Part shown: positions 1 to 35,874 of the stretch, one piece after another | How positions within the stretch are numbered: position 1 is the stretch's first letter | How the letters are laid out: every line of letters begins with the position of its first letter | Assembly: GCF_009687845.1 (NCBI RefSeq) | Contig: NZ_BLAD01000103.1 | Coordinates: 1-35,874 of the forward strand | Length of the DNA: 35,874 nt | Reading direction: 5' to 3' | Origin: Acrocarpospora corrugata | Lineage (GTDB): Bacteria; Actinomycetota; Actinomycetes; Streptosporangiales; Streptosporangiaceae | The notes under the pieces: generated by a model | Told to the model about the DNA's origin: nothing | Databases searched by the model: none | Seen by the model: the letters and a program-made list of their open reading frames with translations, nothing else | Position numbers and translations under genes: made by a program

Positions 1-1978
1 TCAATACCGTCAGGCACGCTTTCCCGCGGTCCAGCCGCAGACCTCGGCCGAGCTGCTGCAGGAACACGGTGGCGCTGTCGGTGGGCCGCAGGAACAGCAC
101 TGTGTCGATACTGGGAATGTCCACGCCCTCGTTGAACAGGTCGACCGAGAAGACGATGTTGACCTGCCGGGAGCGCAGCGCCTGAAGCCCTTCGTTCTGC
201 CGGGCCCGCGGCGTACGGGAGGTTATCGCGAGGGCGGGGATGCCCAACTCGTTGAAACGCTCGGCCATGTATTCGGCGTGCTCGATGCTGACGCAGAATC
301 CGATCGCCCGCATCCTGCTCACGTCGCCGACTTTGCGGCGCAGCGTTTCCACGACCAGCCGGACGCGGGCGTCGTTTCCGGTGAACACATTGCTGAGCCG
401 GGCCAGGTCGTATCCCTGACCGCGTTTCCACGGCACCGCCGACAGGTCCACGCCGTCGTGCACGCCGAAATACTGGAAAGGCACGAGTAGTTGCCGCTCG
501 ATGGCCTCCCAGAGGCGCAGTTCGACCGCGGTCCGGCCGCCGAACCAATGCCGGAGGTCCTGCCCGTCCGTACGTTCCGGGGTGGCCGTCAGACCGAGCA
601 GGACCCGGGGGTTGAGGTGGTTGAGCAGGCGGGTGTAGGTCGGGGCTTCGGCATGGTGGAACTCGTCCACGATCACCATGTCGAAGGTGGTCGGATCCAG
701 GAGTTCCAGGTCCAGGCGGTGGAGCGACTGGATGGAGGCGAAGACGTGGCGGTGGTGTTCCGGCTTGCGGCCGCCGACGTACATTTCGCCGAAGGCGCCC
801 TCGCGGAGGACTTGGCGGAAGGTCGCCTGACTCTGGAGCAGGATGCTCTCTCGGTGGGCGACGAACAGCAGGGAGTCGACTTCGCCGGCTTCCCGCAGGT
901 TGCGGTAGTCGAGGGCGGAGACCACAGTCTTGCCGGTGCCGGTGGCCATGACGACGAGGTTGCGCCATCGGTCGTGCAGCTGTCGTTCGGCGGCGAGGTC
1001 GTCGAGGACTTCGCTCTGGTAGCCGTACGGGCGGACGTCCAGGGACGCGATGGCCAGCGGCGACTGGTCGGAGCCTTCCAGGCCGAGGGCTTCGTCGAGG
1101 CGGAGCCGGTGGTCCTCGGTGGCGGGATCGTAGGTCTCGAAGGCGGGATCGCCCCAGTACTCCTCGAAGGTGGCCGCGAAGGTGTCCAGGAGATGGCTCT
1201 GCTCCATGGCGGACATGCGGACGTTCCACTCCAGGCCATCGATCAGCGCAGATTTCGACATATTCGAGGAACCGACGTATGCGGTGGAGAAGCCGGTCTC
1301 GCGGTGGAAGAGCCAGGCTTTGGCGTGCAGGCGGGTGGTCTTGGTCTCGTAGGAGATTTTGATCGTCGCGCCCAGTTCGGCCAGCCGGTCCAGGGCCCGG
1401 CGTTCGGTGGCGCCCCGGTAGGTGGTCGTGATCACCCGTAGTTGGCCGCCGCGGCGGACGAAATCGGCCAGTTCGTCGTCCAGGATGCGGACGCCGTACC
1501 AGCGGACGAAGGCGCAGAGCAGGTCGACTCGGTCGGCGGAGGCGAGTTCGCGTTTGAGTTCGTGGCCGATGCTGGGCTGGCCGTGCCCGTTGACCAGGAG
1601 CGCGCTGCCGGCCAGTGGCGTCTCGGGGCGTTGCGGGAAGGCCGGTTCGCCGCTGAGGGTCCGGGTGCGCGTGATGGCCAGGAGCAACTCGTGGGAGGCG
1701 GCGACCAGGTCGTCGGCTTCCGCGGCGTCGGGGAGGACGCCGCCGATCACGGTGGTCAGCCGGTTGATCAGCTCGATCTGCTTGGCGAGTTTCTCGGCGT
1801 CGTCCTTGCCGCGGAGGGCGCGCAGGGCCCGGCGGGTGAGCGTGGCGAGGTGGGCGGCCAGCAGGCCGGGGGCCTCGTCCTGGTCAAAGGGGCGGAGCTG
1901 AGCGGGATGTCCGGTCAGGCGGCGCGCCAGCCCATCCGTGACAAGTTGCTCGTAAAGGCCTGGTACGAGGTCGCCCAT
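1..1978 (-). CDS. PLD-domain DEAD/DEAH-box superfamily II helicase, C-terminus cut by window edge
   Basis: The frame reads open from ATG at 1978 to base 1 without a stop, giving 659 residues of a longer protein. An N-terminal phospholipase-D-like domain is shown by LHAKAW (H218, K220) and GSSN (N239). A helicase core follows: Walker A MATGTGKT (residues 344-351), DEFH box (438-441), the motif III-like TATPERTDG, and motif VI QQLGRGLR (641-648). This order (PLD-like, ResIII-type ATPase, helicase C) matches large actinobacterial helicases that often end in a DUF3427 domain; that end would lie outside the window. A role in DNA repair or defence is family-level inference, since no methylase or specificity subunit is visible. 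The start is supported by a good N-terminal reading frame, but the ribosome site is weak. Confidence 0.88.
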   Translation of the reverse strand, partial: MGDLVPGLYEQLVTDGLARRLTGHPAQLRPFDQDEAPGLLAAHLATLTRRALRALRGKDDAEKLAKQIELINRLTTVIGGVLPDAAEADDLVAASHELLLAITRTRTLSGEPAFPQRPETPLAGSALLVNGHGQPSIGHELKRELASADRVDLLCAFVRWYGVRILDDELADFVRRGGQLRVITTTYRGATERRALDRLAELGATIKISYETKTTRLHAKAWLFHRETGFSTAYVGSSNMSKSALIDGLEWNVRMSAMEQSHLLDTFAATFEEYWGDPAFETYDPATEDHRLRLDEALGLEGSDQSPLAIASLDVRPYGYQSEVLDDLAAERQLHDRWRNLVVMATGTGKTVVSALDYRNLREAGEVDSLLFVAHRESILLQSQATFRQVLREGAFGEMYVGGRKPEHHRHVFASIQSLHRLDLELLDPTTFDMVIVDEFHHAEAPTYTRLLNHLNPRVLLGLTATPERTDGQDLRHWFGGRTAVELRLWEAIERQLLVPFQYFGVHDGVDLSAVPWKRGQGYDLARLSNVFTGNDARVRLVVETLRRKVGDVSRMRAIGFCVSIEHAEYMAERFNELGIPALAITSRTPRARQNEGLQALRSRQVNIVFSVDLFNEGVDIPSIDTVLFLRPTDSATVFLQQLGRGLRLDRGKACLTVL

Positions 1979-1996
1979 GGCCGGCACCGTACCTGA

Positions 1997-2203
1997 TCAC
2001 GAAGTGGGCTGGCCGTCGTTTCGGAACGTCAAGCCGTGCTGGGTGAGGGTTTCGCGCAGGATGCCGATGGCTTTTGGGCCCATTCCGTGCAGGCGCAGGA
2101 GTTCGGCCTCCGTGACGTCCGTCAGTTGCTCCAGGTGCGTGTAGCCGGCGTTGGCCAGGGCTCGGCCCGCGGGAGCGCCCACTTTGGGGAAATCGGTGGT
2201 CAT
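1997..2203 (-). CDS. small helix-hairpin-helix DNA-binding protein
   Basis: A 68-residue protein made almost entirely of one helix-hairpin-helix module: AGYTHLEQLTDVTEAEL followed by the hairpin LHGMGPKAIGILRETL. The pattern (helix, GxGxxA-type hairpin, helix) is that of non-specific DNA-binding modules, similar to the C-terminal domain of RNA polymerase alpha and of DNA repair proteins. It ends 18 bases before the helicase start on the same strand, so the two could be cotranscribed and act on the same DNA substrates; this is inference. The specific target is unknown. Confidence 0.75.
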   Translation of the reverse strand: MTTDFPKVGAPAGRALANAGYTHLEQLTDVTEAELLRLHGMGPKAIGILRETLTQHGLTFRNDGQPTS

Positions 2204-2224
2204 CGGGGTAACGCTAGTGGGTGG

Positions 2225-2250
2225 GCTCCCGCCCTTTCCAGGGCGGGAGC
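2225..2250 (-). terminator. GC-rich hairpin terminator after the glycosidase operon
   Basis: A perfect 10-base inverted repeat (2225-2234 against 2241-2250, GCTCCCGCCC arm) closes over the six-base loop 2235-2240. A second stem with a one-base bulge (2260-2269 against 2279-2289) sits immediately after the stop codon of the family 43 glycosidase. There is no long U tract, which is usual for actinomycete terminators. The position, just after 2294 on the minus strand and before the HhH gene, fits termination of the upstream operon. Confidence 0.7.
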
Positions 2251-2293
2251 GGGGGGTTGGGCCGGTACGTGGTCAGGGCGTACCGGGCCGGGG

Positions 2294-3709
2294 TCAGAAG
2301 ACGAAAGGCCAGGCTGAGGCGTCGTAGCCGATCTTGTTGATGCCCAGGCGGGCCGTTCCCGCGTTGTCGTAGTAGTGGTAGAAGAGGAGGTCGCCGTCGG
2401 TGTCGGCGATGACGGCCTGGTGGCCGGGGCCGTGGATGGAGTCGTGGCCGGCCAGGATCTGGGTGCCGCCGCCGGAGGTCATGGCGGTTCCGTTGCGGTC
2501 GGTGTAGGGGCCGGTGACGCTGGTGGAGCGGCCGACCATGATGCGGTAGGTGCTGGCGGCGCCCTGGCAGCAGGCGTCGAAGGAGACCCAGAGGTAGTAG
2601 TACGAGCCGCGTTTCACGATGAAGGGCGCTTCGATCGCGGTGGAGCCGGTGCGCTGGGCGAGCGAGTGCAGGGTTGTGCCCGAGCGCAGGCCGGTGGCCG
2701 AATTGAGCGGGAGGAGCTTGATCCCGGTCCAGAACGAGCCGAAGCTCAGCCACCAGGCGCCGGCGTCGTCGACGATCAGGTTGGGGTCGATGGCGTTGTA
2801 CGTGCTGGACGAGGTGGTGCTGATGATCGTGCCCTGGTGGGTCCAGGTGCCGGCGGCGCCGGTCGGGCTGGTGGCCAGGAAGATGGCCGAGTTGCGGGAG
2901 CCGAACGTGGAGGCCGAGTAGTACATGTAGTAGCGGCCGTTGCGGTAGGAGATGTCGGGCGCCCACAGGTTCGGGCCGCCGCCGGTGTACGACAGCGTCC
3001 AGGACGCGCCGCCGGGGAAGGCCACTCCGGCGTCCCGCCAGGCCGTACGGTCCGTGGAGGTTTTCAGGGAGATGTTGTTGCCGGTGGCCGCCAGGAGGTA
3101 GCCGGTCGAGGTCTTCACCACGGACGGGTCGTGCGCGGTGGTGCTGCCGGTGACGACGCCGGGGCCGGGGTAGGAGGACGGCGGAGTGGAGCCGACCAGG
3201 ATGAGCTGCCACTGCTGGTTGACGCCGTTCAGGTCGGCCCACTGCACGACGTCGCCGCCGTCGGCGGTGGAGAACTCGAAGACGTCCATGGCCCGGCCGC
3301 TGTTGCGGTTGATCAGCTTCACGTAACCGTTGGTGGTGTCGACGACCGACCACTGCTGGCTGGTGGCGTTGGTGTCCGTGCCTTGCACGACGTCGGCGCC
3401 GTCGGCGGTGGACGAGCCGGACACGGCCGCGACCTTGCCGGAATGGCGGGCTTTGAGGCGGTAGTAGCCGCTGCCGGAGGAGACGAACTGCCACTGCTGG
3501 TTGGTCGCGGACGGGTTGCGGGACCACTGGATGATGTCCGCGCCGTCGGCGGTGCCCGCGCCGGAGACGTCCAGGGCCTTGGCGCTGTTGCGGTTGACCA
3601 GCTGGTACCAGGCGTTGGTGTCGATGGTGGCCGCGGCGGCGGATTCGCTCGGCAGGACGACGCCGAGCAGCACCAGCAGCACCGCGAGCGCGGATCGAAG
3701 GATTCTCAT
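2294..3709 (-). CDS. secreted ricin-type lectin plus GH43 arabinanase-like glycosidase
   Basis: A 471-residue secreted protein. A Sec signal (MRILRSALAVLLVLLG, cleavage near SAAAA) is followed by a ricin-B-type lectin domain of three QxW-type repeats (about residues 30-170: NQQWQF, SQQWSV, NQQWQL). A C-terminal five-bladed family 43 domain follows. The three expected acidic residues can be read: D194 in AHDPSVV (base), D308 in NAIDPNLIV (pKa modulator) and E360 in AIEAPFIV (acid). The sequence type is that of endo- or exo-arabinanases acting on arabinan outside the cell. The start ATG lies inside the stop of the upstream gene (ATGA overlap) behind an AGGAG site, so translation is coupled. Exact linkage specificity is uncertain. 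Confidence 0.88.
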   Translation of the reverse strand: MRILRSALAVLLVLLGVVLPSESAAAATIDTNAWYQLVNRNSAKALDVSGAGTADGADIIQWSRNPSATNQQWQFVSSGSGYYRLKARHSGKVAAVSGSSTADGADVVQGTDTNATSQQWSVVDTTNGYVKLINRNSGRAMDVFEFSTADGGDVVQWADLNGVNQQWQLILVGSTPPSSYPGPGVVTGSTTAHDPSVVKTSTGYLLAATGNNISLKTSTDRTAWRDAGVAFPGGASWTLSYTGGGPNLWAPDISYRNGRYYMYYSASTFGSRNSAIFLATSPTGAAGTWTHQGTIISTTSSSTYNAIDPNLIVDDAGAWWLSFGSFWTGIKLLPLNSATGLRSGTTLHSLAQRTGSTAIEAPFIVKRGSYYYLWVSFDACCQGAASTYRIMVGRSTSVTGPYTDRNGTAMTSGGGTQILAGHDSIHGPGHQAVIADTDGDLLFYHYYDNAGTARLGINKIGYDASAWPFVF

Positions 3710-5160
3710 GCCGCTCCTAAAGACCACTGCTGGCAGTTGTTGTTGAGCCAGGTCCACAGGCGGACGTTCGCGCCGTCGCCGTCGCCGCAGTCGGCGACGT
3801 CGGCCACCTTGCCGGTCGCCGCGTTGACCAGGCGGACGAAACCGCCCGTCGTGTGCACCAGCCGGAAACGCTGGCAGGTGTTGTTGAGCCAGCTCCACTG
3901 CTGGATGTTGGTGCCGTCGGCGGAGCCGCAGTTGCTCACGTCCAGGACCTTGCCGCTGGCCACGTTGACCAGCCTGCTGGTGTCGTCGGCCTGGTCCTCG
4001 ATCCGCCAGCGCTGGTTGGTGCCGCCGGTGCAGGTCCACTGCTGGACGTTCGCGCCGTCCGCGCCGGAGGAGCCGGCCACCTCAAGGCACTTGCCACTGT
4101 TCCGGTTGACCAGCGTGTACGCGCTGGGGGTGCTGGCCGTCTCCCCGGCCGGAGCCGCCAGGGACACCCCGGTTCCGACCGGTGTGCCGAAGTTCGGGCT
4201 CCCGTCGGAGTTCCAGGTGAACCGCTGGGCGCGGGTGGTACGCCCGTTGTCGCAGCCGCCGCTGGAGAAACTGTTGGCGTGGTAGACGATCCAGTTCTCG
4301 GCGCCGTTGGGTGAGGTGAAGAAGCCGTTGTGGCCGGGGCCGTACACGCTGCCGGACTGCTGGAACACGGGTGTGGACTTCTTGGCCCACGAGGCGGCGC
4401 TGAGCGGGTTTCCGCCGTTGTAGGTGAGCTGTCCCAGCCGGTAGTTGGGCCCCCAGCAGGCGCTGGCCGAGTAGACGACGAACGTCTGCCCGTTCCGTTG
4501 CAGCGCCTCCGGCCCTTCGTTGACCGTGCCGCCCTGGGTCTCCCAGCTGTAGGTCGGGCTGGAGATCAGACTGAAGGCGCTCCCGCTGATCGTGTACGGA
4601 TTGCTCATCGGCGCGATCACCAGACTCTGCGCGCTGCCGTTCACGAAACCGCTGCCGAGCAGGTAGAGCGACCCGTTGAGCTGCATCGGACTGGCGTCGA
4701 TCAGCCAGCCCCCGGGCGAGAGATTGGACCCGGTCAGCACGTTCCGGTACGTGTACGGCCCGAGCGGATCGCTGCCCGCGCTCTCCAGCACATGCGTGCG
4801 CTGGCTGTCACAGCATGCCGCCCCGACCGCTCCCGCCGAGTAGTACAGATACCACCGCCCGTTGAACAGGTGGATCTCCGGCGCCCACATGTTGGTGCCC
4901 CGGGACGCCGTCGTGTCCTGCCAGACCTGCACACTCGGCGCAGTCGCAAGTCCCCCCAACGACGGAGATTTCCGCATGACGAGGGTGTTGGTGAACGAGG
5001 TGGTGATCAGGTAGTAGCTGCCGTTGTAGTAGCGCAGCCAGGGATCGGCGCCTTTCTGGGATTTGATCGGATTGGTGTACGACGTCGCCGCCGAGGCCGG
5101 GAGCCCGGGGGCCAGCCCGAGCAGCAGCACAGCGAGGACGACCAGGGATTTTCGGATCAC
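3706..5160 (-). CDS. secreted GH43 exo-alpha-arabinofuranosidase-like enzyme with C-terminal CBM13 lectin
   Basis: A 484-residue secreted protein started by GTG at 5160, five bases after a strong AGGAGGAG site; longer upstream frames lack a ribosome site. The signal peptide has hydrophobic core VVLAVLLLGL and likely cleavage near PASAA. The family 43 domain carries D39 in GADPWLRYY, D155 in LIDASPM and E215 in VNEGPEAL. The GADPW opening and VMRKSP segment resemble exo-1,5-alpha-L-arabinofuranosidases of streptomycetes. Three lectin repeats (NQRWRI, CQRFRL, CQQWSL) form the C-terminus. Its lectin module is at the C-terminus, whereas that of the downstream enzyme is at the N-terminus. Together they suggest endo plus exo attack on arabinan, which is inference from family. 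Confidence 0.88.
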   Translation of the reverse strand: MIRKSLVVLAVLLLGLAPGLPASAATSYTNPIKSQKGADPWLRYYNGSYYLITTSFTNTLVMRKSPSLGGLATAPSVQVWQDTTASRGTNMWAPEIHLFNGRWYLYYSAGAVGAACCDSQRTHVLESAGSDPLGPYTYRNVLTGSNLSPGGWLIDASPMQLNGSLYLLGSGFVNGSAQSLVIAPMSNPYTISGSAFSLISSPTYSWETQGGTVNEGPEALQRNGQTFVVYSASACWGPNYRLGQLTYNGGNPLSAASWAKKSTPVFQQSGSVYGPGHNGFFTSPNGAENWIVYHANSFSSGGCDNGRTTRAQRFTWNSDGSPNFGTPVGTGVSLAAPAGETASTPSAYTLVNRNSGKCLEVAGSSGADGANVQQWTCTGGTNQRWRIEDQADDTSRLVNVASGKVLDVSNCGSADGTNIQQWSWLNNTCQRFRLVHTTGGFVRLVNAATGKVADVADCGDGDGANVRLWTWLNNNCQQWSLGAA

Positions 5161-5172
5161 GACTCCTCCTGA

Positions 5173-5186
5173 TGTTAGCGCAACCA
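5173..5186 (-). promoter_or_regulatory. imperfect LacI-type operator in the leader of the GH43 operon
   Basis: TGTTAGCGCAACCA matches the general LacI-family pattern TGTnAnCGnTnACA with two mismatches and is a 10-of-14 symmetric dyad. It lies 12 bases upstream of the GTG start, overlapping the stretch just before the ribosome site. Carbohydrate-responsive LacI repressors commonly bind such sites near actinomycete glycosidase genes. No LacI gene is in the window. Confidence 0.45.
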
Positions 5187-5221
5187 TTTGTGCGCCCGAA
5201 GGTGCTCCGATGTTTCCTGGG

Positions 5222-5250
5222 ATGGTCGGCCCGCTATGCATGCCTGTCAA
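5222..5250 (-). promoter_or_regulatory. candidate promoter of the GH43 operon
   Basis: On the minus strand a perfect -35 TTGACA (5250-5245) is followed after 17 bases by GACCAT (5227-5222), which keeps only the second and last bases of a -10 consensus. Transcription would start near 5214, leaving a leader of about 54 bases that contains the downstream operator-like dyad. The -10 is weak, so the site is tentative. Confidence 0.35.
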
Positions 5251-5336
5251 CAACCTGCTCAACGCGCCAGCGGATTCATCGATGGCGCGTGAAACGTTCA
5301 CCGGACGAGGCCGGCCCCTTGAGAAGGCTCAGGCTT

Positions 5337-5350
5337 TGTGAGCGATAACA
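5337..5350. promoter_or_regulatory. LacI-family operator-like site (full consensus match)
   Basis: TGTGAGCGATAACA fits every fixed position of the LacI-family operator pattern TGTnAnCGnTnACA and resembles the E. coli lac operator with one central base removed. It lies between the unknown protein gene (ending 5391) and the GH43 operon, about 175 bases before the GTG start and about 90 bases upstream of the candidate -35 box. A role as an auxiliary operator is inferred from its partner site at 5173-5186. Confidence 0.5.
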
Positions 5351-5390
5351 GTCACTTCTTGCCGTCCGTCGAAGTACTATTCCATGATCA

Positions 5391-6371
5391 TCATGGCCTC
5401 GGGAAGACGGGGATCCGGTGGAGGCTGACCTCCAGAACGGTCGCCGTCGCCTTCGGCTCCTCGGTGAAGTAGAACTCGGCGGCCACCTCGCAGCTGTACG
5501 GCGCGCCCGCCACCTCCACCCGATACACCCGGGTATGCGGACTGTCCCAATGCACCCGGGGCGGCACGAACCCGGCCCCAAGCAGTGCGTCCAGATCAGC
5601 CCGGATCAACGCGGTCGACGACGGCAGCACCCGTACATACCTGAACCGCCCGGCCCGGCTGCTGAGCAGCAACTCGGCCGCCCCGGGCGGCGGCGGCTCC
5701 ACCGCGATCTCGCCCCGGCGGGGCACCAGCTCCCCGGGCAGCCCGAGCGCCCCGGCCACCAGTGCGGGATCGTCCATGGTCAACCGGCACAGCGTGTGCG
5801 CCCACGACAGCAGCACCCCGGCGTCCAGCGGCACCCCCGTCCGGCGCCGTCCCCCCGGCTCCGCCACCTCCAGGGGAACCACGGGCCGGACCCAGGCCGA
5901 CGGCCACTCCTCCAGGTCGAGATACTCGTGCCCGTTCACGATCAGCGTGTACAGCGGCTCGGCCGGGAAATCGTTCACCCGGATCGTCAGCGCGTCCCCG
6001 CCGACCGACGCCCGGTAGGGGAGTTCGCCGTCGCCGGTGTGCGACCACACGATCGCGACCGTGCTGAGGTCACGCGGGGAACGGTCGGCGACCAGTCCGG
6101 CCAGCAGGTCCGCCAGCTCGTCCGGCGCGCACCAGTCCTCCTGGTCGTGGCAGCTGACCCGGAGCCGGTTGCCCAGCCGGTCGAAGGAGAGCCGCTCGAA
6201 GCCGATGTCGTGCCCCGCGCGCAGGCGGATGATCACGTCGTGCACGTCGGCGGTGTCGAGCCAGCCGTACTCGATGCCGCTGATCACGTGCTCCCAGCAG
6301 CCGCGCAACCGGGGATCCGCCGGCCGGACCCGGCGAGCCGCGGCGAGCAGCTGGTGGTCGATGTCTGGCAT
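5391..6371 (-). CDS. conserved-looking protein of unknown function, 326 aa
   Basis: I do not recognise this 326-residue protein. It has no signal peptide, membrane segment or nucleotide-binding motif. It is soluble-looking and rich in acidic and tryptophan residues (WEHVISGIEYGWLD, DLEEWPSAWVRPV). The ATG at 6371 is preceded by AGGA eight bases upstream. Codon use is typical of the neighbours, with strongly G/C third positions, which supports a real gene. The stop lies inside a 15-base odd palindrome (5382-5396). It is transcribed toward the glycosidase operon, but the 230-base gap with operator-like sites argues that it is a separate unit. Confidence 0.75.
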   Translation of the reverse strand: MPDIDHQLLAAARRVRPADPRLRGCWEHVISGIEYGWLDTADVHDVIIRLRAGHDIGFERLSFDRLGNRLRVSCHDQEDWCAPDELADLLAGLVADRSPRDLSTVAIVWSHTGDGELPYRASVGGDALTIRVNDFPAEPLYTLIVNGHEYLDLEEWPSAWVRPVVPLEVAEPGGRRRTGVPLDAGVLLSWAHTLCRLTMDDPALVAGALGLPGELVPRRGEIAVEPPPPGAAELLLSSRAGRFRYVRVLPSSTALIRADLDALLGAGFVPPRVHWDSPHTRVYRVEVAGAPYSCEVAAEFYFTEEPKATATVLEVSLHRIPVFPRP

Positions 6372-6432
6372 GGGTGGATCCTTTCGACGACCGGCCGCCC
6401 GCTCATCTCAACGGACGGCCAGTCGCCGCGGC

Positions 6433-7466
6433 TCACGACACCGGATCGGTGATGCGGATGTCGAGAGTGGTGGTCGCGGAGGAAGCGGGGAGGCTGGCTG
6501 TGCCGATGATGGTCACGCTAGACGATTTGCCGTGCGATGGGGTGGTTTGGGGGTCGGCGGTGAATGTCACAGTAACCGACTCGCCGACCGATATCAGCTT
6601 CGATCCGAAGTTTGCTGTCACGCCCGGCGGGAGGTCGATGCCGGCGGTGTTCAGGGTCACTACCTGGCGTGAGTCGTTGAGGGGGAGTACGGAGATGACG
6701 GCGGTCGCCGTACCGCCCGGGGCGAGGTCGAGGGTGTCCTCCCGGGTCTCCAGGCGGAACCTGGGTGCGGTGACCGGGCGGATCGCCAGGGTGTGCGATG
6801 AGGTGCTGAAGGCGGGGCGCGGGCCCGCGTCGATCGCGGTCACGCCGGTGAGGCCGGGGACGCGGATCGGCGTCAGGCGGTTGGCCTGGGCGCCGTCGCC
6901 GAGCTGGCCCAGTAGTTGAAACCCCACGTCCAGACGGAGCCGTCGGAGCGGCGGGCCGCGCTGAGGCCGTACCCTGCCGTGACCTGGGTGACGCCGGTCA
7001 GGCCCGGCACCGGGCCCGGCGTCGACCTGGGGGTGGTGGTGCCGTCGCCGAGCTGGCCGTCGCTGTTGCCGCCCCACGCCCAGACGGTGCCGTCGCCGCG
7101 CAGGGCCAGCGTGTGGCGCACCCCCGCCGCGATCTCGGTGACGTCGGTCAGGTTGGGGACCTGGGTGGGTACGAGCGAACCGCCCCACGTGTAGACCGTG
7201 CCGTCGGCGGCGATGGCCGCACTGTGCTCACCGCCCGAAGCGACCTGGACGAACCCCAGGCCAGGACCACTCACCCCGACCGGAGTGCCGCGGTTGATCG
7301 TGGTTCCGTCGCCCAGTTGACCCGACCCGTTGAAACCCCAGGCGGCGGCGTGCGTCCAGCCGCTCGGCGGGTCGTTCGGCTTGGGAGCCGCGGCGGCCGT
7401 GCCCGCGACGGTCACGGCCATCAAGAAGATCATTCCAGCTTTGTACGTACGCCGTTGACGGGACAT
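6433..7466 (-). pseudogene. secreted RCC1-repeat protein disrupted by a one-base frameshift
   Basis: The start ATG at 7466 follows GGAGGTGA and opens a signal peptide (MIFLMAVTVAGTAAAA). RCC1-type repeats with the hallmark WGxNxxGQLGDG follow (WGFNGSGQLGDG, WGGNSDGQLGDG). In the last repeat the frame reads WGFNYW and then shifts: GQLGDG continues only in the next frame. This is explained by loss of one G in a G run at 6908-6910 (CCC on the plus strand). In frame one the protein stops at 6873. The second frame continues to 6433 through a beta-rich Ig/NEW3-like tail (for example GVTANFGSKLISVGESV). The intact protein would have about 345 residues and probably be an extracellular beta-propeller. 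A sequencing error in the homopolymer is equally possible. Confidence 0.8.
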
Positions 7467-7534
7467 CGGCTCACCTCCGCTGCCCATTGGACCGGTTCAA
7501 AGCCGCGGCGGACAGCGCCACTACCTGGCCAGAA

Positions 7535-8227
7535 TCAGTGCGTAGTGGTCGGGTTGAACCCCGCGACCAGGCACGGCAGGTCGTCCGCCCCGGTCAGGCT
7601 CACCTGGGCGATCCCCGACACCGGCACATCGATCATGCGCCCCCACGCGCCGGACCCGGACTGCACCGTGATCGTGCCCAGCGTCTCGTTCCGCCCGTCC
7701 CGCGTGCTCAGCCGGACCGTGTACGGCCCGGCGGTCGTCCCGTACTGAACGGTGATGAAAATCCACGAAGGCTTGCCCTGATACGCGAAGATGCGCCCCG
7801 CCGTGCTGCCGTCCGGGGCGGCGAACGTCTTGGCCGTCATGTAACGGCCGTTGGCCGCCGCCAGGGTACGGCGGTAGCTGTCGGCCACCCGGCGGTCGTC
7901 GGCGGTGAGCTGCCACATCCCGACCCCGCCCAGCGCCATCGCCACGACGAACGCCGCCGCCAGCCGCAACCGGCCGGGCCAGCGCCGCCGCCGCGGCGGG
8001 TTCAGCGCGGCCAGCACCTTCAGCTCGAACCCGGGCGGCGGCTCCACCGGGGGGACCAGCGGCAGCAGCTCGTCCACCACGAACGCGGCGGCGTCCAATT
8101 CGCGGTGGCACTCCGTGCAGGTGGCCAGATGCCTGAGCGCGCGGGCCCGTTCGTCGCCCGCGGCCACCCCGGCGGCGAGTTCGGGGATCAGCTCCCGTAC
8201 GGACGCGCACTCCGGTGTCTCATTCAT
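7535..8227 (-). CDS. transmembrane ZAS-type anti-sigma factor
   Basis: A 230-residue membrane protein. The N-terminal cytoplasmic domain has the zinc anti-sigma signature H33-x3-C37-x2-C40 (HLATCTEC). One membrane helix follows near residues 88-106 (LAAAFVVAMALGGVGMWQL), and then an extracytoplasmic domain of about 120 residues that is not the usual RskA domain. It should bind and silence the ECF sigma factor encoded just upstream. Its ATG overlaps the last eight bases of that gene, which indicates coupled expression at a fixed ratio. The external domain probably senses or is proteolysed in response to an envelope signal; the signal is unknown. Confidence 0.88.
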   Translation of the reverse strand: MNETPECASVRELIPELAAGVAAGDERARALRHLATCTECHRELDAAAFVVDELLPLVPPVEPPPGFELKVLAALNPPRRRRWPGRLRLAAAFVVAMALGGVGMWQLTADDRRVADSYRRTLAAANGRYMTAKTFAAPDGSTAGRIFAYQGKPSWIFITVQYGTTAGPYTVRLSTRDGRNETLGTITVQSGSGAWGRMIDVPVSGIAQVSLTGADDLPCLVAGFNPTTTH

Positions 8228-8765
8228 CGGTCACCCCCAGCTCGTGCCGCAGTCTGGCCAGTCCGCGCCTGATCCGGGTCTTGACGGTGCCGAGCGGGAT
8301 GCCCTCCCGGTCGGCGATCTCTTTGGCGGTGAGTCCGTAAAATACTGACATCACGATGGGGCGGCTCTGTTCCACCGGTAATGCCATTAAACCGGCGCGG
8401 AGCTGGTCGGATCCGTACGGACCTGCATCGAACGGATCCTCGGCCGGAGCCGGATGCAGCGCCCGCAGCAGCGGCTCGGGGTCGGCCCGGTGCTTGTGGC
8501 GCAGCCGGATGGCGTCCACCGCCAGGTTGCGCGTGATCGTGAGCAGCCAGGTCGCCACCCGCCCCCGCCGCGGATCGTACGTCGCGGCATGCCGCCAGAC
8601 CCGGACGAACGCCTCCTGCGCCACCTCCTCGGCCACGCCGATGTCGCCGACCACGCTCAAGGCCAGCCCGAAGACCCGCGCCTGAAATCTCCGGACAAAG
8701 GCCGCGGCGGCCTCCGCGTCCCCCGAAGCCATCCCCGCGACCAGCGATTCATCCGACAACGCCAC
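8220..8765 (-). CDS. ECF-family RNA polymerase sigma factor
   Basis: A 181-residue protein with the two ECF domains. Region 2 lies at about residues 20-90 (EEVAQEAFVRVWRHAATY, then WLLTITRNLAVDAIR). Region 4 lies at about 125-178 and contains the helix-turn-helix AKEIADREGIPLGTVKTRI. It directs RNA polymerase to stress-type promoters and is controlled by the overlapping anti-sigma gene. GTG at 8765 is taken as the start; no ribosome site lies in front of it, but a promoter of the type read by ECF factors ends eight bases upstream, so the message may be leaderless. An excellent GGAGGAG site further up is in register with an in-frame ATT (8780) rather than with ATG or GTG. Confidence 0.92.
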   Translation of the reverse strand: MALSDESLVAGMASGDAEAAAAFVRRFQARVFGLALSVVGDIGVAEEVAQEAFVRVWRHAATYDPRRGRVATWLLTITRNLAVDAIRLRHKHRADPEPLLRALHPAPAEDPFDAGPYGSDQLRAGLMALPVEQSRPIVMSVFYGLTAKEIADREGIPLGTVKTRIRRGLARLRHELGVTDE

Positions 8766-8773
8766 ACGCCTAC

Positions 8774-8798
8774 GACGAATCCAGACTCCTCCCGGTTC
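8774..8798 (-). promoter_or_regulatory. ECF-type promoter upstream of its own sigma gene
   Basis: On the minus strand GAACC (8798-8794) and CGTC (8777-8774) are separated so that AAC and CGTC lie 17 bases apart, the typical spacing of ECF promoters. Initiation seven to nine bases beyond CGTC would fall at or next to the GTG start at 8765. This suggests autoregulation through a leaderless transcript. Confidence 0.55.
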
Positions 8799-8825
8799 AG
8801 TGAATCTTTTGCTGATTTTTCTCCG

Positions 8826-8843
8826 TATAACCGGGCGTGGAGG
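8826..8843 (+). promoter_or_regulatory. -10 box and ribosome site of the oxidase operon
   Basis: TATAAC at 8826-8831 is a good -10 element; no convincing TTGACA lies 17-19 bases upstream (nearest is TGAATC at 8801). GGAGG at 8839-8843 stands five bases before GTG 8849. This decides the start: the alternative in-frame GTG at 8837 would have no ribosome site. The promoter diverges from the ECF promoter within 60 bases. Confidence 0.45.
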
Positions 8844-8848
8844 CCATC

Positions 8849-9901
8849 GTGAATGTGCGGGAATTCGAAGCCGCGGCGAAAGCCGTCCTCGATCCCGTGC
8901 ACTACGACTATTTCGCGTCCGGCGCGCAGGACGAGCTGACCATGCGGGCCAACGAGGAGGCGTTCCGCCGCCTCGCCCTGGTGCCCCGGATCCTGCGCGG
9001 CCACCAGCCCCCCGGCCTCGGCCGCACCGTGCTCGGCAGCCAGGCCTCCATGCCGATCATGATCGCGCCCACCGCGTTCCACCGGCTCGCCCACCCCGAT
9101 GGTGAGCGCGCCAGCGTCCGGGCCGCGGCCGAGGCCGGGGTCATCATGATCGCCGCGATGCTGGCCACCGTCGCGATCGAGGACATGGCCGCAGAGGCGC
9201 GCAAGGTCGCCGACGACCCCGCCCTCTGGTTCCAGCTCTACCTCCAGCCCGACCTGGGCTTCACCGAGGCGATCGTGCGCCGCGCCGAAGCCGCGGGCTG
9301 CGCGGCCCTGGTCGTCACGGTCGACTCCCCGGCGCTCGGCCGCAACGAGCGCGGCGACCGCAACGACTTCCACGACCTGCCGCCCGGCATCCGCTGCGAG
9401 AACCTGCGCGAGACCGGCGGCAGCGTACGCGGCGTGGTGCTCTCCCCGGAGATCTCCTGGCGGCACCTCGACTGGCTGCGCGGCGTCACCACGCTGCCGA
9501 TCGTGCTCAAAGGCGTCCTGCACCCGGCCGACGCCGAACTGGCGCTCCGGCACGGCATCGACGCGATCATCGTCTCCAACCACGGCGGACGCCAGCTCGA
9601 CGGCACCCCGCCCGCCATCGACCGCCTCCCGGTGCTCGCCGACGCCGTCGGCGGGGAGCTCCCGCTGCTCGTCGACGGCGGCATCCGGCGCGGCACCGAC
9701 GTGGTCAAAGCCCTCGCCCTCGGCGCGACCGCCGCCGCGATCGGCCGGCCGGTGCTGTGGGGCCTGGCCGCGGGCGGCCAGGACGGCGTCGCCCGGGTGC
9801 TCGCCCTGCTCCGCAACGAACTGCTCAACGCGCTCACACTGTGCGGCTGCGACTCGACCGAGTCGGTGCCGCGCGATCTCGTCCTCCGAGGAGCAATGTG
9901 A
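8849..9901 (+). CDS. FMN-dependent alpha-hydroxy-acid oxidase/dehydrogenase
   Basis: A 350-residue TIM-barrel flavoenzyme of the glycolate oxidase, lactate oxidase and mandelate dehydrogenase family, which oxidises 2-hydroxy acids to 2-oxo acids. Diagnostic sites: the substrate tyrosine in YFASGAQDE, QLYLQPD, the TVDSPALGRNERGDR loop, the FMN lysine in IVLKGVL, the catalytic pair H245 and R248 in SNHGGRQLDG, and the phosphate site DGGIRRGTDVVKALALGA. Length is normal for the family. Its stop overlaps the next gene by four bases (GTGA), so it is the first member of a coupled operon. The substrate is unknown; a hydroxy acid made or activated by the downstream enzymes is inferred. The related enzymes Hmo and MftD show that such oxidases work in natural-product pathways. 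Confidence 0.92.
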   Translation: MNVREFEAAAKAVLDPVHYDYFASGAQDELTMRANEEAFRRLALVPRILRGHQPPGLGRTVLGSQASMPIMIAPTAFHRLAHPDGERASVRAAAEAGVIMIAAMLATVAIEDMAAEARKVADDPALWFQLYLQPDLGFTEAIVRRAEAAGCAALVVTVDSPALGRNERGDRNDFHDLPPGIRCENLRETGGSVRGVVLSPEISWRHLDWLRGVTTLPIVLKGVLHPADAELALRHGIDAIIVSNHGGRQLDGTPPAIDRLPVLADAVGGELPLLVDGGIRRGTDVVKALALGATAAAIGRPVLWGLAAGGQDGVARVLALLRNELLNALTLCGCDSTESVPRDLVLRGAM

Positions 9902-10563
9902 AGATCATTGGAGTCGGCGTCGGCCGGACCGGGACGCTGTCCCTCAAATCCGCACTGGAAGTGCTCGGCCTCGGCCCGTGCTTCCACGGCCGGCACGTGC
10001 TCGACCACCCCGACCGGCTGGCCCTCTGGGAAGCGGCGTCCGCGGGTGAACCGGTGGACTGGCGTGCGGTGTTCCGCGGCTACCGCGCCACCGTCGACTG
10101 GCCCGGCGCGGCCTACTGGCGAGAACTGCTCGCCGCTTTCCCCGACGCCAAGGTCATCCTCACCGTCCGGGAACCCCAGGGCTGGTACGACAGCGTCGAC
10201 CGCACCATCTACCCGATGTTCGGCAGCGGCGCCGACCCGCGCGCCCAGCACGCGATGCGGATCGTGCCCGGCCTGGACGTGTTCACGGCCTTCCACCGGC
10301 GGATGATCTGGAACGGCTTCTTCGACGGCCGGTTCGCCGACCGGGACCACGCCATCGCCGTCTACCAGGAGCACAACGCCGCCGTGATCCGGGAGGTCCC
10401 CGCCGAGCGGCTGCTGGTGATCCAGCCGGGGGACGGGTGGAAGCCGCTGTGTGACTTCCTCGGGCTGCCGGTGCCGGTGGAATCGTACCCGCATCTGAAC
10501 GACCCGGGCCGGTTCTGGGGGCGGGTGGCGGCCCGGATGGAGGAAGCACTCCAGGAGGGATGA
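9898..10563 (+). CDS. sulfotransferase family protein
   Basis: A 221-residue protein beginning with the nucleotide-binding strand and loop GVGVGRTGTLSLKSAL, the 5'-phosphosulfate-binding signature of the sulfotransferase superfamily. The segment AKVILTVREPQGWYDSV corresponds to the 3'-phosphate site. The closest type known to me is the Sulfotransfer_4 branch (GRTGTLSLK plus FHGRHV), many members of which have unproven substrates. The start is GTG 9898, inside the stop of the oxidase gene, with GAGGAG a few bases upstream. It would transfer sulfate from PAPS to a hydroxyl of the pathway product, but catalysis has not been shown for many relatives, so that role is tentative. Confidence 0.82.
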   Translation: MKIIGVGVGRTGTLSLKSALEVLGLGPCFHGRHVLDHPDRLALWEAASAGEPVDWRAVFRGYRATVDWPGAAYWRELLAAFPDAKVILTVREPQGWYDSVDRTIYPMFGSGADPRAQHAMRIVPGLDVFTAFHRRMIWNGFFDGRFADRDHAIAVYQEHNAAVIREVPAERLLVIQPGDGWKPLCDFLGLPVPVESYPHLNDPGRFWGRVAARMEEALQEG

Positions 10564-11864
10564 TGGCGGTCCTGGTCATCGGGCTGCTGGCGGTGGCGGG
10601 GAGCCTGCCGTACTGGCTGCCGAGGGTGGTCGTCGGCCTGCGGATGTGGATCTTCGCCAGGATCAACGGCGAGGAGGGCATCCCGATCCCCGGCGAACTC
10701 GTGCCGATCGAGCGGTTCCGCCAGGTCTACGCCGACCCGGCGACCAACGGCCGAAGCCGCGGCGCCGCGCTGTCCGACCTGTTCTGGTACTGGCTGTCGC
10801 CCGGCGCGGAAATCCACCAGGAACACCTCGAACCCGGCGAACGCTACGACCAGGTAGCCCACGCCACCCGGCGCTTCCTCGCCCTGCCCGCCGCCGAGAT
10901 CACCGCGCTGGCCGTCCGCTGCGCCGCCCAGCTCCCGAACTCCCGGCTGGTACGGCTACGCGACCTGATGATGCCGCTCTGGGCGGAATTCTTCTACGAA
11001 CTCGTCTTCGCCGAACGCTGCCCACCCCACGCCCGCGACCTGATCGTCGCCAACGCCGACGACGTGGCGACCGCACTCAAATGCTGCGGCCTGCGCCACA
11101 TGAACCGCCGCCACCGCCTCACCGACTACCTGGCCACCCGCCTCGACGACGTACGGCAGCCGCTCCCGCCCGGCCTCACCCGCCGTGAACAGGCCCTCTA
11201 CCTGCAGGGCACCTTCTTCAACACCGCCGTCGTCCAGCAGTCGGAGGCGTCCGCGCACATCCTGATGACCCTCGCCCGGCATCCGGAGCTCCCCGCCGCG
11301 GACCTTGGGGCCGTCATCGACGAGACGTTCCGGCTCTACCCGCTGTTCGGCATCGCCCACCGGATCACCTCCGCCGACATCACGGTGGACGAAGCCACGG
11401 TGCTGCCCGCGGGCTCGGTCCTCTGCTTCAACTACCCCGCCTTCCACCGTGCCGGGTTCGACCGTCCCGACACGTTCGACCCCGGCCGCTGGGAGAGCCT
11501 GTCCGTCAGGCGGGCCAACCACATTCCGTACGGGATCGCGGCCAACCGGCCCTGCCCCGCCTGGCGGCTCTCCCCGATCGCCCTCCGCGCGGTGATCGAC
11601 GAACTGACCCGGCGGTTCACCTTCCACAGCACGGCCGCCCAGACCCGCTCGCTGCCCAACCGGGGCCCTTGCCTGATGCTGCCGCGCGGAACCAGACCCG
11701 CCCGGTCCGCGCTGCTGTTCCTGCGGGTCAGGGACCGCTGGGAAGACGTCGGCCGCGGGCTCGTCCAGCTCGTGCTCGGCAGCTACATGGTGTGGGACGC
11801 CCGGCGGAAACGCCTGTGCGAACGCCACTTCACCGGCGTCTCCACGTTCGAGCCGTTCCGGTGA
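10563..11864 (+). CDS. membrane-anchored cytochrome P450 with atypical heme loop
   Basis: A 433-residue protein. An N-terminal membrane helix (VLVIGLLAVAGSLPYWL) is unusual for a bacterial P450. The K-helix ExxR is E254-T-F-R257 in DETFRLYP, and the PERF-like segment is FDPGRW. The probable heme ligand is C331 in PYGIAANRPCPAW. Compared with the consensus FGxGxRxC, this loop appears to have one extra residue and an alanine where glycine is expected. AGGAGGG at 10553-10559 fits ATG 10563 better than ATG 10560. The start overlaps the stop of the sulfotransferase gene (TGATG). It probably hydroxylates or couples the operon product at the membrane; the substrate is unknown. Confidence 0.85.
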   Translation: MAVLVIGLLAVAGSLPYWLPRVVVGLRMWIFARINGEEGIPIPGELVPIERFRQVYADPATNGRSRGAALSDLFWYWLSPGAEIHQEHLEPGERYDQVAHATRRFLALPAAEITALAVRCAAQLPNSRLVRLRDLMMPLWAEFFYELVFAERCPPHARDLIVANADDVATALKCCGLRHMNRRHRLTDYLATRLDDVRQPLPPGLTRREQALYLQGTFFNTAVVQQSEASAHILMTLARHPELPAADLGAVIDETFRLYPLFGIAHRITSADITVDEATVLPAGSVLCFNYPAFHRAGFDRPDTFDPGRWESLSVRRANHIPYGIAANRPCPAWRLSPIALRAVIDELTRRFTFHSTAAQTRSLPNRGPCLMLPRGTRPARSALLFLRVRDRWEDVGRGLVQLVLGSYMVWDARRKRLCERHFTGVSTFEPFR

Positions 11865-11956
11865 ACCCCTTGCGGAGCACGGGTGAGACAGACGAGCATG
11901 ATCAACACGCATTCGGAGCGACTTCGTCGGACGTGGCTTTCCTCGTCGCGACTTGA
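11861..11956 (+). CDS. possible 31-residue peptide gene coupled to the P450
   Basis: A GTG overlaps the P450 stop (GTGA) in the same manner as the junction between the oxidase and sulfotransferase genes. It opens a frame of 31 residues ending SSDVAFLVAT, with an acidic middle (GETDEHDQHAF). There is no clear ribosome site, so it would depend on coupling. It could be a small precursor peptide or simply an untranslated gap; codon evidence is too short to decide. It ends 37 bases before the ligase start. Confidence 0.22.
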   Translation: MNPLRSTGETDEHDQHAFGATSSDVAFLVAT

Positions 11957-11993
11957 ATCCCGACGCCGTCGTCACCCCCTCAGGAGGAGATCG

Positions 11994-13415
11994 ATGTTCC
12001 CCGCCCCCGTCCTGGAAGCGCTGCGGATGACGCCGGGCCGTACCGCCATCGAGCACGGAGGCCGCGAGATCACCTGCGGTGAACTCCTCACCACGGTCGC
12101 CAGGATGGCCGCCGGCCTGCGCGCCGCCGGACTGGGCCCCGGCGACGGCGTCGCCCTGCTGACCGGCACCAACCCCGACGCGTACGCCGCCCACCTCGCC
12201 GCCCACGCCCTCGGCTGCCGCGTCGCCGCCTTCCGCCCCCGCTGGAGCGCCGCCCAGATCGCCGACGCACTCGGCCACCGCGTCGACGCTCTCATCGTCG
12301 AGCCCGGCGCCAGCCCCGGCCCCCTCGACGTCCCCATCCTCGACACCGCCACCCTGCGCAGCCACCCCGCAGAACCGCTGACCTCTAGCGCCCGCCCCGA
12401 CGACATCGCCCGCGTGACCTTCACCAGCGGCAGCACCGACCGTCCCAAAGGCTGCGCCCAGACCTACCGCGCTTTCAGCACCGCCTACCAGCGCGACGAC
12501 TGGCCGCCCCAGCTGGCCGCCCTGATGACCGCCTTCCAGCGCTGCCTCGTCTACGAGAGCCTGGCCAGCCCCGTCATGATGACCTACCTCGGCCGCTGCC
12601 TCGTCGCCGGCGGCACCGCCATCATGACCGACGAGAACCTCACCCCCGCCCTGCTGGAACGCCACCGCGTCACCGCCACCATGATGCCCGCGCCCCGCCT
12701 GCAGGTCCTGCTCGCCACCCAGCACTACCACCCCGCCGACCTGACCGCCCTCCGCGCCGTCGTCCTCAACGGCACCCCCGCCGACCCCGGCCTCCTCGCC
12801 GCCGCCATCGACCGCCTCGGCCCGATCATCTGGCAGGGGTACGGCAAAGCCGAAAGCGGCCTCATCGCCATGCTCACCCCCACCGACATCGCCACCTGCC
12901 CCGACGCACTCACCACCGTCGGCCGCCCCCTCCCCACCGTCACCCTCAGCATCCGCGACCACTCCGGCCAGATCTGGGTCCGCACCCCGCACATGATGTC
13001 CATGTACTGGAACAACCCCAGCCAGACCGCCGAAGCCGTCCAAGACGGCTGGCTCCACACCCGCGACACCGGCTACCTCGGCCCCGACGGCCTCCTCCGC
13101 CTAACCAGCGGCGAAACCATCCCCATCACCGCCGAAACCTGCTACCCCACCACCATCGAACGCCTCCTCACCACCCACCCCTCCGTCTCCCAGGCCTACG
13201 TCACCACCACCCCCGACTCCACCATCCACGCCTTCGTCGTCCCGACCCCCGGCCACCAAATCGACGACCAAGCCCTCCAATCCCTAATCACGTCCTCCTT
13301 AAGCGCTTCCCACACCCCCCAAACCATCACCGTCCTCACCACGGTCCCAACGACCCCCGCCGGCAAGCCCGACACACGCGCCCTCGCGACGCTTCTCCCA
13401 CTCCTCACCCCTTAA
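11994..13415 (+). CDS. AMP-forming acyl/aryl ligase (ANL superfamily)
   Basis: A 473-residue adenylate-forming enzyme, started at ATG 11994 six bases after AGGAGGA; a longer frame from 11883 lacks a ribosome site. Core motifs: A3 FTSGSTDRPKGC (with D where G is usual), A5 WQGYGKAESG, A7 WLHTRDTGYLGPDG and A10 TPAGKPDTRAL with the catalytic lysine. The A8 hinge is poorly conserved: the usual GRxDxxIK is replaced by RLTSGETIPITAET. It should activate a carboxylic acid as the acyl-adenylate and pass it to CoA, a carrier or an amine; no carrier-protein gene is in the window. It is the last gene of the operon and converges on the MocR gene. Confidence 0.88.
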   Translation: MFPAPVLEALRMTPGRTAIEHGGREITCGELLTTVARMAAGLRAAGLGPGDGVALLTGTNPDAYAAHLAAHALGCRVAAFRPRWSAAQIADALGHRVDALIVEPGASPGPLDVPILDTATLRSHPAEPLTSSARPDDIARVTFTSGSTDRPKGCAQTYRAFSTAYQRDDWPPQLAALMTAFQRCLVYESLASPVMMTYLGRCLVAGGTAIMTDENLTPALLERHRVTATMMPAPRLQVLLATQHYHPADLTALRAVVLNGTPADPGLLAAAIDRLGPIIWQGYGKAESGLIAMLTPTDIATCPDALTTVGRPLPTVTLSIRDHSGQIWVRTPHMMSMYWNNPSQTAEAVQDGWLHTRDTGYLGPDGLLRLTSGETIPITAETCYPTTIERLLTTHPSVSQAYVTTTPDSTIHAFVVPTPGHQIDDQALQSLITSSLSASHTPQTITVLTTVPTTPAGKPDTRALATLLPLLTP

Positions 13416-13536
13416 CCCGCCGCCGTTGCCCGGCATGACCGCTGATCTCGCTGAATTAGGGGTTCGTCCGTGACGACATACCTGTGCCTTCAGGTGTGAC
13501 CTTGTCGTACAGAACCCTCGATCTACCTGAGAAAGG

Positions 13537-13682
13537 TCCATCCCCGCGTGCGCGGGGCCGACCACCGGCGCGCTCATGGGCTCTGCTCCCATACGGGAAC
13601 ATCCCCGCGCGGGGATGGCCCGGCCATGCAAGAGGTCCTCGGCATCGACGCGACATCGGCCCCGCGTACGTGGGGATGGTCT
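13537..13682 (+). CRISPR. decayed type I-E CRISPR array remnant, three repeats
   Basis: Three degenerate copies of a 28-base, type I-E-like hairpin repeat lie at 13537-13564, 13598-13621 and 13655-13682. Their CCCCGCG arms begin at 13542, 13603 and 13660. The first interval is 61 bases. The second is 57 and becomes 61 once the four-base loop deletion in copy two (CCCCGCGCGGGG instead of 16 bases) is restored. Two 33-base spacers result (13565-13597 and 13622-13654). Copies two and three end GGGGATGG, as in actinomycete type I-E repeats. No cas gene, leader or further copy is seen. The relic lies in the 619-base gene-free stretch 13416-14034. Confidence 0.7.
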
Positions 13683-14034
13683 GCGGGCGAGAGTCTTGTC
13701 GCAGTACCACTCGAGCGGTGGGCTCATTCGGCGTAGTGGTGCTGGGCGCGGTGGGGTGGCCCGGGAATCATTGAGGTGTGTCAGAGCGTGTCAAGCGAGC
13801 GAGTCACCCCCCCGTGAGGCGATCTGCTACTGGCCCTGCGGGTACGTGGCGCTGTTGCCCGAGGGCGGCGCGGGCGGGCTCCTGGGCGAGGCCGTGGATC
13901 CGGGGGATGGTCGGGTGGGTGGTACCCGACGCTCGAAGCGCGGGCAGGTCACGGAAGTGCGGGAGGAGAGCGCCAGAGGCGATCGGGACGAGCGTGATGT
14001 CGGGCATCGGTCAGGCCATTGTGTTGGGCGTCGG
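13683..14034. other. gene-free stretch between CRISPR relic and MocR gene
   Basis: No open frame here has actinomycete codon bias with a ribosome site. The only structure seen is a 24-base-period direct repeat (TCGGTCAGGCCA at 14007 and 14031) whose second copy contains the stop of the MocR gene, and a short dyad CCAC...GTGG at 13707-13721. It separates two convergent genes, so it need not hold a promoter. Confidence 0.5.
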
Positions 14035-15462
14035 TCAGGCCACTGTTCGGGCCCGGCCGGCGGTTCGGCGGGCCAGGCCCTGTTCGTCGAGGGTGTTGGT
14101 GATGATGCGGAGGGCGCGGCGCAGGGTCATCTCGTCGAGGTGGGCGTAGCCGAGGATGATGCCGTTCTTGGGGCGGGCGCGGTGGTGGTAGTAGTCGGCG
14201 AGGTCGGCAGTGATGACGCCGCGGTCGCGGAGGGTGCGGGACAGGCGGGCGGCGGGGATGGAGGCGGGCAGGAGCAGGGTCGCCGAGGTGCCGGTGTCGG
14301 AGCCGAGGAGGCTGGTTTCCGGGTACGCGCCGAGGGACTGGCGGAGCAGGGTGCGGCGCTGGGCGTACAGGGTGGAGAGGCGGTCGATGCGGCGGGTGGC
14401 GCAGCCGGCGCGGAGGAGGTCGGCGACGACCTGCTGGCACATGGCGGAGGGGGGCTCGGGCGCGTACGGCACGCGGGCCTCGATGGTGGCGGCCAGGCGG
14501 CGGGGCACGACCAGGAAGGCGAGGCGGAGCGACGGGGTGAGCAGGTCGCGGAACGAGCCGAACATCATGGTGCGCGCGGGGTCGCCGGTGGCGAGGACGC
14601 TGGGGCGCGGGTTGACGTTCGGGTTGAAGACGCCGTCGAAGGCGGGTTCGATGACGAGGGCGTTGTTGTCGGCGGCCCACGCGGACAGGGCGTGCCGCCG
14701 GTCCACAGACATGCGGGCGCCGAGCGGGTCGTTGCGTTCTGGGGTGACGACGACGGCGTCGCAGCCGGGGGGGATCAGGTCGGCGCGGGCGCCGGCGCCG
14801 TCGACGGGGACGGGCAGGATGGTGGCGTGCCGGGCGAGGGCGTTGCGGAATTCGGCGGGGGCGGGGTCTTCCAGGCCGATGGTGACGGCTCGTTCGCCGG
14901 CGCCGGGTACGGCCAGCCGGAGCGCCTCGCCGTACCCGGAGACGACGATCACCTCGTGCTGGTCGAGGACCAGGCCGCGGGTGTCGCGGAGCAGGCCGGC
15001 GATCGCGTGGCGGAGTTCGGGCAGGCCGGCGGAGGGCGGTTCGTCGATGGGCGGCGCGTGGTGGCTGGCGCGGCGCCAGGCGGCGCGCCAGGCGGCGATC
15101 GGGAACGCTTCGGCGGTGAGCTGGCCGGGGGTGAGGTCGACGGGGCCCTGCGCGGGGGCGATGGCGGAGGTGCGGGGGGTGCTGCGGGTTTCGGCGCGGT
15201 CGCGGGGGGCCACGTAGGTGCCGGAGCCGTGTTTGCCGGTGACGTAGCCTTCGGCGAACAGGATCTCGTACGCGGCGAGCGCGACCCCCCGGGAGACCTG
15301 GAGCACCTCTGCCATGGTCCGGGTGGACGGCATCCGGGTGCCCGCGGCCAGTTGTCCCGATTCGATCGCCTGCCGGAGCTGGTGCGCCACCTGGTCGTGC
15401 AGCGGGGTGGGCAGGCTTCGATCCACTCGGATAGGAACGCGTAGTCCCTGCGGGTTGCGCAT
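14035..15462 (-). CDS. MocR-type GntR regulator with degenerate aminotransferase domain
   Basis: A 475-residue protein with an N-terminal GntR winged helix (PLHDQVAHQLRQAIESGQL, then TRMPSTRTMAEVLQVSR) and a fold-type I aminotransferase-like domain. In MocR proteins such as GabR and PdxR that domain binds pyridoxal phosphate to sense amines or vitamin B6. Here the Schiff-base lysine of GTFSKxLxPxLR is missing: the segment reads GSFRDLLTPSLRL with D306 at the lysine place. The PLP-ring aspartate motif (usually EDDYDSEF) reads EPAFDGVF, and the usual HQxPTG reads RNDPLG. The fold is kept but PLP chemistry is probably lost. ATG 15462 is chosen because the usual MocR N-terminus begins there; ATG 15576 is an alternative. 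Confidence 0.88.
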   Translation of the reverse strand: MRNPQGLRVPIRVDRSLPTPLHDQVAHQLRQAIESGQLAAGTRMPSTRTMAEVLQVSRGVALAAYEILFAEGYVTGKHGSGTYVAPRDRAETRSTPRTSAIAPAQGPVDLTPGQLTAEAFPIAAWRAAWRRASHHAPPIDEPPSAGLPELRHAIAGLLRDTRGLVLDQHEVIVVSGYGEALRLAVPGAGERAVTIGLEDPAPAEFRNALARHATILPVPVDGAGARADLIPPGCDAVVVTPERNDPLGARMSVDRRHALSAWAADNNALVIEPAFDGVFNPNVNPRPSVLATGDPARTMMFGSFRDLLTPSLRLAFLVVPRRLAATIEARVPYAPEPPSAMCQQVVADLLRAGCATRRIDRLSTLYAQRRTLLRQSLGAYPETSLLGSDTGTSATLLLPASIPAARLSRTLRDRGVITADLADYYHHRARPKNGIILGYAHLDEMTLRRALRIITNTLDEQGLARRTAGRARTVA

Positions 15463-15600
15463 GAAAAGCCCCCACTTCGCGAAGCGTGGCCGCTCCTCGA
15501 AGTGGAACGACGGCACGGATGGCTGCGGTGGGCCGCCCCCTGTTCGGCCGCCCCCGTCAGCGGGAAGGCGTGACATTCCGTTCCATGCCGTGGAACCTCG

Positions 15601-17538
15601 TTACCGGTCGGCGGGCCGGTAGCAGCAGCGCAGCCCGGTTTGCACCGTGGTGCGAAGTTCTTCGCCGATGATCTGGTCGGCTTCGGTGATCCGGGTGAGT
15701 GCTCTCCTGATGGCTTTGCCGACCGCGATCCTGGCGCGTTCCTCGCTGCCGGTGAACCGGCGGACCCGGCCGCTCATGCCAGTGGCGGCGGCCAGTTCGT
15801 CGACCAGCCAGTCGCGTTCGGCGCGCAGTGCCTCGGTCCGGCCGAGGTCGTGCTGGGACTCCAGTTCGTCGATTTCGGCTTGCAGCTGGGCGAGGCGCTG
15901 CTTGTAGGTGCGCTTGGCCTGCTCGTCCAGGACCGGCTGGCCGGTGTCGGATTCGCCTTCGGCCATGCCGGGGCCTGCGGCCAGGTCGGTGGCGCGGATC
16001 TCGCAGCCGGGGTTGGCGATCAGGGTGGCCAGGTGGCGCATGCCGACGCTGTGGTCGACCAGCACGGTCCGCCCGTTCAGGTCGATCTGCCAGTGCCGGC
16101 CGTGCCGGCGGCACCGGCCGACCTCCTTGGACTTGATCGTGGCGCGGGACTCGGGCGCGGCCGGCAGCACCATGCCGAGTTCGGCCGCCTCCTCCTGGGC
16201 GAGCGCCAGCTCGCGGGTGGCCGCCTCGTCGTGCGGACCGTTCCGCCGGGCCAGCGCCTGCCCGAGCCGCCACCGCGCCAGCACCGCGGCCGGCCAGTGC
16301 CCGAGCGCCAGATTGTCCTGTACGGCTCCGCGCAGATGTTCCACCGCCCGGTCCACGTCGCCGACGGTCAGGCAGGCCACGCCGAGCGCGTGCCGGGTGG
16401 AGCCGAAGCAGGAGACGCCCAGGCTGACGATCATGGGCAGCCGGGCGAACGGGCTGAGCAGTTGGTAGGCCTGGGCCGCGGTCTCGGTGTCGTCGAGCAG
16501 GTAGGCGGCTTCCACGATGCCGTACATGGTGGTCAGCCAGCTGCTGGAGCGGGGCAGGTCGGCCAGGTCGCGGCCGCGCAGGCGGGCCAGCATGCCGGTG
16601 GCGAGCCGCTTGTCGCCCTTGGCGGCGGAGGCGACGGCGAGGGCGGCGAAGTAGGAGTTGTCGACGGCGCTGAGCATCGGCGAGTTGACCATCTCCAGCA
16701 GCACCGGGACGAGTTCGGCGATCCGGCCCTGGAACCAGCGGATGGTGCCGAGCTGGCCGCCGTACCAGCCGGTGGTGTCGACGTCGCCGGCGATGGAGCC
16801 GCGTTCCGCGGCCACGTTGGCGAGGGTCTCGGCCTGCCCGAACTTGCCGGTCCGTACGGCCAGCATGACGTCCATGGCGCTGACCACGAAGCCGACGGCG
16901 CGGTGGTCGTGCTGGTCGAGGCGGGAGCGCAGCTCTTCGAGGGCGCGCTCGGCGTGCGGGTCGGCGGCCAGGAAGCGGTCGACGGTCTGCCAGAGCAGGC
17001 CCATCAGCAGGTCGCCGCGGCGGCCGGTGCTGCCGGCCTGGGCGACCAGTTCTTCGGCCAGGTCGGCGCGGAGCATGCCGTGCTCGGGCGCGAGCAGGCA
17101 GTGGTGGGCGAGGCTGAGCGCCTCGGCCAGGGCCTGCGCGTCGCCGGCCCTGCGGGCCTCCGCGACGATCTTGATGATGGCGGCGTGCTCGCCGTTGCGG
17201 TAGTCCTCCTCGCCGGTGAGGCGGGCCCGCAGGCGCAGGGCGAGCGTCGAGCGGGCGTCGATGGCGGCCAGCGCGTGCCGCTGGCGCATCCGGACCAGGC
17301 CGGCTTCGACGGTGGTCCGGTGCTCGTGCACCCAGACTCCGCCGAGGCCGAGTGCGGAGCGGGCCATCGCGGTGGCGTTGTTCTCGCCCTGGGCCATCCG
17401 GTAGGCGTCGTCGAACCAGCGTCGAGCCGCCTGCAGGTCGCCGTCCACGTAGAGCGCGCGTTCGCCGGCGATGAGTGTGAATTCGATGCCGTCGCCGAAG
17501 TCGGCTGAGCAGGTCTCCAGCCCTTGTACCAAGCTCAC
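15601..17538 (-). CDS. TPR-repeat regulator-like protein with actinobacterial C-terminal domain
   Basis: A 645-residue, helix-rich protein. About residues 20-470 are tetratricopeptide-like repeats (ARRWFDDAYRMAQGENN, AVEHLRGAVQDNLALGHW). The C-terminal 150 residues match a module I know from large actinobacterial ATPase/TPR regulators: a winged-helix-like segment (VGMRHLATLIANPGCEIRA), then a helical DEQAKRTYKQRLAQLQAEI stretch, then SEERARIAVGKAIRRALTRI. Those proteins usually have an AAA or adenylate cyclase domain in front; none is present here. GTG 17538 follows an AGGA site. Signal and target are unknown; a scaffold or regulatory role is inferred. Confidence 0.72.
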   Translation of the reverse strand: MSLVQGLETCSADFGDGIEFTLIAGERALYVDGDLQAARRWFDDAYRMAQGENNATAMARSALGLGGVWVHEHRTTVEAGLVRMRQRHALAAIDARSTLALRLRARLTGEEDYRNGEHAAIIKIVAEARRAGDAQALAEALSLAHHCLLAPEHGMLRADLAEELVAQAGSTGRRGDLLMGLLWQTVDRFLAADPHAERALEELRSRLDQHDHRAVGFVVSAMDVMLAVRTGKFGQAETLANVAAERGSIAGDVDTTGWYGGQLGTIRWFQGRIAELVPVLLEMVNSPMLSAVDNSYFAALAVASAAKGDKRLATGMLARLRGRDLADLPRSSSWLTTMYGIVEAAYLLDDTETAAQAYQLLSPFARLPMIVSLGVSCFGSTRHALGVACLTVGDVDRAVEHLRGAVQDNLALGHWPAAVLARWRLGQALARRNGPHDEAATRELALAQEEAAELGMVLPAAPESRATIKSKEVGRCRRHGRHWQIDLNGRTVLVDHSVGMRHLATLIANPGCEIRATDLAAGPGMAEGESDTGQPVLDEQAKRTYKQRLAQLQAEIDELESQHDLGRTEALRAERDWLVDELAAATGMSGRVRRFTGSEERARIAVGKAIRRALTRITEADQIIGEELRTTVQTGLRCCYRPADR

Positions 17539-17771
17539 GGCTTCCTCTCATCCTGCAGGGTCGGTTCGGTTCCTCCAGGCCTTGCCTGTACGACTCAAGT
17601 GATAGGTGTACCGCTTGCATGTTCCTTGACGGTCGCTTGCTCTGTCCGAGTTTCGTGACACGGGGTGGAACGGGGTGGAACGCCCTAGCTGGATACGCCT
17701 CAGTTCGGCGTAGAGGAACACTCGTTGGTCACAACGGTCCAGAGCGGCGACTGGTTCACCCCGATAGGGCG

Positions 17772-19475
17772 CTATTTGCGTTTGCCGGGTCGGCGGTGGG
17801 CCGCGCGGTGCGAGCCGGTGCCGGTGAGCGACCGGACGGAGAGCTCGTCGTACCGCTCCTGGTCGGCCTTCTCGCTGCTCAGCAGGGTGCCGGCGACCGC
17901 GCACAGGAAGCCGAACGGGATCGACACCAGGCCGGGGTTCTCCAGCGGGAACAGGTGGAAGTCGACGCCGGCGGGCAGGAGCGACAGGCTGGCTCCGGTG
18001 ACCGGGTCGATCTTGCCGGAGACCACGGGGGACAGGGCCATCAGGACCAGCGAGCCGATCAGGCCGCCGTAGATTCCGGCGACCACGCCGGCCGAGTTGA
18101 ACCGCCGCCAGAACAGCGACAGGACGATGGCGGGCAGGTTGGCGGAGGCGGCCATCGCGAACGCGAGCGCCACCAGGAAGGCCACGTTCAGGTTCCTGAC
18201 CACCACGGCGAGGACCACGGCGAGCGCGCCGACCAGGAAGGCGGCGAACCGGGCCACCGCGACCTCCTGCGACTCGCGCGGGCGGCCGAGCATCAGCACG
18301 TGGCCGAAGTAGTCGTGGGCCAGGGACGTGGAGGAGGCCAGCACCAGGCCGGAGACCACGGCCAGGATGGTGGCGAAGGCGACCGCGCCGATGAAGGCGA
18401 GCAGGATGTCGCCGCCGATCGGGCCGCCCGCGAACTCGCCGAGGGCGTGCGCCAGCTGGAGGGCGGCGGTGTTGCCGGCCGGGTCCTGGGCGGCGATGGC
18501 CTTCTGGCCGACCACGGCGGTGGCGCCGAAGCCGAGCGCGAGCGTCATCAGGTAGAAGACGCCGACCAGGCCGATCGCCCAGTTGACCGAGGTGCGGGCG
18601 GTGCGGGCGTCGGGGACGGTGAAGAACCGGCTGACGATGTGCGGGAGCCCGGCGGTGCCGAGGACGAGGGCGACGGCCAGGCTGATGAAGTCCAGTTTGT
18701 TGATCAGGGTGCGCAGCGGGTCGCCCTCGATCTCCCTGCCGTACTTGAGGCCGGGCTGGAGGAAGTCGGCGGAGCGGCCGCTGGCCTCGGCGGCGGCGCC
18801 GAGCATGTCGCTCACGTTGAAGCCGAACCGGCCGAGCACCAGGAGGGTGAGCACGACCGTGCCGGTCATCAGCAGCACGGCTTTGATGATCTGCACCCAG
18901 GTGGTGCCCTTCATGCCGCCGTAGGTGACGTAGAAGACCATCATCAGGCCGACCACGATGATGGTCAGGACCTTGGCGGCGCCGGCGGACAGGCCCATGA
19001 AGGTCTCGCCGGGGTGGATGCCGAGCAGCAGCGAGACCAGCGCGCCGGCGCCGACCATCTGGGCCAGCAGGTAGAAGACCGAGACGGTGACGGTGGAGAT
19101 GGCGGCGGCGGTGCGCACCATGGGCTGCCGCCTGGCCCGGTAGGAGAGCACGTCGGCCATGGTGAAGCGGCCCGCGTTGCGCATCAGCTCGACCAGCAGC
19201 AGGGTGAGCAGCCAGGCGACCAGGAAGCCGATGGAGTAGAGGAAGCCGTCGTAGCCGGACAGGGCGATGATGCCGGCGATGCCGAGGAAGGACGCGGCGG
19301 ACATGTAGTCGCCGGCCAGGGCCAGGCCGTTCTGCGGGCCGGAGAAGCCGCGGCCGCCGGCGTAGAAGTCGTCGGCGTCGCGGGTGTTGACGCGGGCCCA
19401 GACGGTGATGCCCAAGGTGATCAGGATGAACACCAGAAACAGGCCGAACGTCAGGAATCGACCATCTCCCTGCAT
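17772..19475 (-). CDS. sodium/solute symporter, acetate (monocarboxylate) type
   Basis: A 567-residue membrane protein of the solute:sodium symporter family, with about 13 hydrophobic helices. ActP-like signatures include DFYAGGRGFSGPQNGLALAG in the first loop, AGDYMSAASFLGIAG, YVTYGGMKGTTWVQIIKA and GTAGLPHIVSRFFTV. It should import acetate or a similar short monocarboxylate with sodium at the cytoplasmic membrane. The gene starts one base after the stop of the DUF485 gene (TGACATG), the classical order for this transporter and its small partner. The tail is basic (HRRPGKRK). Confidence 0.92.
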   Translation of the reverse strand: MQGDGRFLTFGLFLVFILITLGITVWARVNTRDADDFYAGGRGFSGPQNGLALAGDYMSAASFLGIAGIIALSGYDGFLYSIGFLVAWLLTLLLVELMRNAGRFTMADVLSYRARRQPMVRTAAAISTVTVSVFYLLAQMVGAGALVSLLLGIHPGETFMGLSAGAAKVLTIIVVGLMMVFYVTYGGMKGTTWVQIIKAVLLMTGTVVLTLLVLGRFGFNVSDMLGAAAEASGRSADFLQPGLKYGREIEGDPLRTLINKLDFISLAVALVLGTAGLPHIVSRFFTVPDARTARTSVNWAIGLVGVFYLMTLALGFGATAVVGQKAIAAQDPAGNTAALQLAHALGEFAGGPIGGDILLAFIGAVAFATILAVVSGLVLASSTSLAHDYFGHVLMLGRPRESQEVAVARFAAFLVGALAVVLAVVVRNLNVAFLVALAFAMAASANLPAIVLSLFWRRFNSAGVVAGIYGGLIGSLVLMALSPVVSGKIDPVTGASLSLLPAGVDFHLFPLENPGLVSIPFGFLCAVAGTLLSSEKADQERYDELSVRSLTGTGSHRAAHRRPGKRK

Positions 19476-19476
19476 G

Positions 19477-19881
19477 TCAGCCTCTCGTCCAGTTCTCGAT
19501 CCGCCGGCGCTCGGCCATGACCTGCTCGACGTGCTCGCGTTCGACCTGGCGGCGGGCGGCCTCGTCGCGCAGCTGCGCGGACAGCGGGTCGAGCATGCGG
19601 CGGGCGTACCGGGTGTAGCGCCAGGCCAGCACGAAGGTGGAGACGAACTGAAGGACGCCGAGGAGCAGGGCCATGTTGATGTGGCCGAACGCGGGGCGGG
19701 CCATGAAGTCGCGGGCGAACGCCGACAGCGCGATGTAGAGGAAGTACCAGCCCAGGAAGGAGGCGACGATGGTCACCGCCAGGCGCCGGAACCTGGTGCG
19801 CAGCAGGTGGAACCTGCGGTCCTGGGCCAGTGCGGTGAACTCCCCGCCGGGGACGGCCGACATGCGCGGTTCTCCGGCCAT
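19477..19881 (-). CDS. DUF485 membrane protein, symporter partner
   Basis: A 134-residue protein with two membrane helices (RLAVTIVASFLGWYFLYIAL and NMALLLGVLQFVSTFVLAW) flanking a short loop, then a charged helical tail. This matches DUF485 (YjcH-like) proteins, which nearly always precede ActP-type symporters. ATG 19881 lies behind AGGAGGGCCGG. Its biochemical role is not established; stabilising or modulating the transporter is the usual suggestion. Confidence 0.9.
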   Translation of the reverse strand: MAGEPRMSAVPGGEFTALAQDRRFHLLRTRFRRLAVTIVASFLGWYFLYIALSAFARDFMARPAFGHINMALLLGVLQFVSTFVLAWRYTRYARRMLDPLSAQLRDEAARRQVEREHVEQVMAERRRIENWTRG

Positions 19882-19979
19882 CCGGCCCTCCTGTTGTCAC
19901 CCTGCGTGGCTATGTCACTCCGCAACGAAACCAAACGATAGGGGTGGGTCCAGGTTTTTTCCGGAAAACGCAGGAATAG

Positions 19980-20864
19980 CTAGTCGGCTTCGGCGCTGCC
20001 GCTGACCCGGAGTTTGCGGCGGGCCCGCTCGTAGAAGGTGGTGGTGCCGAGCCGTACGACGTGGGCGGCCGAGCGCTGGGCGCTGACGGTCAGGGATTGG
20101 CCCGCATTCAGGTAGCCGGCGATCTGGCCGTCCACTTCGACGGCGAGGCGTCCGCTGGAGGGCAGCACGTCCAGGGTGACCTCCTCGTCGATGGACAGGA
20201 CCAGGGCCCGGTTGAAGGTGGAGTGCGCGGCGGAGGGCACCACCAGGAAGCCCTCCACGGTCGGTGAGACGATCGGGCCGCCGGCCGAGAAGCTGTAGGC
20301 GGTGGAGCCGGTCGAGGTGGCGACGATCACCGCGTCGGCGGCCAGCCGGACGAACGGGCTGCCCTCCACCGAGACCGAGACGGCGGCCAGGCCGTCGCCG
20401 GGGATGCGGACCAGGGCGATGTCGTTGAAGGCCAGCAGCGCGCCGACGCCGGGCAGCATGGCCCGGACGGCCATCCGGGGCTCGACCGTGTACTGGCGGT
20501 TGTCGATGGCGGAGAGCGCGGGCGGCAGTTCGTGCACGTCGATCTCGGCGAGGAAGCCGAGTTTGCCCAGGTTGACGCCGAGGACGGGGGTGTTGCGGCC
20601 GGAGTTGAGGCGCATCGCGCGCAGCATCGTGCCGTCGCCGCCGAGGCTGACCAGCAGGTTGGCGCGGCCGGCCAGCGCGGCCGCGTCGACGGGGACGGCG
20701 CTGCAGTCGATGCGGCCGACCTCGTCGTGCAGGCCGAGTACGGTCACCTCGCGGAGCCGGGCCCAGTCGATGATCGTCTCTATGGCTTCCTTGGAATCCC
20801 GCCGTGGGTGCAGGATCACGCCGACCGTACTCACCATGCCCATGTCATCACTGTAGGTGATCAT
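19980..20864 (-). CDS. nadK: NAD kinase
   Basis: A 294-residue cytoplasmic enzyme that phosphorylates NAD to NADP with ATP or polyphosphate. Family motifs are intact: GGDGT (75-79 in LVSLGGDGTMLRAMR), GVNLGKLGFLAEI, NDIALVR and the glycine/serine loop STGSTAYSFSAGGPIV. Length is normal. The start is unsure: ATG 20864, 20843 and 20837 are all in frame and none has a ribosome site. TACAGT seven bases before ATG 20843 could be the -10 of a leaderless message. It is transcribed away from the flotillin operon and shows no functional link to it. Confidence 0.93.
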   Translation of the reverse strand: MITYSDDMGMVSTVGVILHPRRDSKEAIETIIDWARLREVTVLGLHDEVGRIDCSAVPVDAAALAGRANLLVSLGGDGTMLRAMRLNSGRNTPVLGVNLGKLGFLAEIDVHELPPALSAIDNRQYTVEPRMAVRAMLPGVGALLAFNDIALVRIPGDGLAAVSVSVEGSPFVRLAADAVIVATSTGSTAYSFSAGGPIVSPTVEGFLVVPSAAHSTFNRALVLSIDEEVTLDVLPSSGRLAVEVDGQIAGYLNAGQSLTVSAQRSAAHVVRLGTTTFYERARRKLRVSGSAEAD

Positions 20865-20915
20865 GCTGGTGAGCCATTGGCAGCCTCCCCTTTTGGACAG
20901 ATATCAGACGAAATA

Positions 20916-20944
20916 TTGATCTCCGGAACCCGTATAGCTAGATT
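20916..20944 (+). promoter_or_regulatory. promoter of the OB-fold/flotillin/ATPase operon
   Basis: TTGATC (20916-20921) and TAGATT (20939-20944) are spaced by 17 bases, a reasonable vegetative sigma promoter. Transcription near 20951 would give a leader of about 37 bases ending in GGAGG before ATG 20988. It stands in an AT-richer pocket between the divergent NAD kinase and OB-fold genes. Confidence 0.5.
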
Positions 20945-20987
20945 TCACGTTCAGCTGCCTGGGGGCATGGTGGCGGCTGGAGGTCTG

Positions 20988-21530
20988 ATGGGCGACTTGG
21001 TACGGACGGCGCTGGAATTTCCGGCCGTCCTTTTCACCTTCGCGCTCCTGGTCGTGCTGGTGTTCTGGGTGCTCGTGGTGGCCGGTCTGGTCGGCCTGGA
21101 CGACGGCGAGCTGCTGAGCGTGCCGATGGCCGCGGCGGTCTCGATGTTCGTGGCCTTCGCCTGGTTCGTCACGCTCGCCGGAACCGCGCTGTTCACCGGC
21201 GGCCCGGCCCGGGTCGCCACACTCGCCGTCGCGCTGGCCGGGGGCTGGCTCGGCGGGCGTTTCCTGCTGGCCGTCGTGCGCAGGGCGCTGCCCGCGGACC
21301 GGGCGCCGTCCCGTACGGACTTCGTCGGGCGGCTCTGCGTGCTGCGCACCGGCACGGTGACCCGGGATTTCGGCCAAGCCGAAGTGCACGCAGAGGACGG
21401 CTCGTCCGCGGTGATCCAGGTCCGCCAGACCGGCACCGACACCTTCCGCGCGGGGGGAACCGCGCTGATCTTCGACTATGACGTGGAAGGCGAATTCTTC
21501 TGGGTCATGCCTTACGAGGGGGAACTCTAG
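20988..21530 (+). CDS. YqiJ-like OB-fold membrane protein
   Basis: A 180-residue protein with three hydrophobic helices in the first 110 residues (FPAVLFTFALLVVLVFWVL, VSMFVAFAWFVTLAGTALF, VATLAVALAGGWLGGRFLL). A soluble beta domain of about 65 residues follows (VGRLCVLRTGTVTRDFGQA to ALIFDYDVEGEFFWVMPY) and reads as an OB fold. This architecture and its place directly before a flotillin gene match the YqiJ/NfeD-type partners of flotillins. ATG 20988 is five bases behind GGAGG. Its stop abuts the flotillin ATG. It probably anchors or organises the flotillin at the membrane. Confidence 0.8.
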   Translation: MGDLVRTALEFPAVLFTFALLVVLVFWVLVVAGLVGLDDGELLSVPMAAAVSMFVAFAWFVTLAGTALFTGGPARVATLAVALAGGWLGGRFLLAVVRRALPADRAPSRTDFVGRLCVLRTGTVTRDFGQAEVHAEDGSSAVIQVRQTGTDTFRAGGTALIFDYDVEGEFFWVMPYEGEL

Positions 21531-23612
21531 ATGGATGTCATCTCGGCCGGCGCGGGCATATTAGTCGCCGTCATCCTGCTGATCGTGATCGGCCTGGTGT
21601 TCGTCATCAGCCGGCTGTTCCACAAGGTGGAGCAGGGTAAGGCGCTGATCGTCTCCAAGGTGCGCCGGGTGGACGTCACCTTCACCGGCGCGGTGGTGCT
21701 GCCGGTGGTGCACAAGGCCGAGGTGATGGACATCTCGGTGAAGACCATCGAGATCGAGCGCTCAGGCAACGAGGGCCTGATCTGCCGGGACAACATCCGG
21801 GCCGACATCCGGATCACCTTCTTCGTCCGGGTCAACAAGACCGCCGAGGACGTGGTGAAGGTCGCCCAGGCCATCGGCACCGCGCGGGCCAGCGACGAGG
21901 GCACCCTGCAGACGCTGTTCAACGCCAAGTTCTCCGAAGCGCTCAAGACCGTCGGCAAGCACCTGGACTTCGTCGACCTGTACACCAAGCGGGACGAGTT
22001 CCGGGACCAGATCCTGCGCGTCATCGGCACCGACCTCAACGGGTACAGCCTGGAGGACGCGGCCATCGACTACCTGGAGCAGACCCCGCTCTCCAAGCTC
22101 GACCCGGCCAACATCCTGGACGCCCAGGGCATCCGCAAGATCACCGAGCTGACCGCGATCGAGCACGTGCGCACCAACGAGTTCCAGCGCAACGAGGAGA
22201 AGGAGATCACCCGGCAGAACGTGGACGCCCGGGAGGCCATCCTGGAGCTGGAACGGCGGCAGGCCGACGCGGAGACCAAGCAGAAGCGCGAGGTCGAGAC
22301 CATGCAGGCGCGCGAGGAGGCGGAGACCGCCAAGGTCCGCGCCGAGGAGCGCCTCAAGGCCGAGGCCGCGGCGGTGAAGACCGACGAGCAACTCGGCGTG
22401 CAGCGGCAGAACCGGGACCGGGAGATCGCCGTCGCGCAGAAGAACCGCGAGCGGGTCATCGCCATCGAGACCGAGCGGATCGAGAAGGACCGCCTGCTCG
22501 AAGTGATCGCGCGGGACCGGGAGACCGAGCTGTCCAAGATCTCCAAGGACAAGGAGCTCGAAGTCGAGAAGCGGGCCATCGCCGAGGTGATGCGGGACCG
22601 GATCGCCGTCGACAAGACGGTGGCCGAGCAGGAGGAGAGCATCAAGCGGCTGCGCGTGGTCGAGGAGGCCGAGCGCACCCGCCAGGCCATCGTCATCGGC
22701 GCCGAGGCCGAGGCCCAGGAGAACCTGGTCAAGGACATCAAGGCGGCCGAGGCCGCCGAGCAGGCCGCCAGGTTCCGGGCCCGCGAGGAGCTGGTGCTGG
22801 CCGAGGCGCGGCAGCAGACCGCCGAACTGGACGCCCGCGCCAAGATCCGGCTGGCCGAGGGCGTGCAGGCGGAGGCGGCCGCCACCGGGCTGGCCGAGGT
22901 GCAGGTCAAGGAGCGGGACGCGGCCGCCATCGAGAAGGTCGGCAGGGCGCAGGCCGCCGTCGACCGGGAGAAGGCGCTGGCCGGCGCGGACGGCACCCGG
23001 GAGCGGTTGAAGGCGGAGGCGGAGGGCGAGCAGGCCAAGGCCATGTCGGCCGCCGCGATGGTGGGCGAGCGGCTGAAGGCCGAGGCCGAGGGCCTGACCG
23101 AGAAGGCGGCCGCGATGGCCGCGATGACCGACGCGAGCCGGGGGCACGAGGAGTACCGGCTGCGGCTGGAGGCGGAGAAGGAGATCCGGCTGGCCGGGGT
23201 CAGGGCGCACCGCGAGGTGGCCGAGGCGCAGGCGGCCGTGCTCTCCGCCGGGCTGCAGAAGGCCAACATCGACATCGTCGGCGGGGACTCCATGTTCCTC
23301 GACAAGCTGGTCGGGTCGATCGCGATGGGCAAGAGCGTGGACGGGTTCCTGGGCGGGTCCGAGGCGATGCAGGCGATCGCGGCGCCGTACCTGAACGGGT
23401 CGGAGAGCATCGCCGACGACCTGGCGAAGATCATCGGCGGGCTGGACAGCGCGGACGTGCGGAACATGACGCTGTCGGCGTTCCTCGTCAAACTCATTCA
23501 GTCGGGCGGGGAGGACACCGACAAGCTGCGTGAACTTCTCAGCACCGCGCAGCGGCTCGGCGTGGCCGAGGCTCCGGTGGCCGCGCTCGGGCCCGTCAAG
23601 ACGAAGTCGTGA
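21531..23612 (+). CDS. flotillin-family membrane scaffold protein (YqiK-like)
   Basis: A 693-residue protein. One N-terminal membrane helix (ILVAVILLIVIGLVFVI) is followed by the SPFH/PHB domain (about 40-200: GKALIVSKVRRVDV, DNIRADIRITFFVRV, EALKTVGKHLDFVDLY). A very long charged coiled coil (about 215-560) is rich in the EA/AE repeats typical of flotillins (EAEAQENLVKDIKAAEAAEQ, RLKAEAEGEQAKAM). A conserved flotillin tail with KANIDIVGGD ends the protein. Flotillins assemble membrane microdomains and recruit partners. Here the start follows directly on the OB-fold stop, and the end overlaps the ATPase start by four bases (GTGA), so the three products are probably made together. Confidence 0.93.
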   Translation: MDVISAGAGILVAVILLIVIGLVFVISRLFHKVEQGKALIVSKVRRVDVTFTGAVVLPVVHKAEVMDISVKTIEIERSGNEGLICRDNIRADIRITFFVRVNKTAEDVVKVAQAIGTARASDEGTLQTLFNAKFSEALKTVGKHLDFVDLYTKRDEFRDQILRVIGTDLNGYSLEDAAIDYLEQTPLSKLDPANILDAQGIRKITELTAIEHVRTNEFQRNEEKEITRQNVDAREAILELERRQADAETKQKREVETMQAREEAETAKVRAEERLKAEAAAVKTDEQLGVQRQNRDREIAVAQKNRERVIAIETERIEKDRLLEVIARDRETELSKISKDKELEVEKRAIAEVMRDRIAVDKTVAEQEESIKRLRVVEEAERTRQAIVIGAEAEAQENLVKDIKAAEAAEQAARFRAREELVLAEARQQTAELDARAKIRLAEGVQAEAAATGLAEVQVKERDAAAIEKVGRAQAAVDREKALAGADGTRERLKAEAEGEQAKAMSAAAMVGERLKAEAEGLTEKAAAMAAMTDASRGHEEYRLRLEAEKEIRLAGVRAHREVAEAQAAVLSAGLQKANIDIVGGDSMFLDKLVGSIAMGKSVDGFLGGSEAMQAIAAPYLNGSESIADDLAKIIGGLDSADVRNMTLSAFLVKLIQSGGEDTDKLRELLSTAQRLGVAEAPVAALGPVKTKS

Positions 23613-26600
23613 CCGTCAATCTGGACGCCGGCACGTACGAGATCCTTCGTGCCCGGCTGGCTCAGCAGGCCGATGAGCTGGCGGCCGCGGCGGAGGCGCT
23701 CAACCAGCGGCGGCTGGGCGTGTTCGGCAGCTCCGAACTGCGGCTGATCGGGACCGAGCGGATCAGGACCGCGAACAACTGCGTGCCCAGGGACATCGTG
23801 TCGGCCGGGGACACCATGGTGTTCGGCTACAACGTGTTCATCGGGCTGAAGCCGCAGACGGCGGTGGCGGACGTGTTCGCGTTCCACCGGTTCTCCCGGG
23901 ACGGGGACGCGTACCGGTTCGAGGACGCGCCCGGGCTGTTCACCGACCCGCAGTTCGAGCGGGATTTCGGCGAGCTGTACCGGTACTACAAGGAGACGCG
24001 GCTGCTGCAGCTGCGCCGGATCGAGGGGCGGCTGCTGGCGGTCTTCCAGACCGGGCCGCAGGACATCCGGGTGCTGCGCTGGGCGGTCGGCAACGACGGG
24101 ACGCTCACCTATCTGGACAACCGGGGGGAACGCGATCACGTGTTTCCGCCCGCGCACGACTTCGAGTGGGTGGAGACGACTCGGGACGATCATGTGCTGG
24201 GGCGGCATCCGCACATCTCGATCGGGGGTGAGCTGTTCGTCGAGACCGTCGGCGGGGATCTCACGATCAAGATCGAGAACAATACGGAGTCGGGGGAGGG
24301 CGTCTACCGGGAGCCGGTCGCTGAGCCGTTGCAGAGCCTGGCGGACGCGGATGTGTGGCATGCCCGGGTGGGGCCGCTGGTGCTGCTGAAGATCCGTCCT
24401 TACAAGGAGACCGAGTGGCGGTATCTGGTGTTCAACACCAGGACCAAGGAGGTCGTCCGGCTGGACGGGATCGGGCAGGCGTGCCAGCGGCTGCCGGAGG
24501 ATCAGGGGATCATTTTTCCGGGGGGTTATTACCTGACCACCGGGGTTGTGAAGACGTTCGAGACTGATGTGGCGAGTCTGGAGTATGAGCGGGTTATCCG
24601 GGCTGAGGAGGATGTGCTCTACGTCTTTCACGCGCGGGAGGAGGGGCGGTCGCTGCTGCTGCCGTACAACGTGATCCGCAAGGAGGTGGCGACGCCGATC
24701 TCCTGTCACGGGTACTCGTTGTTCGACGACGGCACGCTGGTGGTGTTCAAGGCGGTGTCGGATGAGCCGACGCGGGTTCATCCGATGCAGGTGTGGCAGA
24801 CGCCGTACACGGCTGAGACGGCCGCGCCGACCGGGACCGGGCAGCTGGAGCGGATCGGGAACGGGGAACTGGTCCGGGGGATTTCGGACTGCCTGTCGAT
24901 CACGCGGATGGTGCGCGAGATGTCGCCGGCCGCGGCCGTGTTCGAGGCGTTGATCGCGGCCTGTGAGCGGGCCTTCGACGCCTACCACTGGCTCGGCGAG
25001 CATGACCTGCGGGAACCGCTGACCGCGCTGCGGGGCACCGCCGAGCAGGTGCTCGACGAGTTCGAGAACGTGCAGGAGCTGACCGAGCAGGCCGTGCTCG
25101 CGCTGGACGAGGCGGCGGCGCGGATCAAGGCCATCGAAGGCGACGGGGTGACCCGGCTCGCCGAACTGCGGCGCGCGCAGGGGCATCTGGTGACGTTGCG
25201 GGAGCGGCGGCACCTCGACCTCGCCCGGCTGGACGCCATGGCGGCGAGCCTCGGGCAGGAGCTGGCCGCGACCGCCGGGCGGGTCGTCGAGCACCTGAAG
25301 GGCGACGACGCGTTCACCGGCTTCCACGACGAGGTGAACCGGCTGGCCGCCGACGCGGAGGCGATCACCACCGTGGCCGGCGCGGCGCCGGTCACCGAGC
25401 GGCTGGGCCGGCAGTCCGTCGGCTTGGAGACGCTCGTCGAAGTCGTCGGGACGCTCGACGTCGAGGCGACCGCGCGGACCGCGATCCTGGAGCGGGTCGG
25501 AGCGGTGCTGGCCGGGATCAACCGGGCGCGGGCCACCCTGGACGCGCGCCGCCGCGAACTGCTCGGCAGCGAAGGGCGCGCCGCCTTCGCGGCCGAGTTC
25601 GCGCTCCTCGGACAGGCCGTCGCCGCCGGGCTCGCCGGATCCAGCACCCCCGAACGCTGCGACGAGCAGCTCGGGCGGCTGCTGCTCCAGCTGGAAGGTC
25701 TCGAATCCCGTTTCACCGACTTCGACGACTTCCTCGCCCAGCTGGAACAGAAACGCGAAGACGTCTACGAGGCGTTCTCCGCGCGCAAACAGACCCTCCT
25801 GGACGAGCGGGCGCGCCGGGCCGACCGTCTCGTCGAGTCCGCGGATCGCATTCTGGGCAGCGTACGGCGTCGCTCGGCCGGACTCACCACCCTCGACGAG
25901 GTCAACACCTACTTCGCCACCGACCCGATGGTCGGCAAACTTCGCGCCGTCGCCGCCGAACTCCGCGAACTCGGCGACCGGGTCCGCGCCGAAGAACTCG
26001 ACGGCCGCGTCCGCGCCGCCCGCCAGGAGGCCGGCCGATCCCTCCGCGACCGCCTCGACCTGTTCGACGGCGACGCGGTACGGCTCGGCCGGCACCGCTT
26101 CGCCGTCAACACCCAGCCCGCTGACCTGACTTTGGTGCCCCACGAAGACGGCATGGCCTTCGCGATCACCGGCACCGACTACCGCTCCCCGGTCACCGAC
26201 GCGGCCTTCCAGGCGACCCGCCCGTTCTGGAACCAGCTCCTGGTCTCCGAGACCACCGAGGTCTACCGCGCAGAACACCTCGCCACCGCCGTCCTTGCCA
26301 CTACTGGCTTCCCCACCGCTGGTCTCGCCACCGCTGGTCTCGCCACCGCTGGTCTCGCCTCTGCTGGTTTCGCCTCTGCTGGTTTCGCCTCTGCTGGTCT
26401 CGCCTCTGCTGTTTCCGCCTCTGCTGTTTCTGGCACCGCTGTTTCTGGCACCGTCAACGACCTGTCCGAACGCGACCTGCTCCCGATCGTCCGCCGCGCC
26501 GCGGAAGAACGCTTCGACGAGGGCTACGAGCGCGGCGTCCACGACCACGACGCAGCCGCCATCCTGCGGGTGGTCCTCGACCTGCACACCGGCGCCGGCC

Positions 26601-28756
26601 TCCTCCGCTACCCCGCGCAGGCCCGCGCCGCCGCCCAGTTCTTCTGGGCCTTCGGTACGGACGACGCGACCCGGAACAGATGGACAACCCGGGCCCGCTC
26701 ACTGGCCCGCGCCCGCGCCCTGTTCGGCGGCAGCCCCCCGGCCATCGCGGAACTCCAGCGCGAACTGGCTTCAGCCATCGCCAAATTCACCGCGGAACAC
26801 GGCATCACGGGCTCCGGCGACTCCGGACTTGGTGCTCCCGGGCTGGGCGGCTACGCGTCTGCGACCTCCGGCGTAGGGGTGTCAAATCCTGGGACCTCTG
26901 GATTCACAAATTCCGGCTCTGCGAGCTTGGGCCATGGGATTTCCGTTCCTGCGGGTCTCGGTCATGGGACGTCTGGTCCTGCGGCTCTCGGTCATGGGAC
27001 GTCTGGTCCTGAGACCTTTGGGTTCGTGGGTCGCCGGCATGCGGAGAGAGCGGGCGAATCGGCTCTGGGCGTCGGAGTCGATGCCGCCGATTACCTTTTC
27101 GAGGAGCTCGCGGATGCTTCGGAAGGGTTCGTGACGAGTGCTGGGGTTCGAGCGTTTCTGGATAAGTTTCGGGCTTCGCTTGGGCCGGAGCGGGTTGAGG
27201 CGCTTTCCGAAGAGTTGGCGGCGGTCGAGTTGCGGGAGCGGCATCAGCTCGCGCTGGCCTGGCTGACGTCATATGCGGCGACTGTCGATGTGGGGGATGT
27301 GCTGCAGGAAGCTGTGGCCGTGCTGCTGTGTGAGCTGCCGCGGCAGGAGTCGTCGGCGGTGCTGACCGGGGTGGCCGAAGGGCTGCTGGGGGCGCATCCG
27401 CGGATCGAGGGGCGGCGGCTGGAGATTCGGTTGGACGAGATCCTGGCGCGGACCCGGCGGTTCCGGGATGAGCGGATGCCCGCGTATCGGGCCTACCAGC
27501 GGCAGCGGGGAGAGCTGGTTGCTGCGGAGCGGCGGCGGTTGCGGCTGGATGAGTTCCGGCCGAACGTGATGAACGCCTTTGTGCGTAATCGGCTGCTGGA
27601 TGAGGTGTATCTGCCGCTGATCGGGGACAACCTGGCGAAGCAGCTGGGGGATGGGAACAGTACCGACCAGATGGGCATGTTGCTGCTCATCTCGCCGCCC
27701 GGGTACGGCAAGACGACGTTGATGGAGTATGTCGCCAGTCGGCTCGGGCTGGTGTTTGTGAAAGTCAACGGGCCCGCGCTTGGGCATGCGGTGACTTCGG
27801 TGGATCCCGGTGAGGCGCCCGGCGCGACTGCGCGCCAGGAGATCGAGAAGATCTCGTTTGCCCTGGAATGCGGCAACAACGTGCTGCTGTACCTCGACGA
27901 CATTCAGCACACCGCGCCGGAGCTGCTGCAGAAGTTCATCTCGCTGTGTGACGCCCAGCGCCGGATGGAAGGTGTGTGGAACGGCCGGACCCGGACCTAT
28001 GACCTGCGTGGCAAGCGGTTCGCGGTGTGTATGGCGGGCAACCCGTACACCGAGTCTGGCCAGCGTTTCCGCATCCCTGACATGCTGGCCAACCGGGCCG
28101 ACGTCTGGAACCTCGGTGAGGTCCTGTCCGGCAAGGAGGACCTTTTCGCGCTCAGTTACATCGAGAACGCCCTGACCTCCAACGACATTCTCGCCCCCGG
28201 CGCCGACCGCGGCGACATCGTTCAACTGGTCCGGCTGGCCCGCGGCGAAGGCAACGCCGACCAACTCGACCACCCCTACGGCGCCACCGAACTGGAACAG
28301 ATCCTCGGCGTCCTCCGCAACCTCCTCCGCGTCCAGGAGGTCGTCCTCTCAGTAAACCGCGCCTACATCGCCTCCGCCGCCCAAGCCGACGCCAGCCGCA
28401 CCGAACCCCCGTTCCAACTCCAGGGCTCCTACCGCAACATGAACAAACTCGCCCAGCGCGTCGTCCCCGTCATGAACGCCACCGAACTCAACGCCATGAT
28501 CGACGACCATTACCTGGGCGAAGCCCAGACCCTCACCTCCGGCGCCGAATCCAACCTCCTCAAACTCGCCGAACTCCGCGGCACTCTCACCTCCGCCCAG
28601 GCCGCCCGCTGGTCCGAGGTCAAATCCGGCTACCTCCGCCAGCGCACCCTTGGCGGCCCTGACGACGACCCCATGACCCGCGCCATCGGCGCGATAGGCC
28701 TCCTCGCCGACAACGTCTCCAACATCGAAAAAGCCCTAACCAGAAACGACCCCTGA
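23609..28756 (+). CDS. giant AAA ATPase associated with flotillin (DNA-repair-ATPase annotation class)
   Basis: A 1715-residue protein from GTG 23609. The N-terminal 420 residues form a beta-rich domain with repeated RFED, YRYY and HFH-type motifs, resembling the DUF3686-type N-terminus of proteins labelled DNA repair ATPase. Helical, partly coiled-coil segments follow (about 440-890). Two low-complexity linkers (903-947 and about 1100-1140) separate further helical domains. The AAA core is C-terminal: Walker A ISPPGYGKTT (G1365-T1370), Walker B LLYLDDIQ (D1430, D1431), then a sensor-like AVCMAGNPYTESGQRF. The genetic link to YqiJ and flotillin genes suggests a membrane-attached ATPase; the DNA-repair label rests on annotation convention only. 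Confidence 0.88.
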   Translation: MTVNLDAGTYEILRARLAQQADELAAAAEALNQRRLGVFGSSELRLIGTERIRTANNCVPRDIVSAGDTMVFGYNVFIGLKPQTAVADVFAFHRFSRDGDAYRFEDAPGLFTDPQFERDFGELYRYYKETRLLQLRRIEGRLLAVFQTGPQDIRVLRWAVGNDGTLTYLDNRGERDHVFPPAHDFEWVETTRDDHVLGRHPHISIGGELFVETVGGDLTIKIENNTESGEGVYREPVAEPLQSLADADVWHARVGPLVLLKIRPYKETEWRYLVFNTRTKEVVRLDGIGQACQRLPEDQGIIFPGGYYLTTGVVKTFETDVASLEYERVIRAEEDVLYVFHAREEGRSLLLPYNVIRKEVATPISCHGYSLFDDGTLVVFKAVSDEPTRVHPMQVWQTPYTAETAAPTGTGQLERIGNGELVRGISDCLSITRMVREMSPAAAVFEALIAACERAFDAYHWLGEHDLREPLTALRGTAEQVLDEFENVQELTEQAVLALDEAAARIKAIEGDGVTRLAELRRAQGHLVTLRERRHLDLARLDAMAASLGQELAATAGRVVEHLKGDDAFTGFHDEVNRLAADAEAITTVAGAAPVTERLGRQSVGLETLVEVVGTLDVEATARTAILERVGAVLAGINRARATLDARRRELLGSEGRAAFAAEFALLGQAVAAGLAGSSTPERCDEQLGRLLLQLEGLESRFTDFDDFLAQLEQKREDVYEAFSARKQTLLDERARRADRLVESADRILGSVRRRSAGLTTLDEVNTYFATDPMVGKLRAVAAELRELGDRVRAEELDGRVRAARQEAGRSLRDRLDLFDGDAVRLGRHRFAVNTQPADLTLVPHEDGMAFAITGTDYRSPVTDAAFQATRPFWNQLLVSETTEVYRAEHLATAVLATTGFPTAGLATAGLATAGLASAGFASAGFASAGLASAVSASAVSGTAVSGTVNDLSERDLLPIVRRAAEERFDEGYERGVHDHDAAAILRVVLDLHTGAGLLRYPAQARAAAQFFWAFGTDDATRNRWTTRARSLARARALFGGSPPAIAELQRELASAIAKFTAEHGITGSGDSGLGAPGLGGYASATSGVGVSNPGTSGFTNSGSASLGHGISVPAGLGHGTSGPAALGHGTSGPETFGFVGRRHAERAGESALGVGVDAADYLFEELADASEGFVTSAGVRAFLDKFRASLGPERVEALSEELAAVELRERHQLALAWLTSYAATVDVGDVLQEAVAVLLCELPRQESSAVLTGVAEGLLGAHPRIEGRRLEIRLDEILARTRRFRDERMPAYRAYQRQRGELVAAERRRLRLDEFRPNVMNAFVRNRLLDEVYLPLIGDNLAKQLGDGNSTDQMGMLLLISPPGYGKTTLMEYVASRLGLVFVKVNGPALGHAVTSVDPGEAPGATARQEIEKISFALECGNNVLLYLDDIQHTAPELLQKFISLCDAQRRMEGVWNGRTRTYDLRGKRFAVCMAGNPYTESGQRFRIPDMLANRADVWNLGEVLSGKEDLFALSYIENALTSNDILAPGADRGDIVQLVRLARGEGNADQLDHPYGATELEQILGVLRNLLRVQEVVLSVNRAYIASAAQADASRTEPPFQLQGSYRNMNKLAQRVVPVMNATELNAMIDDHYLGEAQTLTSGAESNLLKLAELRGTLTSAQAARWSEVKSGYLRQRTLGGPDDDPMTRAIGAIGLLADNVSNIEKALTRNDP
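26315..26449 (+). repeat. 15-base tandem repeat in the ATPase gene (nine units)
   Basis: Nine in-frame 15-base units encode TAGLA (three times), SAGFA (twice), SAGLA, SAVSA, SAVSG and TAVSG, residues 903-947. Two looser copies precede it. The coding strand is pyrimidine-rich and less GC-biased at third positions than the rest of the gene, the look of a recently expanded minisatellite encoding a flexible Ala/Gly/Ser linker. Confidence 0.85.
26948..27007 (+). repeat. 30-base tandem repeat in the ATPase gene
   Basis: Two 30-base copies differing at one base encode PAGLGHGTSG and PAALGHGTSG. Partial copies lie on both sides (LGHGISV before, PETFGF after), spanning about 26925-27020. This is the second low-complexity linker of the protein, unrelated in sequence to the 15-base repeat 500 bases upstream. 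Confidence 0.8.
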
Positions 28757-28949
28757 GTATGGTCGGGGCTGATGCGCACTTTCTCGCCATTTCAACCCGT
28801 GCATGCAGTTCTCCCGAACACGGCTTTCCGACGTCCTTCACCGGCGAGTATGCGCCGTCACCGCGCGGCGTGCTGAAAGGCCCTGCCTCCTGCTACTGAT
28901 CCGCCACGATCGGCGTAGGTCACGGGTCCGGCCGCGATAGTCGACAGCC

Positions 28950-29240
28950 TCACCACGCGGCCGAGGAACGCGCCACCCGCTCCGGCGTGCCGCGCAACTC
29001 GTTCTCCAGCTCCTCGATGATTCGCTGGGCCAGCACCCGCAGCCTCGCTCTGCGCGCGGTCAGCTCCTCGGTGAAAGTCCGCGCCACCGGCCCCACCCAG
29101 ACCGCTTTGCCGGTGAACTCCACATGCGGCCGGTCCAAGGCCTCCTCCAACTGCGCCACCTGCACACGCACCTTGGCCAGGACCCGCCGCAATTCCTCGC
29201 TACGAGGGTTGGGGGCCATGTCCTGTGGGTTGGGGGCCAT
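28950..29240 (-). CDS. WXG100-like small helical protein
   Basis: A 96-residue, two-helix protein with a W48-V-G50 turn between helices (SEELRRVLAKVRVQVAQL, then VWVGPVARTFTEELTARR). That hairpin is the hallmark of WXG100/ESX-type proteins and of the many short actinomycete proteins encoded beside large WXG-type partners. ATG 29240 follows GGGGAAA; a second ATG 21 bases on (29219) lies in a duplicated segment encoding MAPNPQD/MAPNPRS. The stop is 193 bases from the converging ATPase gene. It is likely a secretion substrate or chaperone-like partner for the 691-residue protein upstream; no EccC-type ATPase is visible. Confidence 0.65.
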   Translation of the reverse strand: MAPNPQDMAPNPRSEELRRVLAKVRVQVAQLEEALDRPHVEFTGKAVWVGPVARTFTEELTARRARLRVLAQRIIEELENELRGTPERVARSSAAW

Positions 29241-29332
29241 ACTTTTCCCCGCTTTCCTCGGAACGGCTTGCGCGGTCTCCCAGACGATATGAGATGGTGC
29301 GCTCAGGCGGCCAGCTCTTTGGAGGATATCCA

Positions 29333-29800
29333 ATGCCCCGTTCCACCCGAAGCCTTGCGCTGCGGATCGGCGCGACGATCCTGGCGGCCGTTCTGGTCGC
29401 GGTGATCGCCGTGACCGTGATCGGCAACGAGAAGGAACCGACGGTGGCCGAGGCGGGCGAGACGCTCAAGGCGCACGTCCTCAAGCTTTTCGACGAGTTG
29501 AGGGCCCGGAACATCCAGGTCACCGACCCTGGAGGTAAGGACATTTCCTGCGAGGACGGCAAAGCCAAGCGCACCTTCGCCGCCACCGGTCTGGATATCA
29601 GTCCGCAGCGGATGCCCGACATCTTGAACAACATCATGATAGGCGCTATGGGCCGAGTCGCCGACTACCAGGTCGCCAACAGCCAGGGCTCGGCCGTCCG
29701 CATGGTGAACGAGCCCGCAAGAACCGTCATCCTGCTGAATTCCACAAAGAACGGCCAGTATTCCGTACAGGGTGAGACCCAGTGCCTCAGTCGGTCATGA
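29333..29800 (+). CDS. membrane-anchored protein of unknown function, 155 aa
   Basis: A short positive N-terminus, one membrane helix (RIGATILAAVLVAVIAVTVIG) and an extracytoplasmic domain of about 120 residues with two cysteines (DISCEDGK and GETQCLS) that could pair. The start ATG 29333 is six bases after GGAGGA. I recognise no family. It lies between two minus-strand WXG-type genes, divergent from the small one and overlapping the large one tail to tail by 14 bases, so it probably belongs to the same locus. Confidence 0.72.
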   Translation: MPRSTRSLALRIGATILAAVLVAVIAVTVIGNEKEPTVAEAGETLKAHVLKLFDELRARNIQVTDPGGKDISCEDGKAKRTFAATGLDISPQRMPDILNNIMIGAMGRVADYQVANSQGSAVRMVNEPARTVILLNSTKNGQYSVQGETQCLSRS

Positions 29801-31862
29801 GCTCCGGTTTCCCATAAATCTTTCCCCGGCTATAGGCGTTCTCATGGCCACCGATATAGTTATCGGCCTGTTGTACGGCCAGTTCTCCCAGAGAAAGCGG
29901 ATTGCCTTTCCCCAGGCCGTTGTCAACCATCCATTGGTCGAAGGCCTGTATCCCCTCAGTGCCCCGCTGGAAGATTTCGCCGAACGGGCGAAGGTTGCCG
30001 TTTGAGTCGGCGATGATGCCGGCTGGGGGCGTCTGAGGAGCGAACCCCTGCTTCATGAGGAGCAGAGCCATCTCATGGCGGCGTCCCAACTTCACCGTTT
30101 CGGCCGACTCTCGAAGTTCCTCCGCCTTCTCCTTCGAATCCCGGCCGTAGGTGTAGTAAGCGGAAACCCCGGTGGACAACGCGGTCCACGTCACGGGGAT
30201 GGCGGTGAATGGACTGACCAGCCCGAGAGCCGCCAGGGTGGCTCCCGCGACGAAGCTCTCAGCCTTCTCGGCGCCCTCGGCCTGCTCGTCCTCGGGCTGG
30301 AGCACATGTACGGCAGCCGCCAACTCAGTACCCCGGACATTGCCCAGAGCTTTGAACAGACTGTCCAGCGAGGTGGGATCCCCGCTGTTCTTCACGGTGT
30401 TCAACGGCTGGGAAAGCGTCCGCTGGAGAAACTCATCCATGCCCACGCCGAACCGGAGTCGCGCTTCGGCGTTACCGGCGAATGTGGTCATGAAGCGGAA
30501 GGTGTCCTCGGGGCTCAGCCGGAAGGAGCCACGAACCTGCGGGAGTGGCGTCCATTCGAACCAGCCGGGGGCGACCTGCTCGGCGCTGTCCTTGGCCAGG
30601 TCGGCGTCATTGAGATTGGCGCCCAGGGTGATCTCGGTGGCGTAGGAGGCCGCGATCTCCGCCAGGTGAATCCGGGTCGCGTCGTTCAATCGCCACTCAT
30701 CGGCCCCGGTCATCACCGCGTAGGCGAACACGGCCGCCTCCCGGCTGTGCTTGCCGTCCTGCTCGTCGTAGACGCCGCTGGCGGCGGCCAGTAACCGCCC
30801 GAAGGCCTTGGACTGCTCCGGAAGCCCTCTGATCCGGTCGTTGAGCCCCTTCAAGAAGGCGGTCAGGCTGGGTCGGACGTCCCCAGGCGTGGGGGATTCC
30901 CCGAAGGGAGGTGTCTTTAGGGGCGGCAGGGTCGGGCGGGGGCTCAAGCGGATCGCCGGGGTGATCGCCAAGCGGGCCGCGGCCGGATTGTTGGCCAGCG
31001 CGTTCAGCAACCCCGCCGATGGCACCCCGTCCACGAGCATGGGCGCGACGCGCTCGGCCAGCCACACATCCGGGTAGTCGCCCTGGCCGAGCAGAGCCGA
31101 AAGCATCTGTATGCCCTCAGCGTCCCCGCTCTCCACCTCTTCCACGGCTTTCATCACCGCGGCGAACCCGGGCACCTGCGCGCCGCCGCTGACCGCGCTC
31201 GCGAAAGCCAGCCCTGCCACTCGCTCCGCGTCCTGCGACTCCTGCCCGTGCAGTCGCCGCAACGCCGGCACGATCTGGCGCATCCCGTCCCGGCCGAGGG
31301 CGGCGAAGAACGCGGCGGTGAAGACTGGATCGTCCTGATGCGCCTCCAGTTCCTGGAACACCGCGGCCAGCCGGTCGGAGGCGTACGGACCGGTGAAATG
31401 GAACTCCTCGGGATCGATGGCGGCGAAGCGCTCACCCAACGCCTCACCGAGCTGCTGTGCCTGGGCCGGGGGCAGCAGCGCGTCCTCTCGGTAGGGCCGC
31501 AGGCCCGGGCCGAACGCCGCGGTGACCGCCGACACCGCGGCGGCAAGCGCCGTCGCAGGTGTGGCGGCGGCAGACGCGGGGGCGGGAATGTCGGGCACCG
31601 GAGCGGTGATGGCCGCCAGCCGCTGCCGCAGCCGGGGAACCTGCTGCTCGGCCCAGCCGCCGATCTCCCGGATCGGCGCCAGGCCCGCCGCCGGCAGATC
31701 GACCGAAGCCAGCTCCCGGCGGATGTTCTCCACCTGCTCGGCGATGACCTGACCGGCCCGCTCCAACTCGGTGATGAACCCGTCCATCAACACCGGATCG
31801 ATCCCGGCGAACTCGGGCGAGAGCGGCCCGGTCCCCGGTGGTACAGAGGGACTCTCTGTCAT
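29787..31862 (-). CDS. large WXG-type putative secreted protein, 691 aa
   Basis: A 691-residue protein without a Sec signal. The N-terminus forms a helical hairpin with a GGW turn (W70 in EIGGWAEQQVPRLRQRL), as in long WXG-type substrates. A middle of about 400 helical residues follows (RFAAIDPEEFHFTGPYASDR, then FQELEAHQDDPVFTAAFF). A hydrophobic pair of helices lies at about 555-590 (SFVAGATLAALGLVSPF). The C-terminal 100 residues carry no motif that I recognise, though this is where such proteins usually hold an effector. The ATG is one base after GGAGG, an unusually short spacing. Function unknown; the neighbours suggest a type VII-like secretion role. Confidence 0.68.
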   Translation of the reverse strand: MTESPSVPPGTGPLSPEFAGIDPVLMDGFITELERAGQVIAEQVENIRRELASVDLPAAGLAPIREIGGWAEQQVPRLRQRLAAITAPVPDIPAPASAAATPATALAAAVSAVTAAFGPGLRPYREDALLPPAQAQQLGEALGERFAAIDPEEFHFTGPYASDRLAAVFQELEAHQDDPVFTAAFFAALGRDGMRQIVPALRRLHGQESQDAERVAGLAFASAVSGGAQVPGFAAVMKAVEEVESGDAEGIQMLSALLGQGDYPDVWLAERVAPMLVDGVPSAGLLNALANNPAAARLAITPAIRLSPRPTLPPLKTPPFGESPTPGDVRPSLTAFLKGLNDRIRGLPEQSKAFGRLLAAASGVYDEQDGKHSREAAVFAYAVMTGADEWRLNDATRIHLAEIAASYATEITLGANLNDADLAKDSAEQVAPGWFEWTPLPQVRGSFRLSPEDTFRFMTTFAGNAEARLRFGVGMDEFLQRTLSQPLNTVKNSGDPTSLDSLFKALGNVRGTELAAAVHVLQPEDEQAEGAEKAESFVAGATLAALGLVSPFTAIPVTWTALSTGVSAYYTYGRDSKEKAEELRESAETVKLGRRHEMALLLMKQGFAPQTPPAGIIADSNGNLRPFGEIFQRGTEGIQAFDQWMVDNGLGKGNPLSLGELAVQQADNYIGGHENAYSRGKIYGKPELMTD

Positions 31863-32172
31863 GCCTCCATCATCGGCGACACCCGCTCACGAGGTGATGG
31901 TTCAGCACCAGATTGGCCTGAAACACCGACACTCCACCCCTTGGAGCAGGCAGGCGAGGGCCAGAGCGCCCGGACGATTTGAGGATCACATCGCCGCGGC
32001 GCCGCCGTCGGCCGCCTGAGTCGCGCTCTTGGCGCGGGCATGGCGAAAGCAATCGCCGACGGGGTGTGGGTAGCGCCGGTTCCCCGGCTGTCGTGCGGGG
32101 TGGGCGGCGGTTCCACGGGCCGGTCGGGGTTCCTTTCGTCAACGGTGCCGGATAACGCCGACTCGCTTGGGC
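31863..32172. other. 310-base intergenic region upstream of the WXG-type gene
   Basis: No credible gene is seen. The part next to 31862 must hold the promoter of the WXG-type gene, but I find no convincing -35/-10 pair. The part next to 32172 is the 3' end region of the serine hydrolase gene, GC-rich with short alternating C and G runs and no clean terminator hairpin. Confidence 0.45.
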
Positions 32173-33039
32173 TCACAGTGCGGCGCGGTAGACGTCCTTG
32201 GCGAGTTTGGTGATCTTCTTGGTGGAGTCGGACCAGGAGGTGGTCTGGGTGGTCAGGAGGACCATGATGTAGCGGTCGCCGAGGACGCCGGTGGTGTGCA
32301 GGACCGGGTGGGCGAAGTCGACGTCGGCGGCGGAGGCCCGGACCCGGACGCACTTGGAGGGGGGCACCGAGCCGTAGCCGGACCAGCCCTGTTTGACGCC
32401 CCAGGGTTTGGGGACGGCTCGGGGGATGCCGAAGTACTGGTCGAAGCCGTCGCTGCCGCACTGGTCGGCTTTGCGGAGCTGGGTGAGGACGGCGTTGCGG
32501 ACCTTGGGGTCGGCCTTCTCCAGCAGGTAGCGGTAGACCTTGGCGATGTCCAGGGCGCTGATCGCGGTATAGCCCCAGAAGCCAGGTTTGTCGGCGGGCG
32601 GGGGGCTGGTGTCGGTCAGGCCGAGGCGCTTGGACATGCGGAGGATGATCTTGCCTTGGCCGCCGCGCCGCCAGAGGGTGGTGGCGGCGTTGTCGTCGCT
32701 GACCCGGAGCATCGGCTGGAGGAGCGCCAGGTCGGGCTTGTTGACGTCTTCCAGGTGGTCGATGGCGATGAGCAGCTTCACGACCGAGGCGGAGCGGAAA
32801 CGTTTGTGCACGTTCCGGAAGACGGTCACCTTGCGGAGCTGGCGGTCGTAGACCACGTAACCGGCGGTCACTCCCTTGGGCACGATCACCGGCTTCCGCG
32901 CGGTCGGCGAGGGCGACGGCGAGGCCGCGGAGACGAACGACGCCGCCTTCGCGACCGGAACCTCCGCCTCCGACGCGCAGCCGGCGACCGCGGGAGCGGC
33001 GAGAAGAAGGACAACGGAGGTCACCATGGTCGAGCGCAC
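32173..33039 (-). CDS. beta-lactamase-fold serine hydrolase lipoprotein
   Basis: A 288-residue exported lipoprotein: the signal ends in a lipobox VAGC with C21. The mature part has the penicillin-recognising serine fold: S85-V-V-K88 (SxxK), S114-D-D-N (the SDN-like loop, here with D for the usual N) and a KQG motif in GVKQGWSG (KTG equivalent). The Glu166 region of true class A beta-lactamases is not recognisable, so a cell-wall peptidase or esterase role is as likely as lactam hydrolysis. The start is GTG 33039 (ATG 33027 is an in-frame alternative). No ribosome site is seen; TAACTT just upstream could be the -10 of a leaderless message. Confidence 0.82.
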   Translation of the reverse strand: MRSTMVTSVVLLLAAPAVAGCASEAEVPVAKAASFVSAASPSPSPTARKPVIVPKGVTAGYVVYDRQLRKVTVFRNVHKRFRSASVVKLLIAIDHLEDVNKPDLALLQPMLRVSDDNAATTLWRRGGQGKIILRMSKRLGLTDTSPPPADKPGFWGYTAISALDIAKVYRYLLEKADPKVRNAVLTQLRKADQCGSDGFDQYFGIPRAVPKPWGVKQGWSGYGSVPPSKCVRVRASAADVDFAHPVLHTTGVLGDRYIMVLLTTQTTSWSDSTKKITKLAKDVYRAAL

Positions 33040-33134
33040 GCGCCAAAGTTAGCCGACGATCGGAATTCGTCGCGGCGATATGAACCATTTTCGGCTTCCA
33101 GAATCCGACATTCAGTAACAAACAACCCGATAGC

Positions 33135-33305
33135 GATCATGCTTCCGGGTGGGTGGTGCCCCGCATCGGCCAGAGTAGTGATCACGCCTCCAACTGGGCG
33201 TGCCCCGCATCGGGCCGAAGGGTGATCGCGTCCCCGAACGGACGGCGCGCCGCATCGGGCCGAGTGGTGATGATGCCTCGGGGCGGTGGTGTCCCGTATT
33301 GGCTT
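33135..33305. repeat. four-copy 44/45-base tandem repeat in a gene-free region
   Basis: Units begin with GATC/GATG at 33135, 33180, 33224 and 33269. Each contains CCGCATCGG (at 33161, 33205, 33250; CCGTATTGG at 33294), so the period is 44-45 bases. The core of each unit includes the small dyad CCCGcatCGGG and, further on, GGTGATnnnGCCTC-like sequence. It occupies the centre of the 316-base gap 33040-33355 between divergent exported-protein genes; the flanks hold their promoters. It could be an operator array; nothing in the window identifies the binding protein. Confidence 0.75.
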
Positions 33306-33355
33306 TCGTATTGTTCGCCCGTCGCGGTGACCTATGGCACTAACCTTCTGTGCTC

Positions 33356-35020
33356 ATGGTGCTACTGCGGGTCATCGCATCTTTCGTCCTGTTATTGCCG
33401 CCGATTCCCAGTACGGAGATCGGTCAGCTGCTGGGGGTACCTGCCTATTTCGCGCCGGCCACCTGGTCCCGGCTCACCGGCCCCTCGATCGCGGTCGCCA
33501 ATCCGGTCTCGGGGCCGGGCCGTACCGTCGACGCGGAACTCGCCGCCGCCATGTCCGCCGCGCATGAGCGCGGCGTCACCGTCCTCGGGTACGTCACGAC
33601 CGGCTACCTGGGCCGCACCGGACGCGTCACCCGCTTCGGCGAGTCCGACGCCGCCGCCTGGCTGACCCAGACCCAGCAGGAGATCGCCGCCTGGTACCGC
33701 CTGTACGGCGACCACGGCCTCACCGGCATCTTCCTCGACGAGGTCGCCGACGACTGCCCGTCCGCCGCCGGCTACCGCGACCTGCGCACCTTCACCCGCC
33801 GCTACGACCCGGCCGCCCGCCTGGCCGCCAACCCCGGCACCGGCGTCCCCGAATGCTTCTCCGACGCCGCCGACGTGCTCGTCTCCTTCGAAGGCGACCT
33901 GGCCGGCTACCGCACCTGGCAGCCCCCGCAGTGGCAGCTCACCCAGGACCCCCGCCGCTTCTGGCACCTCGTCCACGACGCCCCCGACCCCACCCAGGCC
34001 ATCAACCTGGGCAAACAACGCAACGCTGGCTACATGTACGTCACCCCCGACGTCCTCGCCAACCCCTGGGACACCCTCCCCGACGACACCTACCTCACCA
34101 CCGAGAAGGCCAAGGCCACCGCCCCCGACACCCTCCCGCCCGCCAGACCCGGCCCCCCGGAGGCGACCACCCGCGAAGCCACCACCCTGTCGCTACGCTG
34201 GCCCGCTTCCCCCGACGCCATCGCCTACGAGATCTACGTCGACGGCCAGCACACCGCCGACACCCTGGCCGGCACCCCCACCATCGACCTCACGTCCCTG
34301 AAGCCCGGCCGCCTCTACGGCATCCGCACCCGAGCCAGAGACCACGCCGGCAATCTCTCCCCCTTCAGCTACCCCGCCCGCCTGGCCACGATCCCGTGCC
34401 CCGGCCTCCGCCCCACCCGCCCAGAAGCCCTGACCGCCTCCCAGGTCCGCCCCTCCGGCCTCCGCCTCACCTGGCGACCGTCCTCCGATGCCCGCGCCTA
34501 CGACATCTACCGCGACGGCCTCCTGATCTCCTCCACCCCGGGTACGGCTGCCGCCATCGGCGCCCTCACCCCCGCCACGCCGTACACCTTCACCGTCGTC
34601 GCCAGAAACGACGCGGGCGGCTCCTCCGGCCCCGACCTGACCGTCACCACCGCCCCCGCCGGACGCGACCCCATCACCGACCCCGATGGCACGATCGGCC
34701 CCGACGCGGTCGTCTACCAGGCCAGCTTCGGAGTGCCCTTCGACATCCACCAGGTCCTCCTGGACCTTGACGGCGATGAGACCACCGGCTTGCCCGTCCT
34801 CGGACTCGGAGCCGACCACCTGGTCGAGAGCGGCTGGCTGTTCCGCCACCAAGGCCCGGGCTGGACCTGGACCCCCCTCGCCCCCGTCGACCTGGCCGTC
34901 TCCGACGACCGCCACGTCTGGCGAGTCCCCCGGACGGCCTACCCCCAGGTATCACCGCACCGAGCCGTCTTCCGCGGCTCCACCCCCGACGCTTACAGCG
35001 AAGTCATCACGGTCGAATGA
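33356..35020 (+). CDS. secreted spherulin-4/GH135-like protein with two Fn3 domains
   Basis: A 554-residue exported protein with a short signal (VLLRVIASFVLLLPP). Residues 20-250 read as a spherulin-4 (GH135-like) TIM barrel: GVPAYFAPATWSRL, VLGYVTTGYLGRTG and the acidic GIFLDEVADDC. Family members hydrolyse alpha-1,4-galactosamine polymers such as galactosaminogalactan. Two fibronectin type III modules follow (about 267-345 and 356-440; YEIYVDGQ and YDIYRDGL in equivalent strands). A C-terminal beta domain with VLLDLDGDETTGLP resembles extracellular calcium-type folds. ATG 33356 has no ribosome site; GTG 33350 is an alternative start, or the mRNA is leaderless. It likely acts on extracellular polysaccharide. 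Confidence 0.82.
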   Translation: MVLLRVIASFVLLLPPIPSTEIGQLLGVPAYFAPATWSRLTGPSIAVANPVSGPGRTVDAELAAAMSAAHERGVTVLGYVTTGYLGRTGRVTRFGESDAAAWLTQTQQEIAAWYRLYGDHGLTGIFLDEVADDCPSAAGYRDLRTFTRRYDPAARLAANPGTGVPECFSDAADVLVSFEGDLAGYRTWQPPQWQLTQDPRRFWHLVHDAPDPTQAINLGKQRNAGYMYVTPDVLANPWDTLPDDTYLTTEKAKATAPDTLPPARPGPPEATTREATTLSLRWPASPDAIAYEIYVDGQHTADTLAGTPTIDLTSLKPGRLYGIRTRARDHAGNLSPFSYPARLATIPCPGLRPTRPEALTASQVRPSGLRLTWRPSSDARAYDIYRDGLLISSTPGTAAAIGALTPATPYTFTVVARNDAGGSSGPDLTVTTAPAGRDPITDPDGTIGPDAVVYQASFGVPFDIHQVLLDLDGDETTGLPVLGLGADHLVESGWLFRHQGPGWTWTPLAPVDLAVSDDRHVWRVPRTAYPQVSPHRAVFRGSTPDAYSEVITVE

Positions 35021-35298
35021 CCGACCACCAGGGCCCGGGAAAGTTGCATTCGCCATATATGCACTGCCCCAAATCGACACTAAATATGGCAAATTGCCTA
35101 GTCGGACTGGCTGGGACCCAGCTCGGAACCAGAGTTCCGCCAGGCGTTGCCCTATTCAGGTACCAATTGTCCCTACAAAAAGCAAGACGGCCTCTAATTC
35201 ACTGGAATTCGGTCCCTATTGCAGAGGACGTTGCCTCGGCCAACGGCTGCCTATACAGTGAAAGTGTCTATTTCGGTCACATGCTGAGGGGCCGCTAT
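35021..35298 (+). promoter_or_regulatory. AT-rich leader with dyads upstream of the DUF6879 pair
   Basis: This 278-base stretch is markedly richer in A+T than its neighbours. It contains the dyads GGCAA-a-TTGCC (35088-35098) and CGGAAC-caga-GTTCCG (35124-35139). A possible promoter is TTGCCT (35231) and TATACA (35252-35257), though the 15-base spacing is short. An open frame runs through it in register with the next gene but with codon use unlike an actinomycete, so it is read as leader, not coding. GAGGGG (35286-35291) precedes ATG 35299. Confidence 0.45.
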
Positions 35299-35574
35299 AT
35301 GGCTATAAGTCGCCTATGGGATGCGGATATCTCCGCATCCTTTTCGCGTCGCCTGGGTAAGTCGGCTGCCGAGCTTGGTGCCACCGGAGGCCGTGATGAT
35401 TGCCCGGATATCTGGGAGCTCGACAACGGCGACATCGCTGTGATCGGCCGTGACGTTACCGAGACGTATCGATCCCGCCTTCCCGAAGATGTGCGTATCG
35501 CTACCGACGAAAAACTCGTGATCATCCCACGACGGATGCTTGTGGCAGCCAAAGCGGATATCCCCGATGTCTGA
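35299..35574 (+). CDS. small conserved protein paired with DUF6879
   Basis: A 91-residue soluble protein with the recognisable actinomycete pattern SRLWDADISASFSRRLGKS, GGRDDCPDIWELDNGDIAV and PRRMLVAAKADIPD. Proteins of this type usually stand directly before a DUF6879 gene; here the last eight bases overlap the next start. Function unknown; the conserved ELDNGDIAVIGRD segment suggests a small beta domain. ATG 35299 is chosen because the open frame upstream lacks normal codon use. Confidence 0.75.
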   Translation: MAISRLWDADISASFSRRLGKSAAELGATGGRDDCPDIWELDNGDIAVIGRDVTETYRSRLPEDVRIATDEKLVIIPRRMLVAAKADIPDV

Positions 35575-35874
35575 ATTCCGACAACTCGATCAGTCCATTG
35601 GGGCGCGACTCGCGCGCAACGCCTATCGCCAGGAATTCCGGAGTCTGCAATGGGAGATAGCAGGCCAGGAATCGTGGAAACTCGAACGGAAACAACATTT
35701 CAAGGAGCCGGGAGTCAGAAGCTGGGAAGCGTTTTCTCGGGGTGCCTGGAGCGAGGCTCTGCGGCTTATCGAGGAGGAACGCGACTATCTTCGCGAGTTT
35801 TCCGCTGAGGTGGCAAGGCTCAACATCGGCCTCTACCGAGTGCGGGTGGTGGAGGAGCCGATCGACCTGTACCT
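35567..35874 (+). CDS. DUF6879 family protein, truncated by the window edge
   Basis: The first 102 residues of a protein that runs off the right edge. It reads as a DUF6879 member: EFRSLQWEIAGQESWKLER, then SWEAFSRGAWSEALRLIEEE and LNIGLYRVRVVEEPIDLY. DUF6879 proteins are common in actinomycetes, often near helix-turn-helix regulators, and have no proven function. The start ATG overlaps the previous gene by eight bases, so the pair is coupled. Confidence 0.78.
   Translation, partial: MSEFRQLDQSIGARLARNAYRQEFRSLQWEIAGQESWKLERKQHFKEPGVRSWEAFSRGAWSEALRLIEEERDYLREFSAEVARLNIGLYRVRVVEEPIDLY

Follow-up and report, generated by a model that had tools for sequence, protein, structure and literature searches.

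The genes analysed here form a locus that we tentatively read, with somewhat less than even confidence, as an ECF-sigma-linked variant of a self-contained oxidative module, in which an FMN alpha-hydroxy-acid oxidase (HAO) and a membrane P450 lacking the acid-alcohol pair would be coupled through peroxide. This hydroxylase/oxidase pairing is favoured because the pair-less P450 adjoins an oxidase that is expected to be of the H2O2-releasing type. The locus lies in the window, by which we mean the whole 35,874-nucleotide stretch of Acrocarpospora corrugata DNA that was analysed. The enzyme set is uncharacterised but widely conserved in bacteria, and its unusual P450 may run on the peroxide of the HAO. 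No description of the set was found in open-access full text (a coverage outside which most subscription papers fall), in line with the original prediction, which recognised no pathway of this composition.

Four genes with Pfam matches follow one another on the plus strand: HAO (8849-9901; PF01070, FMN_dh, E 2e-118; GGAGG at 8839-8843), a PAPS-type sulfotransferase (ST; 9898-10563; PF17784, Sulfotransfer_4, E 3e-63), the P450 (10560-11864; PF00067, E 4e-12, C-terminal half only) and an AMP-forming acid ligase (LIG; 11994-13415; PF00501, AMP-binding, E 4e-46; AGGAGG at 11982-11987). These families and their order had been correctly anticipated. The start/stop overlaps thought to join all four genes exist at the HAO/ST (GTGA, 9898-9901) and ST/P450 (ATGATG, 10560-10565) junctions and not at the ligase, whose best-supported start, ATG at 11994, is 129 nt 3' of the P450 stop. 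Divergent from the set, as also predicted, the minus strand encodes an ECF sigma factor (8220-8765; Sigma70_r2/r4) and an anti-sigma factor (7535-8227) with a zf-HC2 zinc finger (PF13490, E 3e-6), one hydrophobic segment and an extracytoplasmic tail, the topology being judged by eye from the translation; sigma regions 2 and 4 together with a zinc-finger membrane anti-sigma mark the two as a sigma/anti-sigma pair. The anti-sigma is 86-90% identical to its copies in three sister species (loci L039-L041), and omega for the sigma factor against these species is 0.10-0.12.

Co-occurrence was scored for the 80 best P450 relatives over 9 kb around the P450. HAO lay within this distance in 75 of the 80, the ligase in 58 and ST in 42; a flavoprotein, FOX, was present in 70 loci, and a cation:proton antiporter belonged to the gene set in 57, so that the predicted lack of a transporter stands for the window proteins scanned and not for the relatives. 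The commonest layout is ST / ligase-flavoprotein-HAO-P450-antiporter-two-component system. ECF sigma homologues fell inside the 9-kb range in 6/80 loci, and were present in L148 and L151 too; the window locus is thus a rarer, ECF-sigma-linked subtype of a widespread module that extends over many genera. Where HAO and the P450 lie close together on one strand (62 pairs), they overlap in 52, and HAO still adjoins the P450 when divergent (L114, L150). Four Nonomuraea loci (L062, L094, L104, L115) and L147 showed no HAO over the 9 kb around the P450, and a local HAO is therefore not obligatory; the sequence of L100 was too short to score. Divergence was correlated between HAO and LIG (r 0.91) and between P450 and HAO (r 0.85). 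The order HAO-ST-P450-LIG recurs in L039-L041, L065 and L148 and is not confined to this strain. FOX has an FMO/reductase-like fold, with ferredoxin-NADP reductases among its fold matches, and could, from this modelled likeness, supply electrons to the P450. The window carries no FOX gene. A FOX contributed from elsewhere in this genome was considered and rejected: a 45% homologue lies on C49, and the surrounding 16 kb contain none of the other module proteins that were searched for. No recurring pathway gene was seen among 20 flanking proteins scanned in L111, L107, L075, L110 and L103. We note two aldo/keto reductases in L110 and an ABC transporter in L075, immediately upstream; a search of a plasmid collection returned one unannotated record.

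Both enzymes encoded ahead of the P450 have intact family signatures. In HAO, D159, K221, H245 and R248, which we take to be the catalytic residues, are unchanged in 75/75 sequences and, with the PF01070 domain, place it in the FMN_dh family; omega against the sister species is 0.14-0.18, and it scores under the threshold of each of the 8 NCBIfam models listed. The site aligned with a Trp of human HAO1 is Ala in 61/75 and Leu in 14/75 HAO sequences, which suggests larger substrates. The best solved relatives are oxidases, and by this homology HAO should release hydrogen peroxide. In ST (omega 0.15-0.17), G7, G9-T11, T13, D67, R91 and S99 are unchanged in 43 sequences; the conserved Gly and Thr residues, R91 and S99 presumably form the PAPS-binding motifs, which together with the PF17784 match identify a Sulfotransfer_4 protein.

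The P450 belongs to its superfamily by its haem-ligand Cys332 and ExxR motif (255-258; E255/R258), both kept in 81/81 family members, by a score above the Pfam cut-off and by a Foldseek probability of 1.00 to P450s. The I-helix acid-alcohol pair that marks canonical O2-activating P450s is replaced by V225-Q226 in 81/81 family members, in a register set by sequence alignment and residue count without a solved structure. The same replacement recurred in 14 of the 15 loci added to these (4 duplicates), L160 giving no match to the search expression, and the acid-alcohol pair was present in 8/8 other P450s tested as controls from the same genome. The haem loop, NRPCPA, is unusual. The predicted model has a C-terminal helical extension and an N-terminal helix (2-36), which is consistent with the membrane anchor proposed originally. 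CYP152 enzymes, which we take to lack the canonical pair, have an Arg in the active site where the acid would stand. Among the 50 Foldseek matches listed, CYP152N1 (5yhj_B) had the top query TM-score (0.56) and the lowest rmsd (4.6); CYP3A4 headed the E-value ranking of the same matches, and by target-normalised TM-score a Thermus P450 (1wiy, 0.61) exceeded CYP152N1 (0.58). The sequence profile also placed CYP3A4 first (3.9e-14) and CYP152N1 about thirtieth (1.4e-7). This rank and the Val/Gln at the site rule out membership of CYP152, which serves as an analogy only.

Some O2-dependent P450s likewise lack the acid-alcohol pair, and one explanation for the data is that this is an ordinary O2/NAD(P)H P450 that draws on redox partners from elsewhere in the genome or, among most relatives, on FOX, with a proton relay through Gln226 or a substrate group, HAO catalysing the next step and H2O2 being waste. 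The nearness of the sequence profile to CYP3A4/CYP11B, the reductases among the FOX fold matches and the five loci in which HAO is not near the P450 speak for this, as do the many other P450 matches listed for the genome (31), so that redox partners are presumably encoded as well; no ferredoxin or P450-reductase family was found among ten window proteins scanned. Set against it are the close pairing with HAO in most loci and the exchange of both acid and alcohol for invariant residues, unlike the 8/8 P450s of the same genome, and on balance we consider it rather doubtful. CYP74 and CYP8A are rearranging or dehydrating haem-thiolate enzymes, and the lost pair and odd haem loop would also suit an enzyme of that kind, acting on a hydroperoxide or an activated acid with no monooxygenase step; a lipoxygenase-like family was not found in the scanned window proteins or the 20 flanking proteins of five other loci, and such an activity seems improbable.

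A candidate ECF-type promoter motif, TGAATC-N17-CGTA, precedes HAO-ST-P450 on the plus strand (8801-8827) and is the sole match in the window, where 0.02 were expected. With a spacer of 17 or 18 nt it occurs 13 times in the 81 sequences, 12 times directly 5' of HAO, LIG, FOX or P450 and once 5' of a membrane-protein gene (M177), its copies falling in 8 relatives; in L039-L041 the upstream regions of HAO and LIG share it, and in the later-added L148 it precedes HAO. It was not found in L151 and L161, although both have HAO-ST adjacency, nor in L112, where the sigma pair is present. As the motif was derived by alignment of the same loci in which it was counted, a 9-versus-72 Fisher comparison and an estimate of motif placement are post hoc, and neither corrects for common descent. 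Independent evidence comes solely from 11 loci added afterwards that share no exact 200-nt probe match with the earlier set; among these the motif was present in 1/3 with HAO-ST adjacency and in 0/8 others. Sixty shuffled hexamers averaged 1.1 matches, three reaching 11, 14 and 15; the count by itself is not exceptional, and it is the position and spacing of the motif that carry the argument. By called starts the motif ends 8-9 nt 5' of P450 in L114 and HAO in L065, a gap short for a promoter unless these starts are misassigned. Five other matches lie in genome G000, and more lie outside the module in genus genomes.

The ligase stands apart. In L039-L041 it forms a unit of its own, preceded by a further copy of the motif, 3' of two minus-strand genes that follow the P450, and because these genes intervene a single continuous four-gene operon is ruled out as the sister-species state. 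Relative to these loci, deletions here took out the two genes: a 65-nt scar (11842-11906, strand not assigned) is 91% identical to part of M177, which in the sisters is sited here on the minus strand, and in the aligned plus-strand ligase motif (11954-11973) TGAATC remains while the spacer and CGTA are deleted. M177 was found in 4/81 sequences, M146 in the same 4 with one weak match in L088; this scarcity, and the occurrence of M177 homologues outside the module in each of the five genus genomes that were searched, weaken the case for either as a dedicated module part. ANL acid ligases are recognised by their A3, A5, A8 hinge and A10 Lys motifs. In the window copy only, A3 carries G149D (Gly in 58/59) and the A8 hinge, GRSRDVILVN in L039, reads SGETIPIT, with Gly-Arg deleted and the second Arg (Arg in 57/58 aligned) changed to Gly; A10 Lys458 is retained. 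Omega is 0.48-0.52 between the window and the sisters, against 0.20-0.31 among the three sisters, and a relative-rate test was marginal (chi2 5.6, 2.8 and 1.5). The ligase is thus probably decaying in this strain. In L065 and L148 it lies close behind the P450, and the arrangement therefore varies. The originally predicted four-gene operon, read here as one that activates, hydroxylates, oxidises and sulfates a small acid into an excreted product, accords with the identical gene order in five other loci and with the motif common to HAO and LIG in the sisters; the separate ligase there, and its erosion here with its own motif broken, make it quite unlikely. A functional link between the genes, the ligase included, keeps the support of co-occurrence, correlated divergence and the common motif, and the predicted sequence of reactions is one possibility. 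The original prediction did not mention the non-canonical P450, the larger common module or the promoter motif.

Returning to the peroxide-coupled reading, we propose that an envelope signal would free the sigma factor from its membrane anti-sigma, and that sigma would read the TGAATC-N17-CGTA promoter to transcribe HAO-ST-P450. The P450 would then use H2O2 to hydroxylate a carboxylic acid beside its acid group, and HAO, with O2, would convert the 2-hydroxy acid to the 2-oxo acid and give back H2O2, so that peroxide would be recycled. With PAPS as donor, ST might sulfate a hydroxyl group on either the substrate or the product; the ligase, where intact, might form the AMP ester of an acid for an amide or thioester. 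The broader possibility, of which we are less confident, is a natural peroxide-recycling pair: a new family of membrane-anchored P450 peroxygenases with a co-encoded HAO regenerating H2O2 from the product of the P450, in a standalone module of actinomycetes, Paraburkholderia and an Acidobacteriota MAG under two-component or ECF-sigma control. The usual constraint on P450s is their redox partners, and on peroxygenases the damage done by peroxide; if the reading is true, an operon found in nature that both uses up and renews H2O2 within a single pathway would provide a ready-made biocatalyst, and a natural equivalent of a cascade that we know solely in engineered form. The module recurs in many genera and no assigned product was found for it; the promoter motif would offer a direct genetic handle to switch it on.

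Among known systems, the CYP152 peroxygenases (P450SPalpha, P450BSbeta, CYP152N1) resemble the P450 in the loss of the pair and in having the top query TM-scores among the 50 listed matches; the locus P450 differs in its profile ranking, in the Gln at the aligned site, in its N-terminal membrane helix and C-terminal extension, and in that its peroxide use is putative. HAO resembles human HAO1, lactate oxidase and 4-hydroxymandelate oxidase in domain family and catalytic residues, and departs from HAO1 in the Leu/Ala at the Trp position. The closest solved sulfotransferases to ST are 9kf1 (6.5e-60) and SgdX2 (8y9p, 3.5e-56), with the Sulfotransfer_4 enzymes. The closest solved relative of the ligase, PDB 6sq8/6h1b, was deposited as 'Fatty acid CoA ligase' (E 1.4e-55) and is, we assume, the McbA amide bond synthetase; the window ligase differs from McbA in lacking the conserved hinge residues, and amide formation, by analogy, is putative. 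An artificial cascade of a CYP152 with an alpha-hydroxyacid oxidase and internal H2O2 recycling is reported to work in vitro (PMC5768024); it pairs enzymes of both types and has the chemistry proposed here, but was assembled in vitro, whereas here the enzymes are natural gene neighbours.

The four protein types of the original prediction were confirmed on this contig of 35,874 bases, part of a 9.27-Mb genome: an FMN-dependent alpha-hydroxy-acid oxidase (HAO, FMN_dh; 8849-9901), a sulfotransferase (ST, Sulfotransfer_4; 9898-10563), a P450 (10560-11864) and an AMP-forming acid ligase (AMP-binding; 11994-13415), all on the plus strand. Start/stop overlaps had been claimed throughout; they hold for HAO, ST and P450 (GTGA, ATGATG) and not for the ligase, whose best start, ATG 11994 preceded by AGGAGG, lies 129 nt past the P450 stop. 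An RCC1-repeat protein gene (6873-7487) is located immediately downstream of the zf-HC2 anti-sigma gene (7535-8227, minus strand) and on its strand, and a 65% homologue adjoins the anti-sigma gene in the sister-species locus L040. Palindromic GC-rich repeats at 13535-13679 (CCATCCCCGCGTGCGCGGGGCCGA with a 92% inverted copy at 13656-13679, and a similar unit at 13600-13620) are reminiscent of degenerate type I-E CRISPR repeats. A MocR-type regulator with GntR and aminotransferase domains (14035-15576) and a 1715-aa protein with AAA domains and DUF3686 (23609-28756; E 2.8e-208) are also encoded.

Scanning one genome per species gave 273 stretches encoding P450 relatives, of which the best 80 were kept; all locus counts refer to these closest relatives. 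The nearest are Acrocarpospora species (81-83% identity), which marks the source as an Acrocarpospora-like actinomycete; module members reach Paraburkholderia (L111) and an Acidobacteriota MAG (L103), and the P450 is present at E 1e-30 in 13 of 394 sampled genomes of the class, its own genome counted. When genes were counted whose centre lies no more than 9 kb from that of the P450 gene, with some loci truncated at contig ends, HAO was present in 75 of the best 80 loci, an FMO-like flavoprotein (FOX, Pyr_redox_3) in 70, a histidine kinase in 62, a response regulator in 61, the ligase in 58, a cation:proton antiporter in 57 and ST in 42. The commonest layout among them (25 times) is ST (minus strand), ligase, FOX, HAO, P450, antiporter, response regulator and histidine kinase. 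Of the 62 HAO-P450 pairs lying close together on one strand, 52 overlap. Distances co-vary between P450 and HAO (r 0.85), HAO and ligase (r 0.91) and P450 and FOX (r 0.84), values matched by 0 of 500 permutations; shared species history contributes to these correlations. In an Amycolatopsis MAG (L110), FOX-HAO-P450 is immediately preceded by two aldo/keto reductase genes (5042-7142), a possible hint to the substrate.

Cys332 and the ExxR motif are present in all 81 family P450s (80 loci and the window), and the position of the acid-alcohol pair, registered by sequence, is Val225-Gln226 in all 81; the pair itself was retained in 8/8 P450s of the same genome (the first 8 of 31 matches). The P450 motif matched in 14 of 15 further loci, L160 being the one without a match to the search expression. 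An AlphaFold2 model (pLDDT 81, pTM 0.85) has an N-terminal helix (2-36). Its I helix is long (208-240), residues 382-429 form a helical extension at the C terminus, and Foldseek placed the model in the P450 fold. CYP3A4 headed the E-value order, CYP152N1 (0.56) and P450BSbeta (0.55) had the highest query TM-scores among the 50 matches listed, and a Thermus P450 (1wiy, 0.61) had the highest target TM-score. The model thus gives a weak hint towards CYP152. Membership of CYP152 was rejected, as the profile search put CYP3A4 first and CYP152N1 about thirtieth. Taken together, these rankings make the P450 a separate, distant branch.

No variation was seen at HAO residues Asp159, Lys221, His245 and Arg248 across 75 sequences, the window's and those of 74 loci (L043 was excluded for an in-frame stop). 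Where human HAO1 has Trp, the module enzymes have Leu (14, including all nine of the subtype with adjacent HAO and ST) or Ala (61), and because of this replacement a 2-hydroxy acid larger than glycolate would fit as substrate. PAPS-type residues are retained in 43/43 ST sequences. FOX, which has no gene in the window, gave a model (pLDDT 72) similar to flavin monooxygenases and thiol or ferredoxin reductases, and may resemble human FOXRED2; the protein of L055 (7255-8823) shares 58-93% identity with homologues across loci, and 65-66% even in Paraburkholderia and the Acidobacteriota MAG. Because the oxidase, an H2O2-releasing type, and the P450, which lacks O2-activation residues, are in most cases translationally coupled, and no redox-partner family was recognised among the window proteins scanned, the sequences point to peroxide coupling of P450 and HAO. 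Most economically, the P450 would alpha-hydroxylate the acid and HAO would then oxidise the product and give back H2O2. However, a nearby HAO is absent from four Nonomuraea loci and from N. gerenzanensis (L147). We infer the substrate of the module, the order of steps and the site of sulfation.

The window has a minority layout, shared by 9 of 81 sequences, in which ST adjoins HAO and two-component genes are lacking. A homologue of the ECF sigma factor (8220-8765, minus strand, divergent from the set) occurs in six of the nine, the window included, and was not detectable in L049, L057 and L059; L112 has the sigma pair without this layout. Alignment of upstream regions of the loci yielded an ECF-type promoter-like motif, TGAATC-N17-CGTA, with a single match in the window (8801-8827; 0.02 expected). 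Across the 80 loci and the window (1.63 Mb), spacers of 16, 17 and 18 gave 0, 10 and 3 matches, the other spacer lengths between 8 and 27 together gave 8, and the reversed pattern gave 0. Twelve of the 13 copies end 8-58 nt upstream of a set gene: HAO in the three sister species (L039-L041), L065 and the window, the ligase in L039-L041, FOX in L049, L057 and L059, and P450 in L114; the thirteenth, on the minus strand of L065, precedes the gene M177. The motif is thus found in 9/9 HAO-ST-adjacent sequences versus 0/72 others, a post hoc count, as it was derived from these loci. Among 15 loci fetched later (four of them duplicates), L148 bears out the prediction, with HAO-ST-P450-ligase, the sigma/anti-sigma pair and the motif upstream of HAO; in L151 and L161, also HAO-ST adjacent, no match had fewer than two mismatches, and the remaining 8 non-duplicate loci had no match.

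In L039-L041 two minus-strand genes, M146 and M177, separate P450 from the ligase, which is preceded by its own motif copy. In the window only a 65-nt stretch of M177 was found (11842-11906), and the ligase motif has kept TGAATC and lost the spacer and CGTA. The window ligase has Gly-Arg deleted from A8, Gly for the second A8 Arg (Arg in 57 of 58 aligned sequences), Thr for the A8 Asn (Asn in 56/59) and Asp for the A3 Gly (Gly in 58/59); its frame is open and Lys458 is retained. Ligase omega is 0.48-0.52 between the window and the three sisters versus 0.20-0.31 among the sisters. HAO (0.14-0.18), ST (0.15-0.17) and sigma (0.10-0.12) are constrained, P450 values are 0.36-0.40, and the ligase relative-rate test reached the 5% level against only one of three sisters. 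On these sequence comparisons we read the ligase as probably undergoing loss since a deletion. The region 12001-14000, which spans this ligase with its lost motifs, is strongly C-biased (GC skew -0.23). M177 (L039 11640-12173, minus strand) is a membrane protein of 177 aa in which several His motifs can be made out by eye; it matches no Pfam family and has homologues in 5/5 genomes of the genus.

No paper describing the gene set was found in the open-access literature, and as far as that search reaches nothing on the gene combination, the P450 branch or its control seems to have been published. The parts of the module belong to known families. McbA/ShABS, as described in PMC10804368, served as the ligase comparison, and a P450/HAO peroxide loop has, according to PMC5768024, already been built in vitro.
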